Shown piece by piece: positions 1 to 64,000 of a DNA stretch of 64,000 nucleotides. The translations under genes were made by a program, and so were the position numbers. Origin of the DNA: Knoellia locipacati (lineage in GTDB: Bacteria > Actinomycetota > Actinomycetes > Actinomycetales > Dermatophilaceae); NCBI RefSeq assembly GCF_007992835.1, contig NZ_BKBA01000011.1:62001-126000 (forward strand). The letters run 5' to 3'. The notes under the pieces were generated by a model. It was not told the origin of the DNA, did not search any database, and worked only from the letters and a program-made list of their open reading frames with translations. Position 1 is the first letter of the stretch. Every line of letters starts with the position of its first letter.

Positions 1-859
1 CCTGGGCGACGGCGGCGACGACCGAGGAGTCGACCCCGCCCGAGAGGAAGGCGCCCACCGGGACGTCGGCCACGAGCCGTCGTCGCACGGACGTCCGCAG
101 GGCCTCGTCGAGGTGGTCGGTGAGCTCGGCGTCGTCGCCGACGAGGGGGTCGCCCAGCCCCGAGCGGCTCGCGTCCGCGAGCGACCAGTACGCCACGGGC
201 TCACCGGCCTGGCCGGCGGCGTCGACGGTGAGCAGGCTCCCTGGCGGGAGCTTGCGGACCCCGGGAAGGATCGACAGGGGAGCGGGGACGTAGCCGAGCC
301 GGAGGTACTCGGTGAGGGCTTCGGGGTCCGGGCTCGTCGGTGCCCCGGGCAGGAGCCGCAGCGCCCCGAGCTCGGAGGCGAAGGCGAAGAGGGGCCCGAC
401 GCGTCCGTAGAGCAGGGGCTTCTCGCCCAGCCGGTCCCGGGCCAGCGTGAACTCGCGGGTGTCGCGGTCCCAGACGCCGATGGCGAACATCCCGTCCACC
501 GACCGCAGCGCGGACTCGACACCGTCGAGGGCGACGAGCTCGAGCAGCACCTCCGTGTCCGACGTGCCCCGCAGGTGAACACCCCTGTGCGACAGGCGTT
601 CTCGGTGATCTGCGTGGTCGTAGATCTCGCCGTTGAGGACCAGGACCCAGCGGCCGTCGTGCGACGTCATGGGCTGGGCGCCGGTGGGAGAGAGGTCGAC
701 GATCGCCAGGCGGCTGTGGCCGAGACCGACGCCGCGGTCCTCGTCGCTCCACACGCCGTCGCCGTCGGGTCCGCGGTGCACGACTGCCTCGACCATGCGC
801 TCGACCAGCGGCCCCGCCGACTGGTTCCGGGCACCGAGGATGCCCACGATTCCGCACAC
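1..859 (-). CDS. asnB: Asparagine synthetase B, glutamine-hydrolysing (partial, C-terminus off window)
   Basis: Transfers glutamine-derived ammonia to aspartate, or to a related carboxylate, with ATP. The visible 286 residues start GTG-TGC, so Cys2 is the N-terminal nucleophile of the class II glutaminase domain (MCGIVG). RHRGPDG-type and LNGEIYD motifs follow. The PPi-loop SGGVDSS of the synthetase domain lies at residues 273-279, just before the window edge. A GGGAGG ribosome site lies about 7 nt before the GTG, which fixes this start. It is divergent from the glycosyltransferase gene at 938. AsnB-like enzymes are common in polysaccharide clusters, where they can amidate sugar carboxylates, so the substrate may not be free aspartate. 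Family certain; substrate inferred. Confidence 0.9.
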   Translation of the reverse strand, partial: MCGIVGILGARNQSAGPLVERMVEAVVHRGPDGDGVWSDEDRGVGLGHSRLAIVDLSPTGAQPMTSHDGRWVLVLNGEIYDHADHRERLSHRGVHLRGTSDTEVLLELVALDGVESALRSVDGMFAIGVWDRDTREFTLARDRLGEKPLLYGRVGPLFAFASELGALRLLPGAPTSPDPEALTEYLRLGYVPAPLSILPGVRKLPPGSLLTVDAAGQAGEPVAYWSLADASRSGLGDPLVGDDAELTDHLDEALRTSVRRRLVADVPVGAFLSGGVDSSVVAAVAQ

Positions 860-888
860 GGCAGGGCCTCCCGTCGCCGCGCCACCGA

Positions 889-917
889 TTGCCGGATGAC
901 ACCTCGGATCGTAGGTC
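889..917 (+). promoter_or_regulatory. Candidate promoter of the GT4 gene
   Basis: TTGCCG (889-894) and TAGGTC (912-917) are separated by 17 nt, and the GTG start lies about 20 nt downstream. This is a reasonable fit to a primary-sigma promoter in a GC-rich actinomycete, read by eye only. It sits in the 78-bp divergent gap with asnB. Confidence 0.3.
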
Positions 918-937
918 CGTTCGTGTTCAATGGGGCC

Positions 938-2062
938 GTGTCCGACGAATTGCCCCCAGCCGTGCGCGTGCTGTGGCTCATCAAGGGGCTGGGTCCCGGG
1001 GGAGCCGAGCAGCTGCTCGTCTCTGCCGCCGAGGTCGCCCGCGACGAGCGGTTCGCCTACTCGGTCGCCTACGTGCGGGCGGACAAGCAGCACCTCGTGG
1101 CCAAGCTCGCGGCGAGCGGCGTGCCGGCGACCTGCCTGGCGACCGGCGTCGGCGGCGCCCGCCTCTGGCCGCTGCGCCTGCGGCGCCGGCTGAGGGACGT
1201 CGACATCGTGCACGCCCACTCGCCCCTGCTCGCCGGGGTCGTGAGGCTGCTCGCGCGCACCCTCCCCACGGGAGCCCGACCCAAGGTCGTGACGACCGAG
1301 CACAACGTGTGGCGCAGCTTCTCCACGCCGACACGCTGGCTCAACCGGCTCACGTCCGGCCTGGACGACCACCGGTTCGCGGTCTCGGACGAGGTCCGCA
1401 GGTCGATGACGCCGCGGGCGTCGCGCCACAGCGAGGTCCTCGTCCACGGCATCAACCACGAGTCGTTCGAGCGGACGGGGGAGTCGCGCGACGCGGTGCG
1501 CACCGCCCTGAGCCTGCGCCCGGACACCGTGGCGGCGCTCACCGTGGCCAACTTCCGCACCGAGAAGGACTACCCGAACCTGCTGCGTGCGGCGGCGACC
1601 GCCTGTGCGGCCGATCCCCACCTCACGGTGCTCGCGGTGGGCCAGGGCCCCCTGGAGCACGAGGTCCGTGAGCTGCACGCCGCGCTCGGGCTCGGGGACC
1701 AGTTCGTCCTGCTCGGCTTCCGCGACGACGTGCCCGACCTCATGCGCGCCGTCGACCTCTTCGTGCTCGGCTCCGCGCACGAGGGACTCCCGGTGGCGGT
1801 CATGGAGGCCCTGGCCGCCGGGCTGCCCGTCGTCGCGACCGACGTCGGCGGGGTGGCCGAGGCCGTGGTCGACGGCCAGAACGGCTTCCTCGTCCCGTCC
1901 CGCGACCCGAAGGCGCTCGCGGCCGCGATGCTCCGGGTCGCCGGCGACCCCGGGCTCAGGGCCGTCCTGTCCCGCGGAGCGCGCGCGGGATCCTCGCGGT
2001 TCGACATCCGCACGGCCCTCACGAGGCAGCAGGACGTGTATGCCGTCCTCGCGGCTTCCTGA
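938..2062 (+). CDS. Glycosyltransferase family 4
   Basis: A 374-aa GT-B fold enzyme that adds a sugar from a nucleotide-sugar donor to a membrane-linked glycan precursor at the inner face of the membrane. The N-terminal acceptor domain has the GLGPGGAEQLL loop (residues 17-27). The C-terminal donor domain carries the E-x7-E motif (E282, E290) followed by AAGLPVVATDVGG, typical of GT4. The frame is open far upstream, but the segment before 938 is antisense to asnB, so I start at the GTG at 938, which gives a normal-length protein. It is followed 112 nt later by the chain-length regulator gene. Sugar specificity cannot be read. Confidence 0.88.
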   Translation: MSDELPPAVRVLWLIKGLGPGGAEQLLVSAAEVARDERFAYSVAYVRADKQHLVAKLAASGVPATCLATGVGGARLWPLRLRRRLRDVDIVHAHSPLLAGVVRLLARTLPTGARPKVVTTEHNVWRSFSTPTRWLNRLTSGLDDHRFAVSDEVRRSMTPRASRHSEVLVHGINHESFERTGESRDAVRTALSLRPDTVAALTVANFRTEKDYPNLLRAAATACAADPHLTVLAVGQGPLEHEVRELHAALGLGDQFVLLGFRDDVPDLMRAVDLFVLGSAHEGLPVAVMEALAAGLPVVATDVGGVAEAVVDGQNGFLVPSRDPKALAAAMLRVAGDPGLRAVLSRGARAGSSRFDIRTALTRQQDVYAVLAAS

Positions 2063-2174
2063 CGAGGTCCGCGAACCGCCTGTGCCGCGAGTGACGAATG
2101 GCTACGATCGCCACAGGTCAAGGAAACACGTGGCGTCGTCGCGGAGTTTCCGAACCCAGGGGTGAGGAGACCCG

Positions 2175-3752
2175 TTGACGCTGCGCGACTATCTCATTGT
2201 CTTCAGGCACTACGGCGCGCTCATCGTCGCGACGATCCTGGCGGCTGCCACGCTCACGTGGGTGCTCACGCCTGCGCACGCCCAGGGGCCGGTGACGTCC
2301 TACACGGCGACGGCGACGCTGCTGGCGGCGAGCTCGGAGAACCCCCAGCTGCCACCGAGCCTCCCACTGGGCCGCATCGCCCTCTATGTCACCACCGGCG
2401 TGGTGCCGGTGCGTGTCGCCAAGAAGGTCGGCTTCGTCGGTCAGCCCACCGAGCTCGCGGGCCGCATCGACGTCGGCCAGGACTCCGAGGCGATGGCGCT
2501 GACGATCACGAGCAGCAACACCGACTCCAAGCGAGCGGGCCTCATCGTCAACACCTTTGCCGACGAGGCGGTCGCCTTCTTCTCCGGGACGCGCCCCGAG
2601 GCCGCCGGGACCCGGCTCTCGATCCTCCAGCGGGGGATCCCGGTCGCAGAGGCCCACAAGGGCACGCTCATCCCGCCGGGTCGCCCGCAACGCACCGGTC
2701 TGGCCGCAGGGCTCGGGCTCCTGCTCGGTCTGGCCATCGCCCTCGTCCTCAACCGCCTCGACTCCCGGATGCGCTCGCGCGAGGAGATCCAGGAGGCTCT
2801 CGGGCTGCCGATCATCGCGGAGGTGCCCAAGCTCGCGAGGGGCCAGCGGGCCTCGGCCGGGACGCTCGTCGTCACCGAGCCGCTCAGCCCGTTCGCCGAC
2901 GGCTACCGCGCAGCCCGCACCGCGATCTCGCACACCCTCGGCCGGTCGGCGAAGCCGTCCGACATGTCACCGCGCGAGCGGCGGGGGACTCGCACCAACC
3001 ACACGCCATGGGTGCTCGTCACGTCGGCGAACCCCGGTGACGGCAAGACGACCAGCGTCGGCAACCTCGCGGCGTCGTTCGCCGAGTCCGGCAAGAGCGT
3101 CCTCGTCCTCGACGCCGACCTCCGCTCGCCGGACACCCACAACGTCTTCGACGTGCCGCAGGGCGCCGGGATCTCCGACTACCTCACCGACCCCGACTTC
3201 GGCCCGCTCTCCAACCTCGTGCGGCCGACCAACCTCCCCGGCGTCAAGATCATCACGGCCGGCACCCAGCTCGAGCACCCGACGTCGCTGGCCAGCCGGA
3301 TGGTGGCCCTGCAGGAGGGGACCCGCCAGCTCGCCGACGTCGTCATCGTCGACAGCGCACCGCTGCTCGCGGCGAGCGAGGTCTTCGACCTCCTGCCGCT
3401 CGTCGACACGATCATGCTCGTCGTCCGCAGCGGCCGCCTGTCCGAGACCTCGGGCAACCGGGTCTCCGAGCTGCTCGGCCGCTTCCGGGTCCCGGTGAGC
3501 GGCGTGCTCCTCATCGGCACCTCCCGGTCGCGCGGTCACGGCTACGGCTACGGCTACGGCTACGGCGAGTCCGGCCGGCGCCGCTCCGAGAAGCCCGTGG
3601 ACCACCGGGCGCAGCGGGGCGCGTTCGACCCGGCGGCCGACGAGGACGGACAGTCCTCCGACATCGACACCCACGGGTCGAGCGGTCCCCGGTCCGCAGC
3701 AGTGCCCGGGTCCGGGGCCCGCAGCCCGCGGGCCAACCGAGCCACCGGCTGA
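2175..3752 (+). CDS. Wzz/BY-kinase: polysaccharide co-polymerase fused to a tyrosine autokinase
   Basis: A 525-aa regulator of exopolysaccharide chain length and export. The N-terminal Wzz domain has a first membrane span near residues 12-32, an extracytoplasmic segment, and a second span near 175-192. The cytoplasmic BY-kinase follows, with Walker A SANPGDGKTT (K291), Walker A' VLVLDADLRSP and a downstream VIVDSAP. Its C-terminal tail holds a (Gly-Tyr)4 run at residues 456-463, the kind of tyrosine cluster that BY-kinases autophosphorylate, then a long polar low-complexity end. The start is TTG, supported by a GGTGAGGAG ribosome site at 2161-2169. The low-molecular-weight phosphatase at 6949 is the likely antagonist. 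The next gene begins 5 nt after the stop. Confidence 0.92.
   Translation: MTLRDYLIVFRHYGALIVATILAAATLTWVLTPAHAQGPVTSYTATATLLAASSENPQLPPSLPLGRIALYVTTGVVPVRVAKKVGFVGQPTELAGRIDVGQDSEAMALTITSSNTDSKRAGLIVNTFADEAVAFFSGTRPEAAGTRLSILQRGIPVAEAHKGTLIPPGRPQRTGLAAGLGLLLGLAIALVLNRLDSRMRSREEIQEALGLPIIAEVPKLARGQRASAGTLVVTEPLSPFADGYRAARTAISHTLGRSAKPSDMSPRERRGTRTNHTPWVLVTSANPGDGKTTSVGNLAASFAESGKSVLVLDADLRSPDTHNVFDVPQGAGISDYLTDPDFGPLSNLVRPTNLPGVKIITAGTQLEHPTSLASRMVALQEGTRQLADVVIVDSAPLLAASEVFDLLPLVDTIMLVVRSGRLSETSGNRVSELLGRFRVPVSGVLLIGTSRSRGHGYGYGYGYGESGRRRSEKPVDHRAQRGAFDPAADEDGQSSDIDTHGSSGPRSAAVPGSGARSPRANRATG
3540..3563 (+). repeat. In-frame hexanucleotide tandem repeat (GGCTAC)4
   Basis: Four perfect tandem copies of GGCTAC encode (Gly-Tyr)4 in the BY-kinase tail. 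Gain or loss of a unit would change the number of phosphorylatable tyrosines without shifting the frame. Confidence 0.9.
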
Positions 3753-3757
3753 GCGCC

Positions 3758-5095
3758 GTGCAGCACCACGGCGCGATCCGGGTGGGGACGGTCGCCCTGG
3801 GGTTGGTGGCCGGTGCCGTGGCCGGAGCGGTGTTCGTCTGGGCGCTCGACACCGGCAGCTACAACATCTGGGGGGCGATGGTCGTCATCCCGATCGTCGT
3901 CCTCGTCGACCTGCTCGTCCTCTCGTCGGTCCTCAAGCGCGAGGCCGACCCCTGGGTGCGGCGCGTCATCATGGCCGGGTTCCTCGCCAAGCTCGTCGGC
4001 ATCCTCGCCCGCTACTTCGTCACCTACGTCGTCTACGGCGGGACCTCGGACGCGGAGCGCTACAACCAGTACGCCGCGTTCAAGTACCTCCGGTGGCGGG
4101 CCGGCGACCTCGACATCAGCTCGATCCCGCTCGAGGGCACGCAGTGGATGGAGCTCACGACGACGGCCGTCTACACCGTCATCGGACCCTCGCCGCTCGC
4201 GGCCTTCTTCGTCTTCGGGTCGGCGGCCTTCTGGGGCGTCTACCTCTGCTACCGAGCCTTCCGCACGGCCTTCCCCGGCGGCGACGCCCGGCGCTACGCG
4301 CTGCTCGTCTTCCTCCTGCCCTCGATCCTCTACTGGCCCTCGAGCATCGGCAAGGAGTCCTGGCTCATGCTCTTCGTCGGTGTCACGTCCCTGGGCGTCG
4401 CGCGGTTCTTCGCCGGCCGGACCGACGCCATCCCGCTGCTCGTGGCCGGGGCCTTCGGGACCGCCATCGTGCGGCCGCACATCGCGCTCATGCTCTTCGG
4501 CGCCCTGACCATCGCCCAGCTGTTCCGCCCCTCGTCCGGGCACGCGACGAGCATCCTGTCCAAGACGGCGGGGTTCGCGGTCCTCGCGCTCGGGGCGGTG
4601 CTGCTCGCCAGCCAGTCGGCGGCATTCCTCGGCATCGACGACCTCTCCGTGGGGTCGATCAGCGACCAGCTCCAGGAGCGCGGCGAGAACGCCACCCAAG
4701 GCGGGTCGTCGTTCACCGCGACACCGGCCCTGTCACCCCTGGCGTGGCCCGTGGCCCTCGTGACGGTCGTGTTCCGCCCGTTCCCGTTCGAGGCCAACAA
4801 CGTCCAGCTCCTCGTCCAGAGCATGGAGGGTCTGGCCCTCATGGTCCTGTTCTACCGACAGCGCGCCCAGCTGCGCCAGCTCCCGAGCACCCTGCGGCGC
4901 AACCCCTACCTCGTCTTCGTCGTCTCCTACGTCCTCATCTTCTGCTGGGGGTTCTCGAGCATCGGCAACTTCGGGATCCTCGCCCGGCAGCGCGTGCTCA
5001 TGCTCCCGCTGCTCGTCGTCCTGCTCGCCCTGCCACGCGTGCACCGCGACGTGCCCAAGGTCGCCCGGCGGAGGTTCCGTGTCACCGCCGAGTGA
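3758..5095 (+). CDS. Multi-pass membrane protein, probable polysaccharide repeat-unit polymerase
   Basis: A 445-aa hydrophobic protein with roughly ten to twelve predicted spans by eye and one larger loop around residues 295-325 (QLQERGENATQGGSSF) before two late spans. Size, topology and position between the chain-length regulator and a deacetylase fit a Wzy-like O-antigen or exopolysaccharide polymerase acting on the outer face of the membrane. Such proteins share little sequence, so the assignment rests mainly on context. The GTG start lies 5 nt after the kinase stop. Its 3' end overlaps the next gene by 17 nt, so kinase, polymerase and deacetylase look like one operon. Confidence 0.7.
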   Translation: MQHHGAIRVGTVALGLVAGAVAGAVFVWALDTGSYNIWGAMVVIPIVVLVDLLVLSSVLKREADPWVRRVIMAGFLAKLVGILARYFVTYVVYGGTSDAERYNQYAAFKYLRWRAGDLDISSIPLEGTQWMELTTTAVYTVIGPSPLAAFFVFGSAAFWGVYLCYRAFRTAFPGGDARRYALLVFLLPSILYWPSSIGKESWLMLFVGVTSLGVARFFAGRTDAIPLLVAGAFGTAIVRPHIALMLFGALTIAQLFRPSSGHATSILSKTAGFAVLALGAVLLASQSAAFLGIDDLSVGSISDQLQERGENATQGGSSFTATPALSPLAWPVALVTVVFRPFPFEANNVQLLVQSMEGLALMVLFYRQRAQLRQLPSTLRRNPYLVFVVSYVLIFCWGFSSIGNFGILARQRVLMLPLLVVLLALPRVHRDVPKVARRRFRVTAE

Positions 5096-5903
5096 GCAGG
5101 CCGCCTCCTTCGGTGTGCGGGGGAGGGTCAAGAGCGGGCTGGCTCGGCTCGACCGCGGCGCACCCGCCAGCGGGGCGACCCTGCTCATCTACCACCGGGT
5201 GGGCGGGGACACCGGAGACGAGCTCGACCTCGCGACCGACAGCTTCACCCGGCAGGTCGCCCTGCTCGAGGGACACGACGTCCTGAGCCTCGACGCCGCG
5301 CTCGACCGCCTCGACGCGGGCGACGAGCGGCACAGCGTCGTGCTGACGTTCGACGACGGCTTCACCGACGTGTTCGACAACGCCTGGCCGCTCCTGCGCG
5401 AGCACGGGCTGCCCTTCACCATCTATCTCGCGACCGGGTTCATGGGCGAGACGATGCGCTGGGAGCACTCGACGGCCAGGGGCGCGCCCGGCCGGGGGCT
5501 GTCGTGGCGCCAGCTCGAGGAGATGCTCGCCTCGGGCCTGTGCACGGTCGGCAACCACACCCACCGCCACGTGCGCCCCGAGGAGCTCACCGAGCACGAG
5601 CTCGACGCCTGCTCGTCGGCCGCCGAGGCGGCCCTGGGGGTGCGGCCCCGGCACTTCACCTACCCGTGGGGGATCGCCGTGCCGGCCATGGAGCGCGCAC
5701 TGAGGGAGCGCTTCCGCAGCGCCTCCACGGGCGAGCTCGGCCGCAACGCGCCCGACTGCGACCGGATGCGGCTGCGACGCGTCCCGGTGCGCCGCACCGA
5801 CCCCGACGAGTTCTTCGCGGCCAAGCTCACCGGGCGGCTCGTGCCCGAGCGGGCCTACGCCACGACGGTGTCCGCCGCCAAGGCGCTAGGCGTACGCGCC
5901 TGA
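5079..5903 (+). CDS. Polysaccharide deacetylase, NodB-type (CE4)
   Basis: A 274-aa protein with the CE4 signatures LLIYHRVGG, the catalytic/metal TFDDGFTD motif, the metal-binding NHTHRH and FTYPWG. It should remove N- or O-acetyl groups from a surface glycan using a divalent metal. No clear signal peptide is seen, so it may act inside the cell or be exported by another route. It starts at GTG 5079 inside the 3' end of the polymerase gene, which suggests translational coupling. Its last 18 nt overlap the 3' end of the convergent epimerase gene. Confidence 0.88.
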   Translation: MSPPSEQAASFGVRGRVKSGLARLDRGAPASGATLLIYHRVGGDTGDELDLATDSFTRQVALLEGHDVLSLDAALDRLDAGDERHSVVLTFDDGFTDVFDNAWPLLREHGLPFTIYLATGFMGETMRWEHSTARGAPGRGLSWRQLEEMLASGLCTVGNHTHRHVRPEELTEHELDACSSAAEAALGVRPRHFTYPWGIAVPAMERALRERFRSASTGELGRNAPDCDRMRLRRVPVRRTDPDEFFAAKLTGRLVPERAYATTVSAAKALGVRA

Positions 5904-6827
5904 CGCCCTGAACCACGCGACGGTCTGCGTCAGCCCGTCGCGCAGGCTGGTCGGCGCGACGTCGGGGAAGTGGGCCCGTAGCCGGTCGTTGGCCGCCTGC
6001 GAGTCGCGGACGTCACCGACCCGCGGCTCGACGTGCTCGACACGGACGTCGTGGCCGAGCACCTCGGCGAGCTCACCGACGAGCTCGTTGAGGGTGGTGC
6101 GGGTGCCGAACGCGAGGTTGACCGGCTCGAGGTCGGTGACGCGGTGCAGGGCCGCGTCGGCGAGCACCCGCGTCACCGTGCCCACGTAGGTGAAGTCGCG
6201 GGACTGCTCCCCGTCGCCGTGGATCGTCAGCGGTTCACCGCGCATCGCCGCGTCGACGAACGACGGGATGACCGCGGCATACGCGTGCCCGGCCGCCTGG
6301 AGCGGCCCGTAGACGTTGAAGAACCGGAACGCCAGCGTCGGGAGGCCGTACGCGTGGGCGAAGGCCACGGCATACGACTCGGTCGCCTGCTTGCTCACGG
6401 CGTAGGGCGAGATCGGCATCGTCCGCAGGCCCTCGTGCTTGGGCAGCTCGGGGTTGGCGCCGTAGACCGACGACGACGACGCGACGACGACGGGCAGGTC
6501 GCCGGCCCGGCGCGCGGCCTGGAGCACCTCGAGGGTGCCCGTCGCGTTGGCGTGGTGCGAGGCCACGGGGTCCTTGACCGAGCGCGGCACCGACGGGCGG
6601 GCGCCGAGGTGGACCACGGCGTCGACATCCCGGCACACGGCGTCGAGCGTCGCGGGGTCGAGGATCGTGCCCTCGGTGAGCTCGACGTCGACACCGTCGA
6701 GGTTGGACGCGAAGCCGCTCGACAGGTCGTCGAGCACGGCCACGCCGTCGACCTCGTCGCGGGACAGCAGCTCACGGCACAGGTTCGCGCCGATGAAGCC
6801 GGCCCCGCCGGTCACGAGAACCTTCAT
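5886..6827 (-). CDS. NAD-dependent sugar epimerase/dehydratase (UDP-glucose 4-epimerase-like)
   Basis: A 313-aa extended SDR acting on a nucleotide sugar. The Rossmann motif TGGAGFIG lies at residues 6-13, an SSSVYG serine region at 118-123, and the catalytic pair Y142-x3-K146 (YAVSK). The ATG at 6827 directly precedes MKVLVTGG, so I use it rather than longer in-frame readings. AGGGCGATCC lies just upstream. It is convergent with the deacetylase, with which it shares 18 nt. 4-epimerase is the most likely activity; a 4,6-dehydratase or decarboxylase is less likely from the motifs. Confidence 0.85.
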   Translation of the reverse strand: MKVLVTGGAGFIGANLCRELLSRDEVDGVAVLDDLSSGFASNLDGVDVELTEGTILDPATLDAVCRDVDAVVHLGARPSVPRSVKDPVASHHANATGTLEVLQAARRAGDLPVVVASSSSVYGANPELPKHEGLRTMPISPYAVSKQATESYAVAFAHAYGLPTLAFRFFNVYGPLQAAGHAYAAVIPSFVDAAMRGEPLTIHGDGEQSRDFTYVGTVTRVLADAALHRVTDLEPVNLAFGTRTTLNELVGELAEVLGHDVRVEHVEPRVGDVRDSQAANDRLRAHFPDVAPTSLRDGLTQTVAWFRASGAYA

Positions 6828-6948
6828 CGTGGATCGCCCTCCGCTCGCACGACCGGGCGACTGCACGCCGGCCCTTCGGAGGCTAGCAGCGGGCACAGTG
6901 TCTCCGGGCCGCCTTGGGAACTCCCGTCCCGGGTCTACGGTGAAGCCC

Positions 6949-7551
6949 ATGGGCATGCGGTCGAAGGCGGTGGACGCGAGGGCGGTGGACACGGGCGACG
7001 GCGCGTTCCGCGTGCTCTTCGTCTGCGCGGCCAACATCGCCCGGTCGCCCTACGCCGCGCGGCGGGCGACCCACCTCGCGGAGCCCGGCCGGCTCGTGGC
7101 TGCCGGGGCGGGCATCCCGGGCTCGCCGGGACGCGGTCTGGACCTCGAGATGGTCAAGATCCTCAAGGAGCACGGCGCCGACCACCTCGGTCACGTGAGC
7201 AAGCGGCTCGACGGCGACGACCTCGCCTGGGCCGACCTCGTGCTCGTCATGGAGTTCTCGCACCAGATGCGGATCTACGACGAGTGGCCCGAGCACGACG
7301 CCAAGGTCTTCGGCCTGCTCCAGTTCGCCGAGACGATGCGCCTCACGCCGCCCTCGCCGCAGGACGACGTCACCGCCTTCGCCTTCGAGTACGCACCGCC
7401 CAACTCGATCGTCTGGGACGTCGAGGACCCCTACGGCCGGGGCGCCGCCGCGGCGCGGGCCGCGAGTCAGGTCATCGACGACGCCCTGCACATCCTCGTG
7501 CCCCACCTCCGCAGGCCGGAGGCCGCCGGCGAGACCCCCGTCGCCGATTAG
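6949..7551 (+). CDS. Low-molecular-weight protein tyrosine phosphatase
   Basis: A 200-aa enzyme with the phosphate-binding loop C26-AANIA-R32-S33 (C-x5-R-S) and a late DPYG element supplying the general acid, as in bacterial Wzb/Ptp phosphatases. In polysaccharide clusters these enzymes dephosphorylate the BY-kinase, here the product of 2175-3752. The family is usually about 150-165 aa; the extra length is an N-terminal extension before GAFRVLFVC plus a loop after the P-loop. The ATG at 6949 is preceded by GGTGAAG. It is divergent from the epimerase and is followed by a hairpin and rpsO. Confidence 0.86.
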   Translation: MGMRSKAVDARAVDTGDGAFRVLFVCAANIARSPYAARRATHLAEPGRLVAAGAGIPGSPGRGLDLEMVKILKEHGADHLGHVSKRLDGDDLAWADLVLVMEFSHQMRIYDEWPEHDAKVFGLLQFAETMRLTPPSPQDDVTAFAFEYAPPNSIVWDVEDPYGRGAAAARAASQVIDDALHILVPHLRRPEAAGETPVAD

Positions 7552-7567
7552 GGCGGTTCCGACCGCC
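7552..7567 (+). terminator. Short hairpin directly after the phosphatase stop
   Basis: GGCGGT, loop TCCG and ACCGCC form a 6-bp stem with a tetraloop, beginning at the base after the TAG stop. There is no U-tract, so it may be a weak terminator or simply an mRNA 3' end. Confidence 0.35.
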
Positions 7568-7671
7568 TCGGGTAGCCTTGTCCCGCCGTGAGAATCGGCC
7601 GCGGATCCATAGAGCCCCGGTGAACCAGCCCGGGAGCGCCGCGCAACCGTACGAGAAGGAGTCAGTCGCCC
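7568..7671 (+). promoter_or_regulatory. rpsO leader with ribosome site
   Basis: A 104-nt non-coding leader before S15. It contains GGTAGCCTTG, a possible -10 region around 7573-7578, the GC-rich segment CGCGGATCCATAGAGCCCCGG, broken here by pairing with a downstream CCGGG run, and AGAAGGAG about 10 nt before the ATG. Many bacteria autoregulate rpsO by S15 binding to a leader structure. I infer that possibility but did not match a defined fold. Confidence 0.3.
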
Positions 7672-7941
7672 ATGCCTTTGGACGCAGACGTCAAGCAGAA
7701 GATCATGTCCGAGTACGCCACGACCGAGGGCGACACCGGCTCCCCCGAGGTCCAGATCGCGCTCCTCACCCAGCGCATCCTCGACCTCACCGAGCACAGC
7801 CGTGAGCACAAGCACGACCACCACAGCCGTCGAGGCCTGCTGCTCCTCGTCGGCCGCCGCCGTCGCCTCCTCCGCTACCTGGAGAGCATCGACATCGAGC
7901 GCTACCGCTCGCTGATCAAGCGCCTCGGCCTGCGTCGCTGA
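7672..7941 (+). CDS. rpsO: 30S ribosomal protein S15
   Basis: Primary 16S rRNA-binding protein of the small-subunit central domain, 89 aa, the same length as the E. coli protein. The conserved [40 protein letters not shown] and [12 protein letters not shown] blocks are all present. The ATG has an AGAAGGAG ribosome site. The rpsO-pnp order is widely conserved; here a strong terminator and a 158-nt gap separate the two. Confidence 0.98.
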
Positions 7942-7960
7942 CGCCCCCGGATCTCCGTCG

Positions 7961-7994
7961 GAGCGGCTCTCCACTCCTGGAGGGCCGCTCTTTC
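7961..7994 (+). terminator. Rho-independent terminator after rpsO
   Basis: A 12-bp stem (7961-7972 with 7979-7990, one G-T wobble), loop ACTCCT, followed by TTTC. It probably reduces readthrough from rpsO into pnp. Confidence 0.75.
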
Positions 7995-8046
7995 GGATGT
8001 GTAGGACCACAACTTCATAGCTGGACCGCACCACCAGAAGACCGCC

Positions 8047-8099
8047 CGTGCACAACGACGATGCACGAGGTTCGTTGGACTGACAGAAAAGGAGGACCC
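8047..8099 (+). promoter_or_regulatory. pnp leader: small hairpin and strong ribosome site
   Basis: CGTGCA (8047-8052) can pair with TGCACG (8062-8067) across a 9-nt loop. AAAGGAGGACCC then supplies a strong ribosome site for the ATG at 8100. PNPase mRNAs are often autoregulated through a 5' stem-loop. Here this is inferred from position only. Confidence 0.35.
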
Positions 8100-10502
8100 A
8101 TGGAGGGTCCTGAGATCACTTTCGCCGAAGCCACCATCGACAACGGCTCGTTCGGCACCCGCACCGTCCGGTTCGAGACCGGACGCCTGGCCAAGCAGGC
8201 CGGCGGCGCCGTCGCCGCATACCTGGACGAGGACACGATGCTCCTCTCCACCACCACTGCAGGGAAGTCCCCTCGCGAGGGTTTCGACTTCTTCCCCCTG
8301 ACCGTCGACGTCGAAGAGCGCATGTATGCCGCGGGCAAGATCCCCGGCTCGTTCTTCCGTCGTGAGGGCCGCCCGTCCACCGAGGCGATCCTCACCTGCC
8401 GTCTCATCGACCGCCCGCTGCGCCCGACCTTCAAGAAGGGTCTGCGCAACGAGGTCCAGGTCGTCATCTCGGTGCTGGCGCTCAACCCCGACGCGCAGTA
8501 CGACGTGCTCGCGATCAACGCCGCGTCCGCCTCGACGCAGATCTCCGGTCTGCCGTTCTCGGGCCCGATCGGCGCCACCCGCCTGTCGCTCATCGACGAC
8601 CAGTGGGTCGCCTTCCCGCAGTTCTCCGACGTGGAGCGCTCCACGTTCGACATGGTCGTCGCCGGCCGTGTCGCGGGTGACGACGTCGCGATCATGATGG
8701 TCGAGGCCGAGGCCACCGACAGCACCTGGAACCTCGTCAAGAACGAGGGCAAGACGGCCCCCACCGAGGACGTCGTCGCCGAGGGCCTCGAGGCCTCCAA
8801 GAAGTTCATCAAGGTCCTCTGCGAGGCCCAGGCCGAGCTCGCCGCCAAGGCGGCCAAGCCGGTCCAGGAGTTCCCGGTCTTCCTCGACTACGAGGACGAC
8901 GCCTACGCCGCCGTCGAGGCCCACGTGGGCTCCGACGCCGCTGCCGCCCTGCAGATCGCGGGCAAGCAGGAGCGCGAGGACCGTCTCGACGAGATCAAGG
9001 ACTCCATGAAGGAGTCGCTCGCCGGCCAGTTCGAGGGTCGCGAGAAGGAGCTGTCCGCCGCCTACCGCGCCGTGCAGAAGAAGCTCATCCGCGAGCGCAT
9101 CATCACCGACAAGGTCCGCATCGACGGCCGTGGCCTCGCCGACATCCGCGCGCTCAGCGCCGAGGTCGAGGTCCTGCCGCGCGTGCACGGCTCGGCGATC
9201 TTCGAGCGTGGCGAGACCCAGATCATGGGTGTCACGACGCTCAACATGCTCCGCATGGAGCAGCAGCTCGACACGCTGTCGCCCGTGACGCGCAAGCGCT
9301 ACATGCACAACTACAACTTCCCGCCCTACTCCACCGGTGAGACCGGTCGAGTGGGTTCGCCGAAGCGTCGCGAGATCGGCCACGGAGCGCTCGCCGAGCG
9401 TGCGCTCATGCCGGTCCTGCCGACCCGCGAGGAGTTCCCCTACGCGATCCGCCAGGTGTCCGAGGCTCTCGGCTCCAACGGCTCGACGTCCATGGGCTCG
9501 GTCTGCGCCTCGACCCTGTCGCTGCTCAACGCCGGTGTGCCGCTGCGCGCCCCGGTCGCCGGCATCGCGATGGGCCTCGTCACCGCCGAGGTCGACGGCA
9601 AGACGCAGTACGCCGCGCTCACCGACATCCTCGGTGCCGAGGACGCGTTCGGCGACATGGACTTCAAGGTCGCCGGTACGCGCGAGTTCGTCACGGCCAT
9701 CCAGCTCGACACCAAGCTCGACGGCATCCCCGCCGACGTGCTCGGTGGCGCGCTCACGCAGGCCCGTGAGGCCCGCCTGCACATCCTCGACGTCATGAAC
9801 GAGGCCATCGACGCGCCCGACGAGATGAGCCCCTTCGCTCCACGCGTCATCGCGGTGACGGTCCCCGTCGACAAGATCGGTGAGGTCATCGGCCCGAAGG
9901 GCAAGATGATCAACCAGATCCAGGACGACACCGGCGCCCAGATCTCGATCGAGGACGACGGCACGATCTACATCGGTGCGACCGACGGCCCGTCGGCCGA
10001 GGCTGCGCGTGCGGCGATCAACGCGATCGCCAACCCGCAGATGCCCGAGATCGGCGAGCGCTTCCTGGGGACCGTCGTCAAGACGACGACCTTCGGCGCG
10101 TTCATCTCCCTGCTCCCGGGCAAGGACGGTCTGCTCCACATCTCCGAGGTGCGCAAGCTCGTCGGTGGCAAGCGGATCGACGCGGTCGAGGACGTCCTCG
10201 CGGTGGGCCAGAAGGTCCAGGTCGAGCTCAAGGAGATCGACCCGCGCGGCAAGCTCTCGCTCGCTGCGGTGCTCGCCGAGGGTGAGGGTGACGCGCAGAG
10301 CGACGACGCCCCCGCCTCCGACGACGACGCGGACGTCGACGCCCCGTCGGCCGACCAGGACAACGACACCGACTCCGACGAGTCGGGCGAGTCCACCGAG
10401 GGTGGCGAGGAGCGCGGCGAGCGTCGCCAGCGCAGCCGCCGCCGTGGTGGCCGTGGTCGCGGTCAGCGCTCGGACGCGGGAGACGCCTCCGGCGACGAGT
10501 GA
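8100..10502 (+). CDS. pnp: Polynucleotide phosphorylase (PNPase / GPSI)
   Basis: A phosphorolytic 3'-5' exoribonuclease and template-independent RNA polymerase, trimeric, central to mRNA decay. The 800-aa protein has two RNase PH domains joined by an alpha-helical linker, a KH domain ([12 protein letters not shown]) and an S1 domain ([24 protein letters not shown]). The tail is unusual for E. coli but common in actinobacteria: an acidic run of Asp/Glu followed by a basic [14 protein letters not shown] end, likely an RNA- or partner-binding extension. An in-frame start 13 codons upstream exists, but the ATG at 8100 has the GGAGG site. Probably acts with RNase J, also encoded in this window. 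Confidence 0.97.
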
Positions 10503-10521
10503 CCGACGTACCCACGTCAGG

Positions 10522-10560
10522 CGACGGGGCGGCATACCTTCTCGGTATGCCGCCCCGTCG
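10522..10560 (+). terminator. 17-bp hairpin after pnp built from an inverted pair of the iterated octamer
   Basis: A perfect 17-bp stem (10522-10538 with 10544-10560) with a 5-nt loop, 19 nt after the pnp stop. The stem contains CGGCATAC and its mirror GTATGCCG, the octamer repeated throughout the window. No U-tract follows, so it could act as a terminator or as a 3'-end stabiliser. Confidence 0.75.
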
Positions 10561-10700
10561 GCGTTCCGGGACGGCTCACCCGGGCATGTCGCTGCCGTCC
10601 GCAAGGACCGCGGAGTCAGCCAAACGCCGGTCGTGGGCGGGCCGGGAGTCCTACCGTGGTGCGGGAGGTCGAGACGTCGGCCGCTGACGGGAGGGCCGCC

Positions 10701-11636
10701 ATGGAGCAGGAGCAGCCGGGAGCGCCCCGGGTCAGCCTGGGGATGCCGGTCTACAACGCCCAGCGCTACCTGCGGGCCGCGCTCGACTCGGTGCTCGCCC
10801 AGGACCTCACGGACTTCGAGCTCATCGTCAGCGACAACGGATCGACCGACGACACGTGGCAGATCTGCACCGAGTACGCCGCCCGCGATCCGCGAATCCG
10901 GTTGTACCGCAACGAGACCAACATCGGCGTGGCCGGCAACTTCAACCGCGTCGTCGAGCTCGCGCGCGGTGAGCTGTTCCGGTGGGTCGCCTACGACGAC
11001 CTGCTCCACCCGACGCTGCTGAGCGCGTGCGTGCGCGAGCTCGACCGGTCGGGCAGCGGCACCGTGCTCGCCTACCCCCGGACCGTCCTCATCGACGACG
11101 AAGGGGAGGTCGTGAGGCACTACGTCGACGGACTCGACCTCCGCCAGCCGAGCGCGAGCGCCCGCGTCGCAGCGGCGGCGCTGCGGTGGGACCTGCTCAA
11201 CCCGCTGTACGGCGTCATCCGGCTCGACCAGCTGCGGCGCACGGGCCTCGAACGGGCGCACGTCTCGGGTGACGTGCCGCTGTTCATGGAGCTGGCCGCC
11301 CTCGGCGAGGTCCACGAGGTGCCCGAGGAGCTGTTCTTCCGTCGCTTCCACGTCGGGTCGAGCACGGGCCAGTCGGCCGCCTGGTACACCCCGCACAAGC
11401 CGGGCGCCGAACGGTTCGCCGCGACCCGTCTGGGGGCACGGACCGCGCGGGCCCTCGCCGGCTCGGACCATCCCGGCACCACGCGGCTCGCGGTCTCGGC
11501 GACGTATGCCGGTGCGTGGGGCTACCGCGAGGGCCGGGCCGCGCTCGCCCGCACCAAGCGGCGGCTCAAGGGGCTTGCTCGTGAGGGGCGTTCTGCCGCA
11601 GGGCGTTCCGGTCCCCGGGCCAGGTCGGCAGGCTGA
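10701..11636 (+). CDS. Glycosyltransferase family 2
   Basis: A 311-aa GT-A enzyme. It opens with PRVSLGMPVYNAQRYL, then has the nucleotide-binding SDNGSTDDT and a YDD acid motif (RWVAYDDLLHP) standing for the DxD metal site. It should add one sugar to a lipid-linked glycan intermediate on the cytoplasmic side. The in-frame reading extends 15 codons upstream, but the ATG at 10701 has GGGAGG 6 nt ahead. The basic C-terminus (KRRLKGLAREGRS) overlaps the convergent methyltransferase-like gene by 71 nt. Confidence 0.88.
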   Translation: MEQEQPGAPRVSLGMPVYNAQRYLRAALDSVLAQDLTDFELIVSDNGSTDDTWQICTEYAARDPRIRLYRNETNIGVAGNFNRVVELARGELFRWVAYDDLLHPTLLSACVRELDRSGSGTVLAYPRTVLIDDEGEVVRHYVDGLDLRQPSASARVAAAALRWDLLNPLYGVIRLDQLRRTGLERAHVSGDVPLFMELAALGEVHEVPEELFFRRFHVGSSTGQSAAWYTPHKPGAERFAATRLGARTARALAGSDHPGTTRLAVSATYAGAWGYREGRAALARTKRRLKGLAREGRSAAGRSGPRARSAG

Positions 11637-12768
11637 CCTCACGAGGCTCGGGGAGGGGGACGTAGATGCGCGGCGCCCACCCCGTGCCGGCGCTGCGTGC
11701 CGCGAGCTGGGCCGACACCTCGTCGACGAGGTCCCAGGTGAGCAGGACGACGTCGCTCGGCCGGGCGGCGAGGAGGTCGTCGACCGAGCGGATGGGGACC
11801 GACGTCCCCGCGATCCGCCTTCCGGTCTTGGCGGGGGAGAGGTCGCAGGTGAAGGGGAGGAGGTCGCGGTCGACCCGGGCGAGGGCGAGAAGCACCGGCG
11901 CCTTGGAAGGGGCGCCGTAGCCCGCGACGGTGCGGCCTCGGTCGCGCAGGTCCTCAAGGTGCTCCCGGAAGGCCCGGGCGACGACGCGACCCCGGGTGCC
12001 GAAGCCCTGGAGCGCGGCGACGTCGGCGAGCCCGTCGCGCCGCTCGCCCTCGCGGACCTCGGCGACGCCCGGGTCCACGACGGGGTCCTCGGAGGCGCGA
12101 CGGGCAGTGAGCAGGAGCGAGCCGCCGTAGGAGGGCACCTCCTGAGCCCGGGTGACGACGAGACCGTGCCGCGCGAGCAGCGGCTCGGCGGCGAGCAGCG
12201 TGAGGTAGGTGAAGTGGCCGTGCCGGATCGTGTCGACGAGCGTGCGGGTCACGAGCGGGCGGCCGTGGAAGACCTCGGCGACGAGGACTCCACCGGGGGC
12301 GAGCCGGGCCGCATGGCGCCCGACGACGGCGTCGAGGTCCTCGTCGTGCATGAGGTGGTGGACGTCGACGAGGACGTCCACGTCACCCGCGCCGGTGGCG
12401 TCGGCCTCCTCGAGCCCGGCCTCCTGCAGGAACGGCGCCCACGAGCACCCGTGGCCGCTGTCGTAGGCCGCGAACCGGGCCCCGGGGGCGATGCCCTCGT
12501 CCTCGACGAGCCGCGCGACGGAGGCCCTCGCGTGGTCGAGGGCGGTCTGCGAGTCGACCGCGATCGGCGTCTCGGGTGCGCTCGGTGCGGTCGGTCCGAG
12601 CTGGAGCAGCAGGCACGCGCTGCAGACCACGAGCCGCAGTCCCGACGCAGGGTCGGGGCCGGGGTCGTCGGCGTCGGGGAACGCGTCCGAGGGTGGGACG
12701 AGCCCGAGGTCCATCACCTCGACGAGCGCCTCGCTGCGGCACGAACGGCAGCCCCCGTGAGCGGTCAC
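11566..12768 (-). CDS. C-methyltransferase-like protein with degenerate SAM motif
   Basis: A 400-aa protein with the three-part layout of sugar C-methyltransferases. There is a zinc-binding N-terminal domain (C7, C10, C49, C52), a central Rossmann-like domain and a C-terminal domain (GYGAPSKAPVLL). It parallels the gene at 14476 in cysteine spacing and end motif. In that relative the SAM motif is EVASNDG and the active-site block is YHEHFSY. Here they read AYDSGHG (101-107) and RHGHFTY, so cofactor binding or catalysis may be altered or lost. The GTG start overlaps the rfbC stop (GTGA), so the pair is translationally coupled. Confidence 0.75.
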   Translation of the reverse strand: MTAHGGCRSCRSEALVEVMDLGLVPPSDAFPDADDPGPDPASGLRLVVCSACLLLQLGPTAPSAPETPIAVDSQTALDHARASVARLVEDEGIAPGARFAAYDSGHGCSWAPFLQEAGLEEADATGAGDVDVLVDVHHLMHDEDLDAVVGRHAARLAPGGVLVAEVFHGRPLVTRTLVDTIRHGHFTYLTLLAAEPLLARHGLVVTRAQEVPSYGGSLLLTARRASEDPVVDPGVAEVREGERRDGLADVAALQGFGTRGRVVARAFREHLEDLRDRGRTVAGYGAPSKAPVLLALARVDRDLLPFTCDLSPAKTGRRIAGTSVPIRSVDDLLAARPSDVVLLTWDLVDEVSAQLAARSAGTGWAPRIYVPLPEPREVSLPTWPGDRNALRQNAPHEQAP

Positions 12769-13328
12769 CGTCGCGCCGCGTCGTCGGGCAGCGTGATGCC
12801 GGCTTCGGCGAGCGTCGGCGCCGTCCGGTCGGCCTGCGACATCACCGTGACCGGCAGTGGCCACGGGATCGCGAGGACGGGGTCGTCGTGCGCGAACGTC
12901 GCCGCCTCGGTGGGGTCGTGCTCGCGGTCGATCCGGTATGCCGTGTCCGCCGGCTCGGTGAGCGCCTGGAAGCCGTGCGCGCAGCCGGCAGGGATGTAGA
13001 CGGACTGCTGGTTGTCCCCGGTGAGGTCGAAGGACTGCCACTGCCCGAACGTGGGGCTGTCCTCGCGCAGGTCCACGACGACGTCGAAGATCGCCCCCCA
13101 CGGGCACCGCACGAGCTTGGCCTCACCACGGCCGCGCCGCACGTGCAGGCCCCTCACCACCCCGCGGAGGGAGCGGCTCTGGCTGTCCTGGACGAAGGCG
13201 TACGGGTCGAGCCCGGCGGCCCTGGCGACCTCGACGTCGAACGTCCGGCTGAAGAAGCCGCGCTCGTCGCTGACCGGGGTCGGGGTGAACAGCAGGCAGC
13301 CCGTGACCGACGTCTGCGAGACCTTCAT
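12765..13328 (-). CDS. rfbC: dTDP-4-dehydrorhamnose 3,5-epimerase family protein
   Basis: A 187-aa cupin enzyme epimerising a dTDP-4-keto-6-deoxy sugar. Family blocks are present: [20 protein letters not shown] with the catalytic His, [16 protein letters not shown], and [20 protein letters not shown] precedes the ATG. It may supply dTDP-L-rhamnose, but no rmlA, rmlB or rmlD lies beside it. Its coupling to the methyltransferase-like gene allows a branched or C-methylated sugar instead. It shares a 113-bp divergent region with the epimerase gene at 13442. Confidence 0.88.
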
Positions 13329-13441
13329 GGCACCTCCTGCAGCGCAGGGTAGACCGTCGTCGGCCGGTGCGTGGCAGTTCGTCGAAACGCCTGTGCCGGC
13401 TCAGCGGCTGCGCGATCATGACGACAGGAAAGGGGTCGCTG

Positions 13442-14476
13442 ATGCGCTGTCTTGTCACGGGGGATCGCGGTTACGTCGGTGCGGTCATGGTGCCGAAGCT
13501 CCGGGCCGCAGGTCACGAGGTCGTCGGTCTCGATGCCGACTGGTATGCCGGGTGCGACTTCGGTGCCCCGGTGGAGGGGTACGAGCAACGGGTGGGTGAC
13601 ATCCGGGATGCCACCCCCGAGGACCTCGAGGGGTTCGATGCGGTGATCCACCTCGCCGCGATCTCGAACGACCCGATCGGCCACCTCAACCCGGAGGCGA
13701 CGTACTCGGTCAACGCGCACGGCGCCGTCCACATGGCCAGGGTCGCCAAGGCAGCCGGTGTGCCGAGGTTCCTCTTCTCGTCCTCGTGCTCGCTCTACGG
13801 CGCCGCCGGTGACGCACCGGTGGCGGAGGACTCGGCGTTCAACCCGGTGACGCCCTACGGCGAGAGCAAGGTCATGGCCGAGGAGGGCATCGGCGAGCTG
13901 GCCGACGGGACGTTCAGCCCCACCTACCTGCGCAACGCGACGGCATACGGCTCCTCGCCCCGGCTGCGCGCCGACATCGTCGTCAACAACCTCACCGGCA
14001 CCGCCTTCACGCGAGGCGAGGTCCGGCTCCAGTCCGACGGGACGCCGTGGCGTCCGCTCGTGCACGTCGCCGACATCTCGAACGCGTTCCTCACCGTCCT
14101 CGACGCCCCCCGCGAGGCGGTCCACGACCAGGCCTTCAACGTCGGTCGGGACGAGGACGTCGTCCAGGTCCGCACCATCGCCACCGAGGTCTCCGAGCGG
14201 CTCGCGGTGCCCGTGACGTTCGCCGAGGGTGCCGGGCCGGACGCCCGCGACTACCGCGTCGACTTCACCAAGATCACCGAGCAGCTGCCGGGGTTCGTCC
14301 CCCGCTGGACGATCCTCGACGGGATCGACGAGCTCGCCCGCGACATGGCGGCCAATGGCCTCACCGCGGAGCAGTTCGAGGGGCCACGGTTCGTGCGCCT
14401 GGCGAGGATCAACCAGCTCATGGGCGAGGAACGGATGGACTCCGACCTGCGCATGCTCAGCCTGGAGCGACGCTGA
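13442..14476 (+). CDS. NAD-dependent epimerase/dehydratase (extended SDR)
   Basis: A 344-aa nucleotide-sugar SDR with the Rossmann motif TGDRGYVG (6-13), the serine region SSSCSLYG and the catalytic pair Y139-x3-K143. First gene of a five-gene set whose members overlap or nearly touch; its TGA overlaps the next ATG by one base (TGATG). The ATG at 13442 has GGAAAGGGG at 13426-13434. An alternative ATG lies 8 codons upstream. Likely converts an NDP-keto sugar or an NDP-hexose, but the reaction cannot be fixed from sequence. Confidence 0.83.
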
Positions 14477-15750
14477 TGTCCGCGCCCGTGTGCCGGCTCT
14501 GCGGCACCGTCCTCGACACGACCTTCGTCGACCTCGGGATGTCGCCGCCCTGCGAGAGCTTCCTCAGGGCCGACGAGATCGACCAGGGCGAGGTGTTCTA
14601 TCCGCTCCACGTGCGGGTGTGCCACGACTGCCTGCTCGTCCAGCTGCCGGCATACATCCCGGCGGAGGAGATCTTCGACGACTACGCCTACTTCTCCTCC
14701 TACAGCGAGAGCTGGGTGGCGCACGCCGGCAGGTTCGTCGACACCGCGGTCGAGCGGCTCGGGCTCGGCGAGGACTCGTTCATCGTCGAGGTCGCGAGCA
14801 ACGACGGCTACCTGCTCCAGCACGCCGTGGCGCGCGGCATCCGGTGCCTGGGCATCGAGCCGGCGGCCAACGTCGCCGAGGCGGCGCTCGCCAAGGGTGT
14901 CCCCACCGAGGTGACCTTCCTCGGGGAGGTCACCGGCCAGAAGGTCGCGGCGCAGCACGGGCCGGCCGACCTCGTCGTCGCCAACAACGTCTTCGCGCAC
15001 GTGCCCGACATCGTCGACTTCTCCAAGGGGCTGCGCGCGATGCTCGGCCCCGAGGGTGTCGTGAGCATCGAGATCCCGCACCTGCTGCGGCTCATCGAGG
15101 GCAACGAGTACGACACGATCTACCACGAGCACTTCTCCTACCTGTCGCTGCTGACGACCCAGCGGGTCCTCGCGAGCGCCGGGCTCAGGGTCGTCGACGT
15201 CGAGGAGCTCGGCACCCACGGCGGGTCGCTGCGCACCTGGTCCAGGCCGATCGAGGTGGCCGGGCCGCCCTCCGAGGCCGTCGCCCGCGTCCTCGCCGCC
15301 GAGGCCGCCGCCGGGCTGCACACCGTCGAGGGGCACCGCGGGTTCGCGGCCAAGGTCGCCACGGTCCGCAACGACCTCGTCTCCTTCCTCGTCGAGCAGT
15401 CCCGCGCCGGACGCACCGTCGCCGCCTACGGCGCCCCGGGCAAGGGCAACACCCTGCTCAACCACTGCGGGATCCGGTCCGACCTGCTGCAGTTCGCCGT
15501 CGACCGCAACCCCTACAAGCACGGCCGGTTCCTGCCCGGGACGCACATCCCGGTGCGACCCGTCGAGGCCCTCGCCGAGGCGAGGCCGGACTTCGTCCTC
15601 ATCCTGCCGTGGAACCTCCGGACCGAGATCTCGGCGCAGCTGCGCTACGTCAGTGAGTGGGGAGGGCGCCTCGTCGTCCCGCTGCCCTCGCTCGAGATCC
15701 TCGACCAGCCCGACGACGTCATCGACACCGAGGTGGTGGCAGCGAGATGA
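14476..15750 (+). CDS. SAM-dependent sugar C-methyltransferase
   Basis: A 424-aa enzyme of the NDP-hexose C-methyltransferase type. The N-terminal zinc domain uses C6, C9, C49 and C52. The SAM-binding motif is EVASNDG (105-111). The active-site block is YHEHFSY (216-222), and a C-terminal domain begins AYGAPGKGNTLL. Members of this family methylate a carbon next to a keto group in dTDP- or CDP-sugars. Starts in the TGATG overlap with the SDR gene and ends in an ATGA overlap with the nucleotidyltransferase gene. All motifs look intact, unlike the relative at 11566-12768. Confidence 0.85.
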   Translation: MSAPVCRLCGTVLDTTFVDLGMSPPCESFLRADEIDQGEVFYPLHVRVCHDCLLVQLPAYIPAEEIFDDYAYFSSYSESWVAHAGRFVDTAVERLGLGEDSFIVEVASNDGYLLQHAVARGIRCLGIEPAANVAEAALAKGVPTEVTFLGEVTGQKVAAQHGPADLVVANNVFAHVPDIVDFSKGLRAMLGPEGVVSIEIPHLLRLIEGNEYDTIYHEHFSYLSLLTTQRVLASAGLRVVDVEELGTHGGSLRTWSRPIEVAGPPSEAVARVLAAEAAAGLHTVEGHRGFAAKVATVRNDLVSFLVEQSRAGRTVAAYGAPGKGNTLLNHCGIRSDLLQFAVDRNPYKHGRFLPGTHIPVRPVEALAEARPDFVLILPWNLRTEISAQLRYVSEWGGRLVVPLPSLEILDQPDDVIDTEVVAAR

Positions 15751-16595
15751 AAGTGGTCCTGTTCTGCGGAGGGCTCGGGATGCGGATGCGCACCGGAGCT
15801 GAGTCCCTGCCCAAGCCGATGACCCCCATCGGGAGCCGCCCGGTGCTGTGGCACGTCATGCGCTACTACGCGCACTTCGGGCACACCGAGTTCATCCTCT
15901 GCCTCGGCTTCGGCGCCAAGGCCGTCAAGGACTACTTCCTCAACTACCGCGAGACCGAGTCCAACGACTTCGTCCTGCGGATGGGCGGCTCCGAGGTCGA
16001 GCTCCTCGAGACCGACATCTCCGACTGGCGGATCACCTTCGTCGACACCGGCATCAACACCCCGATCGGCGAGCGGCTGAGGCGGGTCCGCAGCCACCTC
16101 GACGGCGACGAGTTCTTCCTGGCGAACTACGGCGACGTGCTCACCGACGCACCGCTCGACTCGATCGTCGCCGACTTCAAGGCCACCGACGCCGTCGGCA
16201 CGCTCCTCGCGGTCAAGCCCCAGGACTCCTTCCACGTCGTGCACATCGACCCGACCAACCACATCACCGGTCTCGAGGCCGTGGCCGAGATGCCGATGCG
16301 GATCAACGGTGGCTACTTCGTCCTGCGCCAGGGCATCTTCGACTACCTCCACGAGAACGAGGACCTCGTCATGGACGCCTGCACGCGGGCCTCCGCCGAC
16401 GGCCGGATGCTCGCCGTGCCCTACGACGGCTTCTGGGCCCCGATGGACACCCTCAAGGAGCGCACGGCCCTCGAGTCCATGTACGCCACGGGCAGGAGCC
16501 CGTGGGCGCTGTGGCGCACGAGCGGCAACGGGATCAGCGCCCCCGTCGTCGTGGAGATGCCCGACGTCGCCCTCACCGGGGGACCGGTGTCGTGA
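15747..16595 (+). CDS. Sugar-1-phosphate nucleotidyltransferase (RfbF-like, probably cytidylyltransferase)
   Basis: A 282-aa GT-A fold enzyme that activates a hexose-1-phosphate with an NTP. The N-terminus has the nucleotide loop CGGLGMRM, then LPKPMTPIGSRPVLWHVMRYY and the Asp-bearing ANYGDVL. The spacing resembles glucose-1-phosphate cytidylyltransferases more than the dTDP type, suggesting a CDP-sugar. ATGA overlap upstream and GTGA overlap downstream make it part of a coupled chain of five genes. The nucleotide preference is an inference. Confidence 0.8.
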   Translation: MKVVLFCGGLGMRMRTGAESLPKPMTPIGSRPVLWHVMRYYAHFGHTEFILCLGFGAKAVKDYFLNYRETESNDFVLRMGGSEVELLETDISDWRITFVDTGINTPIGERLRRVRSHLDGDEFFLANYGDVLTDAPLDSIVADFKATDAVGTLLAVKPQDSFHVVHIDPTNHITGLEAVAEMPMRINGGYFVLRQGIFDYLHENEDLVMDACTRASADGRMLAVPYDGFWAPMDTLKERTALESMYATGRSPWALWRTSGNGISAPVVVEMPDVALTGGPVS

Positions 16596-17935
16596 CCCAG
16601 GCACCTCCCGCGCACCCCGCCGCGGCCACGGGCTCGGAGTCCGCCCGCGTCGCGGCCGAGCTCGCCCGGCTCGTCCCGGGAGGCGCCCACACCTATGCCA
16701 AGGGGCCGGACCAGTACCCCGAGGACCTGGCACCCGTCATCGCACGCGGGCTGGGCGCCCACGTCTGGGACGTCGACGGCCGCGAGTTCGTCGAGTACGG
16801 CTCGGGCCTGCGCAGCGTCACGCTCGGTCACGCGCACCCGGCCGTCGTCGAGGCGGTGAGCCGACAGGTCGCGCGCGGCACGAACTTCGCGCGGCCGGCG
16901 CTCATCGAGCTCGAGGCGGCAGAGGCCTTCCTCGAGGCCGTGCCCACCGCCGACATGGTGAAGTTCGCCAAGAACGGCTCCGACGCGACGACCGCGGCGG
17001 TGCGCCTGGCGCGCGCCCACACCGGTCGTGACCTCGTCGCCATCTGCCGCGACCAGCCGTTCTTCTCCACCGACGACTGGTTCATCGGCACCACGCCCAT
17101 GCCGGCGGGCATCCCCGAGGCCGTGACGCGGCTGACGACGACCTTCCCGTTCGGTGACCTCGCCGCCGCCGAGGCGATGCTCGAGGAGCACCGGGGCGAG
17201 GTTGCCGCGCTCGTGCTCGAGGCGGGGGGAGCGGCCGACCCCCCTGCCGGCTACCTCCAGGCGCTCGTGGACCTCGCCCACCGCCACGGGGCGCTCGTCG
17301 TGTTCGACGAAATGATCACCGGCTTCCGGTGGTCGCGGCACGGGGCCCAGGGCCTCTACGGCGTGACACCGGACCTGTCGACGTTCGGCAAGGCGCTCGG
17401 CAACGGCTGTGCCGTGTCCGCGCTGACCGGCCGGCGCGAGCTCATGCGGCGTGGAGGCCTGGACCACGACGACGAGCGCACCTTCCTGCTGTCGACCACC
17501 CACGGCGCCGAGGGCCACGCGCTCGCGGCCGCGATCGCGGTCATGGAGGTCTACCGGCGCGAGGACGTCATCGGACGGATGGAGCGGCTCGGCACGACGC
17601 TGCGCGCCGGTGTCGAGGAGGCGGTGGCCGCCGCCGGTGTGGGTGAGCACGTGCTCGTGCGCGGCCGGTCCTCGAACCTCGTCTTCGCCACGCTCGACGA
17701 GGCGGGCGCGCCGTCGCAGACCTACCGCACGCTCTTCATGCGCCAGCTCCTCGAGGGAGGCATCCTCGCCCCGTCGTTCGTCGTGAGCGCCGCCCTCACG
17801 GACGAGGACATCGAGCGCACGGTCGAGGTCGTCGCACGTGCCGCGCAGGTCTACCGTCGCGCCCTCGACGACGGCGACCCCTCGCCCTGGATGGGCGGTC
17901 GGTCGGTCAAGCCGGTCTTCCGTCCGCACGCCTGA
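16592..17935 (+). CDS. Class III aminotransferase (glutamate-1-semialdehyde aminomutase-like)
   Basis: A 447-aa PLP enzyme. It has PGGAHTYAKGPDQYP and VDGREFVEYGSGLRSVTLGHAHP near the start, the cofactor-binding FDEMITGFR, and the Schiff-base lysine K267 in FGKALGNG. It resembles glutamate-1-semialdehyde aminomutase, but the QYPEDLAPVI segment and the sugar-gene context argue against haem synthesis. It more likely transaminates an aldehyde or keto sugar or makes an amino-acid-like substituent. Coupled by a GTGA overlap to the nucleotidyltransferase gene. A 22-nt gap precedes the deacetylase gene. Confidence 0.82.
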   Translation: MTQAPPAHPAAATGSESARVAAELARLVPGGAHTYAKGPDQYPEDLAPVIARGLGAHVWDVDGREFVEYGSGLRSVTLGHAHPAVVEAVSRQVARGTNFARPALIELEAAEAFLEAVPTADMVKFAKNGSDATTAAVRLARAHTGRDLVAICRDQPFFSTDDWFIGTTPMPAGIPEAVTRLTTTFPFGDLAAAEAMLEEHRGEVAALVLEAGGAADPPAGYLQALVDLAHRHGALVVFDEMITGFRWSRHGAQGLYGVTPDLSTFGKALGNGCAVSALTGRRELMRRGGLDHDDERTFLLSTTHGAEGHALAAAIAVMEVYRREDVIGRMERLGTTLRAGVEEAVAAAGVGEHVLVRGRSSNLVFATLDEAGAPSQTYRTLFMRQLLEGGILAPSFVVSAALTDEDIERTVEVVARAAQVYRRALDDGDPSPWMGGRSVKPVFRPHA

Positions 17936-17957
17936 CACCCGGAAGGAGGACGAGAGC

Positions 17958-18587
17958 ATGATCGGCGTGACCCTGCCGGGCCCGCTCACGGTGCTGTGCA
18001 TCGGTGCCCATCCCGATGACATCGAGATCGGTTGTGGCGCAACGTTGCTCGAGCTCGCCGCCCGTGGTGACACGTCGTTCACCCACGTGCTCCTCACCGG
18101 CTCCCCGCAGCGCGTCGACGAGGCCCGCACGGCCACCGAGCTGTTCGTGCCCGGCGCGGACCTCGTGACCTTCGACCTGCCGGACGGCCGGCTTCCCGCG
18201 CACTGGGGTGCGGCCAAGGAGGCCCTCGAGAGCGTGGCGCAGGGGCTCTCGCCCGACCTCATCCTCGCCCCGCGGCTGAAGGACGCCCACCAGGACCACC
18301 GGGTCGTGGCCGAGCTCGTCTCGACGACATGGCGCGACTGCCTCACGCTGCACTACGAGATCCCCAAGTGGGACGGCGACCTCGGGCAGCTGACCCACTA
18401 CGTCACCGTCCCCGAGGAGACGGCCCGTCGCAAGGTCGAGCTGCTCCACAAGGCCTACCCGTCGCAGCAGCACCGCGACTGGTGGGACGACGAGATGTTC
18501 CTCGGGATGATGCGGGTGCGCGGCATGGAGTGCCGCAGCCGCTACGCCGAGGCCTTCGAGGTGGCCAAGGAGCTCCTCACCCTGTGA
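17958..18587 (+). CDS. LmbE/PIG-L family N-deacetylase
   Basis: A 209-aa zinc-dependent deacetylase-like protein with the metal motif AHPDD (17-21) and a second site in the HQDH segment. Relatives deacetylate GlcNAc-inositol (MshB), lincosamide or teicoplanin intermediates and sugar nucleotides. As the last gene of the epimerase, methyltransferase, nucleotidyltransferase and aminotransferase set, it probably unmasks an amino sugar. GGAAGGAGGA before the ATG is a strong ribosome site. Ends 13 nt before the convergent pyruvyltransferase-like gene. Confidence 0.85.
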   Translation: MIGVTLPGPLTVLCIGAHPDDIEIGCGATLLELAARGDTSFTHVLLTGSPQRVDEARTATELFVPGADLVTFDLPDGRLPAHWGAAKEALESVAQGLSPDLILAPRLKDAHQDHRVVAELVSTTWRDCLTLHYEIPKWDGDLGQLTHYVTVPEETARRKVELLHKAYPSQQHRDWWDDEMFLGMMRVRGMECRSRYAEAFEVAKELLTL

Positions 18588-18600
18588 CGTCGCGACGCCC

Positions 18601-19950
18601 TCACGTGGCGGAGAACGCGCGCTGCGTGGTGTCGTCGCGGGCGAGGCCGACCGTGTCGATGAGGTGCTCGTAGTGGTCCGACAGCGTCGCGCGCAGCGCC
18701 GGCAGTCGCTCGCCCACGACGTCCCCGATGTCCTCGGTGCTCTGCTCGACCCGCTGTGACGCCGACACGAGGTCGGCGGCCGAGAAGGCGTCGACGTCGA
18801 AGCAGAGGTCGGACTGGCCCATGTAGTCCATGAGGGCGTCGGTCTTCGCGTGGTACGACATGCCGATCGCCGGGCGGCCGATGAGGTAGGGCAGCAGGAT
18901 GCAGTGGAACCGCCCGGCGACGACGTAGTCGCACCCGGCCAGCGCCTCGAGCAGGTCGTCGACGGTGTCGATGAGGGGCCGCTCCACCTGCTCCAGCAGC
19001 GCGGGGTCGAGTCGCTCGGCGAGCAGCGCGAGGACGTCGTCGCAGACGAGCGGGTCGACACCGGTCTGCGAGTAGACGAAGACGAGCCGTCGCCCACCGG
19101 TGAGGACCCATTCCGCGTAGTCCGCGACCTTGGCGACGTACGCGGCATACCTCTCGTCGTCGACCGCGGGCCAGTATCGGCGGTCCATGTAGGGGATGGG
19201 GTTGAGCCCGACACGGACCTGGCCGTCGGTGGCGCCGGGACGCGGCCAGCCGCCGTCCGGGACGGGCAGGCTGATGGCGAGGTCGGGGACCACGCTCATC
19301 GGGCCGCGCACACCCAGACCGCGCACGAGGTCGGCCGAGGCCTCGTCGCGGACGCTGCGGAAGGCCGCCCAGCGCAGCGGCCCGGCGAGCAGGTAGCGGG
19401 ACAGCCGGTGGTCGATCGGTCCGGCGCCCACCCCGAGGAAGGCGAACGGCACCCCCTTGAGCCGGGCGAGGAGTGACCACTTGAAGATCGTGTAGGGGTG
19501 GCTCCACGGCCCGCGCCAGTCGTCGGAGACGGGTCCGCTGCCCGCGACGACGATGAGGTCGATGTCGTCGAGCCGCTGGAGGCTGCGCCGGAGGAAGGCC
19601 GCCTCCGCGCCGAGGTCTCGCACCCGGGCGGCCAGCCGGCGTGCCTCGCGAACACCCCGGTGGTCGGAGCGCTTCGTGAGGCGCTCCTTGACCTTGCTCC
19701 CGGTCGGGTGCTGCGGCGGGCCACCACTGGTGAGCCGCTCCGCCGCCCAGCGCAGCGGGAGCGCCGGCATGCCGTGGCGCTCCTCGGTGTCCCTGGGCGA
19801 CTGCGAGACCCCGACGAGCGACACCGAGGGCAGGCGCCGGCGCAGGTTGGCGGCGATGGTCGAGACGACGACCTCGTCGCCGAGGTTCCCACCGTGGTAG
19901 TGCCCCCAGATCGCCACGCGGGGTGGGCGTCCACCGCTCCGACCGGTCAT
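18601..19950 (-). CDS. Polysaccharide pyruvyl transferase family protein
   Basis: A 449-aa protein that starts RVAIWGHYHGGNLGDEVV, the N-terminal signature of the CsaB/pyruvyltransferase family (PF04230), and later has VAGRFHCILLPYLIGRPAI and a DALMDYMG region. These enzymes put ketal pyruvate on surface sugars from PEP. ATGA overlap with the deacetylase-like gene at 19947-20915 shows translational coupling. Acceptor unknown. The ATG at 19950 is chosen over longer readings because the family signature begins about 10 residues in. Confidence 0.85.
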   Translation of the reverse strand: MTGRSGGRPPRVAIWGHYHGGNLGDEVVVSTIAANLRRRLPSVSLVGVSQSPRDTEERHGMPALPLRWAAERLTSGGPPQHPTGSKVKERLTKRSDHRGVREARRLAARVRDLGAEAAFLRRSLQRLDDIDLIVVAGSGPVSDDWRGPWSHPYTIFKWSLLARLKGVPFAFLGVGAGPIDHRLSRYLLAGPLRWAAFRSVRDEASADLVRGLGVRGPMSVVPDLAISLPVPDGGWPRPGATDGQVRVGLNPIPYMDRRYWPAVDDERYAAYVAKVADYAEWVLTGGRRLVFVYSQTGVDPLVCDDVLALLAERLDPALLEQVERPLIDTVDDLLEALAGCDYVVAGRFHCILLPYLIGRPAIGMSYHAKTDALMDYMGQSDLCFDVDAFSAADLVSASQRVEQSTEDIGDVVGERLPALRATLSDHYEHLIDTVGLARDDTTQRAFSAT

Positions 19951-20915
19951 GTGGCGTGCTCGCTCTCGTGGTGGCCGAGGAGGTCGGCCAGGCCCCCGAA
20001 GGTCAGCGTCTCGAGCCGGCCCTCGGACCTCAGCTCGGCGGCCAGCCGGCACAGGCTCTCGAGTCCCCGCAGGGCGTTCGCGGGGTCGGGCTGCAGGTTG
20101 TGGGGGTGGAACCAGACGTGGAACAGCCCGCCGTGCCGGGCGGCGTGGCGCAGCCGGCGCCGGTGCTGCCACTGCCAGAGCCGGGCGCGGCCCTGGTGCA
20201 GGTCGGCGCCGTACATCACGGTCGCCGGGAAGTTCCACAGGTCACCCTCGAGGACGGGCCGCACCACCGACCTCGGTGTCGGGATGAGGAGGTCGCCGAC
20301 CCGGGCCAGCGGTCGCAGCCGCCCGTGGATCGAGCCGAACAGGTCGGGGCGCACCCCGCGGTAGGCGATGTAGCCGTGGCGCCGCAGCACGTCCTGGTGA
20401 CCGATCGAGTTGCGGGGGTAGACGAACGAGCGCAGCTCGACGTCGTAGGGCTCGGCAGCGGCCCTCGCGGCGGCGAGCTCGCTGTCGAACACCTCGGCCG
20501 AGCAGCCGGGGTCCCCGACGATGAGGTGGGAGAAGCCGTGCGAGGCGACCTCGTGGCGGGTGCGTCGCTCGAGGATCTCGCGCACGAGGTCCGGTGCGTA
20601 CCACCGCGAGTCCTCGGTGGCGGGGGCGCACGGGTCGTCCTCGAACCAGTCCTGGGCCAGCCACGGGTAGTCGGGCCGGGCGATCTCGGGGTGGACGTCG
20701 CCCTCGACGTTCTCGCACCCCTCGAGGAAGAGGTGGCCGACCGTGGCCCAGGTCGCAGGCACGTCGTACTCGTCGAGGATGTCGAGCAGGGACCGGAGGA
20801 CGTCACGCTCCTCGGGCCAGTGGTAGCGGTTCGGTGAACCGTGGTGGACCGCACCCCACGCCATCTCGGTGTCGATCGAGATGAGCATGACGCCGCGGCT
20901 GAGCTCGTGGGTCAC
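19947..20915 (-). CDS. Polysaccharide deacetylase-like protein, atypical
   Basis: A 322-aa protein of the deacetylase superfamily. In place of NodB TFDDG it has ISIDTEMAWG, and it keeps a metal-type ASHGFSHL and a late FHPHNL. This DTE form occurs in a distinct subgroup, so substrate and metal geometry may differ from the CE4 enzyme at 5079. The GTG start at 20915 overlaps the stop of the GNAT gene (GTGA), and the stop overlaps the pyruvyltransferase-like ATG. The three minus-strand genes therefore form one coupled operon. Confidence 0.78.
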   Translation of the reverse strand: MTHELSRGVMLISIDTEMAWGAVHHGSPNRYHWPEERDVLRSLLDILDEYDVPATWATVGHLFLEGCENVEGDVHPEIARPDYPWLAQDWFEDDPCAPATEDSRWYAPDLVREILERRTRHEVASHGFSHLIVGDPGCSAEVFDSELAAARAAAEPYDVELRSFVYPRNSIGHQDVLRRHGYIAYRGVRPDLFGSIHGRLRPLARVGDLLIPTPRSVVRPVLEGDLWNFPATVMYGADLHQGRARLWQWQHRRRLRHAARHGGLFHVWFHPHNLQPDPANALRGLESLCRLAAELRSEGRLETLTFGGLADLLGHHESEHAT

Positions 20916-22030
20916 GAGGGGACGCTCCTTCCACGGTGCTCGCGCACACGCAGCGCCATCGCCGCGTGCCGGAGCCGAGAGCTGACCGAGGCGGGCATCC
21001 GCGCCGGGGTGAGCGAGCAGGACACGACGTCGTGGGCACCCGTGGCCCACCGCGCCTTGTAGGCGTCGGTCCCGCGCCCGAAGTTGAGCACCCGCACCCC
21101 GGAGCCGAGGCAGGCGGTGGCCACCTCGGACAGGAGGATGTGCCCCGGACCGAACTTCGCGTGGGCCGGGTCGAACGCGGGCTTGTGGTAGTAGTACGTC
21201 TCGCCCACGTGGTACCCCAGGCAGGCGGCGATGGGCTCGTCGTCGAGGTGCAGCGTCGAGAGCCAGGCGTCACCACGAGCGGCGAGGGCGGTGACGGCGT
21301 CGCGGGCGAAGGCACGCGCCGGGCCGTTCGACAGCAGTCCCTGCTCGCCGGCGCGTTCGGCCCACCGCAGGTCGTAGACGCGGAGCAGCTCGTCGAAGCC
21401 GGGGTCCACGGGCCGGTGGAGGTCGATGCGGACCTCGCCGCGCTCGGCGAGCCGCCGCCGCAGCCGGGGCACGTCGCACTTCTTCGCCCGCGCCGCGAGC
21501 TCCCGCTCCGGGTCGGCCAGCGCGCCGAGGTCGAGCACCGGGCAGGTCGACCGGCCCTCCTGGGAGACCCTGACCCGCTGCCGCCACGGGTGACCGGTGA
21601 CGAGGGCGTGGTCGTCACCACTCTCGCGCAGCCGGGGGACGTTGACGCCCCGCCGCCCACCCTCGACGAGAGGGCCGAGGGCGTCGAGGAGGGCCGAGCC
21701 GTGCTCGCGTGCGTCGCCGAGGACGAGGAGACCCTCGTCCGCATGGTCCTGGCCGAGGGGCGTGAGGAGCTCGAACGACGCCGGGCCGACTCCGAGCCGG
21801 GTCGGGTGCAGCGCCGTCATCGCGACGACCTCGCCGTCCCGGTGGACCGAGACGACCTGGACCGGGCGGCGACGGCCCAGCGTCTGCCACCACGCCTGCA
21901 CCCACTCCCAGGTCTGGAACGCCGTGAGCGCCCGGGTGCTGCCCTCGAGCCGGCGCCAGTCGTCCTCGAGCACGGCGAGGTCGCTCACGACCCGGGTGGA
22001 CGTGGGCATGCGTCGGTCCGTGCGCATCAT
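20912..22030 (-). CDS. GNAT-fold acyltransferase of the CelD/BioF2-like (FemAB-type) family
   Basis: A 372-aa protein with the double-GNAT look of PF13480: TAFQTWEWVQAWW near the start, a basic AKKCDVPRLRRRL mid-section, and PIAACLGYHVGETYYYHKPAFDP then FGPGHILLSEV in the second half. Related proteins in polysaccharide loci transfer amino-acyl or acyl groups to sugars. Start chosen at ATG 22030 (tandem ATGs at 22030 and 22027). A longer reading adds 40 residues without family similarity. First gene of a coupled three-gene minus-strand operon. Confidence 0.78.
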   Translation of the reverse strand: MMRTDRRMPTSTRVVSDLAVLEDDWRRLEGSTRALTAFQTWEWVQAWWQTLGRRRPVQVVSVHRDGEVVAMTALHPTRLGVGPASFELLTPLGQDHADEGLLVLGDAREHGSALLDALGPLVEGGRRGVNVPRLRESGDDHALVTGHPWRQRVRVSQEGRSTCPVLDLGALADPERELAARAKKCDVPRLRRRLAERGEVRIDLHRPVDPGFDELLRVYDLRWAERAGEQGLLSNGPARAFARDAVTALAARGDAWLSTLHLDDEPIAACLGYHVGETYYYHKPAFDPAHAKFGPGHILLSEVATACLGSGVRVLNFGRGTDAYKARWATGAHDVVSCSLTPARMPASVSSRLRHAAMALRVREHRGRSVPS

Positions 22031-22195
22031 GCGGACCCCGCCTTCCTCCGAGCGCGGCCGACGAGGCAGGCCGTGCTGTTGAGCCACTTTCCCATCGAAG
22101 CGCCCTGCCTTCAGGGGCTTTGGCGGAAATGGCCCGTTCGGTGGACGCACGAGCCGTCCACGGCACGAGGGGCGCGGGCGTTCCTTCCGGAACGT

Positions 22196-22229
22196 GACGG
22201 GACCACGACGAGGGGTATGCCGTCCCGTC
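22196..22229 (-). terminator. Hairpin downstream of the composite lipoprotein gene
   Basis: GACGGGAC (22196-22203) pairs with GTCCCGTC (22222-22229) around an 18-nt loop that contains most of a GTATGCCG octamer. A second short stem (GTGGACG 22141-22147 with CGTCCAC 22155-22161) lies further along. No U-tract is seen. Confidence 0.4.
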
Positions 22230-22255
22230 CCGTCCTGCTGCGCGGCGCGCCCCGC

Positions 22256-23899
22256 TCAGATGAGGCTGTCGACGTCCCCGCCGACGACCGTCGGCACGCC
22301 CTTGTCGTCGATCGTCACGGCCAGGGTCAGGGCTGCTCGGAAGCGCAGCGCGTCACGGCTCCCGGACTGTCCGATGACGGCGGCGAACTCCGTGTTCTCG
22401 AAGAAGACGCTCTGGCCGGGCTTGGCGACGTAGTCCACCCGCACGAGATAGCTGACGAGCGCCACGTGCCCGCTCGCCGTCCTCGCGACCTGGACCGAGC
22501 CAACCGGTGAGGTCTGGTCCTTCTCGTCGGGCGCCCACAGGGTCGCCATCGCCCTGGACGACGCGAGGTAGGACTTCGGCGTGCGCCACCCGGCGAGGAA
22601 GTCGGCGACGTTCTCGGGCAGCGCCACCGCACCCCTGCCGGTGTTGAGCTTCGTCGTGACCCGCGCGACGGCCGCGAGCACCTGGGTGGTGTCGGTCGGG
22701 CGCGCTCCGACGGCAGCGGTGTCGAGCGGCTGCGGCAGCGCCTTCCTCGGTGCCGGGGACGACGCCATCTTGCGCCAGGGCGTCGTGACGCTCTCGCGCT
22801 TCATGGCGACGAGCACCTCGGCCGGAGGAGTGGGTGTGGCCGGTGCCTTCGGCGCGGGCACGACCTTCCACGTCTCGGTGCCCGCGACGAGCGCGTACAT
22901 CGGGTAGGCACCGAAGGACGGTGCGAACACGCGGTCGACGGTCGTCGTGCCCTGACCTGTCGCTGCAGGCCTGACCAGGCGGTTGTGGGCGGCGGCGTAC
23001 TGGTCGCTCGCGAAGACGATGCCGGTGTCCACCTGCTGCCACGCGCGGGCGTCGAACGTCGTGGACGCCGTCCTGGTGGCCGCGGTGTTGCGGGCGTCGT
23101 AGGCCTTCATCGCCGCGACCGCCTCGGGGCGCGTCAGGGCGGGCTTGGTCAGGGTGTCGGGCTGCCAGGCCTGCACCTGGGTCGGCGCCAGTCCGCAGCC
23201 CGCCATCGTCGGGATGACGGCGAGGGCGAGCAGCGGAGCCGGCCGGCGCCCGGCCCGCGCCGGGGGCGCCGGGTCGCCGACGTCGCGCGACACCGAAGAG
23301 TGGTGCCGGCGGCGCTGACGGCGACGCAGCAGCAGGCCACCGGCCGCCACGAGGACGCCACCCACGAGCGCCGTGACGGACAGGGCGAAGCCGTGGGGGA
23401 CCACGATCCCGCTGGTCACCTCGAGATCGCCACCCTGTCCGAGCGGGACGATCACCCAGGCGGTGGGGGAGCCGTCGAGGTCGAGAGAGAGGGACCGTGT
23501 GCCCGTGCCGGTGGTCCTGTCGGTCCAGAACGTCTGCACCGTCGGGTCCGCGGGCACGACCGTGGCCCTGCCCTCGACCACCTCGCCCGACAGGCCCGAC
23601 GGCCCGACCCGGGTCACGGCATACGTCGGCACGTCCTTCAGGTAGCTGCCCACGTCGATCGGGTGCGCCCGGCCGAGGAAGACGCGACCCCCGTCGCGAC
23701 GGGCGCTCACCCGCATCGTGGTGTCGCGGAACGCGAGGAGGCCGGGTGTCGACACGACCGCCTTCGCCCCGCCCAGCCTGAGGGTGGTGGTCGGGGAGTC
23801 GACCACGTCGTCGCTGCCGACGAGCACGATGCCCGCGACACCGACGCCGGCGAGCACCAGCCCCACGAACGCCACCAGGGTGGCCAGCGCCTTCTTCAT
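22256..23899 (-). CDS. Composite membrane protein: two-TM module fused to a lipoprotein-like module
   Basis: A 547-aa protein I do not recognise. Residues 5-28 form a membrane span or signal, 29-175 an extracytoplasmic Thr/Val-rich domain, and 176-198 a second span followed by a very basic RRRQRRRHH turn. Residues 226-240 then look like a second signal ending in a lipobox (TMAG-C), followed by a 300-residue exported domain rich in Pro/Ala/Thr. It reads as two exported proteins joined in one frame with no stop between them. Either it is a true fusion or translation restarts internally near 23230. Upstream GGGGACAC precedes the ATG. The neighbouring polysaccharide genes suggest a cell-envelope role. 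Confidence 0.7.
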   Translation of the reverse strand: MKKALATLVAFVGLVLAGVGVAGIVLVGSDDVVDSPTTTLRLGGAKAVVSTPGLLAFRDTTMRVSARRDGGRVFLGRAHPIDVGSYLKDVPTYAVTRVGPSGLSGEVVEGRATVVPADPTVQTFWTDRTTGTGTRSLSLDLDGSPTAWVIVPLGQGGDLEVTSGIVVPHGFALSVTALVGGVLVAAGGLLLRRRQRRRHHSSVSRDVGDPAPPARAGRRPAPLLALAVIPTMAGCGLAPTQVQAWQPDTLTKPALTRPEAVAAMKAYDARNTAATRTASTTFDARAWQQVDTGIVFASDQYAAAHNRLVRPAATGQGTTTVDRVFAPSFGAYPMYALVAGTETWKVVPAPKAPATPTPPAEVLVAMKRESVTTPWRKMASSPAPRKALPQPLDTAAVGARPTDTTQVLAAVARVTTKLNTGRGAVALPENVADFLAGWRTPKSYLASSRAMATLWAPDEKDQTSPVGSVQVARTASGHVALVSYLVRVDYVAKPGQSVFFENTEFAAVIGQSGSRDALRFRAALTLAVTIDDKGVPTVVGGDVDSLI

Positions 23900-24021
23900 G
23901 TGTCCCCGTCCGTCACGAGGGTCCCTGCCCGGATCCTCCTCGCAGGAGTGTGCCAGTGAGAGGCGGCGTCAGCCGGCCGTCGTCCACAGGCCCCGGGGAC
24001 GGGGTGCGTCGGGTGGGGGAG

Positions 24022-24162
24022 TCAGGACGCCTTGGGGACGCGGCGCACGATGGCGGGCGCGCTCCAGCGCATCTCCATCCGCGTGCGGCCGTCGACGGTG
24101 ACCGGCACCCAGCGCATCGTCAGGCAGGCCGGGCCCGTGGCGGTCGTCGAGACCTTCTTCAT
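24022..24162 (-). CDS. Small basic protein, 46 aa
   Basis: MKKVSTTATGPACLT starts a 46-residue basic protein with a central RWVPVTVDGRTRMEMRW stretch, Trp/Arg-rich and with no membrane segment. AGAGGAG lies 8 nt before the ATG, which supports real translation. Short proteins with this VPVT-DGRTRME core seem familiar from actinobacteria as hypothetical proteins, but I cannot name a function. Two divergent PHO-box-like repeats lie 49-99 nt upstream, so phosphate control is plausible. Confidence 0.6.
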   Translation of the reverse strand: MKKVSTTATGPACLTMRWVPVTVDGRTRMEMRWSAPAIVRRVPKAS

Positions 24163-24210
24163 GGGTGGCTCCTCTGCATGCCTGGGACGTGGGACGGCAC
24201 CGTGCGGGCC

Positions 24211-24232
24211 GTTCACCTGTTGTTCACCCAAG
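24211..24232 (+). promoter_or_regulatory. PHO-box-like direct repeat (top strand)
   Basis: Two adjacent 11-nt units, GTTCACCTGTT and GTTCACCCAAG, match the direct-repeat unit described for PhoP operators in Streptomyces (conserved GTTCACC). This lies between the 46-aa gene and dapB. Confidence 0.55.
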
Positions 24233-24239
24233 GGTAGCG

Positions 24240-24261
24240 CAAAGATGAACAGAAGGTGAAC
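24240..24261 (-). promoter_or_regulatory. PHO-box-like direct repeat (bottom strand)
   Basis: On the minus strand, GTTCACC (complement of 24255-24261) and GTTCATC (complement of 24244-24250) are spaced 11 nt apart, a second PhoP-type repeat facing the first, with only 7 nt between the two operators. Confidence 0.5.
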
Positions 24262-24341
24262 GAGCCCGTGAGACGCGCGGGTCGCGCCGTCGCGAACCCC
24301 GCACCCCGAGGGGGCGCCCGACCCGTCGCTACAGTTCGGGG

Positions 24342-25085
24342 GTGAGCAACACGAAGGTCTCGGTCATCGGCGCATCCGGTCGCATGGGCTCGGAGGTGTG
24401 CCGCGCGGTGGAGTCCGCCGACGGTCTCGAGCTCGTCGGGAGGTTCGACGTGGGTGACGACCTCGGCGACCTCTCCGGCGCCGACGTCGTGGTCGAGTTC
24501 TCTGTCCCCGCGGCCTCGGCCGGCAACGTCGCACACTGCGTCGACCGGGGCGTGCACGTCGTCGTCGGCACGACCGGCTGGGACGACGCGAAGCTCGCCG
24601 ACCTGAGCACGCGGCTCGAGGCCCACCCCGAGGTCGGTGTCCTCATCGCCCCCAACTTCGCCATCGGCGCGGTGCTCATGATGGCGTTCGCGAGCAAGGC
24701 AGCCGAGTTCTACGAGTCGGCCGAGGTCATCGAGCTGCACCACCCCGACAAGGTCGACGCCCCCTCGGGCACGGCTGCCCGCACCGCCGAGCTCATCGGG
24801 GCCGCCCGCGACCGGGCCGGGCTCGCCGACGTCCCCGACGCGACCACGAGCGACCCGGACGGTGCGCGCGGGGCGCGGGCACACGGCATACCCGTGCACT
24901 CGGTCCGGCTGCGTGGCCTCGTCGCGCACCAGGAGGTCCTCTTCGGGCAGACCGGCGAGATGCTGACGATCCGGCACGACTCCTTCGACCGGGTCTCGTT
25001 CATGCCGGGGGTCGTCGCCGCGGTGCGCAAGGTGGGGGAGCACCCCGGTCTCACCGTGGGGCTCGAGCACTACCTCGGGATCTAG
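24342..25085 (+). CDS. dapB: 4-hydroxy-tetrahydrodipicolinate reductase
   Basis: NAD(P)H-dependent reductase of the diaminopimelate/lysine pathway, 247 aa, cytosolic. The nucleotide-binding motif GASGRMG lies at residues 10-16, GTTGW in the middle, and the substrate loop ELHHPDKVDAPSGTA near 131-145, all intact. GTG start at 24342 with GGGG just upstream. dapA and dapF also lie in this window but in separate operons. An octamer copy here forces the rare Ile codon ATA (in AHGIPV). Ends in a 4-nt convergent overlap with azlD. Confidence 0.96.
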   Translation: MSNTKVSVIGASGRMGSEVCRAVESADGLELVGRFDVGDDLGDLSGADVVVEFSVPAASAGNVAHCVDRGVHVVVGTTGWDDAKLADLSTRLEAHPEVGVLIAPNFAIGAVLMMAFASKAAEFYESAEVIELHHPDKVDAPSGTAARTAELIGAARDRAGLADVPDATTSDPDGARGARAHGIPVHSVRLRGLVAHQEVLFGQTGEMLTIRHDSFDRVSFMPGVVAAVRKVGEHPGLTVGLEHYLGI

Positions 25086-25396
25086 CCCCAGCCCATCGCG
25101 CGCAGGACGCCGGCCACGACGGCCGCGCCGATGACGACGACGAGGAAGTTCGCCCGCAGCAGGAGCAGCACGACCGCCGCGCCCACGGCGGCGAGCCGCG
25201 CGTCGACGTGGAGCGAGCCGCCGCTGCCACCGAACGTCTGGATCGCCACGAGTCCGGAGAGCAGGGCCACCGGCAGCAGCGTGAGGACGCGGCTGCGCCT
25301 CGGCCCCTCGACCCACGACTCCGGCACGAGGTGGCCCGCGAGCTTCGTGGCGTAGGCCAGTCCAGAGGCGAGCAGCACGACCGTCCAGGTGCTCAT
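25082..25396 (-). CDS. azlD: AzlD-type small subunit of a branched-chain amino acid exporter
   Basis: A 104-aa hydrophobic protein with about three to four spans (WTVVLLASGLAYATKLAGHLVP, RVLTLLPVALLSGLVAIQ, then a Val/Leu-rich C-terminus). It works with AzlC in the membrane. ATGA overlap with azlC shows coupling and fixes the start. Azl pairs export branched-chain amino acids or analogues; the substrate here is not shown. Confidence 0.88.
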   Translation of the reverse strand: MSTWTVVLLASGLAYATKLAGHLVPESWVEGPRRSRVLTLLPVALLSGLVAIQTFGGSGGSLHVDARLAAVGAAVVLLLLRANFLVVVIGAAVVAGVLRAMGWG

Positions 25397-26160
25397 GACT
25401 CGTCCACCTCGGCCCGTCGCTCGTGCCGTCCGCCGCCGGAGAGGCCGACGACGACCGCGGCCACGACGGTGAGGATGACGGGCACCCCGACCGGCAGCAC
25501 GGGGGAGGTGAGCAGCGCGATCGCGACGGCGAGGACCATCGTGGCGGCGGCGTCCCGGCTGCGCAGCCGCGGCCAGAGCAGCGCCGTGAAGGCCGCGGCG
25601 GCCGCGGCGTCGAGGCCCCACCGCTGCGGGTCGCCGAGCGCGTTGCCGACGACGGCACCGAGGAGCGTCATGAGGTTCCAGCAGACGAAGACCGCGACCC
25701 CGGTGACGAAGAAGCCGAGCCGGCCGGCCCGCCGGTCCTCGCGGCCCACCGCGACCGCGGTCGACTCGTCGATGGTGAGGTGCGCGGCCCAGAGCCGGCG
25801 CAGCCCGCGGACGTCGAGGATGCGTGAGGTCTGGAGGGCATAGAGCCCGTTGCGCACACCGAGCAGCGTCGAGGTCGCCACGGCCGCGGAGCCGGTGCCG
25901 CCCGCGCCGAGGATGCCGACGAGCGCGAACTGCGAGCCGCCGCTGAAGAGCAGCACCGACAGAGCCATCGTCTGCAGGATGCTCAGCCCGGACGCGACCC
26001 CGAGCGCGCCGAAGCTGATGCCGTAGGCCCCCGTCGCCAGGCCGATCGAGAGCGACTGCCGGACGACGGCCCGGCGCGTGTGGTGCTCGAGGGGCGCGTA
26101 TGCCGTGTGCCCGCCGGCCGCCGCCTGCTCGCCCTCGGCGTCGGCGGCCCCACTGGTCAC
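25393..26160 (-). CDS. azlC: AzlC family branched-chain amino acid permease large subunit
   Basis: A 255-aa membrane protein. The core ALGVASGLSILQTMALSVLLFSGGSQ (two pieces shown here as one family block) followed by RNGLYALQTSRIL and AAHLTIDESTAVAV is typical of AzlC. About five to seven spans. GTG start at 26160 overlaps the GNAT stop (GTGA); its TGA overlaps the azlD ATG. It belongs to a coupled minus-strand chain with the GNAT and crotonase genes. Confidence 0.9.
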   Translation of the reverse strand: MTSGAADAEGEQAAAGGHTAYAPLEHHTRRAVVRQSLSIGLATGAYGISFGALGVASGLSILQTMALSVLLFSGGSQFALVGILGAGGTGSAAVATSTLLGVRNGLYALQTSRILDVRGLRRLWAAHLTIDESTAVAVGREDRRAGRLGFFVTGVAVFVCWNLMTLLGAVVGNALGDPQRWGLDAAAAAAFTALLWPRLRSRDAAATMVLAVAIALLTSPVLPVGVPVILTVVAAVVVGLSGGGRHERRAEVDES

Positions 26161-26735
26161 TCGGGGTCGTCCGTCGCCAGGGAGGCGACGAGGCGGACCT
26201 CCCGCAGGGTGGAGCCGTCGGGGGAGACGACGCGGTCGCGCCAGGCGCCGTCGGGGCCGAGCCCGGAGTCGGCGAGGAACGCGCGGGTGGCCTCGTCGTC
26301 GGCGAGCACCCAGATCGCGACGTCGTCGGCGCCGGCGCCGCGCAGGGTGTCGACGCAGGCGTTGAGCAGGCGCGAGCCGTGGCCCAGCCGTCGTGCGCCC
26401 GGGTGGACGCCGATGGCCGTCACCTCACCGCGAGCCGGTCCGGCGTCGGCGTCCTGGCTCGGGCCGATCGCCGCGAAGCCGACGACCTGCTCGCCGGCGC
26501 GGGCCACGAGGAGCCGGTGCACGCCCTCGGGCGGGTTCTCGAGGGACTGCCGCCACGCCTTGGCGAAGGCGGGGGCCTCGAAGAGGGCGACGACGTCGTC
26601 GGGGACGCGGCCGGCATACGCCTGGGTCCAGACCGCGGACTGGACGACACCCACGGCGGGTGCGTCGGTCGGCTTGGCGGTCCGGACGCTCGCGTCGGCG
26701 ACGGGTCCGGGCTCGTGCGAGTGGTCGTGGCTCAT
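26157..26735 (-). CDS. GNAT family N-acetyltransferase
   Basis: A 192-aa acetyl-CoA-dependent acetyltransferase. A His-rich N-terminus (MSHDHSHEPG) precedes the GNAT fold: VWTQAYAGRVPDD, LVARAGEQVVGFAAIGP, the acetyl-CoA loop VHPGARRLGHGSRLL and a C-terminal FLADSGLGPDGAWR. Substrate unknown. Coupled by overlaps to the crotonase upstream (ATGA) and azlC downstream (GTGA). Confidence 0.87.
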   Translation of the reverse strand: MSHDHSHEPGPVADASVRTAKPTDAPAVGVVQSAVWTQAYAGRVPDDVVALFEAPAFAKAWRQSLENPPEGVHRLLVARAGEQVVGFAAIGPSQDADAGPARGEVTAIGVHPGARRLGHGSRLLNACVDTLRGAGADDVAIWVLADDEATRAFLADSGLGPDGAWRDRVVSPDGSTLREVRLVASLATDDPE

Positions 26736-27457
26736 CGGCCCTGGAACTCCGGGGTCCGGCGCTCGCGGAAGGCCGAGCGTCCCTCGCTGAGGTCATCGCT
26801 CGACCAGGCGGTCGCGAAGGCGGCCTCGTAGCGGGCGACGTCGGCGTGGTCGCCACCGTGCGTGTCGAAGCCGAGCTTGGACCCGGCCTGGGTGAGCGGC
26901 GCGAGGTCGACGGCGCGCCGGGCCAGCTCGAGGGCGGCGTCGAGGTCGCCGCGCACCTGCGTGAAGCCGAGCCGCCACGCGTCGTCGGCGGTGAGGACGG
27001 CACCGGTGAGGACCATGTGGCGCGCGGCGCCCTCGCCCCAGAAGCGGGTGACGCGCTCGAGCGTCCAGTGGTTGACCATGAGGCCCAGCCGGGCGACGGG
27101 CACCGCGAACGCGGCGTCGTCGGTGACGACCCGCAGGTCGCACGCGACGGCGAGCTGCATGCCCAGCCCCATGCAGGACCCCGAGATCGCCGCGACGGTC
27201 GTGATCGGGGCCCGCGACAGCAGGTCGAGGACCTCGGCGAGCCGGTCGGTGAAGCTCACGTCCTCGAGCTCGGTGAGGTCGGCGCCGGCGCAGAAGTGGC
27301 CGGCGGCACCCGTGACGACGAGCGCGCGGGACTGCGCCACGGCGTCGACGATCCCCGCCTCCAGCTCGTCGAGCGCGTCGTGGTTGAGCGCGTTGCGCCG
27401 CTCCGGACGGTCGAGGGTGAGGACGGTGACCCGGTCGGTGGTGCGTGAGGAAATCAT
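26732..27457 (-). CDS. Enoyl-CoA hydratase/isomerase family (crotonase) lacking both hydratase glutamates
   Basis: A 241-aa crotonase-fold protein: LDRPERRNALNHDALDEL, the oxyanion-hole GHFCAGADLTEL and SGSCMGLGMQLAVACDLR. In true hydratases the two catalytic glutamates fall in a GGGCELA-type and an FGQPEI-type motif. Here the corresponding residues appear to be Gln (GLGMQLA) and Val (FAVPVARLG), so simple hydration is unlikely. A different CoA chemistry or a non-catalytic role fits better. ATG at 27457, with an adjacent GTG at 27460; divergent from the flavin reductase gene by about 30 nt. Confidence 0.85.
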   Translation of the reverse strand: MISSRTTDRVTVLTLDRPERRNALNHDALDELEAGIVDAVAQSRALVVTGAAGHFCAGADLTELEDVSFTDRLAEVLDLLSRAPITTVAAISGSCMGLGMQLAVACDLRVVTDDAAFAVPVARLGLMVNHWTLERVTRFWGEGAARHMVLTGAVLTADDAWRLGFTQVRGDLDAALELARRAVDLAPLTQAGSKLGFDTHGGDHADVARYEAAFATAWSSDDLSEGRSAFRERRTPEFQGR

Positions 27458-27487
27458 CACGCGGTCGAGCCTAACGGGACGACGTTT

Positions 27488-28318
27488 GTGAGGATGGGGC
27501 GCGTGTCCCTGCTGCGCCGTCCCTCGAAGCCGCACCCGACCTTCCGGCCGCTCGCCGTCGCCGAGGTCGATCCGGTCGCCGAGCACGCCGTCTCGATCGG
27601 GTTCGACGTGAGCGAGATGCCCGGCTTCCTCGACTACGAGGCGGGGCAGTACGTCACGCTGCGCGCGCTCGTCGGGGGCGAGGACGTGCGCCAGTCGTAC
27701 TCGATCTGGGTGCCGCCGAGCCGGGCCCGTCGCGAGGGGGTCATCCGGGTCGCCGCCGCGGCGGTGCAGGGCGGGCGCATGTCGCCGTGGCTGGCCAACG
27801 AGGTCCGCGTGGGCGAGGTCATGGGCGTCCTGCCGCCGCTCGGTGAGTTCGTCCTCGACCACGCCGACGGTCCGCGCCACCACGTCGGCATCGTCGGCGG
27901 GTCGGGGATCACGCCCGTCCTCGCCATCGCGGCCGCCGCGCTCGAGCAGCACCCCGGCTCGACCGTCGACCTCGTCGTCGCCAACCGCACCCGCGAGTCG
28001 ACCGTCCTCGGGCGCGAGGCGGCCGAGCTGGCGGACGCGTCCGGTGGCCGGCTGCGCGTCGAGCACGTGCTCAGCCGTGAGCGCGTCGACGGGGTGCGGC
28101 ACGGTCGGATCGACCCGCTCGTCGTGCGCAGCGTCCTCGCCGACGTCGGCGGCCTCGAGGAGGTCGACGACTGGTGGCTCTGCGGTCCGGAGGGGCTCAT
28201 CGCCGACGTCGAGGCCTGGCTCGGGGGAGAGGGTGTCGCCGCCGAGCACATCCACCGCGAGCGGTTCACCTCGACCGGACCGGTCGACCCCCGCAAGCCC
28301 GCCACGTCCGCCGGCTGA
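27488..28318 (+). CDS. FAD/NAD(P)-binding oxidoreductase, PaaE/FNR-like without iron-sulfur domain
   Basis: A 276-aa flavin reductase. It has the FAD-binding RQSYSIW (RxYS type), GVLPPLGEFVL, the NAD-binding GIVGGSGITPVLAI and a C-terminal WWLCGPEGL. PaaE relatives carry a C-terminal 2Fe-2S ferredoxin domain; none is seen, since the protein stops soon after HIHRERF, so it must pass electrons to a separate partner. Starts at GTG 27488, ATG 27494 and GTG 27503 are all possible; the true N-terminus may be 2 or 5 residues shorter. Confidence 0.83.
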   Translation: MRMGRVSLLRRPSKPHPTFRPLAVAEVDPVAEHAVSIGFDVSEMPGFLDYEAGQYVTLRALVGGEDVRQSYSIWVPPSRARREGVIRVAAAAVQGGRMSPWLANEVRVGEVMGVLPPLGEFVLDHADGPRHHVGIVGGSGITPVLAIAAAALEQHPGSTVDLVVANRTRESTVLGREAAELADASGGRLRVEHVLSRERVDGVRHGRIDPLVVRSVLADVGGLEEVDDWWLCGPEGLIADVEAWLGGEGVAAEHIHRERFTSTGPVDPRKPATSAG

Positions 28319-28352
28319 ACGGCATACCGCTGGTCCCGCGGACGCCCGTGCG

Positions 28353-28817
28353 TCAGCGCTCGTAGGTCACCCAGGCGAATCCGTCGCGCTCCTCGCGCGC
28401 GCTCTCGTGCCACACCGCCGGGTCGATCTCGGGGAACGTCACGTCACCCTCGGGCTCCTGCTCGACCTCGGTGATGAGCAGCCGGTGCGCGAAGGGCATC
28501 GCCTGCGCGTAGATCTCCCCACCACCGGCGACGAAGACCTCACCCACCGGGCCCGCGAGCCCCAGCGCGTCGTCGAGCGAGTGCACGGTCTCGACGTCGG
28601 GGTGGCGCCAGTCGGCCTGCCGCGTGATGACGATGGTGCGGCGACCCGGCAGCGCCCGGCCGATCGAGTCGAAGGTCTTGCGCCCCATGACCATCGCGTG
28701 GCCCATCGTCGTGCGCTTGAAGAACGCGAAGTCCTCCGGCAGGTGCCACGGCATGTCGTTGTCCGAGCCGATGACGCCGTTGCGCCCGACCGCCGCGATG
28801 AGGGTCACCTGGGTCAT
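28353..28817 (-). CDS. folA: Dihydrofolate reductase
   Basis: Reduces dihydrofolate to tetrahydrofolate with NADPH, 154 aa. Family blocks are present: LIAAVGRNGVIGSDNDMPWHLPEDF with the acidic substrate residue, MGRKTFDSIGRALPGR and FVAGGGEIYAQAMPFA. Lies 84 nt downstream of thyA on the same strand, the classical pairing that regenerates the dihydrofolate made by thymidylate synthase. The gap contains an octamer copy and a hairpin. Confidence 0.96.
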   Translation of the reverse strand: MTQVTLIAAVGRNGVIGSDNDMPWHLPEDFAFFKRTTMGHAMVMGRKTFDSIGRALPGRRTIVITRQADWRHPDVETVHSLDDALGLAGPVGEVFVAGGGEIYAQAMPFAHRLLITEVEQEPEGDVTFPEIDPAVWHESAREERDGFAWVTYER

Positions 28818-28871
28818 GGGCTCACCCTAGGGGCGGGGACGGCACGACGTCACGGTATGCCGGGTGCGCGC

Positions 28872-28890
28872 CGTGGGCGCGCGGCCCACG
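28872..28890 (-). terminator. Hairpin between thyA and folA
   Basis: CGTGGGC (28872-28878) and GCCCACG (28884-28890) form a 7-bp stem with loop GCGCG, 12 nt past the thyA stop. It may attenuate readthrough into folA. Confidence 0.4.
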
Positions 28891-28901
28891 TCCGCCGTGG
28901 C

Positions 28902-29693
28902 TCAGACCGCGATGGGGGCCTTGATCGCGGGGTGCGGGTCGTAGCCGACGAGCTCGAAGTCGCCGAGGTCGTAGTCGTCGATGGCCGCCTTGGGCGTGAT
29001 GCGCATCGTCGGCAGCGGGCGCGGCTCGCGGGTGAGCTGGAGGCGGGCCTGCTCGAGGTGGTTGGAGTAGAGGTGGGCGTCGCCGAGGGTGTGGACGAAC
29101 TCGCCGGGCTCGAGGTCGGTGAGCTGGGCGACCATCATCGTGAGGAGGGCGTAGGAGGCGATGTTGAACGGCACGCCGAGGAAGACGTCGGCCGAGCGCT
29201 GGTAGAGCTGGCACGAGAGCCGCCCGTTGCTCACGTAGAACTGGAACAGCGCGTGGCACGGCGGCAGCGCCATGTCGTCGACGTCGGCGACGTTCCAGGC
29301 GCTGACGATGTGGCGACGGCTGTCGGGGTTGGTGCGGATCGACGCGATGACCTTGGCGATCTGGTCGACGTGGCGTCCGTCGGGGGTGGGCCAGGAGCGC
29401 CACTGGTGCCCGTAGACGGGGCCGAGGTCGCCGAGCTCGTCGGCCCACTCGTCCCAGATCGAGATGCCGCGCTCCTGGAGCCAGCGGACGTTGGTGTCGC
29501 CGCGCAGGAACCACAGCAGCTCGCCGATGATCGACTTGAGGTGCAGCTTCTTGGTCGTGACGACGGGGAAGCCCTCGGACAGGTCGAACCGCATCTGGTG
29601 GCCGAAGACGGAGCGGGTCCCCGTGCCCGTGCGGTCGGACTTGTCGACGCCCTCGTCGAGGATGCGGTCGAGGAGGTCGAGGTACTGGCGCAT
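28902..29693 (-). CDS. thyA: Thymidylate synthase
   Basis: Folate-dependent methylation of dUMP to dTMP, 263 aa, nearly the E. coli length. Motifs: [24 protein letters not shown], the catalytic [11 protein letters not shown] (C146), [18 protein letters not shown] and [13 protein letters not shown] at 29693. Divergent from dapA with 73 nt between them. A ThyA-type enzyme rather than the flavin-dependent ThyX used by many actinomycetes. Confidence 0.97.
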
Positions 29694-29766
29694 GGTTCCA
29701 GAGCGTAACCGCGAGCACCGTCGGCGTCGGGACGACGCCCGCACAGCAGCGACTACCCTGAGGCCC

Positions 29767-30654
29767 ATGACGACGAACCCCTTCGGCCGGGTCATCACGG
29801 CCATGGTCACACCCATGCGCCCCGACGGATCCCTCGACGAGGTGGGCGTGCGTGCCGTCGTCGAGCACCTCGTCGCCAGTGGGCACGACGGCGTCGTCGT
29901 CAACGGCACGACGGGGGAGTCGGCCACCCTCACCGACGACGAGAGCATCGACGCGGTGCGCATCGTGGTCGAGGCCGCGGCCGGCCGCCTCGCGGTCACC
30001 GCCGGTGTCGGGTCCAACTCCACCGCGCACAGCATCGAGATGGCCGAGCGCGCCGTCGAGGTCGGCGCCGACGCGCTGCTGCTCGTGTCGCCGTACTACA
30101 ACAAGCCGACGCAGGCCGGGCTCCTCGCCCACTGCCGCGCCGTCGCGGACTCGACCGAGCTGCCGATCATGCTCTACGACATCCCGGGTCGCACCGGTGT
30201 CGCCTTCAGCACCGAGACGCTCGTCGAGCTCGCCGCCCACCCGCGGATCCTCGCGGTCAAGGACGCCAAGGCCGACCTGTGGGCCTCCACCCACGTCATG
30301 GCCGCGACCGACCTGCTGTGGTTCAGCGGTGACGACGTCCTCACGCTGGCGCACCTCGTCCAGGGGGCCGTCGGCTGCGTCTCCGTCGTCGGCCACGTCG
30401 CGGGCAAGGAGTATGCCGCGATGCTCGCCGCCGTGGACGCCGGCGACCTCGCGACCGCGCGCGAGATCCACCAGCGCCTCATCCCCGTCGTCGACGCGAT
30501 CATGACGCCCTCACAGGGCGCCATCATGGCCAAGGCCGCGCTCGCCGAGCTCGGCGTCATCGAGTCGGCCTTCGTCCGTCTGCCACTCGTCGAGTCACCA
30601 CCGGAGCACCTCGAGGCCCTGCGCTCGGGTCTCGTGGAAGCAGGCCTGCGATGA
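29767..30654 (+). CDS. dapA: 4-hydroxy-tetrahydrodipicolinate synthase
   Basis: Condenses pyruvate with aspartate semialdehyde in the diaminopimelate/lysine pathway; 295-aa TIM barrel. NGTTGES carries the catalytic threonines (T48), Y137 lies in [10 protein letters not shown], and the Schiff-base K165 in [12 protein letters not shown] overlap with rnj (30651-30654) couples the two genes, a dapA-rnj pairing conserved in actinobacteria. Confidence 0.97.
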
Positions 30655-32336
30655 GCCACCCCCACCCCGAGCTGTCCCTGCCCGCACCGCTCAAGGACGG
30701 AGGCGTGCGCGTCGTCGCCCTCGGCGGTCTCGGCGAGGTCGGCCGCAACATGGCGGTCATCGAGCACAAGGGCCAGCTGCTCGTCATCGACTGCGGCGTC
30801 CTCTTCCCCGACGACCACCACCCGGGCATCGACCTCATCCTCCCGGACTTCAGCTACATCAAGGACCGTCTGGACGACATCCAGGCGATCGTGCTCACCC
30901 ACGGTCACGAGGACCACATCGGCGCCGTCCCGTTCCTACTGCGCCTCAAGCCGGACATCCCGCTCGTCGGCTCGACGCTGACGCTGGCCCTCATCGAGGC
31001 CAAGCTCAAGGAGCACCGGATCAAGCCCTACACGTTCTCCGTCAAGGAGGGCGACCGTGAGAGCTTCGGCGTCTTCGACTGCGAGTTCGTCGCCGTCAAC
31101 CACTCGATCCCCGACGCGCTCGCGGTGTTCGTCCGGACGTCCGGCGGCACCCTGCTCCACACCGGCGACTTCAAGATGGACCAGCTGCCCCTCGACGGGC
31201 GCCTCACCGACCTGCGCGCCTTCGCGCGGCTGGGCGAGGAGGGCGTCGACCTCTTCCTCACCGACTCCACCAACGCCGAGGTGCCCGGGTTCACCACCCC
31301 CGAGAAGGACATCGCGCCGGCGATCGACCGCGTCTTCCGCGACGCGAAGCGCCGGATCATCGTCGCCTGCTTCTCCTCGCACGTGCACCGCGTCCAGCAG
31401 GTGCTCGACGCCGCCGAGAAGTCCGGCCGCAAGGTCGCCATGGTCGGGCGCTCGATGGTCCGCAACATGGGCATCGCCGCCGAGCTGGGCTACCTCCACG
31501 TGCCCGACGGGATCCTCGTCGACTTCAAGAAGCTCGGCGACCTGCCGGACAACAAGGTGACGCTCATCTGCACCGGGTCCCAGGGCGAGCCGATGGCAGC
31601 GCTGTCCCGCATGGCCAACCGCGACCACCAGATCGAGGTGGGCACGGGCGACACCGTCCTCATGGCCTCCTCGCTCATCCCGGGCAACGAGAACGCCGTC
31701 TACCGCGTCATCAACGGCCTCATGCGGCTCGGCGCCGACGTCGTGCACAAGGGCAACGCCAAGGTTCACGTCTCCGGTCACGCCAGCGCCGGCGAGCTCC
31801 TCTACTGCTACAACATCGTCAAGCCGCGCAACGTCATGCCGGTCCACGGAGAGTGGCGCCACCTTCGGGCGAACGCCGACCTCGCCCTCGCGACCGGCGT
31901 GCACCCCAAGGGCGTCGTCGTCGTCGAGGACGGCGTCGTCGTCGACCTGTTCGACGGCAAGGTCAAGGTGGCCGGCGCGGTCGAGTGCGGCTACGTCTAC
32001 GTCGACGGCTCCTCCGTCGGCGAGGCCGACGAGACGCTGCTCAAGGACCGGCGCATCCTGCGCGACGAGGGGTTCGTCTCCGTCATCGTCGTCATGGACT
32101 CCACGAGCGGCAAGATCGTCGCCGGGCCGGAGATCACCGCCCGCGGCTTCGTCGAGGACGACGTGGTCTTCGACGACGTCATGCCCCAGCTCACGCGGGC
32201 GCTCGACGAGGCCACGGCCCAGGGGGTGTCCGACACCTACCAGCTCGAGCAGGTCATGCGGCGCACCGTCGGTGGCTGGGTCGGTCGCAAGATCCGTCGC
32301 CGCCCGATGATCATCCCCGTCGTCATCGAGGCGTAG
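30651..32336 (+). CDS. rnj: Ribonuclease J
   Basis: A 561-aa metallo-beta-lactamase/beta-CASP ribonuclease with 5'-3' exo- and endonuclease activity in mRNA decay and rRNA maturation. The zinc motif THGHEDHIG spans H84, H86, D88 and H89. HTGDFKMD, TDSTNAEVPG and the beta-CASP VHRVQQVLDAA follow, with a C-terminal domain ending RRRPMIIPVVIEA. Coupled to dapA. It is followed by an unusual array of palindromes before ftsK. Confidence 0.96.
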   Translation: MSHPHPELSLPAPLKDGGVRVVALGGLGEVGRNMAVIEHKGQLLVIDCGVLFPDDHHPGIDLILPDFSYIKDRLDDIQAIVLTHGHEDHIGAVPFLLRLKPDIPLVGSTLTLALIEAKLKEHRIKPYTFSVKEGDRESFGVFDCEFVAVNHSIPDALAVFVRTSGGTLLHTGDFKMDQLPLDGRLTDLRAFARLGEEGVDLFLTDSTNAEVPGFTTPEKDIAPAIDRVFRDAKRRIIVACFSSHVHRVQQVLDAAEKSGRKVAMVGRSMVRNMGIAAELGYLHVPDGILVDFKKLGDLPDNKVTLICTGSQGEPMAALSRMANRDHQIEVGTGDTVLMASSLIPGNENAVYRVINGLMRLGADVVHKGNAKVHVSGHASAGELLYCYNIVKPRNVMPVHGEWRHLRANADLALATGVHPKGVVVVEDGVVVDLFDGKVKVAGAVECGYVYVDGSSVGEADETLLKDRRILRDEGFVSVIVVMDSTSGKIVAGPEITARGFVEDDVVFDDVMPQLTRALDEATAQGVSDTYQLEQVMRRTVGGWVGRKIRRRPMIIPVVIEA

Positions 32337-32433
32337 CCACCTCGCTGACTCCGTGGGCCCACCCGTCGTCATCGAAGCGTCACGGCCCCACCCCAGTGGC
32401 CACACCAGCCACACCAACCACTTGTCCCGACGA

Positions 32434-32525
32434 CAGCATTATCGGGTGACCCGAGAAAGGGCCGCTCGACCCCGCATGCCAACTCGGGTCGAGCGCAGCA
32501 TTATCGGGTGACCCGATAATGCTGC
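32434..32525. repeat. Palindrome and direct-repeat array between rnj and ftsK
   Basis: A 21-nt direct repeat (CAGCATTATCGGGTGACCCGA) occurs at 32434-32454 and, broken out for length, again at 32496-32516. The second copy is completed into a perfect 31-nt palindrome with arms GCAGCATTATCGGGT (32495-32509) and ACCCGATAATGCTGC (32511-32525) around one G. Between them CGCTCGACCC (32463-32472) pairs with GGGTCGAGCG (32486-32495). GACCCGAG (32448-32455) can instead pair with CTCGGGTC (32483-32490), so alternative folds are possible. The AT-rich arms stand out from the surroundings. Candidate operator pair or terminator/attenuator; no family match. Confidence 0.8.
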
Positions 32526-32588
32526 GGGCCCGGGGTGGTGCGCGTGTGACGCGTGTGTCTGAGGTGACTTTGGCCTAGGGTGCGGACC

Positions 32589-35330
32589 ATGGCCTCACGC
32601 TCGACGACCCCTGCGCGCTCCCGCACGGCATCCTCCCGTCCGGCGAACCGTCGGGCCCCTGCTCGCACGACGACGCGCAAGAAGGCCCCCGCCAAGGGCG
32701 GCACCCCCATGCCGGTCGCCGCCGTCCGCGGCGCGTGGATGGGTCTGGCCCACGTCGCCGGAGGCACGGCCCGCAAGGTCTCGCACGCCGGTCAGGACCT
32801 CGAGCCCGAGCACCGCCGCGACGGCGCCGGACTCACCCTCATCGCCCTCGCGGTCGTCGTCGCCGCCCGGGAGTGGTGGGGCCTCGCCGGCATGGTCGGC
32901 GACGCGACGCACGCCGTCGTGGCCGGCACCTTCGGCCGGGTCGGCTACGCCCTGCCCATCGTCCTGCTGCTCTTCGGCCTGCACCTGTGGCGCACCCCGC
33001 GCGAGCACCCCGCGACCAACAGGATGAGCATCGGCACGGCCGTCCTCGCCTTCGCCACGTGCGGCATCGCCCACGTCGCGGCCGGCATCCCGGAGCCCCC
33101 GGCCGGCGCCGACGGCATGCGCGCGGCCGGTGGCATCATCGGCTTCCTCGCCTCGAGCCCGCTCGAGGCCGCCGTCTCGATCTACGGCACCATCCCGCTC
33201 CTCATCCTCATCGGCATCTTCGGCCTGCTCGTGCTCACGGCCACCCCGGTGCACGAGATCCCGGACCGTCTCGACCAGCTGCGCGCCACGCTCCTGGGGC
33301 ACCCGGCATACGCCGAGGAGGACGTGACCGACGAGGTCCCGGTCAAGAAGCCGCGCCGCTCGCGCGCGAAGACCGACGAGCCGTTGGTCGGTGACGAGGC
33401 CTACGAGCAGGCCGCGATCGTCGACTACGAGGACACCAAGGGCCGCAAGACCCGCCGCGTCGCGCCGACCGCGGACGTCGAGGAGGGCGCCCCCCGTCCC
33501 GGGGAGAAGCGCCCCACGGCTCCCGGCGTCCTCGCTCCGTCGGCGACCGCCAAGGCTCCCCTCGAGCCGACCCGACTCGAGGCCCCGCCGACGACCCCGC
33601 TGCCGCAGCGCGTCGAGCAGCTCTCGCTCGCAGGCGACGTCACCTACACGCTTCCGGACAACTCCGTGCTCAAGCAGGGCGCACCCCACAAGGAGCGTTC
33701 CGAGGCCAACGACCGCGTGGTCGAGTCGCTGACCACCGTGCTCGACGAGTTCGGCATCGACGCACAGGTCACGGGCTTCACCCGCGGCCCGACCGTGACC
33801 CGATACATCGTCGAGCTCGGCCCCGGCATCAAGGTCGAGCGCGTCACGGCGCTCTCCAAGAACATCGCGTATGCCGTCGCCTCGGCCGACGTGCGCATCC
33901 TCAGTCCCATCCCGGGCAAGTCGGCGATCGGCATCGAGATCCCGAACCCGGACAAGGAGATGGTCTGCCTCGGCGACGTCCTGCGCAGCCGGGTCGCCCG
34001 CGACAACCACCACCCGATGGTCATGGGGGTCGGCAAGGACGTCGAGGGCGGCTACGTCATCGCCAACCTCGCGAAGATGCCCCACCTGCTCGTGGCCGGT
34101 GCCACGGGTTCGGGAAAGTCCAGCTTCGTGAACTCGATGATCACCTCGATCCTCATGCGGTCCACCCCCGACGAGGTCCGCATGGTGCTCGTGGACCCCA
34201 AGCGGGTCGAGCTCACGGCATACGAGGGCATCCCGCACCTCATCACGCCGATCATCACCAACCCCAAGAAGGCCGCCGAGGCCCTCCAGTGGGTCGTGCG
34301 CGAGATGGACGCCCGCTACGACGACCTCGCGGCCTACGGCTACAAGCACGTCGACGACTTCAACAAGGCGGTCAAGGCCGGCAAGGTCCAGCCCCTGCCG
34401 GGGTCGAAGCGGGTCATCCAGGCCTACCCGTACCTCCTCGTCGTCGTCGACGAGCTCGCCGACCTCATGATGGTCGCCCCGCGCGACGTCGAGGAGTGCA
34501 TCGTCCGCATCACCCAGCTGGCGCGTGCCGCCGGCATCCACCTCGTCCTCGCGACGCAGCGTCCCTCCGTCGACGTCGTCACCGGTCTCATCAAGGCCAA
34601 CGTGCCGAGCCGCATGGCGTTCGCGACGTCCTCGCTCGCCGACAGCCGCGTCGTGCTCGACCAGCCGGGTGCCGAGAAGCTCCTCGGACAGGGCGACGCG
34701 CTCTTCCTGCCGATGGGCGCGAGCAAGCCGATGCGCGTCCAGGGCGCCTGGGTCACCGAGTCCGAGATCCAGGACGCCGTCGCGCACGTGACCGGTCAGC
34801 TCAAGCCGACCTACCGCGAGGACGTCGCCGTCGTCGCCCCCAAGAAGGACCTCGACGACGACATCGGCGACGACCTCGACCTGCTGCTGCAGGCCACGGA
34901 GCTCGTCGTGACGACCCAGTTCGGGTCGACGTCGATGCTCCAGCGCAAGCTGCGCGTCGGGTTCGCCAAGGCCGGCCGCCTCATGGACCTGCTCGAGTCC
35001 CGCGGGGTCGTGGGCCCATCCGAGGGCTCGAAGGCGCGAGACGTGCTCGTGCGCCCCGACGACCTGCCGACGACCCTCGCGCTCCTGCGCGGCGACGAGG
35101 TCCCCGAGACCGACACGGCGTTCGACAACGAGGCCTCCGACGGGTTCGAGGACGACTCCACTCCGTCACAGGTGGCGGACGCGGGGACGGCGCAGCCGCA
35201 GGCCGCAGCGCACGACCGATACGGCTCGGACGCCGTCGCCGACGACCTCGCCAGCCGCCCGCAGGCCGAGGCGTGGGACGAGGACGAGGACGACAGCGAG
35301 GACGCCTGGGAGCTCACCGGACGTCGGTGA
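32589..35330 (+). CDS. ftsK: DNA translocase FtsK/SpoIIIE
   Basis: Septal DNA pump coupling chromosome segregation to division, 913 aa. The N-terminus is basic, followed by about four membrane spans (residues ~80-225) and a charged Pro-rich linker. The motor domain has Walker A G504-ATGSGKSS-512 and Walker B LLVVVDELADLMM, and a C-terminal gamma winged helix (STSMLQRKLRVGFAKAGRLMDLLE) reads polar DNA motifs. I prefer ATG 32589 over GTG 32580 three codons earlier. The acidic C-terminal tail (EDEDDSEDAW) is family-variable. Confidence 0.95.
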   Translation: MASRSTTPARSRTASSRPANRRAPARTTTRKKAPAKGGTPMPVAAVRGAWMGLAHVAGGTARKVSHAGQDLEPEHRRDGAGLTLIALAVVVAAREWWGLAGMVGDATHAVVAGTFGRVGYALPIVLLLFGLHLWRTPREHPATNRMSIGTAVLAFATCGIAHVAAGIPEPPAGADGMRAAGGIIGFLASSPLEAAVSIYGTIPLLILIGIFGLLVLTATPVHEIPDRLDQLRATLLGHPAYAEEDVTDEVPVKKPRRSRAKTDEPLVGDEAYEQAAIVDYEDTKGRKTRRVAPTADVEEGAPRPGEKRPTAPGVLAPSATAKAPLEPTRLEAPPTTPLPQRVEQLSLAGDVTYTLPDNSVLKQGAPHKERSEANDRVVESLTTVLDEFGIDAQVTGFTRGPTVTRYIVELGPGIKVERVTALSKNIAYAVASADVRILSPIPGKSAIGIEIPNPDKEMVCLGDVLRSRVARDNHHPMVMGVGKDVEGGYVIANLAKMPHLLVAGATGSGKSSFVNSMITSILMRSTPDEVRMVLVDPKRVELTAYEGIPHLITPIITNPKKAAEALQWVVREMDARYDDLAAYGYKHVDDFNKAVKAGKVQPLPGSKRVIQAYPYLLVVVDELADLMMVAPRDVEECIVRITQLARAAGIHLVLATQRPSVDVVTGLIKANVPSRMAFATSSLADSRVVLDQPGAEKLLGQGDALFLPMGASKPMRVQGAWVTESEIQDAVAHVTGQLKPTYREDVAVVAPKKDLDDDIGDDLDLLLQATELVVTTQFGSTSMLQRKLRVGFAKAGRLMDLLESRGVVGPSEGSKARDVLVRPDDLPTTLALLRGDEVPETDTAFDNEASDGFEDDSTPSQVADAGTAQPQAAAHDRYGSDAVADDLASRPQAEAWDEDEDDSEDAWELTGRR

Positions 35331-35368
35331 GCCCCAGCGGGCGCCGGGGTCGACCGGGTGACCGGTGC

Positions 35369-36508
35369 TCACCGATCGCGGGTGAGCTGTCCGTCCTCGA
35401 CGAGGCGGGCCTGCGCCTCGTGGTGGTGGTGCCCGGCGTCGTCACCGTGCGGGGCTGGCCCTGCGGTCACGCCGTGGGTGGCGGGCGCCGTCGGCTCGGG
35501 CAGCGACTCGCGCAGGACCTCGGCGACCTCGTCGAGGAGCTCGAGGACCTCGTCGGAGCCCGACACCGGACCGCCGGCGAGGTGGCCGTCGATGCCGAGG
35601 AGGACGGCGCTGGGGGAGTCGGTGAACCCGAACGCCTCCCACGCCAGTCCCGCGTGGTCGACCAGCGTGCCGGCAGGGGGCGGGCCGAGCGAGTCGACGA
35701 TCGGGATCGAGAACACCAGCCGGACGTCGACGAGGTCGAAGCGCGCGTCCCACGCGGTGGCCTGTGCCATCGCCTCGCGGGTCGAGGCGCAGTAGCAGTT
35801 GACGAAGACGAGGAGCTGCGCGCGCTCGGCGGAGAGCTCGTGCAGGGTCACCGGGCCGCTGGCGAGGTCGTGGACCACCAGTCGCGGCGTGGGCGTACGG
35901 ACGTAGTCGCCGTCGTCCCACGCGTCGCCGGCGACGAGGTCGTCCCGGCCGACCGGGTCCGGGGTCGCGACGACCGCTGCGTCGGAGCGCGGTGCGCCGA
36001 GCACGAGCCCGGTGACGGTGCAGGCCAGGGCGGCGAGCGCGAGCCACCACCAGTCGCCGGCGGTGGCGTCGCCGAGGAGCGACAGCGTCGTGCGTCCCGA
36101 CACCGCCAGGGCGACCGTGGCCGCCGCGGCGAGGACGAGGAGCGTGTTGCGCAGCAGTGTCCGGCCCGTGATCTGGTGCTCGCCCGCCTGTCCGAAGCAG
36201 CCGCACGACGGGCGCGGGTGCAGCGTCAGCCCGCGCGCGATGAGCGCCCAGTAGACGAGCATAAGCACGAGGCAGGCCACGGCGGTGACGGTGAAGAGCG
36301 GCTGCGTGGTGCCGACGAGGAACAGCGCGAGGACGAGCTCGAGTCCGGGGATCGCCCGCGCCAGGGGCTTCGGGAGGATCCGGTCGGAGAGGTGGAGGTT
36401 GCGCACGATGCTGCGCAGCGACTCGCCCTTGCCGACCTTGGTGACGGCGCTGAAGCAGAGCACGGCCGCGAGGACGAGGGGTGGGACGACCCACGCGACG
36501 TGGTGCAT
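35369..36508 (-). CDS. MauE-like membrane protein fused to a thioredoxin-like domain
   Basis: A 379-aa protein. Residues 1-175 are a four-to-five span MauE/DoxX-type module with the signature CGCFGQAGEHQITGRTLLRN. Residues ~215-340 read as an exported thioredoxin-like domain with a two-cysteine FVNCYCAS site (C-Y-C) instead of CxxC and a later PSAVLLGIDG. The tail is His-rich (HGDDAGHHHHEA), possibly metal-binding. MauE proteins help disulfide or cofactor maturation of exported enzymes, so this may be a self-contained membrane thiol-redox unit. Convergent with ftsK, divergent from the channel gene. Confidence 0.78.
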   Translation of the reverse strand: MHHVAWVVPPLVLAAVLCFSAVTKVGKGESLRSIVRNLHLSDRILPKPLARAIPGLELVLALFLVGTTQPLFTVTAVACLVLMLVYWALIARGLTLHPRPSCGCFGQAGEHQITGRTLLRNTLLVLAAAATVALAVSGRTTLSLLGDATAGDWWWLALAALACTVTGLVLGAPRSDAAVVATPDPVGRDDLVAGDAWDDGDYVRTPTPRLVVHDLASGPVTLHELSAERAQLLVFVNCYCASTREAMAQATAWDARFDLVDVRLVFSIPIVDSLGPPPAGTLVDHAGLAWEAFGFTDSPSAVLLGIDGHLAGGPVSGSDEVLELLDEVAEVLRESLPEPTAPATHGVTAGPAPHGDDAGHHHHEAQARLVEDGQLTRDR

Positions 36509-36561
36509 GTCGTCATCCTAGGTCGGGCCCACGCCTCCTGTACGCGCCTAGAGTGACGCCC

Positions 36562-37269
36562 ATGGAGACGACGCTCTGGGACGACCTGCGCGAGCCGCCG
36601 ACCCGCGCCCAGCGGTGGCGGGCCGTGCTCCGCAAGCAGCCGTCGGCGTTCCTCCTCGGGGTGCAGCTCGTCGTCATCATCCTGCTGCCCTGGCTGCAGG
36701 ACCTCGAGTACGGCCGGGTCGCCCTCACCGTCCTCAGCCTGTGCGCCCTCACGGTCGCGGTCTTCACGGTCCGCAGCACGCCCGCGCTGACCTGGCTCTC
36801 CGTCGGTCTCGGCCTGCCTGCCGGGGTGCTCGAGGTCTGGTCCTCGATCTCGGCCGACAACACCCTCGTCGTGGCGCTGGCCCACACGGCCCTGTCGCTC
36901 TTCTACTTCTACACGGCATACGGGCTCGTCTCCTACATGTTCGAGGACGCCTGGGTGACCAAGGACGAGCTGTTCGCCGTGGGTGCGGCGTTCACCGTCC
37001 TGCTCTTCGCGTTCGCCTACCTCTTCCTCGCGGTCCAGGAGATGTGGCCCGGGTCCTTCATCGGCCACGGCGCCGGCGACAAGCGCGACTTCCTCGAGCT
37101 GCTCTACTTCTCAGGCGCCAACCTCACGAGCGTGGGCCTGTCCGACGTCCTGCCGGTGGGCCCGCAGGCACGGGCGGTGTCGATCATCGAGCAGCTCGGC
37201 GGCGTCATGTACGTCGCGATGGTGATCTCGCGCCTCGTCGCGCTCACCGTGATGCGCAACCAGCGCTGA
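36562..37269 (+). CDS. Six-TM ion channel-like protein with non-canonical filter
   Basis: A 235-aa membrane protein. Six hydrophobic spans are visible, with a re-entrant pore segment between the fifth and sixth (LLYFSGANLTSVGLSDVLP). This matches the one-pore potassium channel layout (PF07885), but the selectivity filter reads T189-SVGLSD-195 instead of TVGYGD. Ion selectivity may differ or be lost. ATG at 36562 lies in a 53-bp divergent gap with the MauE fusion gene. No voltage-sensor arginine ladder is obvious. Confidence 0.77.
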   Translation: METTLWDDLREPPTRAQRWRAVLRKQPSAFLLGVQLVVIILLPWLQDLEYGRVALTVLSLCALTVAVFTVRSTPALTWLSVGLGLPAGVLEVWSSISADNTLVVALAHTALSLFYFYTAYGLVSYMFEDAWVTKDELFAVGAAFTVLLFAFAYLFLAVQEMWPGSFIGHGAGDKRDFLELLYFSGANLTSVGLSDVLPVGPQARAVSIIEQLGGVMYVAMVISRLVALTVMRNQR

Positions 37270-37272
37270 CGG

Positions 37273-38463
37273 TCAGGCGCCGGCCACCCCGTCGAGGTCC
37301 TCGATCCGGGCCAGGCTCGGACCGCGGTCCGACAGGTCGTGCGCGGTCTCCTCGACGCCCTCGAGCACGCGCAGCGCGTTGCTCCACGTGAGCCGCCCGA
37401 GGTCGTCGTCGGACCAGCCGCGGTCGGCGAGCGCCTCGAGCAGCCGCGGGTAGCCCGAGACGTCCTCGAGGCCGGTCGGCAGCTGGCCGACGCCGTCGTA
37501 GTCCCCGCCGAGTCCGATGTGGTCCACGCCCGCGACCTCGCGCACGTGCTCGACGTGAGCGACGACGTCGTCGATGGTGGCGCGCGGCTGGGGGTGGCTC
37601 ACCTTCCAGCGTGCGATGAACGCGCTGTATGCCGTGTGGTCGGCCCAGTGGACGTCCTCGGCCGCCGCGGCGTCCGCCGCCTCGAGGTCCCACTCGCGCA
37701 CGGCGGGCGAGATGAACTTGGGGACGAAGGTGACCATGCACAGCCCACCGTTGGTGGCGAGGGTGGAGAGCACTTCGTCGGGGACGTTGCGCGGGTGGTC
37801 GCAGACGGCGCGGGCCGAGGAGTGCGAGAACATCACCGGCGCCGCGGTGGTGGCGAGGGCGTCGCGCATCGTGTCGGCGGAGACGTGGGAGAGGTCGACG
37901 ACCATGCCGATGCGGTTCATCTCGCGCACGACCTCGTGGCCGAAGGAGGACAGGCCTCCGAGCACCGGCTCGTCGGTGGCCGAGTCGGCCCACGGCACGT
38001 TGTCGTTGTGGGTCAGCGTCATGTACCTCACGCCGAGCGCGTGCAGCATGCGCAGCGTCCCGAGCGAGCTGTCGATGCTGTGGCCGCCCTCGGCGCCCAT
38101 GAGCGAGGCGATCCGCCCGGAGGCGCGGGCCCCGCGCACGTCGGCCGAGGTGACCGCGAGAGCCAGTTGGCCGGCATACCGGCTCGTGAACGTCCGGACG
38201 AAGTCGACCTGCTCGAGCGTGGCCGTGACGGCGCGCTCGCCGGCCCACTTGGCGTCGACGTAGACCGACCAGAACTGCGCCCCCATGCCACCGCGGCGCA
38301 TCCGCGGGAGGTCGGTGTGGGTCGAGGCGACGTCGCCGCCGATGTCGAGGCGGTCGAGGTCATACGCGACCTGCTCGCGAGCCGCCCACGGGAGGTCGTT
38401 GTGACCGTCCCAGACGGGGTGGCTCGCGAGCAGGTCGGTGATGCGCTGGGGCGACGACGTCAT
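37273..38463 (-). CDS. Membrane dipeptidase family metallopeptidase (M19)
   Basis: A 396-aa zinc dipeptidase. Metal and active-site motifs: DGHNDLPW (His-x-Asp), MGAEGGHSI with the bridging Glu, MVVDLSHVS and [16 protein letters not shown], then [10 protein letters not shown]. Family members cleave dipeptides, including D-amino-acid and dehydro forms. No signal peptide is seen, so it is probably cytosolic despite the family name. Lies 18 nt downstream of the Tat-protein gene on the same strand, so the two may be co-transcribed. Confidence 0.92.
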
Positions 38464-38481
38464 CGCCCCAACCTAAGGGGG

Positions 38482-39456
38482 TCAGCCGCGGTTGGCGCGC
38501 TTGGCCAGGCGACCGGCGAACTTCTTGGCCTTGGCGACGCGGGCGCCGCCGGCCGCACGACCGGTCTTGGCGGCGTCGTAGCCGGACCAGTCGTTGCGGG
38601 TGCCGATGACGCGGACCGAGACGGTGCCGCCGGCCGTGCCGCCCGCGACCGAGATGACGTTGGTCGCGCCGTTGGTCGTGATCCACAGGTTGGGCATCGG
38701 GCCCGAGTTGGCGGACACGAGCGAGACGGCGTCGGTGAGGTCGACGTCGTCGCTGCCCGGACCGGTGAGGTCCCAGGTCGCCGCGCCGGAGCCGTTGAGC
38801 GTGAGCTTCGTGCTGTAGACGACCTCGGGGCCCATGGCGGAGGTGACGCCGTAGACGACCGCACCGCCCGCGGTCTCGACGACCTCGTGGCCCTCGATGA
38901 AGTAGAGGTCGCCGATGGAGACGACGGCCGGGACGCCGATCGGGGAGATCGCGGCGATGCCGACGCCCTCGCCACCGTCGGCCCAGAGGCCACCGCCGGA
39001 GCCCTCGCCCGAGTTGCTCGTCGAGAGGTTCGTGGCCTCGACGGCGAAGCGGTCGAGGTTGCCCGTGTTGGCGAGGACACCGGTGTTGTTGACACCGCTG
39101 GCGGCCAGGCCGGCGCCGGTGGCCGCGCCACCGGTGTTGGCGGCGGAGAGGCCGTACTTGGTGCCCGCGCCGGTGCCACCGGCGAAGCCGTTGTTGTTCT
39201 GGCCGAAGAAGTAGGCCGCCGCACCCGTGCCGGTGTTCTTGACGGTCAGGGTGATGGCCGAGCCGTTGCTCACGAGCGTCGTGCCCGCGGCGCCGGCGCC
39301 GTTGGCGCGGCCGGCGAGGATGGCCTGGCCCGCGGCAGCGGAGGCGCTGGACGCCGTCGCGACGGTGCCGACGGTGGCGGCGGTCGCAGCCGCGCCGACG
39401 GCGCCGACCCGGATCGCGGAACGACGGTCGAGGGCGGAGTTTGCCTTCTTGGACAT
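38482..39456 (-). CDS. Tat-exported Gly/Ala-rich protein of unknown function
   Basis: A 324-aa protein. Residues 1-41 are a twin-arginine signal (DRRSAIRVGAVGAAATAAT) ending near ASA-A. The mature part is rich in Gly, Ala, Asn and Thr with loose repeats of NTG/NNTGV type, reminiscent of beta-rich surface or tail-fibre-like folds. It closes with a basic AKKFAGRLAKRANRG tail. Almost no cysteine. AAGGGG precedes the ATG. Exported folded; the function is not recognised. An AT-richer upstream region (39525-39560) probably holds its promoter. Confidence 0.75.
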   Translation of the reverse strand: MSKKANSALDRRSAIRVGAVGAAATAATVGTVATASSASAAAGQAILAGRANGAGAAGTTLVSNGSAITLTVKNTGTGAAAYFFGQNNNGFAGGTGAGTKYGLSAANTGGAATGAGLAASGVNNTGVLANTGNLDRFAVEATNLSTSNSGEGSGGGLWADGGEGVGIAAISPIGVPAVVSIGDLYFIEGHEVVETAGGAVVYGVTSAMGPEVVYSTKLTLNGSGAATWDLTGPGSDDVDLTDAVSLVSANSGPMPNLWITTNGATNVISVAGGTAGGTVSVRVIGTRNDWSGYDAAKTGRAAGGARVAKAKKFAGRLAKRANRG

Positions 39457-39654
39457 GGTGGGGGCCCCTTGGTGGAGAGAAGTGAAGGTGACAGGAGTCG
39501 GGGCGAGTATCCACGCTCTGACCTGCGGTGCATAGGGTTTTCTGGAAATTTGCCGAGAGGTCGTGGCGGCCGAGCACGGGCCCCGCGTGGCGCATCGGCG
39601 GTGGTGGCCGTGGCGGCGTCGGGGAGGGCCACCCGGCGCAACTAGAGTGGGTGC

Positions 39655-41064
39655 ATGCCAGCACCCGAGACGACCTCACGTTCGGTGGCAGTCGTGACGC
39701 TGGGGTGCACCCGCAACGACGTCGACTCCGAGGAGCTCGCCGGCCGACTCGCCGCCGGGGGCTGGACGCTCGTCGACGACGCCGCCGAGGCCGACGTCGC
39801 CGTCGTCAACACCTGCGGCTTCGTCGAGCAGGCCAAGAAGGACTCCATCGACAGCCTGCTCGAGGCGTCGTCGCTCAAGGAGCACGGGCAGACCCAGAAG
39901 GTCGTCGCGGTCGGCTGCCTCGCGGAGCGCTATGGCCAGACCCTCGCCGACGAGCTGCCCGAGGCCGACGCCGTGCTCGGCTTCGACACCTACGCCGACA
40001 TGTCGACGCACCTCCGCACGATCCTCGACGGCGGCACCGTCGCGAGCCACGTGCCGAGTGACCGTCGCAAGCTCCTGCCGCTCTCACCCGCGACCCGTCA
40101 GGACGCCTCCGCGGAGGTGGCGCTGCCCGGTCACTCCGCGCCGCGCGCCCGTCTCGACAGCGGACCCTGGGCGCCGCTCAAGATCGCCTCGGGCTGCGAC
40201 CGCCGGTGCGCCTTCTGCGCCATCCCGATGTTCCGTGGCTCGTTCGTGTCCCGGCGCCCCACCGACGTCCTCGACGAGGCGCGCTGGCTGGCCGGGCAGG
40301 GAGTGCGCGAGCTCTTCCTCGTGAGCGAGAACTCCACCTCCTACGGCAAGGACCTCGGCGACCTCGCCCTCATGGACGCCCTGCTGCCCGAGCTCGCCGA
40401 CATCGACGGCATCGAGCGGGTCCGCGTGTCCTACCTGCAGCCGGCCGAGGTGCGTCCCGGGCTGCTCGACGCGATGGTCGCCGTGCCCGAGGTCATGCCG
40501 TGGTTCGACCTGTCGTTCCAGCACGCCTCGGCGCCGCTGCTGCGACGGATGCGCCGCTTCGGCGGCACCGACAGCTTCCTCGGCCTCATCGACGACGTCC
40601 GACGTCGCTCGCCCCTCGCGGGCATCCGCAGCAACGTCATCGTCGGCTTCCCCGGTGAGACCGATGCCGAGGTCGACGAGCTGGCTGAGTTCCTCACCGC
40701 CGCGCGGCTCGACGTCGTCGGGGTCTTCGGCTACTCCGACGAGGACGGCACCGAGGGCGAGCTCCTGCCCGACAAGGTCGCCCCGGAGGCCATCGCCGAG
40801 CGCGTCGCCCGGATCACCGACCTCGTCGAGGAGCTCACGGCCCAGCGGGCCGAGGACCGCATCGGCGAGACGGTGCGCGTCCTCGTCGAGGAGGTCGACG
40901 CGGTCGACGGTCCCGACGGCCACGTCGTCGGGCGGGCCGAGCACCAGGGACCCGACGTCGACGGCACGACCCGGGTCCACGGCGTCACCGCACGCGTGGG
41001 GGAGACCGTCATCGCCACGGTCGTGGGGACCGAGGGCATCGACCTCGTCGCGGAACCGACATGA
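39655..41064 (+). CDS. rimO: Ribosomal protein S12 methylthiotransferase
   Basis: A radical-SAM methylthiotransferase acting on an Asp of S12, 469 aa. N-terminal UPF0004 domain ([41 protein letters not shown]), radical-SAM cluster C181-x3-C185-x2-C188 (CDRRCAFC), and a C-terminal TRAM domain that binds substrate. ATG start, then an ATGA overlap with pgsA (41061-41064). Confidence 0.95.
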
Positions 41065-41717
41065 GCGAGCGGCCCTCGCCGGTCGCGCGCATGGCGCCGA
41101 GTGCCTGGAACATCGCCAACGGCCTGACGATCCTGCGCCTGCTGCTGGTGCCGGTCTTCGGGTGGCTGCTGCTCTGGGGTGAGGGACAGGACGCCGCCAC
41201 CCGGTGGTGGTCGTTCGGCGTGTTCGCCATCGCCATGGTCACCGACCGGATCGACGGCGACATCGCCCGCAGCCGCGGCCTCATCACCGACTTCGGCAAG
41301 GTCGCCGACCCCATCGCCGACAAGGCGCTCGTGACGATGGCCCTCGTCGGGCTGTCGATGATCGGTGAGATCCCGTGGTGGATCACCGTCGTCATCATCG
41401 TTCGCGAGTGGGGCATCACCGCGATGCGGTTCTGGGTGATCCGGCACGGCGTCATGGCGGCCGGGCGCGGCGGCAAGGTCAAGACCCTGCTGCAGGCCCT
41501 GGCCCTCGGCTTCTTCGTCATCCCTCGCTTCTCGCTCCCGCTCAGCGGGGCCCTCGACGCGATCGCGTGGTTCACCCTCGTCGCCGCCCTCGTCGTCACC
41601 GTGGTCACCGGCGTCGACTACGCCGTCGACGCCTTCCGGCTCCGGCGGACGAGCCCGCGCGCCCTCGCCAAGAAGGCCGCACGAGCCGCAGCGCGCGACG
41701 ACTCCATCGAGCCGTGA
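41061..41717 (+). CDS. pgsA: CDP-diacylglycerol-glycerol-3-phosphate 3-phosphatidyltransferase
   Basis: Makes phosphatidylglycerophosphate at the membrane; 218 aa. The CDP-alcohol motif D-x2-DG-x2-AR-x8-G-x3-D-x3-D is complete ([12 protein letters not shown] then [11 protein letters not shown]). About five to six spans and a basic C-terminal tail. Overlaps rimO upstream (ATGA) and cinA downstream (GTGA). Confidence 0.94.
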
Positions 41718-42187
41718 GCCCGGCCGAGTCCCTCGTCGCCACGCTCGTCGAGCAAGGGCTCACCGTGGCCACGGCGGAGTCGCTCACGGGCGGCCTCGTC
41801 TGCGCGGCCCTCACCACCGTCGCGGGCTCGTCCAAGACCGTGCGGGGCGGTGTCGTGTCCTATGCCACCGACCTCAAGGCCGACCTGCTCGGCGTGGACC
41901 CCGACCGGCTGCACGAGGTCGGACCGGTGGACGCGCAGGTGGCCGAGGAGATGGCCCTCGGGGCCGCGCGGCTCCTCGGCGCAGACGTCGGTCTCGCGAC
42001 GACCGGTGTCGCCGGTCCGGGACCTGCCGACGGTATGCCGGCCGGCACCGTCTTCGTCGCGGCCGCCGGTCCGTGGCCGGGCGGCGTCAAAAGCCGGCGG
42101 CTGGCGCTGTCGGGGGACCGCGACGAGGTGAGGCGCGCGAGCGTCGACGCCGTCCTCGACCTGCTCGACGAGCTGCTGCGCGGGTGA
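41714..42187 (+). CDS. cinA: CinA C-terminal domain protein, nicotinamide-nucleotide amidase
   Basis: Deamidates nicotinamide mononucleotide in NAD recycling; 157 aa, only the PncC-type domain. Motifs: TVATAESLTGGLVCAAL, RGGVVSYATDLKADLLGV, TTGVAGPGPADG. GTG start overlaps the pgsA stop. In actinobacteria this gene commonly sits between pgsA and clgR, as here. A GTATGCCG copy encodes G-M-P in the third possible frame. Confidence 0.93.
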   Translation: MSPAESLVATLVEQGLTVATAESLTGGLVCAALTTVAGSSKTVRGGVVSYATDLKADLLGVDPDRLHEVGPVDAQVAEEMALGAARLLGADVGLATTGVAGPGPADGMPAGTVFVAAAGPWPGGVKSRRLALSGDRDEVRRASVDAVLDLLDELLRG

Positions 42188-42296
42188 GCCCGGGCGCGGG
42201 AATACCCCGGCTCGGGGAAGTCTTCGACGGAAGGACACCCTCCCGATGTAGCGTGGAGGCAGACGACCACCGGTCACGACGAAGGGAGGCCCGATC

Positions 42297-42599
42297 ATGA
42301 TCCTGCTGCGACACGAGCTCGGTGAAGCACTGCGCGAGCGGCGGCAGCTCCAGGGCCGCACCCTGCGCGACGTGGCCGCGACCGCCGCGGTGTCTCTGGG
42401 ATACCTCAGCGAGGTCGAGCGTGGCGTCAAGGAAGCCTCCTCCGAGCTGCTCTCCGCGATCTGTCTCGCGCTCGACGTGCCGCTTTCCGTCGTGCTCGAC
42501 GACGTCAGCCGCCGGGCCGCCCACATGGAGTCGCTCAGCGCTCCCGTCTCGCTGCCGGTGGCCGGACGCTCCGAGGACGTCTCCGCCTCCGCTGCCTGA
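42297..42599 (+). CDS. clgR: ClgR-type XRE family transcriptional regulator
   Basis: A 100-aa DNA-binding activator. A helix-turn-helix ([24 protein letters not shown]) is followed by [20 protein letters not shown], the conserved ClgR core. In related actinobacteria ClgR switches on clp protease and repair genes and is itself degraded by Clp, whose degron is a C-terminal AA; here the protein ends SASAA. GGGAGG lies 7 nt before the ATG. The cinA-clgR order supports the name. Confidence 0.93.
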
Positions 42600-42607
42600 G
42601 CAGCCGC

Positions 42608-43177
42608 GTGGTGCCCGCCGAGTACGTCGAGGGACGTCCCGCACCATGGTCGGTGCCCGTCGTGCTGCACGACCCCGACCCGCAGTGGCCATCGCTCTTC
42701 GAGGCCGACGCCGCCCGGATCCGGGCCGTGCTCGGTGACGTGGCGCTGGCGGTCGACCATGTCGGCTCCACCTCGGTGCCGGGGCTGCCGGCCAAGCCCG
42801 TCATCGACATCCTGCTGCAGGTGGGCGACCCCGCGGACGAGGACGCCTACGTCCCGGACCTCGTCGAGCTCGGCTACTGGCTGCAGATCCGCGAGCCCGA
42901 CTGGCTCGAGCACCGCGTGCTCTACCGGCGGCTGGAGCGCGGCAGTGATCACGACATCAACGTGCACGTCCTCGCGCCCGACACCGGGCGCGAGGAGGTC
43001 GACCGGCTGCTCGGCCTGCGTGACTGGCTGCGCACGCACGACGACGACCGCGAGCTCTATGCCGCCGAGAAGCGACGGCTCGCGGCGCGGAGGTGGCGCC
43101 ACGTCCAGGACTACGCCGACGCGAAGTCGGGGGTCATCGAGGAGATCCTCGAACGGGTGGCCCGGGCGCGCAGCTAG
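42608..43177 (+). CDS. GrpB-like (UPF0157) nucleotidyltransferase-fold protein
   Basis: A 189-aa protein with the family core VDHVGSTSVPGLPAKPVIDILL, a GS..D nucleotidyltransferase-type motif, and later NVHVLAP and AEKRRLAARR. Some relatives act in CoA synthesis or as GrpB-like domains; biochemical role uncertain. GTG start at 42608, 8 nt after clgR, or GTG 42611. Ends at the edge of a repeat-bearing gap. Confidence 0.85.
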   Translation: MVPAEYVEGRPAPWSVPVVLHDPDPQWPSLFEADAARIRAVLGDVALAVDHVGSTSVPGLPAKPVIDILLQVGDPADEDAYVPDLVELGYWLQIREPDWLEHRVLYRRLERGSDHDINVHVLAPDTGREEVDRLLGLRDWLRTHDDDRELYAAEKRRLAARRWRHVQDYADAKSGVIEEILERVARARS

Positions 43178-43231
43178 GTGGTCGTGTGCCGGTGGCGTGA
43201 CCGGCGCACTCCGTAGGGTCTCCGGCCCGGA

Positions 43232-43371
43232 GCAGAACGTGGTGATCGGCGCAGAACGTCGTGACCGGCGCAGCGATGGGAGCGCCGGTCGTCATGCTGT
43301 GCGCCGGTGGTGCCTGACGCAGCGACGGGGACGCCGTTGGCGCTCGGCGCACCGACGGGGACGCCGGTGGA
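43232..43371. repeat. Short degenerate tandem repeats in convergent gap
   Basis: Two 19-nt units (starting 43232 and 43251, two mismatches) are followed by related units starting GCAGCGA/GCACCGA and continuing ACGGGGACGCC at 43319 and 43349 (30-nt period), plus a more degraded copy at 43270. The 235-nt gap between the GrpB-like and nei2 stops holds no convincing gene; this looks like a decaying minisatellite. Confidence 0.6.
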
Positions 43372-43412
43372 CTCCCTCGACCGGGGTCGGCGCCGGCTGG
43401 ACCCCGGGTCGC

Positions 43413-44279
43413 TCAGGCGCGCCGGTAGGGCGTCGAGCGACCACCTGAGGAGCCGAGCGGACGCTGACGGCGCCCGTCGTCGGTCGGGGCGAGGCCGCCC
43501 TGGCACGTGGGGCAGTAGAACATCGTCCGCTCGCGGCCGGGAGGGCCGATCATCGAGACGCGGATGGTGTCGCCGCACCGGCGGCAGGGACGACCCGAGC
43601 GGGCGTGGACGTAGTGCTCCTCGCCCTTGCGGCGGACGCCGGTGCTCGACTGGACGGCGTGGTGCCGTGAGACGTCGAGCAGGCGGGAGATGCGTGCGAT
43701 GAGCGGGTCGACCCGCTCTCGACCGAGCTCGGCCACGGCCGTCCACGGTCCGATGCGCTCGAGGAAGAGCGACTCCGAGGCCCAGAGTGTGCCGACCCCG
43801 GCGAGCACCCGCTGGTCGAGCAGGGCGGCGCCGACCTCCGTGCTCGAGGCCAGGAGCCGGGTGGCGGCCTCGTCGGGGTCCCAGTCGGGACCGAGGACGT
43901 CGGGGCCGAGGTGCCCCACGACCTGGTCCTCGTGCTGGGTCGGGACCACCTCGAGCAGCCCGAGACGCAGCCCGAGCGCCGACCAGGTGTCGGTGCCGAC
44001 GGCGGCGCGCAGGTCGGCCCGGCGCAGCCACCGGGGCGTGTCCTCGGGGCGCTCGACGCGCCACTGCCCCTCCATCTTGAGGTGCGAGTGGATCGTCAGG
44101 CCCGAGTCGACGCGGTGCAGCAGGTGCTTGCCGCGGCTCACGACCTCGGTGGTGCGGCTGCCACGGAGGTCGAGGGTGGCGATCTCGGGGAAGCGGAAGT
44201 CGCTCAGCGTGATGACCTCACCGGCGAGGGCACGGTGGAGGCGGTCGGCCGAGCGCCAGACGGTGTCGCCCTCAGGCAC
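43413..44279 (-). CDS. nei: Endonuclease VIII-like DNA glycosylase (Nei2)
   Basis: A base-excision glycosylase/AP lyase for oxidised bases, 288 aa. Starts M-PEGD, so Pro2 is the Schiff-base nucleophile and Glu3 the acid. Helix-two-turn-helix region VLAGVGTLWASESLF, then a zinc finger with CRRCG and YCPTC near the C-terminus. It follows lhr by 6 nt on the same strand. The lhr-nei2 pair recurs in actinobacteria and suggests joint repair. Confidence 0.92.
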   Translation of the reverse strand: MPEGDTVWRSADRLHRALAGEVITLSDFRFPEIATLDLRGSRTTEVVSRGKHLLHRVDSGLTIHSHLKMEGQWRVERPEDTPRWLRRADLRAAVGTDTWSALGLRLGLLEVVPTQHEDQVVGHLGPDVLGPDWDPDEAATRLLASSTEVGAALLDQRVLAGVGTLWASESLFLERIGPWTAVAELGRERVDPLIARISRLLDVSRHHAVQSSTGVRRKGEEHYVHARSGRPCRRCGDTIRVSMIGPPGRERTMFYCPTCQGGLAPTDDGRRQRPLGSSGGRSTPYRRA

Positions 44280-44285
44280 GGCAGG

Positions 44286-47200
44286 TCACCGTCGCAGCCG
44301 CAGGCCGCGTGGCGTCGCGTGGAAGCCGGCCTGGGCGAGCGCGTCGACGAGCGGGTGACCAGAGCCGAGCAGGGCGCCACCGTCGGCCTTCTCGACGGTG
44401 AGCCGGCCGAGGGCGCCCTCGCGCACGGCGAGGGCGAGGGCATCGGCGGAGGCCTGCAGGCTCATCGGGTCGTCGGTCCACGAGAGCAGGGTCTTGCCGC
44501 CTCGCTCGACGTAGAGGACGAGGTCGCCGTCGACGAGCACGACGAGGGCACCCGCCTTGCGCCCGGGCTGATGACCCTTGCGGGCCGTGGACTCTCCCTC
44601 GTCGGCGGACGGGCTCACGGGACGGTCCGGCCAGGGCAGGGCGGCGCCGTAGGCGTTGGCGGGGTCAGTCGCTGCGAGGACGAGTGCGTGCTGCGCGCCC
44701 GCGTCGGGCGTCGAGCCCAGCACGCGTGCCCCGGCTCGGAGCCGGTCGATCGCGCCGGTGGTCGCGAACTGGGCGGCACCGAGCGACTCGACGAAGTAGC
44801 CGCGGCGCACCCGGCCGGACTCCTCGGCCGCGGCGAGCACGCGGTAGACCGCTGCGAAGCCCCCGGGGACGTCCTCGGCGACCACGCTGCCCCGGGTGAG
44901 GACGCCGTAGCGGTCCTGGAGGATCTCGGCGGTCGCCAGAGTCCGCACGGTCGTGTCGGCCTCGACCTCGGGCAGCAGCGCCCACCGACCTGCCGCGGCC
45001 CCGGGCGCGGAGCGGGCCACCGGGACCGGACGCGAGCCGCGACGGCCGCCGAGGGTGCCGAGCGAGCCGGCGCGACCGGCATACCTCGTCGACCGTGGTC
45101 CGGACGTGGCGCGCTTGTGCGCGGTGCGGCCACCGGCGAGCAGGGCCCGCACGGGAGCGAAGGTGTCACCGGAGACGTGACCGGACCAGACAAGGGACCA
45201 GAGGTCGTCGAGGACTTCGCTGTCGGAGCCCTCGACCGCGTCGGCGAGACCACGGAAGAAGTACGCACCGCCTCGGGCGAGCACGTCGAGGATCGACTGG
45301 GCGCGGTCGCCGAGCTCGGTGTCGTCGGGGGCGCTCATCGTGAGGTGCGCGGTGTCGGCGAGGTGCAGCGACACCCAGCCGTCGTCTCCGGGCAGCGAGC
45401 CGTGGCCGCGCCACACGACCTCGCCGACGCTCATGAGCTCGTCGAGCATCGCGGGGGAGTAGCCGGCGACGCGCGCCGGCAGCACGAGCGTCTCGAGGGC
45501 GCTCGCGGGTAGCACGGCGCCGGCCAGCTGCTCGACCGCGCGGATGAGACCCTCACGTCCGCGCAGGCCGCCACCGACGGACTGCCACTGCGGCAGGAAG
45601 CGCGCGAGCTCGACGGCGGCCACCGGCTCGACCTCGGCGCGCAGGGCGGCGAGCGAGCGGCGCCGCAGCGTGCGCAGCACCTCGGCGTCGCAGTAGTCGA
45701 GGCCGTGGACGCCGCCGCCGCTCTCGGTCGGCAGCAGCTCACCCTCGACGACGCGGCCGGACGAGACGAGGCGACGCAGTGCGTCGAGCGCCACGGCGGG
45801 GCCGACGCCCCACCACTGCGCGACGGCCGACACGGGGAAGGGGGCGTGGGTGCGGGCGTAGCGGGCGACGAGGTCACCCAGCGGGTCGGGCACGGGGTCG
45901 AGGAAGGTCTGCGGCACCCCGACCGGCAGCGAGACGCCGAGGGCGTCGCGCAGGCGGGAGGCGTCCTCGATGGCGGCCCAGCGCTCCTCGCCGGCGATGC
46001 GCACCCGGATCACGCGGCGCGCGCCCTCGAGGTCGACGAGCCACGTGCCGATGTCGCGCACGCTCGCGCCCTCGCGGGTGCGTCGCTCGATCTCGGGGAG
46101 CGAGAGCGGCCCGAGGGTGCGGAGCAGGTCGGCGACGTCCTCACCGTCGCGGCAGCGCCGCTCCTCGGCGAGCCGCTGGAGCTCGGACTCGGTGCGGGCG
46201 ACGGCCTCGGGGTCGAGGAGGTCGCGCAGCGAGAGACCCTCGCCGCGGCCGAGGAGCTCGGCGAGCAGCGTCGGGTCGAGCGAGAGCGCGGCGGCGCGCT
46301 TCTCGGCGAGCGGGGAGTCGCCCTCGTAGAGGAACTGGGCGACGTAGCCGAACATCAGCGACCGGGCGAAGGGTGAGGGCTGGGCTGACTCGACGTCGAC
46401 GAGCGTGACCTCACGGGACGCGATCGACGTCATGAGCGCGGTGAGCCCGGGCACGTCGAAGACGTCCTGCACGCACTCGCGGACGGTCTCGAGGACGATG
46501 GGGAAGGAGGCGTACTGGCTGGCGACCTGGAGCAGCTGGGCCGCGCGCTGCCGTTGCTGCCACAGCGGCTGGCGCCGGTCGGGACGGCGCCGCGGGAGCA
46601 GCAGGGCGCGGGAGGCGCACTCACGGAAGCGTGCGGCGAAGAGGGCGGACCCGCCGATCTCGCCGGTGACGAGGTCGTGGACGTCGTCGGGCTCGAGACG
46701 CACGAGGTCGAGCAGCTCGGCGGCGGCGCCGCGCCCGCTCGACCCCTCACCGTCGAGCTCGAGGTCGGGCAGGCGGAAGACGATGCCGTCGTCGCCGTGC
46801 ATGGCCTGGACGTCGACACCGAAGCGCTCGCGCATCCGCGCGGACACGCAGAGGGCCCACGGGGCGTGCACCTGGCCGCCGAACGGGCTGTGGACGGCGA
46901 CCCGCCAGTCGCCGATCTCGTCGCGGAACCGCTCGACGACGATGGTGCGGTCGTCGGGGACGTGGCCGGTCGCGGCGCGCTGCTCCTCGAGGTAGGCGAC
47001 GAGGTTGTCGGTGGCCCACTCGTCGAGCCCGGCCGCGGAGACGCGGGCGCGGGCCTGCGCGGGGGTCGACGCGGCGACCTCGCGCACGAACGCGCCGACC
47101 GCCTTGCCGAGCTCGGCGGGCCGCCCGAGTTGGTCGCCCTTCCAGAACGGGAGCTTGCCGGGCTGGCCCGGCGCCGGGGTCACGAGGACGCGGTCGTGGG

Positions 47201-49055
47201 TGATGTCCTCGATCCGCCACGTCGAGGTGCCGAGGGTGAAGACGTCACCGACCCGCGACTCGTAGACCATCTCCTCGTCGAGCTCGCCGACCCGGCGACC
47301 GGTGCCCTCACCGGTGGCGAGGAAGACGGCATACAGGCCTCGGTCCGGGATCGTGCCACCGGAGGTGACCGCGAGGCGCTGGGCGCCGGGGCGACCCGAG
47401 AGCACGCCGGTGACGCGGTCCCAGACGATGCGCGGGCGCAGCTCGGCGAACTCGTCGCTGGGATAGCGGCCCGACAGCATGTCGAGCACCGACTCGAGGA
47501 TCGACCGGGGGAGCGAGGCGAACGGCGCGGCCCGGCGCACGACCTGCTCGACCTCGTCGACGGTCCAGTCGTCGAGGGCGGTCATGGCGACGACCTGCTG
47601 GGCGAGGACGTCGACCGGGTTGGCCGGGACGTGCAGCGACTCGATCGCGCCCACACGCATGCGCTCGACGACGACCGCGGTTTGGACGAGGTCGCCGCGG
47701 AACTTGGGGAAGAGGACGCCGCGCGAGACGGCCCCCACCTGGTGCCCCGCGCGCCCGACCCGCTGCAGCCCGCTCGCCACCGACGGCGGTGACTCGACCT
47801 GGACGACGAGGTCGACGGCGCCCATGTCGATGCCGAGCTCGAGGCTCGAGGTGGCGACCACGGCGGGGAGCCGACCGGCCTTGAGGTCCTCCTCGATGAC
47901 CTGGCGGTGCTCCTTGCTCACCGAGCCGTGGTGCGCCCGCGCGAGCACCGGTGGCGCACCGGACGACGTGCCGGCCTGCGCCATCATCTGCGCGGGGGTC
48001 CGGACCGACGAGGTGTGCCGGCCCACGCTGAGCGTGGGACCCGCGCCCCCGTCCGCGACCGGCTCACCGTCGTCGCCGGTCTCGGCCCGCGCTGCCTCGG
48101 CCGCCTCGGCCGCCGCCGTGAGGCGCTCGTCCCAGATCTCGTTGAGCCGCGAGGTGAGCCGCTCGGCGAGGCGGCGTGAGTTGGCGAAGACGAGCGTGGA
48201 CCGGTGCGAGGCGACGAGGTCGACGATGCGTTCCTCGACGTGCGGCCAGATTGACGCGCGCCGCTCTGCGCCGGACGCCGGCCCGCTGAGGTCGTCCTCG
48301 ACCACCTCGCCGAGCGAGGACATGTCGGCGATGGGGACGACGACGTCGAGGTCCCACTCCTTGGTCGAGGGTGGGCGGACGATGTCGACGGGCCGGCCGC
48401 CGGCGAGGTAGCGCGCCACCTCGTCGACGGGCTCGACCGTGGCCGACAGCCCGATGCGCTGGGCCGGGGTGTCGAGCAAGGCGTCGAGGCGCTCGAGCGA
48501 CAGGGCCAGGTGGGCGCCGCGCTTGGTGCCGGCGACCGCGTGCACCTCGTCGAGGATCACCGTCTCGACGCCACGCAGCGCCTCGCGCGCCTGCGAGGTG
48601 AGGATGAGGAAGAGCGACTCGGGGGTCGTGATGAGGATGTCGCTCGGGGTGCGGGCGAACGCCCGGCGCTCGTTGGCCGGTGTGTCGCCGCTGCGCACCG
48701 ACACCGTGATGTCGGGCTGGGCCTGGCCGAGGCGGGTGGCGGCGTGCCCGATGCCGACGAGCGGGCTGCGCAGGTTGCGCTCGACGTCGACGGCGAGGGC
48801 CTTCATGGGTGAGACGTAGAGGACCCGGCACCGCTTGAGCCGCTCCTCGGGCACGGGCTCGGTGCCGAGGCGGTCGAGCGCCCAGAGGAAGGCCGAGAGC
48901 GTCTTGCCCGAGCCGGTCGGTGCGACGACGAGCGCGTGGTGGCCCGAGCTGATCGCCTCCCAGGCACCGGCCTGGGCCGCCGTGGGCGCGCTGAAGGAGT
49001 CCCGGAACCACGTGGCCGTGGCCGGGGAGAACCGCTCGAGGACGTCAGAGGTCAT
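44286..49055 (-). CDS. lhr: ATP-dependent helicase Lhr, long form
   Basis: A 1589-aa superfamily 2 3'-5' helicase. Walker A APTGSGKT (45-52), TTPES, Walker B DEVH (169-172), and later SLELGIDMGAVDLVVQ and QRVGRAGHQ. After the Lhr core (~850 aa) a long C-terminal region continues to the end (HPLVDALAQAGFHATPRG), as in mycobacterial Lhr, which tetramerises through this part. Lies 15 nt after the MFS gene and 6 nt before nei2. Start at ATG 49055. Confidence 0.95.
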   Translation of the reverse strand: MTSDVLERFSPATATWFRDSFSAPTAAQAGAWEAISSGHHALVVAPTGSGKTLSAFLWALDRLGTEPVPEERLKRCRVLYVSPMKALAVDVERNLRSPLVGIGHAATRLGQAQPDITVSVRSGDTPANERRAFARTPSDILITTPESLFLILTSQAREALRGVETVILDEVHAVAGTKRGAHLALSLERLDALLDTPAQRIGLSATVEPVDEVARYLAGGRPVDIVRPPSTKEWDLDVVVPIADMSSLGEVVEDDLSGPASGAERRASIWPHVEERIVDLVASHRSTLVFANSRRLAERLTSRLNEIWDERLTAAAEAAEAARAETGDDGEPVADGGAGPTLSVGRHTSSVRTPAQMMAQAGTSSGAPPVLARAHHGSVSKEHRQVIEEDLKAGRLPAVVATSSLELGIDMGAVDLVVQVESPPSVASGLQRVGRAGHQVGAVSRGVLFPKFRGDLVQTAVVVERMRVGAIESLHVPANPVDVLAQQVVAMTALDDWTVDEVEQVVRRAAPFASLPRSILESVLDMLSGRYPSDEFAELRPRIVWDRVTGVLSGRPGAQRLAVTSGGTIPDRGLYAVFLATGEGTGRRVGELDEEMVYESRVGDVFTLGTSTWRIEDITHDRVLVTPAPGQPGKLPFWKGDQLGRPAELGKAVGAFVREVAASTPAQARARVSAAGLDEWATDNLVAYLEEQRAATGHVPDDRTIVVERFRDEIGDWRVAVHSPFGGQVHAPWALCVSARMRERFGVDVQAMHGDDGIVFRLPDLELDGEGSSGRGAAAELLDLVRLEPDDVHDLVTGEIGGSALFAARFRECASRALLLPRRRPDRRQPLWQQRQRAAQLLQVASQYASFPIVLETVRECVQDVFDVPGLTALMTSIASREVTLVDVESAQPSPFARSLMFGYVAQFLYEGDSPLAEKRAAALSLDPTLLAELLGRGEGLSLRDLLDPEAVARTESELQRLAEERRCRDGEDVADLLRTLGPLSLPEIERRTREGASVRDIGTWLVDLEGARRVIRVRIAGEERWAAIEDASRLRDALGVSLPVGVPQTFLDPVPDPLGDLVARYARTHAPFPVSAVAQWWGVGPAVALDALRRLVSSGRVVEGELLPTESGGGVHGLDYCDAEVLRTLRRRSLAALRAEVEPVAAVELARFLPQWQSVGGGLRGREGLIRAVEQLAGAVLPASALETLVLPARVAGYSPAMLDELMSVGEVVWRGHGSLPGDDGWVSLHLADTAHLTMSAPDDTELGDRAQSILDVLARGGAYFFRGLADAVEGSDSEVLDDLWSLVWSGHVSGDTFAPVRALLAGGRTAHKRATSGPRSTRYAGRAGSLGTLGGRRGSRPVPVARSAPGAAAGRWALLPEVEADTTVRTLATAEILQDRYGVLTRGSVVAEDVPGGFAAVYRVLAAAEESGRVRRGYFVESLGAAQFATTGAIDRLRAGARVLGSTPDAGAQHALVLAATDPANAYGAALPWPDRPVSPSADEGESTARKGHQPGRKAGALVVLVDGDLVLYVERGGKTLLSWTDDPMSLQASADALALAVREGALGRLTVEKADGGALLGSGHPLVDALAQAGFHATPRGLRLRR

Positions 49056-49070
49056 GAGAGGACCAGCCTC

Positions 49071-50324
49071 TCACTCGGGTCTGACACCGGTCCGGGCTCG
49101 GTCCATCTCTCGCCACTCCGGTCTGAGCCCCGGGACGACGGTCGAGACGAGGTATGCCGTGCCCGCCACTCCCAGCGCCGGCGCGGCTCCCAGCGCGGTC
49201 ACCGCGAGGCCGCCGACGACACCGCCGACCGGCAGCCCGGCCCAGGCGAGGGCGTCGGCGAGCGAGCCGACCCGCCCGACGAGGTGGCGGGGGACCCGCT
49301 CGAAGAAGAGGGCGTTGATCGTGGGGTTGATGAACCCGGCCCCGAGCCCGGCGACGACGTTGGCCGCGAGGATGACCCAGAGCGGCGCGCCGAACGCGAG
49401 GGCGAGGTAGCGGGGAGCACCGGCGAGCGTGAAGCCCACGAGGAACGCCGTGCGCCGGCTGAACCGGCCGGCCATCGACGTCGCGACGACGCTCGAGGCG
49501 ACGGCCGCCCCGCCGTAGAGCACGCCGACGAGGCCGACCAGCCCGGCGTCGTAGCCGTTGTCGTAGGCCCACTTGGGCAGCATGACGCCGATGTAGGCGG
49601 CCTCGAGGAGGTTGGTCACCGCGATCATCGCCAGGATGCTGCGCAGCAGCCGGTCGCCGCGCAGGTAGTCCACGCCCGCCCGCAGCTGACCGAGGTAGGA
49701 GCCGGGGTCGTCGGGGTGGGTCGACGTGAGGTGGGGGACCACCGCGGCCACGACGACGGCGCTGAGGAACGAGGCCGCCGCCGTGACGGTCACCGCCTGG
49801 GCGGCGCCGAAGGCCGAGACGAGCAGACCGCCCACGCCGGCGCCGACGAGCCCGCTCGCGCGGTCGATGGTGCTGTCGATGCCGGTGATCCGCTCGACGG
49901 GCATGCCGACGGTCTCGGCCACCCCGGGGATCATCGCGTTGCGCGCGCCGTCACCCGGGCCGCGCACCGCGCCGGCGAGGGCCACGAGGGCCAGCAGCAG
50001 CGGGAGGCGGTCGGGGAGCGAGAGCTGCCCCGCGGCATACAGGATCGGGATGAGGACGAGGAACGCGCCGCTGACGAGGTCGCCGACGACGCTGATCCGG
50101 CGTGGGCCGTAGCGGTCGACGAGGGGTCCGCCCAGCGCCTTGGACGCGACGTAGGGCGTCATCTCGGCGGTGAGGACGAGACCGGCGAAGGCCGCGGACC
50201 GCGTCTCGCTGTAGACGAGCCAGGGCAGCGCGATGGTCGCGACTCGGGTGCCCGCGATCGACACGCCCGACGCGAAGAGCATGCCGTGGAGACTGCGCCG
50301 CGAGGGGCGCGCGGAAGCGCTCAC
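49071..50324 (-). CDS. Major facilitator superfamily transporter
   Basis: A 417-aa membrane protein with about twelve spans and an MFS motif GGPLVDRYGPRR between spans 2 and 3, of the drug-efflux type. Sense-strand longer readings are rejected because the GTG at 50324 overlaps the regulator stop (GTGA). It follows an ArsR-type gene and precedes lhr by 15 nt, so one operon may join efflux with repair. Substrate unknown. Confidence 0.87.
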   Translation of the reverse strand: MSASARPSRRSLHGMLFASGVSIAGTRVATIALPWLVYSETRSAAFAGLVLTAEMTPYVASKALGGPLVDRYGPRRISVVGDLVSGAFLVLIPILYAAGQLSLPDRLPLLLALVALAGAVRGPGDGARNAMIPGVAETVGMPVERITGIDSTIDRASGLVGAGVGGLLVSAFGAAQAVTVTAAASFLSAVVVAAVVPHLTSTHPDDPGSYLGQLRAGVDYLRGDRLLRSILAMIAVTNLLEAAYIGVMLPKWAYDNGYDAGLVGLVGVLYGGAAVASSVVATSMAGRFSRRTAFLVGFTLAGAPRYLALAFGAPLWVILAANVVAGLGAGFINPTINALFFERVPRHLVGRVGSLADALAWAGLPVGGVVGGLAVTALGAAPALGVAGTAYLVSTVVPGLRPEWREMDRARTGVRPE

Positions 50325-50908
50325 TCCGTGGGCATCCCGGGGGCGAGGAAGACCTCGAGGTTGACGGACACCGGGCGGGCGTCCTCGGGTGCGTCGGTCG
50401 TGCCCTGGTGGGGGCGGTAGCCGCGGATGAGCGTGGTGAGCTCGGAGATGAGGGAGGCCGCCTCGTCGGGGGTGAGCCGCAGGGTGAAGTTGCTGAACGT
50501 CCCGGCGTCCTCCCACTCGCTGGGCAGGGTGGCGATCTCGGCGATTGCCCGCTGGGCGTTGTCGGCGTAGCCCGCGGCGACGGCCGACAGGTAGGCAGCG
50601 GAGGTCTCGGTGTCGGCGTCGTGGGTGTCGAAGTAGGTCCGCGCGTGGGCGGCCCGCCACCACCGGTCGCGGGCGTTGCCCATCTCGGTCGCCTCGACGA
50701 CGAACCCTGCCTCGGCGAGCTGGCGCACGTGGTAGCTCGTGGCCCCCGTGTTGACCCCGAGGTGCTCCGCGAGACGCGACGCGGTGGCCGGTCCGTGCAG
50801 CCGCAGCGCGCTGAGGATCCGGGGACGCAGGGGGTGCGTCAGGGCTTTGAGGGTCGTCGCGTCGAGGACGAGATCCCGCCTCGGGTCCGGCTCCAGTGCA
50901 CGCGACAT
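50321..50908 (-). CDS. ArsR-type winged-helix transcriptional regulator
   Basis: A 195-aa DNA-binding protein. Residues 15-90 form an HTH_20 winged helix (LKALTHPLRPRILSAL, ASRLAEHLGVNTGATSYHVRQL), with a longer C-terminal part that may dimerise or sense a ligand. No metal-binding Cys pair is seen. ATG at 50908. It is the first gene of the regulator-MFS-lhr-nei2 chain and likely controls it. A TTCTGGAA inverted motif lies about 30 nt upstream of its start. Confidence 0.85.
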   Translation of the reverse strand: MSRALEPDPRRDLVLDATTLKALTHPLRPRILSALRLHGPATASRLAEHLGVNTGATSYHVRQLAEAGFVVEATEMGNARDRWWRAAHARTYFDTHDADTETSAAYLSAVAAGYADNAQRAIAEIATLPSEWEDAGTFSNFTLRLTPDEAASLISELTTLIRGYRPHQGTTDAPEDARPVSVNLEVFLAPGMPTE

Positions 50909-51005
50909 GACGATGACCTTACAAAGGAAGTTCTGGAAACGCAGTATAGAGCCCGCGAGTCCGGCGCGGCAGGGCCCGACCGGGGGGTGTGACACACTCG
51001 CGGCC

Positions 51006-51230
51006 ATGCGGATCAGCCACTTCTGGACGCTGATGAACGACGAGTTCGGTGAGTCCTACGCACCCACCCTGGCGCGTGACCACGTCCTCGGAGTCCTCGG
51101 CGGACGCAGCGTCGCCCAGGCCCTCGAGGACGGCATGCACCCGCGCCTCGTGTGGCTCGCGCTGTGCGACGACATGGACGTCCCGCAGGAGCGCCGGCTC
51201 GGCCGGGACGACCCCGCTCGGCACGGCTGA
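51006..51230 (+). CDS. DUF3046 protein
   Basis: A 74-aa actinobacterial protein, unknown function. MRISHFWTLMNDEFG starts the family signature, with the VLGVLGGRSVAQALEDG core. DUF3046 genes are regularly found just upstream of recA in actinobacteria, consistent here. Followed after 3 nt by the nitronate monooxygenase-like gene. Confidence 0.88.
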   Translation: MRISHFWTLMNDEFGESYAPTLARDHVLGVLGGRSVAQALEDGMHPRLVWLALCDDMDVPQERRLGRDDPARHG

Positions 51231-51233
51231 CCC

Positions 51234-52241
51234 GTGACCCTCCTCGACCGGCGGCTCGTCCTCGCGCCCATGGCCGGAGGGCCGAGCACGGTCGAGCTCG
51301 CCGCCGCCGTCACCGCTGCCGGGGGCTTCGGCTTCCTCGCCGGCGCCTACCTCGCGCCCGACCGGCTCCGCGACGACATCGTCCTGCTGCGCTCGGCCGT
51401 CGGGGGAGCAGCGTTCGGTGTCAACCTCTTCGCGCCCTCGCCCTACGAGCCGGGCAGCGCCTCGCGCGTCCTCGAGTACGCCGCCCGCCTGCAGCCCCTC
51501 GCCGACAAGGCGGGTGTCTCCCTCGGTGAGGCCATCCACGACGACGACTCGTTCGACGCCAAGATCGAGGTGGTTCTCGCCGAGCGGCCGGCCGTCGTGT
51601 CCTTCGCCTTCGCGTGGCCGCCCGCCGACGTCGTGGACCGGCTCCGGGCCGCCGGCATCGAGGTCTGGGCCACCCTCAACGACGCGAGCGAGACCGCGTG
51701 GGCCGACGAGCTCGGCGTCGACGCCGTCGTGGCCCAGGGGTGGGAGGCCGGCGGGCACCGCGGCGGACCCGTCGACACCGGACACCCCCAGGCGCCGACC
51801 CGCGCGCTGCTGCAGGGCATCCGGCGGCTCACCTCGCTGCCGGTCATCGCCGCCGGCGGTGTGGGCGACGGCGCGCACGTCGCCTCGCTGCTCGAGGCCG
51901 GCGCCCACGCCGTCGCTGTCGGCACGTCGTTCCTCCGGGCCGACGAGGCCGGCACCGCCGAGGTGCACCGTCACGAGCTCACCCACCGCACCGAGACCGT
52001 CGTGACCCGCGCCTTCACCGGCCGCAGCGCCCGGGCCCTCGTGACGTCGTGGACCGAGGTGTTCAGCGAGGTCGCCCCCGCGGCGTACCCCCAGGTGCAC
52101 CACCTCACGGCGCCGTTGCGGCGTCACGGCAGGGCAACCGGTCAGCCCGACCTCGTGCACCTCTGGGCCGGCACCGGCCACCGCAGCGCCCGCTCGGCGC
52201 CGGCCGCCGACATCGTCACCGACCTGCTGTCGCGCACCTGA
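51234..52241 (+). CDS. Nitronate monooxygenase-family FMN enzyme
   Basis: A 335-aa TIM-barrel flavoprotein. LAPMAGGPS at the start, FGVNLF, a GWEAGGHRGG glycine site and VIAAGGVGDGAHVA for FMN phosphate binding match the family (PF03060). Oxidises alkyl nitronates or a related substrate. GTG start, 3 nt after DUF3046, so co-transcribed. Substrate inferred from family only. Confidence 0.88.
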   Translation: MTLLDRRLVLAPMAGGPSTVELAAAVTAAGGFGFLAGAYLAPDRLRDDIVLLRSAVGGAAFGVNLFAPSPYEPGSASRVLEYAARLQPLADKAGVSLGEAIHDDDSFDAKIEVVLAERPAVVSFAFAWPPADVVDRLRAAGIEVWATLNDASETAWADELGVDAVVAQGWEAGGHRGGPVDTGHPQAPTRALLQGIRRLTSLPVIAAGGVGDGAHVASLLEAGAHAVAVGTSFLRADEAGTAEVHRHELTHRTETVVTRAFTGRSARALVTSWTEVFSEVAPAAYPQVHHLTAPLRRHGRATGQPDLVHLWAGTGHRSARSAPAADIVTDLLSRT

Positions 52242-52290
52242 GCCGAGGCCGACCGGCTCGCCGCTGGCCGGGTGCTGCTCGCGGAGGGGT

Positions 52291-53187
52291 TCAGGCCTCG
52301 GCGGTGCCCTGGTGGAACAGCTGCTGCCAGTGGCCCTTGTCGCGCACCCACAGCGAGGAGCGCAGGGTCGAGCCGGTGTCGGTCACCGAGCGCCAGGTGA
52401 GCAGCAGGGCGTCCTGGGTGGCCGGGATGCACGCGATGACGTCGAGCCCGACCTCCTCGGGGAGCGGGCCGATCTCGTCGAGCATCTCCTCGCGCGACCA
52501 CAGCCGACCGGACCGGCCCACCTCGGACCACTGCGGGTGGAGCAGGGCGGCGACGGCGGCGGGGTCGCTGCGCACCTCGTCGGTGAGCAGCGAGCGCTCG
52601 AGGGCGATGACCGTCTCGGCGTCCGAGGCGGGGGAGTCCTCGGCGAGCTCCGAGAAGAGGTCGGGCTCGGGTGACGTCGTGACCGGGGCCGCTGGTGCGG
52701 GCAGGCCGGGGGCGTCGCTGCCGCGGCCCTCCCACCCGGGACCCGGGTCGGGTGCACCGCCCTTCTGGTATGCCGTGGCCGCACCGTTCGCGAGCCGGTC
52801 CGCCTCCTCGTTGAGCGCGTGTCCGGAGTGGCCCTTGACCCACTCGAAGCGGACGCGTCGGCCGGTCATCGCGGCATCGAGCGCCTTCATGATCTCGACG
52901 TTGAGGACCGGCTTGCCGTCACCCTTCCTCCACCCCTTGCGCTTCCAGCCGGGCATCCACTGGGTCACGGAGTTGATGACGTACTTGCTGTCGCAGTAGA
53001 CGACGAGGTCGTCGTCGGTGCCCGCCGTCTGCTGGAGGAGGTCGAGGACCGCGGTGAGCTCGCCCTGGTTGTTGGTGCCGTGGGGCCAGCCGCCGGCCGC
53101 CCAGTGGTCCGCGTCGACGTACCAGGCCCACCCAGCGGGTCCGGGGTTGCCGAGGGCCGAGCCGTCCGCTGCCGCAATGATCGTCAC
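52291..53187 (-). CDS. rnhA: Ribonuclease HI fused to a SnoaL-like/DUF4440 domain
   Basis: A 298-aa protein. Residues 1-~145 are RNase HI: the carboxylates are in ADGSALGNPGP, NNQGELTAVL, VYCDSKYVI and NEEADRLAN. A Pro/Gly linker follows, then a ~120-residue domain (VIALERSLLTDEVR, LHPQWSEVGRSGRLWSREEML) resembling DUF4440/SnoaL folds that bind small molecules. RNase HI removes RNA in R-loops and DNA-RNA hybrids. The GTG at 53187 precedes VTIIAAADGS; longer in-frame starts lie in the elaA promoter region. Confidence 0.85.
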   Translation of the reverse strand: MTIIAAADGSALGNPGPAGWAWYVDADHWAAGGWPHGTNNQGELTAVLDLLQQTAGTDDDLVVYCDSKYVINSVTQWMPGWKRKGWRKGDGKPVLNVEIMKALDAAMTGRRVRFEWVKGHSGHALNEEADRLANGAATAYQKGGAPDPGPGWEGRGSDAPGLPAPAAPVTTSPEPDLFSELAEDSPASDAETVIALERSLLTDEVRSDPAAVAALLHPQWSEVGRSGRLWSREEMLDEIGPLPEEVGLDVIACIPATQDALLLTWRSVTDTGSTLRSSLWVRDKGHWQQLFHQGTAEA

Positions 53188-53222
53188 GGCGCAGGAGTCT
53201 GCCAGTTCCCTAGAGTGGCTCC

Positions 53223-53681
53223 GTGGACCAGCCGGACGACGACCTTCGCGCCCAGCGCTTCGCCGATCTCGATCCCCTTGTCGCATACCGGTTGTGGGCC
53301 CTGCGCTCGCGGGTGTTCGTCATCGAGCAGAAGGCGCTCTACCTCGACCTCGACGGCCGCGACACCGAGCCGGGGACGTGGCACCTGTGGTGCGCCGACG
53401 GCGACGGCGCTCCCGTCGCGACGCTGCGCGTCCTCGACGACGGGGCCGTGTGGCGCGTCGGTCGGGTCGCCACGGATGCCGCCCACCGAGGCCGTGGGCT
53501 CGCCGGTCGCCTCATGCGTGGGGTGCTGGAACGGTGGGGGAGCGGGCCGGTCGTCCTCGACGCCCAGGTCTACCTGCGGGACTGGTATGCCGGGTTCGGC
53601 TTCGTCGAGTCCGGTCCGGTCTTCGAGGACGAGGACGGCATCCCGCACGTCCCGATGCGACGCGAGGGCGCTGCCCGCTGA
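53223..53681 (+). CDS. elaA: ElaA-type GNAT acetyltransferase
   Basis: A 152-aa acetyltransferase of the ElaA group: YRLWALRSRVFVIEQKALY, then the acetyl-CoA loop RVATDAAHRGRGLAGRLM and FVESGPVFEDEDGIPHVPM. Substrate unknown. GTG start, divergent from the RNase H gene by 35 nt. Its 237-nt downstream gap carries the recA promoters. Confidence 0.88.
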   Translation: MDQPDDDLRAQRFADLDPLVAYRLWALRSRVFVIEQKALYLDLDGRDTEPGTWHLWCADGDGAPVATLRVLDDGAVWRVGRVATDAAHRGRGLAGRLMRGVLERWGSGPVVLDAQVYLRDWYAGFGFVESGPVFEDEDGIPHVPMRREGAAR

Positions 53682-53726
53682 GTCGTCGCGGCGACACGCG
53701 GCGTGTCGCCCTTGCGGTCCCGGCGT

Positions 53727-53740
53727 CGAACACGTGTTCG
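53727..53740 (+). promoter_or_regulatory. LexA (SOS) box upstream of recA
   Basis: CGAACACGTGTTCG is a perfect palindrome and fits the actinobacterial SOS box TCGAAC-N4-GTTCGA with one change at the last base. It lies 178 nt before recA. Confidence 0.85.
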
Positions 53741-53808
53741 TCTACTGTTGTCCACAGGTCGCCGGACCCGCAGCACCTGTCCACAGCCTCCACGGCAGCT
53801 GCAGACGG

Positions 53809-53831
53809 CTGTCGGTGCGGCGACCTAGCGT
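53809..53831 (+). promoter_or_regulatory. RecA-NDp-like (PafBC-type) promoter of recA
   Basis: CTGTCGGTG (53809-53817), 8 nt, then TAGCGT (53826-53831) match the TTGTCRGTG-N8-TAnnnT motif described for LexA-independent DNA-damage promoters in mycobacteria, with one mismatch at the first base. About 90 nt before the recA ATG. Confidence 0.65.
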
Positions 53832-53918
53832 CTGACCCGAGATCGCGACGAGACCGACCGCGGACACGGGTCGCCGGCGGGCGCGCACATCGAACGACAC
53901 AGGAAGAGCAGGTGCGAC

Positions 53919-54974
53919 ATGGCTGCAGCAGCCGTCACCAACGACCGCACGAAGTCCCTGGGGCTGGTCCTCGGGCAGATCGAGAAGCAGCACGGCAAGG
54001 GCGCGATCATGCGTCTGGGCGACGACGTGCGTCCCCCCATCGAGGTCATCCCCACGGGGTCGATCGCCCTCGACATCGCGCTCGGCATCGGAGGCCTGCC
54101 CCGCGGTCGTGTCGTCGAGATCTACGGCCCCGAGAGCTCGGGCAAGACGACGGTCGCCCTGCACGCCGTCGCCAGTGCGCAGCGGGCCGGTGGCATCGCC
54201 GCGTTCATCGACGCGGAGCACGCCCTCGACCCGGAGTACGCCGCCAAGCTCGGCGTCGACACCGACAACCTCCTCGTGTCCCAGCCCGACACCGGTGAGC
54301 AGGCGCTCGAGATCGCCGACATGCTCATCCGCTCCGGTGCGCTCGACATCATCGTCATCGACTCCGTCGCCGCCCTCGTGCCGCGCGCCGAGATCGAGGG
54401 CGAGATGGGTGACAGCCACGTCGGCCTCCAGGCCCGCCTCATGAGCCAGGCGCTCCGCAAGATCACCGGTGCCCTCAACAACACCGGGACGACCGCGATC
54501 TTCATCAACCAGCTCCGCGAGAAGATCGGCGTCATGTTCGGCTCGCCCGAGACCACCACCGGTGGCAAGGCACTGAAGTTCTACGCCTCGGTCCGCCTCG
54601 ACGTGCGCCGCATCGAGACGCTCAAGGACGGCACCGACCCGGTCGGCAACCGCACCCGCGTCAAGGTCGTCAAGAACAAGGTCTCCCCGCCGTTCAAGCA
54701 GGCCGAGTTCGACATCCTCTACGGCCAGGGCATCTCCCGCGAGGGCGGCCTCATCGACATGGGTGTCGAGCAGGGCTTCGTCCGCAAGGCCGGTGCCTGG
54801 TACACGTACGAAGGCGACCAGCTCGGTCAGGGCAAGGAGAACGCCCGCAACTTCCTCAAGGACAACCCGGACCTCGCCGACGAGATCGAGCGCAAGATCA
54901 AGCAGAAGCTCAACATCGGTCCGCAGGCCGACAAGCCTCTCGAGGTCGTGCCCGAGGTCCCGGTCGACTTCTGA
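53919..54974 (+). CDS. recA: DNA recombination protein RecA
   Basis: Forms ATP-dependent filaments on single-stranded DNA for strand exchange and triggers LexA self-cleavage; 351 aa. Walker A GPESSGKT (70-77), [11 protein letters not shown] (Walker B), and the L2-type [21 protein letters not shown]. No intein is present. ATG at 53919; recX follows 16 nt after the stop. Upstream carries both a LexA box and a PafBC-type promoter. Confidence 0.99.
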
Positions 54975-54990
54975 GCAGGCGGCGACCTCG

Positions 54991-55572
54991 ATGCCGTTTG
55001 CCGACTCGGACGCACCTCCGCCCTCGTGGGTGGAGGTGCGTCCTCCGTCCAGCCCGCCGCCGCCCGACGCCGCCGTCGAGGGCGTCGAGCCCGACGCCCA
55101 TGACGTCGCGCGCCAGATCGTCCTGCGTCAGCTGACCAACGCCCCCAAGTCGCGCGCGCAGCTCGAGCAGGCGCTGGCCCGCAAGGGGTGCGATCCCGAC
55201 GTCGCCGCGACCGTCCTCGACCGCATGGAGGAGGTCGGCCTCGTCGACGACGAGGCCTATGCCGGGATGCTCGTCCGGTCGCAGCAGGCCGGCCGTGGAC
55301 TCGCCCGACGCGCCCTGGCGCAGACGCTGCGCCAGAAGGGCGTGAGCGACGAGGTCGCCGAATCCGTGCTCGACGAGGTCGACCCGGCCGACGAGGAGGA
55401 GCGGGCCCGCGAGCTCGTCGCCAAGAGGATGCGCCGGCTCCACGGTCTCGACGCCACGGTCCAGACCCGCCGGCTCGCGGGGCTGCTCGCGCGCAAGGGA
55501 TACCCGTCCGAGGTGTCGATGCGGCTCATCCGCGAGGCGATCGCCGAGGCCGACGAGCACCGCCGCGACTGA
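54991..55572 (+). CDS. recX: RecA regulator RecX
   Basis: Binds the RecA filament groove and inhibits it; 193 aa. A Pro-rich N-terminus of about 40 residues precedes the tandem three-helix repeats: ARQIVLRQLTNAPKSRAQLEQAL, LVDDEAYAGMLVRSQ, ARRALAQTLRQKGVSDEVAESVL, and a final RKGYPSEVSMRLIREAI. ATG at 54991, 16 nt after recA, so the two are co-transcribed. Ends before a strong bidirectional hairpin. Confidence 0.95.
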   Translation: MPFADSDAPPPSWVEVRPPSSPPPPDAAVEGVEPDAHDVARQIVLRQLTNAPKSRAQLEQALARKGCDPDVAATVLDRMEEVGLVDDEAYAGMLVRSQQAGRGLARRALAQTLRQKGVSDEVAESVLDEVDPADEEERARELVAKRMRRLHGLDATVQTRRLAGLLARKGYPSEVSMRLIREAIAEADEHRRD

Positions 55573-55642
55573 ACCGTCCCGACGAGCGAGGGGCCGGTGT
55601 CGCCGGAGCGGCGCCGCCCATGGTGGGCGAGGGCATGACGAA

Positions 55643-55668
55643 GGGCGAGGACCGCGTGGTCCTCGCCC
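55643..55668. terminator. Bidirectional terminator between recX and yceI
   Basis: GGGCGAGGACC (55643-55653) pairs perfectly with GGTCCTCGCCC (55658-55668) around loop GCGT, 11 bp. It serves the convergent genes on both sides. Confidence 0.75.
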
Positions 55669-55687
55669 CTCGGGTGTCCGGGAATGG

Positions 55688-56320
55688 TCAGGCGACAGCC
55701 GGGACCTGGGCGATCGCGGAGATGTCGAACTCGAGCTTGACCTTCTCGCTCACGAGGACGCCACCGGTCTCGAGGGCGGCGTTGAAGCTGAGGCCCCAGT
55801 CGCCACGGTCGATCGTCGTCGCACCCTCGAAGCCGATGCGGGTGTTGCCGTAGGGGTCCTTGGCCGAGCCGGTCTCCTCGAAGTCGATGGTGACGGGCTT
55901 GGTGACACCGTTGATGGTGAGGTCGCCGGTGATGGCCCAGTCGGCGACCTGACGCGCGACGGAGGTCGACGTGAAGGTGATCGTCGGGTAGTTCTCGATG
56001 TCGAAGAAGTCGGGGGTCTTGAGGTGACCGTCGCGCTGCTCGTTGCCGGTGGTGACCGAGGCGGCCGAGATCGTGACGTCGACCTTGGAGGCGGCCGGGT
56101 TGGCGGTGTCGACGTGGGCGGTGCCCTCGAACTCCTCGAAGCTGCCGCGGACCTTGGTGACCATCGCGTGGCGGGCCGAGAAGCCGAGACGCGAGTGGCT
56201 CGGGTCGAGGACGTAGTCGCCGGTGATGTCGGAGACGAAGCTGCTGGCCGGCTCGGTGGCGACGGGGGCCGCCTGGGCGGCGGGGGTGGAGGTCTTGGTG
56301 GAGCGGTTGAACAGGCCCAT
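55688..56320 (-). CDS. YceI family lipocalin-like protein
   Basis: A 210-aa protein. After a short Ala/Pro-rich segment, the YceI domain starts with GDYVLDPSHSRLGFSARHAM. It continues with HVDTANPAASKVDVTI, LTINGVTKPVTIDFEETG and a final VSEKVKLEFDIS. The family binds polyisoprenoids or other long amphipathic molecules and is often exported; no clear signal peptide is present here, so it may be cytosolic. Transcribed from an unusually AT-rich promoter with an inverted repeat. Confidence 0.92.
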   Translation of the reverse strand: MGLFNRSTKTSTPAAQAAPVATEPASSFVSDITGDYVLDPSHSRLGFSARHAMVTKVRGSFEEFEGTAHVDTANPAASKVDVTISAASVTTGNEQRDGHLKTPDFFDIENYPTITFTSTSVARQVADWAITGDLTINGVTKPVTIDFEETGSAKDPYGNTRIGFEGATTIDRGDWGLSFNAALETGGVLVSEKVKLEFDISAIAQVPAVA

Positions 56321-56354
56321 GAGGAGTTCCTTCGGTGTGGAGTAGTTGTACCTT

Positions 56355-56391
56355 CAACCAAGAGCATGTCGCACATTGGTTGTCTTGTCAA
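56355..56391 (-). promoter_or_regulatory. yceI promoter with overlapping inverted repeat
   Basis: On the minus strand, TTGACA (56391-56386), 17 nt and CATGCT form a promoter candidate. CAACCAA (56355-56361) and TTGGTTG (56376-56382), an inverted repeat with a 14-nt spacer, overlap this core, as an operator would. No regulator gene lies adjacent. Confidence 0.5.
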
Positions 56392-56579
56392 GTATTGGTC
56401 GATCCCGGTTCGACGGGCCCTTGGGTCTGCCCATGCGAGCCATCACGGAGGGGGACTCCGCCACCCCGGAGCACCACTGCCGCTGACGTCACCGGGGTCT
56501 GGTGGCCGGTGTGCACCGCGGGCACTCTTGACCCCGACGGCGCAGCGGCGGTGTGGACGGACGGGAGACCCCAGGGCCG

Positions 56580-57551
<972 letters not shown>

Positions 57552-57576
57552 TCGAGCACGTACCCTTGACGGTGCC

Positions 57577-59094
57577 ATGAATGACCTCAAGACGTACGAC
57601 GTGCGCACGCACGGCTGCCAGATGAACGTCCACGACTCGGAGCGCCTCGCGGGGCTCCTCGAGACGGCGGGCTACGTCGACCTCGCCAGCGTGCCCGCTC
57701 AGGAGCGACCGGCCACCGCCGACGTCGTCGTGTTCAACACGTGCGCCGTGCGCGAGAACGCCGACAACAAGCTCTACGGCAACCTCGGGCAGCTGCGTCC
57801 CGCCAAGACGGCCAACCCCGACATGCAGATCGCCGTCGGCGGCTGCATGGCCCAGAAGGACCGCGCCAGCATCGTCCAGCGCGCGCCGTGGGTCGACGTC
57901 GTCTTCGGCACCCACAACATCGGCAGCCTCCCCGCTCTGCTCGACCGGGCCCGCCACAACAAGCGCGCCGAGGTCGAGATCCTCGAGTCGCTCGAGACCT
58001 TCCCGTCGACCCTCCCGACCCGACGTGACTCCGCGTACGCCGCGTGGGTCTCGATCTCGGTCGGCTGCAACAACACCTGCACGTTCTGCATCGTGCCGAG
58101 CCTGCGCGGCAAGGAGACCGACCGCCGGCCGGGCGAGATCCTCGCCGAGATCCAGGCGCTCGTCGACCAGGGCGTCGTCGAGATCACCCTGCTTGGCCAG
58201 AACGTCAACACCTACGGCGTCGAGTTCGGCGACCGCCTCGCGTTCGGCAAGCTGCTGCGGGCCTGTGGCGAGATCGAGGGCCTCGAGCGCGTGCGCTTCA
58301 CCAGCCCCCACCCGGCTGCGTTCACCGACGACGTCATCACCGCGATGGCGGAGACGCCCAACGTCATGCCCAGCCTGCACATGCCGCTCCAGTCCGGCTC
58401 CGACAAGGTCCTCAAGGACATGCGGCGGTCCTACCGGAGCGCGAAGTTCCTCGGCATCATCGACCGCGTCCGCGAGCAGATCCCCGACGCCGCGATCACC
58501 ACCGACATCATCGTGGGCTTCCCCGGCGAGACCGAGGAGGACTTCGCCGAGACGCTGCGCGTCGTCGAGCAGTCGCGCTTCTCCAGCGCCTTCACCTTCC
58601 AGTACTCCATCCGCCCCGGGACCCCGGCCGCGACGATGGAGGACCAGGTCCCCAAGGCCGTCGTCCAGGAGCGCTTCGAGCGTCTCGTCGCCCTCCAGGA
58701 CGAGCTGTCGTGGGCCGAGAACCGCGCGATCGAGGGCCGCACCGTCGAGGTGCTCGTCGCGCCGTTCGAGGGCCGCAAGGACACCGAGACCTCCCGGATG
58801 AGCGGTCGCGCCAAGGACAACCGCCTCGTGCACTTCTCGGTCCCCGAGGATGGGGACCGGCCGCGCCCGGGCGACGTGGTGAGCGTCGACGTCACCTATG
58901 GCGCGCCGCACCACCTCGTCGCCGACGGTGCTCTGCACGGCGGGACGTATGCCGTGCGTCGCACCTCCGGTGGTGACGCGTGGGAGTCGCTCCAGGACGC
59001 GCCCGTCCCCGGCAAGCCCTCGGTGAGCCTCGGGATGCCCTCGATCGGCAAGCCCGCAGCCGCGCCGGTGAGCGCCCCCGCCTGCGACATCTGA
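57577..59094 (+). CDS. miaB: tRNA-2-methylthio-N6-dimethylallyladenosine synthase
   Basis: A radical-SAM enzyme adding the methylthio group at A37 of tRNAs modified by MiaA; 505 aa. N-terminal [26 protein letters not shown], then the cluster C164-x3-C168-x2-C171 and a C-terminal TRAM domain. Compared with the usual ~450-aa protein it has an extra C-terminal tail of about 40 residues ([19 protein letters not shown]). Partner miaA lies downstream in this window. Confidence 0.96.
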
Positions 59095-59143
59095 CCGGGA
59101 TACCGGATCCAGGGGGCACCGCCGACCGCTCCTGACACGCGAA

Positions 59144-59171
59144 GGCCCCACCACGCTCACGTGGTGGGGCC
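59144..59171. terminator. Bidirectional terminator after miaB
   Basis: GGCCCCACCAC (59144-59154) pairs perfectly with GTGGTGGGGCC (59161-59171) around GCTCAC, an 11-bp stem between the convergent miaB and MT0933-like genes. Confidence 0.75.
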
Positions 59172-59184
59172 GTTGCGCTGCGGG

Positions 59185-59418
59185 TCAGGCCGGGGGAGGC
59201 GGCGTCGCGTCGCCCCGCTCGCCGATCCTGTCGTCGAGGGCGTCGCGTCCCTGCTCCACCCGGTCGGCGTCGACGCCCCTGCTCTCGGCGAAGTCGCCCG
59301 CCCGGTCGAGACCCTGGTCGCTGTACTCCTCGACCTTGTCGGCGTGCTCCTCCGCCAGCTCACCGACCTTGTCGCTGTGATCGGCGATGAAGTCCTTCGC
59401 CTTGTCGAACATGCTCAT
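59185..59418 (-). CDS. MT0933-like small antitoxin-family protein
   Basis: A 77-aa very acidic helical protein (MSMFDKAKDFIADHSDKV then EEHADKVEEYSDQGLDRAGDF) ending in a Pro-rich tail. It matches the actinobacterial MT0933_antitox family (PF14013), named for sequence similarity to antitoxins; no toxin gene is adjacent, so real antitoxin activity is doubtful. A stress-related helper role is as likely. ATG at 59418. Confidence 0.78.
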   Translation of the reverse strand: MSMFDKAKDFIADHSDKVGELAEEHADKVEEYSDQGLDRAGDFAESRGVDADRVEQGRDALDDRIGERGDATPPPPA

Positions 59419-59526
59419 GGTCGCTCCTCACCTCGTCGGACACGGACGGTTCCACTGTGCCGCACCCGTCGCGTCCCGTGGACCCGGAGGCGCGGGCCAT
59501 CTCCGGTGATCTGAGAGAATCGGAGC

Positions 59527-60180
59527 ATGACGATCCGCCCCATCACCATCACCGGCGAGCCGGTGCTCCACCGACGTGCCGAGCCGGTCGAGGTCATCGA
59601 CGACGGCATCCGCGAGCTCGTGGCCGACATGTACGAGACGATGGACGCCGCCCGCGGTGTCGGTCTCGCGGCGCCGCAGGTCGGGGTGGGGCTGCGGATC
59701 TTCACGTGGCAGATGGACAACCACGATGGCATCCCGGCGCGGGGCGTCGTCATCAACCCGTTCGTCTCCGCGAGCAAGCCGGCCGTGGGTGACCCCGACC
59801 CGCACGAGGAGTCCGAGGGTTGCCTGTCGGTGCCGGGTGAGTCCTTCCCGCTGCGGCGTGGCGAGAGCGCGACGCTCACCGGTCTGGACCTCGACGGCAA
59901 CGAGATCTCCTACACCGCGACCGGGTGGTTCGCCCGCATGTTCCAGCACGAGTACGACCACCTCAACGGCTTCCTCTACGTCGACCGCCTCCAGGGCAAG
60001 TGGGCCCGCAAGGCCAAGAAGGCCGTGAAGTCCCACGAGTGGGGCAAGCCGGGCCTCACGTGGATGCCGGGCCAGGACCGCGACCCGTTCGGCCACGACG
60101 ACGTCGACGAGGACGAGTTCGAGGCAGAGGGCGGGCACGCCGAGGACCACACCCGGTCCGAGGACGAGCTTGCCCGCTGA
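59527..60180 (+). CDS. def: Peptide deformylase
   Basis: Removes the formyl group from nascent protein N-termini using Fe/Zn; 217 aa. Motif 1 GVGLAAPQVG (44-53), motif 2 EGCLS (metal Cys99) and motif 3 HEYDH (141-145) are intact. The C-terminus has a Lys-rich part then an acidic D/E tail. Its end overlaps the TTG start of miaA by 11 nt, so def and miaA are coupled. Confidence 0.96.
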   Translation: MTIRPITITGEPVLHRRAEPVEVIDDGIRELVADMYETMDAARGVGLAAPQVGVGLRIFTWQMDNHDGIPARGVVINPFVSASKPAVGDPDPHEESEGCLSVPGESFPLRRGESATLTGLDLDGNEISYTATGWFARMFQHEYDHLNGFLYVDRLQGKWARKAKKAVKSHEWGKPGLTWMPGQDRDPFGHDDVDEDEFEAEGGHAEDHTRSEDELAR

Positions 60181-61111
60181 CGCCCCGGGCGGGAGCCCGC
60201 TCGTCGTCGCGGTCGTCGGGCCCACTGCGAGCGGCAAGTCCGAGCTCGCCCTGCGGGTCGCGGAGAGGGTCGGTGGCGAGGTCGTCAGCGCCGACGCCAT
60301 GCAGCTCTACCGCGGCATGGACATCGGCACCGCGAAGCTCCCGGTCGCCGAGCGCAGGGGAGTGCCGCACCACCTCATCGACGTCCTCGACGTCACCGAC
60401 GAGGCGACGATCGCCCGCTACCAGGTCGACGCCCGCGCCTGCATCGACGACATCCGTGCCCGCGGTCTGCACCCCGTCGTCGCGGGCGGGTCCGGTCTCT
60501 ATGTCCGGGCCGCACTCGACCACCTCGACATCCCGCCCACGGACCCCGACGTGCGCGCGCGCCTCGAGGCGGCCGCGCAGGAGCGTGGTGGTGACGCCAT
60601 GTATGCCGTCCTCACCGAGCGCGATCCCGTTGCGGCACAGGCGATCGAGCCCCGCAACGTCCGTCGTGTCATCCGTGCCCTCGAGGTCGTCGAGATCACC
60701 GGACGGCCGTTCAGTGCCTCCATGCCCGAGCGGCGCCACCTGCACCCGACGGTCACCGTGGGGCTGCGCCCGCCGCGCGACGTCCTCGACGAGCGCATCG
60801 ACCGCCGCGTCGAGCAGATGTGGCGCGACGGTCTCGTGGACGAGGTCCGCGCACTCGTGCCCCACGGCATACGGGAGGGGCGGACGGCCTCGCGCGCGCT
60901 CGGCTACGCGCAGGCGCTGGCCGAGATCGACGGCACGATGGGCGCTGCCGAGGCGCAGGCCGAGACGGCGCAGCTGACCCGTCGCTACGCGCGCCGGCAG
61001 GAGTCCTGGTTCCGCCCGGACCCGCGCACGTGGTGGGTCGACCCCACGGCCGAGGGTGCCCTCGACGAGGCGCTCACCCATGTCGAGAACGCCATCGCGG
61101 ACAATGGCTGA
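60170..61111 (+). CDS. miaA: tRNA dimethylallyltransferase
   Basis: Transfers a dimethylallyl group to A37 of certain tRNAs; 313 aa. The P-loop VGPTASGKS lies at 16-24, then DAMQLYRGMDIGTAK and VVAGGSGLYVRA, all family blocks. TTG start at 60170 inside the def 3' end; no better start is nearby. An octamer copy forces the very rare Ile codon ATA in PHGIREG. The stop overlaps the dapF start region. Confidence 0.94.
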   Translation: MPADAPGGSPLVVAVVGPTASGKSELALRVAERVGGEVVSADAMQLYRGMDIGTAKLPVAERRGVPHHLIDVLDVTDEATIARYQVDARACIDDIRARGLHPVVAGGSGLYVRAALDHLDIPPTDPDVRARLEAAAQERGGDAMYAVLTERDPVAAQAIEPRNVRRVIRALEVVEITGRPFSASMPERRHLHPTVTVGLRPPRDVLDERIDRRVEQMWRDGLVDEVRALVPHGIREGRTASRALGYAQALAEIDGTMGAAEAQAETAQLTRRYARRQESWFRPDPRTWWVDPTAEGALDEALTHVENAIADNG

Positions 61112-61985
61112 CATGTCAGAGCTGCGGTTCACCAAGGGGCACGGCACCGAGAACGACTTCGTCGTCGTGCCCGACGTCGACGCGCGCCTCGACCTCGACG
61201 CCGACCTCACGCGACGTCTTGCCGACCGGCACGCCGGGGTGGGTGGCGACGGGGTCATCCGCGTCGTGCCCACCGCCGCGGCCATCGACGAGTCCGTGCG
61301 TGCGATGGCCGACCGGGCGCCGTGGTTCATGGACTACCGCAACGCCGACGGCTCGGTCGCCGAGATGTGCGGCAACGGCACCCGGGTCTTCGCGGCCTAC
61401 CTGCGTCGCGAGGGTCTCGAGACGGCAGACGAGTTCGAGATCGCGACGCGCGCGGGCATCAAGGGCATCCGGTTCGAGGGCGACGTCGTCGCGACCAACA
61501 TGGGCCGGTGGCACCTGCCCGAGGAGGAGAGGGCGCGGGCCGACGGCTTCGACGCCCTCGTCCACGTCGTCGGGCACGGCGACCCGTGGTCGGCGCTCTC
61601 GGTCGACATGGGCAACCCCCACACCGTCGTCGCGCTGCCCGAGGGCGTCGACCTCGACGGGCTCGACCTCCTGCACGTCCCCGAGGTCCGACCAGTGCCG
61701 CCGCACGGCACCAACGTCGAGTTCGTCCGGATCGTCGGGCCGGCCCACATCGCGATGCGCGTGCACGAGCGCGGCGTGGGCGAGACGCGGTCGTGCGGCA
61801 CGGGTGTCTGCGCCGCCGCGCTGGCGACGAGCTTCTGGGCCGGTGAGGCCGAGCCGACCCAGGACTGGACCGTCGACGTCCCGGGTGGTCGACTGCGCGT
61901 CCGTGCCCTGCCGCACCACGAGGTCGAGCTCGCCGGGCCGGCCGCGCTCGTGGCCGACGGCATGATCGACCTGTCGAGCCTCTGA
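61104..61985 (+). CDS. dapF: Diaminopimelate epimerase
   Basis: PLP-independent epimerase interconverting LL- and meso-diaminopimelate for lysine and cell wall; 293 aa. The two catalytic cysteines lie in MCGNGTR (C89) and SCGTGVC (C231). Start at ATG 61104, overlapping miaA by 8 nt; the ATG at 61113, just after the miaA stop, is an alternative that would shorten it by 3 residues. dapA and dapB are elsewhere in this window. Confidence 0.96.
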   Translation: MADMSELRFTKGHGTENDFVVVPDVDARLDLDADLTRRLADRHAGVGGDGVIRVVPTAAAIDESVRAMADRAPWFMDYRNADGSVAEMCGNGTRVFAAYLRREGLETADEFEIATRAGIKGIRFEGDVVATNMGRWHLPEEERARADGFDALVHVVGHGDPWSALSVDMGNPHTVVALPEGVDLDGLDLLHVPEVRPVPPHGTNVEFVRIVGPAHIAMRVHERGVGETRSCGTGVCAAALATSFWAGEAEPTQDWTVDVPGGRLRVRALPHHEVELAGPAALVADGMIDLSSL

Positions 61986-62006
61986 CCCGACGGCGCACGG
62001 CCCACG

Positions 62007-62025
62007 CCCGCCGGCGTCAGGCGGG
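62007..62025. terminator. Short hairpin at the dapF/RsmC convergent junction
   Basis: CCCGCC (62007-62012) and GGCGGG (62020-62025) with a 7-nt loop; it overlaps the last codons of the RsmC-like gene. Weak terminator candidate. Confidence 0.35.
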
Positions 62026-62640
62026 ACGGACCTCGAGGACGCGGAAGCCCTTGCTCGACGCGAGCCGGGCACACGGCATACGCAGCTCTGCCTCGATCCA
62101 CCGCTGGAGGCTGTCGGAGCCGAGGTTCTTCTGCACGACGAGGTAGGCCCTTCCGCCCGGTGCCAGCCGAGGCAGCCAGAGCCGGAGCAGATCGTGCAGC
62201 GCGGCCTTGCCGATGCGGATCGGGGGGTTGGACCAGATGAGGTCGTATGCCGTCCCGTCCGCGACCGCCTCCGGCGTCACCGCGCGGACGTGGCTCAGAC
62301 CCAGGGCCTCGGCGTTGCGGTTGGTGAGGTCCACGCTGCGCTCGTTGACGTCGACCGCGACGACGTCGGCGTGGGTCGACAGCATCCCGAGCGTGAGCGC
62401 GATCGGGCCCCATCCGCAGCCGAGGTCGAGGAACCGTCCCGAGGGTGGGGGAGCGGGGACCTCCTCGAAGAGGACCGCCGTGCCCTTGTCGAGTCCTCCG
62501 GGGCTGAAGATGCCCGGGGCGACCTCGACGGTCACGCGCCGGCCGGCCAGGGTGACGTCGAGTGGGCGGCGCTCGTCCGGGGTGGCCGGGTTGGCGGTGA
62601 AGTAGTGCTCGCGCGAATCCGTTCGCCCCGAGTCGGTCAT
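62017..62640 (-). CDS. RsmC-like class I SAM-dependent methyltransferase
   Basis: A 207-aa methyltransferase of the MTS/RsmC type (16S rRNA guanine N2). SAM motif FLDLGCGWGPIAL, then VVAVDVNERSV and the catalytic SNPPIRIGK of the NPP type. It lacks the N-terminal duplicated domain of E. coli RsmC (343 aa), like many single-domain relatives, so the target is not sure. ATG at 62640; divergent from hflX with only 21 nt between starts. Confidence 0.85.
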   Translation of the reverse strand: MTDSGRTDSREHYFTANPATPDERRPLDVTLAGRRVTVEVAPGIFSPGGLDKGTAVLFEEVPAPPPSGRFLDLGCGWGPIALTLGMLSTHADVVAVDVNERSVDLTNRNAEALGLSHVRAVTPEAVADGTAYDLIWSNPPIRIGKAALHDLLRLWLPRLAPGGRAYLVVQKNLGSDSLQRWIEAELRMPCARLASSKGFRVLEVRPA

Positions 62641-62661
62641 AGGTGAGACCCTAGACGGAAC

Positions 62662-64000
62662 ATGACTGCACGACACGACTACCTTTCCGGCCAGGCCGAG
62701 GCCCTCTCCGACGACGCCTTCGACGACGACGGCTTCCTGACCGAGGCCGACGGCGACGAGGCGAAGCCCTCCGCCCTCTACGACGGTGACCAGCTCGAAC
62801 GCGAGGAGCGCGCTGCGCTGCGCCGTGTCGCCGGTCTCTCCACCGAGCTCGAGGACGTCACCGAGGTCGAGTACCGCCAGCTCCGTCTCGAGCGGGTCGT
62901 CCTCGCGAGCGTGTGGTCCGAGGGGACCCTCGTCGACGCCGAGAACTCGCTGCGCGAGCTCGCCGCGCTCGCCGAGACCGCTGGCGCCGAGGTCCTCGAG
63001 GGCCTCATCCAGCGCCGCCAGAAGCCCGACACCGCGACCTACCTCGGCAAGGGCAAGGCGCAGGAGCTGCGCGACATCGTCGTGAGCGAGGGCGCCGACA
63101 CCGTCATCTGCGACACCGAGCTCGCACCCTCCCAGCGGCGTGCGCTCGAGGACGTCGTCAAGGTCAAGGTCATCGACCGCACCGCCCTCATCCTCGACAT
63201 CTTCGCCCAGCACGCCAAGAGCCGTGAGGGCAAGGCGCAGGTCGAGCTGGCCCAGCTCCAGTACCTCCTGCCGCGCCTGCGCGGCTGGGGTGAGTCGATG
63301 TCGCGCCAGGCCGGTGGCCAGGCGGCCGGCGGCCAGGGCATGGGCTCGCGCGGTCCGGGTGAGACCAAGATCGAGCTCGACCGCCGACGGATCAACACCC
63401 GTGTCGCCAAGCTCAAGCGCGACATCGCGGGGATGAAGACGCACCGCGACACCAAGCGTGGCAGCCGTCGCGCCAACGGCATCCCGAGCGTCGCGATCGC
63501 GGGCTACACCAACGCCGGCAAGTCCTCGATCCTCAACCGGCTCACCGGTGCCGGCGTCCTCGTGCAGAACCAGCTCTTCGCCACGCTCGACCCCACGGTG
63601 CGGCGCAGCGAGACCCCGGACGGGCGCGAGTTCACCTTCGCCGACACCGTCGGGTTCGTCCGCCAGCTGCCCCACCAGCTCGTCGAGGCGTTCCGCTCGA
63701 CCCTCGAGGAGGTGGCCGACTCCGACCTCCTGCTCCACGTCGTCGACGGCGCCCACCCCGACCCCGAGGGCCAGATCTCGGCCGTGCGCTCGGTGCTCGC
63801 CGACGTCGACGCGACCGACGTCAAGGAGATCATCGTCGTCAACAAGGCCGACATTGCCGACCCTGAGGTCGTCGACCGGCTGCTGCGCCACGAGAAGCAC
63901 GCGGTGGCCGTCTCGGCGCGCACCGGTGCCGGTCTCGACGAGCTCCGGGCGCTCATCGCCGACGAGCTCCCGAGCCCCGACATCGACATCGAGGTGCTCC
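62662..64000 (+). CDS. hflX: GTPase HflX (partial, C-terminus off window)
   Basis: A ribosome-splitting GTPase that rescues stalled ribosomes under stress. The visible 446 residues include an acidic N-terminal extension, the HflX domain (RQKPDTATYLGKGKAQEL, RTALILDIFAQHA) and a Gly-rich linker ending GSRGPGETKIELDRRRI. The GTPase domain has G1 GYTNAGKSS (281-289), G3 DTVGF and G4 NKAD. A miaA/hflX neighbourhood is common in bacteria. The 3' end is cut by the window edge. Confidence 0.95.
   Translation, partial: MTARHDYLSGQAEALSDDAFDDDGFLTEADGDEAKPSALYDGDQLEREERAALRRVAGLSTELEDVTEVEYRQLRLERVVLASVWSEGTLVDAENSLRELAALAETAGAEVLEGLIQRRQKPDTATYLGKGKAQELRDIVVSEGADTVICDTELAPSQRRALEDVVKVKVIDRTALILDIFAQHAKSREGKAQVELAQLQYLLPRLRGWGESMSRQAGGQAAGGQGMGSRGPGETKIELDRRRINTRVAKLKRDIAGMKTHRDTKRGSRRANGIPSVAIAGYTNAGKSSILNRLTGAGVLVQNQLFATLDPTVRRSETPDGREFTFADTVGFVRQLPHQLVEAFRSTLEEVADSDLLLHVVDGAHPDPEGQISAVRSVLADVDATDVKEIIVVNKADIADPEVVDRLLRHEKHAVAVSARTGAGLDELRALIADELPSPDIDIEVL

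Follow-up and report, generated by a model that had tools for sequence, protein, structure and literature searches.

A conserved accessory gene module in Knoellia locipacati, possibly for an NDP-activated, C-methyl-branched amino sugar

The locus described here lies in a window of 64,000 nucleotides of Knoellia locipacati DNA and belongs to a gene set that recurs across genomes, consisting of a C-methyltransferase, a nucleotidyltransferase, a PIG-L protein, a short-chain dehydrogenase/reductase (SDR) and RmlC, together with either a DUF4910 protein or a second methyltransferase-like protein (MT2), and with an aminotransferase as an optional member. We give about an even chance to the interpretation that the five co-oriented genes, together with rmlC and MT2, are an accessory module for making an NDP-activated amino sugar with a methyl branch at C3, which would go into a polysaccharide at the cell surface or outside the cell. 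Such a gene set is already known in outline, and the new point is that no locus was found with both MT2 and DUF4910.

Results

Organization of the locus

The five genes are all on the plus strand (Table 1), where the sequence-only reading had placed them, and their junctions are as it described, being in order TGATG, ATGA, GTGA and a 22-nt gap that holds GGAAGGAGG. Each of the five proteins was assigned to its family by Pfam. RmlC and MT2, which the sequence-only reading missed, are divergently encoded just upstream and are members of the same conserved set, with the rmlC stop overlapping the GTG start of MT2 (GTGA). An Rfam scan of the window gave no match.

Table 1. Features of the module and its surroundings, in window coordinates.
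Feature	Position	Strand	Basis or remark
GT2 glycosyltransferase, upstream edge of accessory block	10656-11636	+	Pfam Glycos_transf_2
MT2, Methyltransf_13/14 protein, altered SAM motif, GTG start	11566-12768	-	Pfam
RmlC-type sugar 3,5-epimerase	12765-13328	-	TIGR01221
113-nt gap separating the divergent rmlC-MT2 unit from the five-gene unit	13329-13441		promoters presumed
Extended SDR, Cj1427-like	13442-14476	+	Pfam Epimerase
SAM-dependent sugar C-methyltransferase (MtmC/KijD1/TcaB9 type; gene 2)	14476-15750	+	Pfam Methyltransf_13/14
Sugar-1-phosphate nucleotidyltransferase, RfbF-like	15747-16595	+	TIGR02623, PDB 1tzf
Class III PLP aminotransferase, PRK06209 family (gene 4), GTG start	16592-17935	+	NF004856
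PIG-L/LmbE-type metal-dependent deacylase	17958-18587	+	Pfam PIG-L
Polysaccharide pyruvyl transferase-like protein, start uncertain	18601-19950	-	Pfam PS_pyruv_trans
Polysaccharide deacetylase-like protein, accessory block member, start uncertain	19947-20930	-	Pfam Polysacc_deac_1
GNAT (Acetyltransf_6) protein, other edge of accessory block, start uncertain	20912-22150	-	Pfam

Conservation and genomic context

Conservation was followed in 80 named loci, which were picked by the aminotransferase alone, with stretches of at most 10 kb fetched on each side and tblastn matches of at least 60 bits counted. All five genes were found near the aminotransferase in 68 of these loci, in 64 of them in one order. 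The other 12 comprise nine stretches shorter than 17 kb that are ended by contig ends and three of full length (L083, L109 and L111). A GT2 match was present in 77 of the 80, and a distant match to the pyruvyl transferase-like protein in 78 (25-30% identity in the loci printed). The seven plasmid loci that were opened, three actinobacterial and four alphaproteobacterial, all carry the five genes and RmlC by tblastn. A single sample of 396 Actinomycetota genomes had the aminotransferase in 10 and the nucleotidyltransferase in 14, with eight genomes having both, two the aminotransferase alone and six the nucleotidyltransferase alone (Fisher p 9e-12, uncorrected for relatedness). The module is scattered through the Actinomycetota and occurs also in alphaproteobacteria, and the genes genuinely occur together across genomes in the named and plasmid loci as well as in the sample.

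The view of the set as a five-gene pathway was, on the other hand, too narrow, since RmlC and either MT2 or DUF4910 also belong to it and the aminotransferase is not constant. We rejected the latter as an obligatory member because it is missing from 6 of the 14 genomes with the module nucleotidyltransferase; three such loci retain the other six genes, which indicates that amination by gene 4 is non-essential to the core. In 13 of the 14 genomes PIG-L accompanies the nucleotidyltransferase at its locus, including genomes that have no aminotransferase. The SDR lies inside the module in G325, is on a different contig from the methyltransferase in G409, G415 and G442, and gave no match at E 1e-25 in G449.

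The gene block is an accessory insertion. The aminotransferase and the methyltransferase are absent from eight congeners, and the GT2 and GNAT genes at its edges had no match in the six congener intervals read. In the 3.59 Mb genome itself only two methyltransferase matches were obtained, both at the locus (gene 2 itself and MT2); this whole-genome background count covers the methyltransferase only. The six annotated plasmid loci sit among polysaccharide genes, with glycosyltransferases in all six, and most also have flippases, Wzz or export genes. In one Streptomyces plasmid a SapB-type lanthipeptide neighbours the module, and no such neighbour was seen in the 80 named loci, within flanks that extend no more than 10 kb from the aminotransferase.

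The C-methyltransferase, RmlC, nucleotidyltransferase and PIG-L proteins

Gene 2 has the Methyltransf_13/14 domains, the SAM motif and the YHEH motif by which sugar C-3' methyltransferases were recognized, and the SAM motif residues and YHEH are at least 95% conserved in 91 sequences. The closest solved relatives are the sugar C-3' methyltransferases MtmC (PDB 4rv9, E 4e-85), KijD1 and TcaB9, which, with the genuine co-occurrence of the genes, upholds the earlier suggestion of a conserved set for a modified sugar that includes a C-methyltransferase. RmlC scores 162.8 bits against TIGR01221 (cut-off 155.75), and H62, Y131 and D167, which we take to be the catalytic residues, are at least 95% conserved in 91 sequences. 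The nucleotidyltransferase matches PDB 1tzf (E 2.7e-47) and reaches 206 bits against TIGR02623, under the cut-off of 300.25; it resembles RfbF, an enzyme that uses CTP and glucose-1-phosphate, but falls outside the CDP-glucose family cut-off. The PIG-L protein (PF02585, 66 bits versus a cut-off of 28.2) has AHPDD and HQDH (HxDH motif) in its translation, and H18, D20, D21, H111, D113 and H114 are at least 95% conserved in 89 sequences.

The SDR

The best PDB match of the SDR is Cj1427 (about 27% identity), both by sequence and by predicted fold, and S114, C116, S117, Y119, Y139 and K143 are invariant in 27 of 27 sequences. A Cj1427-type C4 dehydrogenase is defined as oxidising C4 and using 2-oxoglutarate to recycle its bound NADH; the features of this type in the SDR are the closest solved fold, as modelled, and the Tyr and Lys retained from the SDR motif. 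The Foldseek margin of Cj1427 over ordinary C4 epimerases is small, and the fold comparison leaves C4 dehydrogenase and C4 epimerase unseparated. The protein is likely to be an NDP-sugar C4 dehydrogenase or epimerase. An NDP-sugar 4,6-dehydratase was rejected, since the protein scores far below both cut-offs (TIGR01181, 46.9 versus 365.1 bits; TIGR02622, 20.2 versus 278.45 bits) and has C116-S117, invariant in the 27 sequences, in place of the Asp-Glu that follows the catalytic Ser/Thr in 4,6-dehydratases.

The ketone could also be made by a 4,6-dehydratase encoded elsewhere, so that the product would be a 6-deoxy sugar and the module SDR its final 4-ketoreductase or epimerase, on the pattern of vancosamine-type pathways. 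The pairing of RmlC with a C-methyltransferase is characteristic of 6-deoxy sugar pathways, G409 has rmlA and rmlB above cut-offs beside the module, and another SDR of the window (5886-7037) scores 149.9 bits to TIGR01181. The latter protein, however, scores better to the C4 epimerase model TviC (181.7 bits, also below its cut-off), and no match above cut-off to TIGR01181 or TIGR02622, that is, no dTDP- or CDP-glucose 4,6-dehydratase, was found anywhere in the genome. The only dehydratase annotated in the six plasmid loci, whose gene tables are incomplete, is a GDP-mannose 4,6-dehydratase beside a GDP-fucose synthase in two of the six. We regard the 6-deoxy sugar as a rather unlikely alternative.

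The aminotransferase

Gene 4 scores 671.8 bits against PRK06209/NF004856 (cut-off 486) and only 208.9 against the HemL family TIGR00713 (cut-off 527.3), while a separate HemL in the genome passes the latter cut-off. The PLP lysine is kept in 101 of 101 aligned sequences. The residues R32, the loop serine S163 and E406 are those which we take to bind the carboxylate in glutamate-1-semialdehyde aminomutase (GSAM); the R32 position is occupied by K in 96 of the 101 sequences and by R in the other 5, and the S163 and E406 positions are gapped in all of them. The W67 position, whose motif was not found, was left out of this count. Gene 4 was therefore rejected as HemL, as the genome has its own and the GSAM carboxylate positions are changed or deleted. 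That it is a second glutamate-1-semialdehyde aminomutase for tetrapyrroles, having no role in sugar synthesis, is suggested by the database name of NF004856, but we consider this highly improbable in view of the same observations and of the clustering with sugar genes. The nearest solved structures are nevertheless GSA aminomutases, and the solved relatives include C-6' aminotransferases; class III enzymes thus have precedent on sugars, and the class is less unusual for sugar work than had been stated.

The likeness to GSA aminomutases would also suit a sugar aminomutase, in which PIG-L frees a 2-amino group and gene 4 moves the amine to the adjacent keto carbon, like HemL within glutamate semialdehyde. 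The presence of PIG-L at 13 of the 14 nucleotidyltransferase loci is in line with this, and since PIG-L is kept also at loci that lack the aminotransferase, its substrate may be an acetamido sugar that is already present. Intramolecular chemistry is, however, not implied, because the alignment shows deletions at the HemL loop and the carboxylate positions, and an ordinary transaminase is a simpler account of the data; we find the aminomutase improbable.

MT2 and DUF4910

MT2 is related to the C-methyltransferases, but its SAM and catalytic motifs are altered. The sequence used for alignment and modelling started one codon upstream, at 12771, and the model (mean pLDDT 89.2) has MtmC 4rv9 as the closest solved fold. 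MT2 is without the SNDG SAM glycine motif and the YHEH of the sugar C-3' methyltransferases; instead it has S105-x-H107-G108 and R183, G185 and H186, invariant in 15 of 15 sequences, and the predicted fold is kept. MT2 and DUF4910 were never found at one locus (17 MT2 loci and 76 DUF4910 loci), and the window locus, which has MT2, gave no DUF4910 match. An ORF of locus L081 was considered as a hidden DUF4910; it resembles the membrane protein of L128, a locus on a Streptomyces plasmid, and Pfam gave it no match, so that L081 stays classified as having neither. As the two were not seen together, they may serve one step. It is plausible, with somewhat less than an even chance, that MT2 and DUF4910 are unrelated enzymes for the same step of one widespread branched amino sugar, swapped locus by locus.

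Discussion

In the pathway that we propose, the RfbF-like enzyme would activate a sugar-1-phosphate, probably with CTP, and the SDR, like Cj1427, would oxidise C4 to leave a 4-keto sugar that retains its 6-hydroxyl. The C-methyltransferase would then put a methyl group on C3, RmlC would invert C5, the class III aminotransferase would convert a ketone to an amine and PIG-L would take off an N-acyl group, while MT2, or DUF4910 at other loci, may perform a further step before glycosyltransferases use the finished sugar for a glycan that is presumably at the surface. The data show directly the gene content and its clustering, the conserved catalytic-type residues, the predicted folds of the SDR and MT2 and the accessory character of the block; substrate, nucleotide, carbon positions, sequence of steps, product and surface location are inferred. 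Against this reading we count the gaps in aminotransferase occurrence, the small Foldseek margin, the shortfall against TIGR02623, the SDR off-contig in three genomes and unmatched in G449, and also the role of PIG-L, which hinges on which N-acyl group exists. Defined in this way, with the aminotransferase as an optional member, the unit offers a system that can be tested and a way to approach the function of DUF4910, a protein of solved structure.

The methyltransferases MtmC, KijD1 and TcaB9 act on dTDP-deoxysugars of antibiotics. Gene 2 is like them in sequence and in SAM and catalytic residues, and MT2 in predicted fold but not in catalytic motifs. Kansosamine is a 3-C-methyl-4-amino sugar, and sibirosamine was a further candidate precedent, set aside as the literature search gave nothing on its sugar genes. 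The lipooligosaccharide locus of Mycobacterium kansasii (N-acyl kansosamine), as described in PMC4403928, lists genes similar by description to those of the module, namely a glucose-1-phosphate cytidyltransferase, epimerase/dehydratases, a 'rhamnose epimerase' and a methyltransferase; the word aminotransferase is absent from the main text. We do not claim this link, in view of the mycobacterium-like genome G325, where 8 of the 35 ORFs listed for loci L145 and L023 were scanned and no lipooligosaccharide genes were seen, those near the aminotransferase being glycosyltransferases and a flippase-like protein. In Campylobacter jejuni, according to PMC10680097, Cj1427 oxidises C4 of a GDP-heptose and a C3/C5 epimerase follows. 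The proposed pathway is alike in NDP-sugar C4 oxidation followed by a C3/C5 epimerase, and Cj1427 is the nearest SDR by sequence and fold, whereas the Cj1427 pathway has GDP-heptose as substrate, a C4 reductase at the end and no C-methylation.

The earlier remark that the set was not a described one did not hold, as it matches SCO0392-0401 of Streptomyces coelicolor by annotated order and overlaps the DUF4910 neighbourhoods reported in 2014. The annotated order is methyltransferase (0392), transferase (0393), 0394, epimerase/dehydratase (0395), putative peptidase (0396), 0397, glycosyltransferase (0398), 0399, epimerase (0400) and GSA aminomutase (0401), which parallels that of L128, a locus that holds the module. 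These gene families are clustered in Streptomyces loci by tblastn, and the tie to the SCO numbers is one of annotation order only; SCO0399 is labelled 'possible membrane protein' versus a pyruvyl transferase in L128. The cluster has DUF4910 where the window has MT2, and its gene order also differs. SCO0381-SCO0401 is described as a 'deoxysugar/glycosyltransferase' cluster of 21 genes, possibly a single operon, regulated with development and antibiotic production, and the papers searched name no product for it (PMC8062868). Its placement with secondary metabolism and its expression alongside antibiotic clusters, as given in PMC3610822, PMC2824715 and PMC8981147, would suit a sugar of a secondary metabolite rather than of a polysaccharide. 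We hold this to be improbable, as a Pfam scan of 20 window proteins showed no PKS or NRPS and the relatives of the module have glycosyltransferase, flippase, Wzz and export genes as neighbours.

Das et al. 2014 (PMC4000134) linked DUF4910 (CA_C2195, PDB 3k9t) in ten clades to an epimerase/dehydratase, a nucleotidyltransferase, a glycosyltransferase and a sugar methylase, and proposed a modified surface carbohydrate for these neighbourhoods. The words aminotransferase, cytidylyltransferase and LmbE are absent from the main text. DUF4910 has a metallopeptidase-like fold and is reported without the peptidase residues; the neighbourhoods of Das et al. carry this protein, whereas the window carries MT2.

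Gene content and genomic setting

The sequence-only reading proposed a five-gene coupled pathway for an unusual, possibly C-methylated amino sugar, and its five open reading frames, gene families and junctions all match the rechecked sequence. The module exceeds these five genes: RmlC, a 3,5-epimerase (TIGR01221, 162.8 bits against a cut-off of 155.75), and MT2, a C-methyltransferase relative (Methyltransf_13 and Methyltransf_14), adjoin directly upstream on the opposite strand.

Features of the module and its surroundings (window coordinates)
Feature	Position	Strand	Junction with the next feature
Second sugar SDR	5886-7037	-	
tRNA-Ser (CGA), ARAGORN	6496-6575	+	
PNPase-AzlC interval	10502-25393		
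MT2	11566-12768	-	GTGA overlap with RmlC
RmlC	12765-13328	-	
SDR	13442-14476	+	TGATG overlap
C-methyltransferase (MT)	14476-15750	+	ATGA overlap
Nucleotidyltransferase (NT)	15747-16595	+	GTGA overlap
Class III aminotransferase (AT)	16592-17935	+	22-nt gap, PIG-L start preceded by GGAAGGAGG
PIG-L deacetylase (PIGL)	17958-18587	+	
547-aa protein	22256-23899	-	

The aminotransferase (E ≤1e-90) and the methyltransferase (E ≤1e-20) are absent from all eight congeners searched. About 20 kb beside PNPase was examined in six of these; every one has AzlC, ECH, ThyA and RNase J next, in identical order, and the proteins of the accessory block from the glycosyltransferase GT2 (10656) to GNAT (22150) have no match there at E 1e-15 and 40% coverage. 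The PNPase-AzlC interval differs in content in these six congeners, which suggests an exchange site for accessory genes. Four of them carry 41-44% relatives of the 547-aa protein in it; neither Pfam nor NCBIfam recognises this protein at the limits applied. In a comparison of 13442-17935 with locus L031, SDR, MT and NT are 73-75% identical and the aminotransferase only 62.5%. The block is mosaic in look, because the aminotransferase sides instead with the Streptomyces-like locus L018 (71%).

Co-occurrence and spread

The genes that had been read as one pathway do co-occur. One sample of 396 Actinomycetota genomes has 10 with the aminotransferase family (E ≤1e-90), 14 with the nucleotidyltransferase (E ≤1e-60) and 23 with the methyltransferase (E ≤1e-120), with 8 genomes shared by AT and NT, 9 by AT and MT and 14 by NT and MT. 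Fisher p values, which ignore relatedness, are 9e-12, 1e-11 and 4e-20, respectively, and 2e-10, 2e-10 and 7e-19 when our own genome is left out. Of the 14 NT loci (window included), 13 have PIG-L; L159 lacks it. The aminotransferase is an optional part of the module; it is absent from 6 of the 14 NT-positive genomes, and three such loci (L155, L157 and L160) hold MT, NT, PIGL, SDR and RmlC together with MT2 or a DUF4910 protein. Two AT-positive genomes lack NT at E ≤1e-60, namely G162, which has a 34% relative, and G286, which also lacks the module methyltransferase. The aminotransferase relative of G286 (L017/L026) is divergent, scores 458.9 bits, which is below the cut-off, and possibly represents another use of the family.

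A scan of named contigs, queried with an alignment of 14 aminotransferases, gave at least 572 relatives, and the best 80 loci were retained with up to 10 kb on either side. The same five-gene set recurs complete in 68 of these 80 loci, which are non-independent because they are mostly from Streptomyces and Amycolatopsis. RmlC is present in 76, GT2 in 77 and a distant pyruvyl-transferase-like match (PST) in 78, and the order MT NT PIGL SDR ... GT2 PST RmlC AT is common to 64. The 12 loci without all five comprise nine stretches shorter than 17 kb and three of full length (L083, L109 and L111). MT, NT, PIGL and MT2 occur without a linked SDR at L034, L083 and L147; SDR is located on other contigs in genomes G415 and G409, and a search of the L083 genome at E 1e-25 gave none.

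Plasmids carry the aminotransferase as well (E ≤1e-80, 30 records, including Rhizobium, Sinorhizobium, Shinella and Agrobacterium). All seven plasmid loci examined from these 30 records (Streptomyces, Tsukamurella, Gordonia, Shinella, Agrobacterium, Qingshengfaniella and Sinorhizobium) contain the five genes and RmlC by tblastn, though the gene table of L134 lacks RmlC; L133 is without annotation. Glycosyltransferases adjoin in all six annotated loci, most of which also have flippases, tyrosine autokinase, export or Wzz genes nearby. On one Streptomyces plasmid (L128, 23079-25784) LanKC and a SapB/AmfS lanthipeptide come after the module; the 80 named loci gave no LanKC match.

Alternation of MT2 and DUF4910

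Streptomyces and alphaproteobacterial loci have, after or near SDR, a DUF4910/DUF2172/HTH_47 protein related to PDB 3k9t. DUF4910, MT2 and neither were scored in 64, 7 and 9 of the 80 named loci, in 5, 4 and 5 of 14 loci from the sampled genomes (own included), and in 5, 2 and 0 of the seven plasmid loci. Additional loci gave MT2 in L155, L157, L145 and L147 (the last two from the genomes of L023 and L033, earlier scored as neither) and DUF4910 in L160 and L162 (in L162 the match is partial and lies at the end of a contig); neither was found in L156, L158, L159 and L161. No locus has both, the totals being 76 with DUF4910 and 17 with MT2 in clade-structured counts. L081 holds the five genes and RmlC without either. 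The split is not simply phylum-wise, since both types are found inside the Pseudonocardiaceae, with DUF4910 in Amycolatopsis and MT2 in Pseudonocardia, Thermocrispum and a metagenome-assembled genome (L039). In the passages cited, Das et al. 2014 describe DUF4910 as without any conserved known peptidase active site and as neighboured by sugar-modification genes, and assign it no reaction (PMC4000134).

Predicted enzyme functions

The best solved relative of the SDR is Cj1427, both by sequence (E 1e-23) and by fold (E 7e-26; model from 21 sequences, mean pLDDT 91.3). C4 epimerases score close behind, as do MoeE5 and TunA (the latter entitled NDP-hexosamine 5,6-dehydratase), so that fold does not decide the reaction. 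S114, C116, S117, Y119, Y139 and K143 are invariant in all 27 aligned sequences, and the Asp-Glu pair, a feature of 4,6-dehydratases, is missing from this alignment. Neither TIGR01181 nor TIGR02622 reaches its cut-off with any protein of our own genome. The second sugar SDR of the window is nearest to the TviC, dTDP-glucose dehydratase and GalE models, under each cut-off. The tRNA call within it is probably a false positive; Rfam gave no match in the whole window at gathering score. Cj1427 is described, in the passage cited, as oxidising C4 and passing its product to a C3/C5 epimerase (PMC10680097), and a route modelled on it would have SDR-type C4 oxidation feeding such an epimerase here.

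MT2 appears to be an enzyme without remaining methylation activity. S105-x-H107-G108 occupies the place of the active enzyme's SNDG, and R183-x-G185-H186 that of Tyr-His-Glu-His, in 15 of 15 aligned proteins (H184 in 14). An AlphaFold model of MT2 built from 13 sequences has a mean pLDDT of 89.2; it matches MtmC best (E 5.6e-32), followed by TcaB9 and KijD1. Since MtmC is methyltransferase and ketoreductase in one, a ketoreductase role is conceivable for MT2 by analogy.

The aminotransferase exceeds the NF004856 cut-off, and a separate HemL is encoded in the genome (TIGR00713, 582.7 bits against 527.3). In 101 sequences aligned against this HemL, 96 have Lys and 5 have Arg at position R32; all 101 are gapped at the loop serine and at Glu406, and all retain the PLP lysine. 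The class had been regarded as unusual for sugar work; a class III enzyme acting on sugar has precedent, because the more distant relatives of this aminotransferase include solved C-6' aminotransferases of sugars.

Comparison with known systems

The module is real, conserved and patchily distributed, and the sugar chemistry proposed for it is one that we infer. No characterised product or pathway was found for the gene set in the literature, most subscription papers lying outside the search. A Brucella typing paper, in the part cited, has the terms glucose-1-phosphate cytidylyltransferase, 4-dehydrorhamnose 3 and glutamate-1-semialdehyde 2 together, hinting at the same module (PMC1413539).

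The exact set had not been recognised as a described pathway, but a sugar module of this kind is already known in outline from Streptomyces coelicolor SCO0381-0401. In the passages cited, this is a named deoxysugar/glycosyltransferase cluster and possible single operon (PMC2000904), termed an unknown deoxysugar synthesis process (PMC8062868) and not found in S. rubrogriseus (PMC5932044). Its transcripts are up in the second mycelium (PMC3610822), and SCO0392-0400 are expressed along with the prodiginine and actinorhodin clusters (PMC2824715; proteins, PMC8981147); several of the first genes (0381-0389) are down in an SCO4117 mutant (PMC5826349) and others in an S. lividans adpA mutant (PMC4021200). 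New here are the core definition, the optional aminotransferase and the alternation of MT2 with DUF4910. The likeness to the S. coelicolor cluster is one of annotation order, not of sequence.
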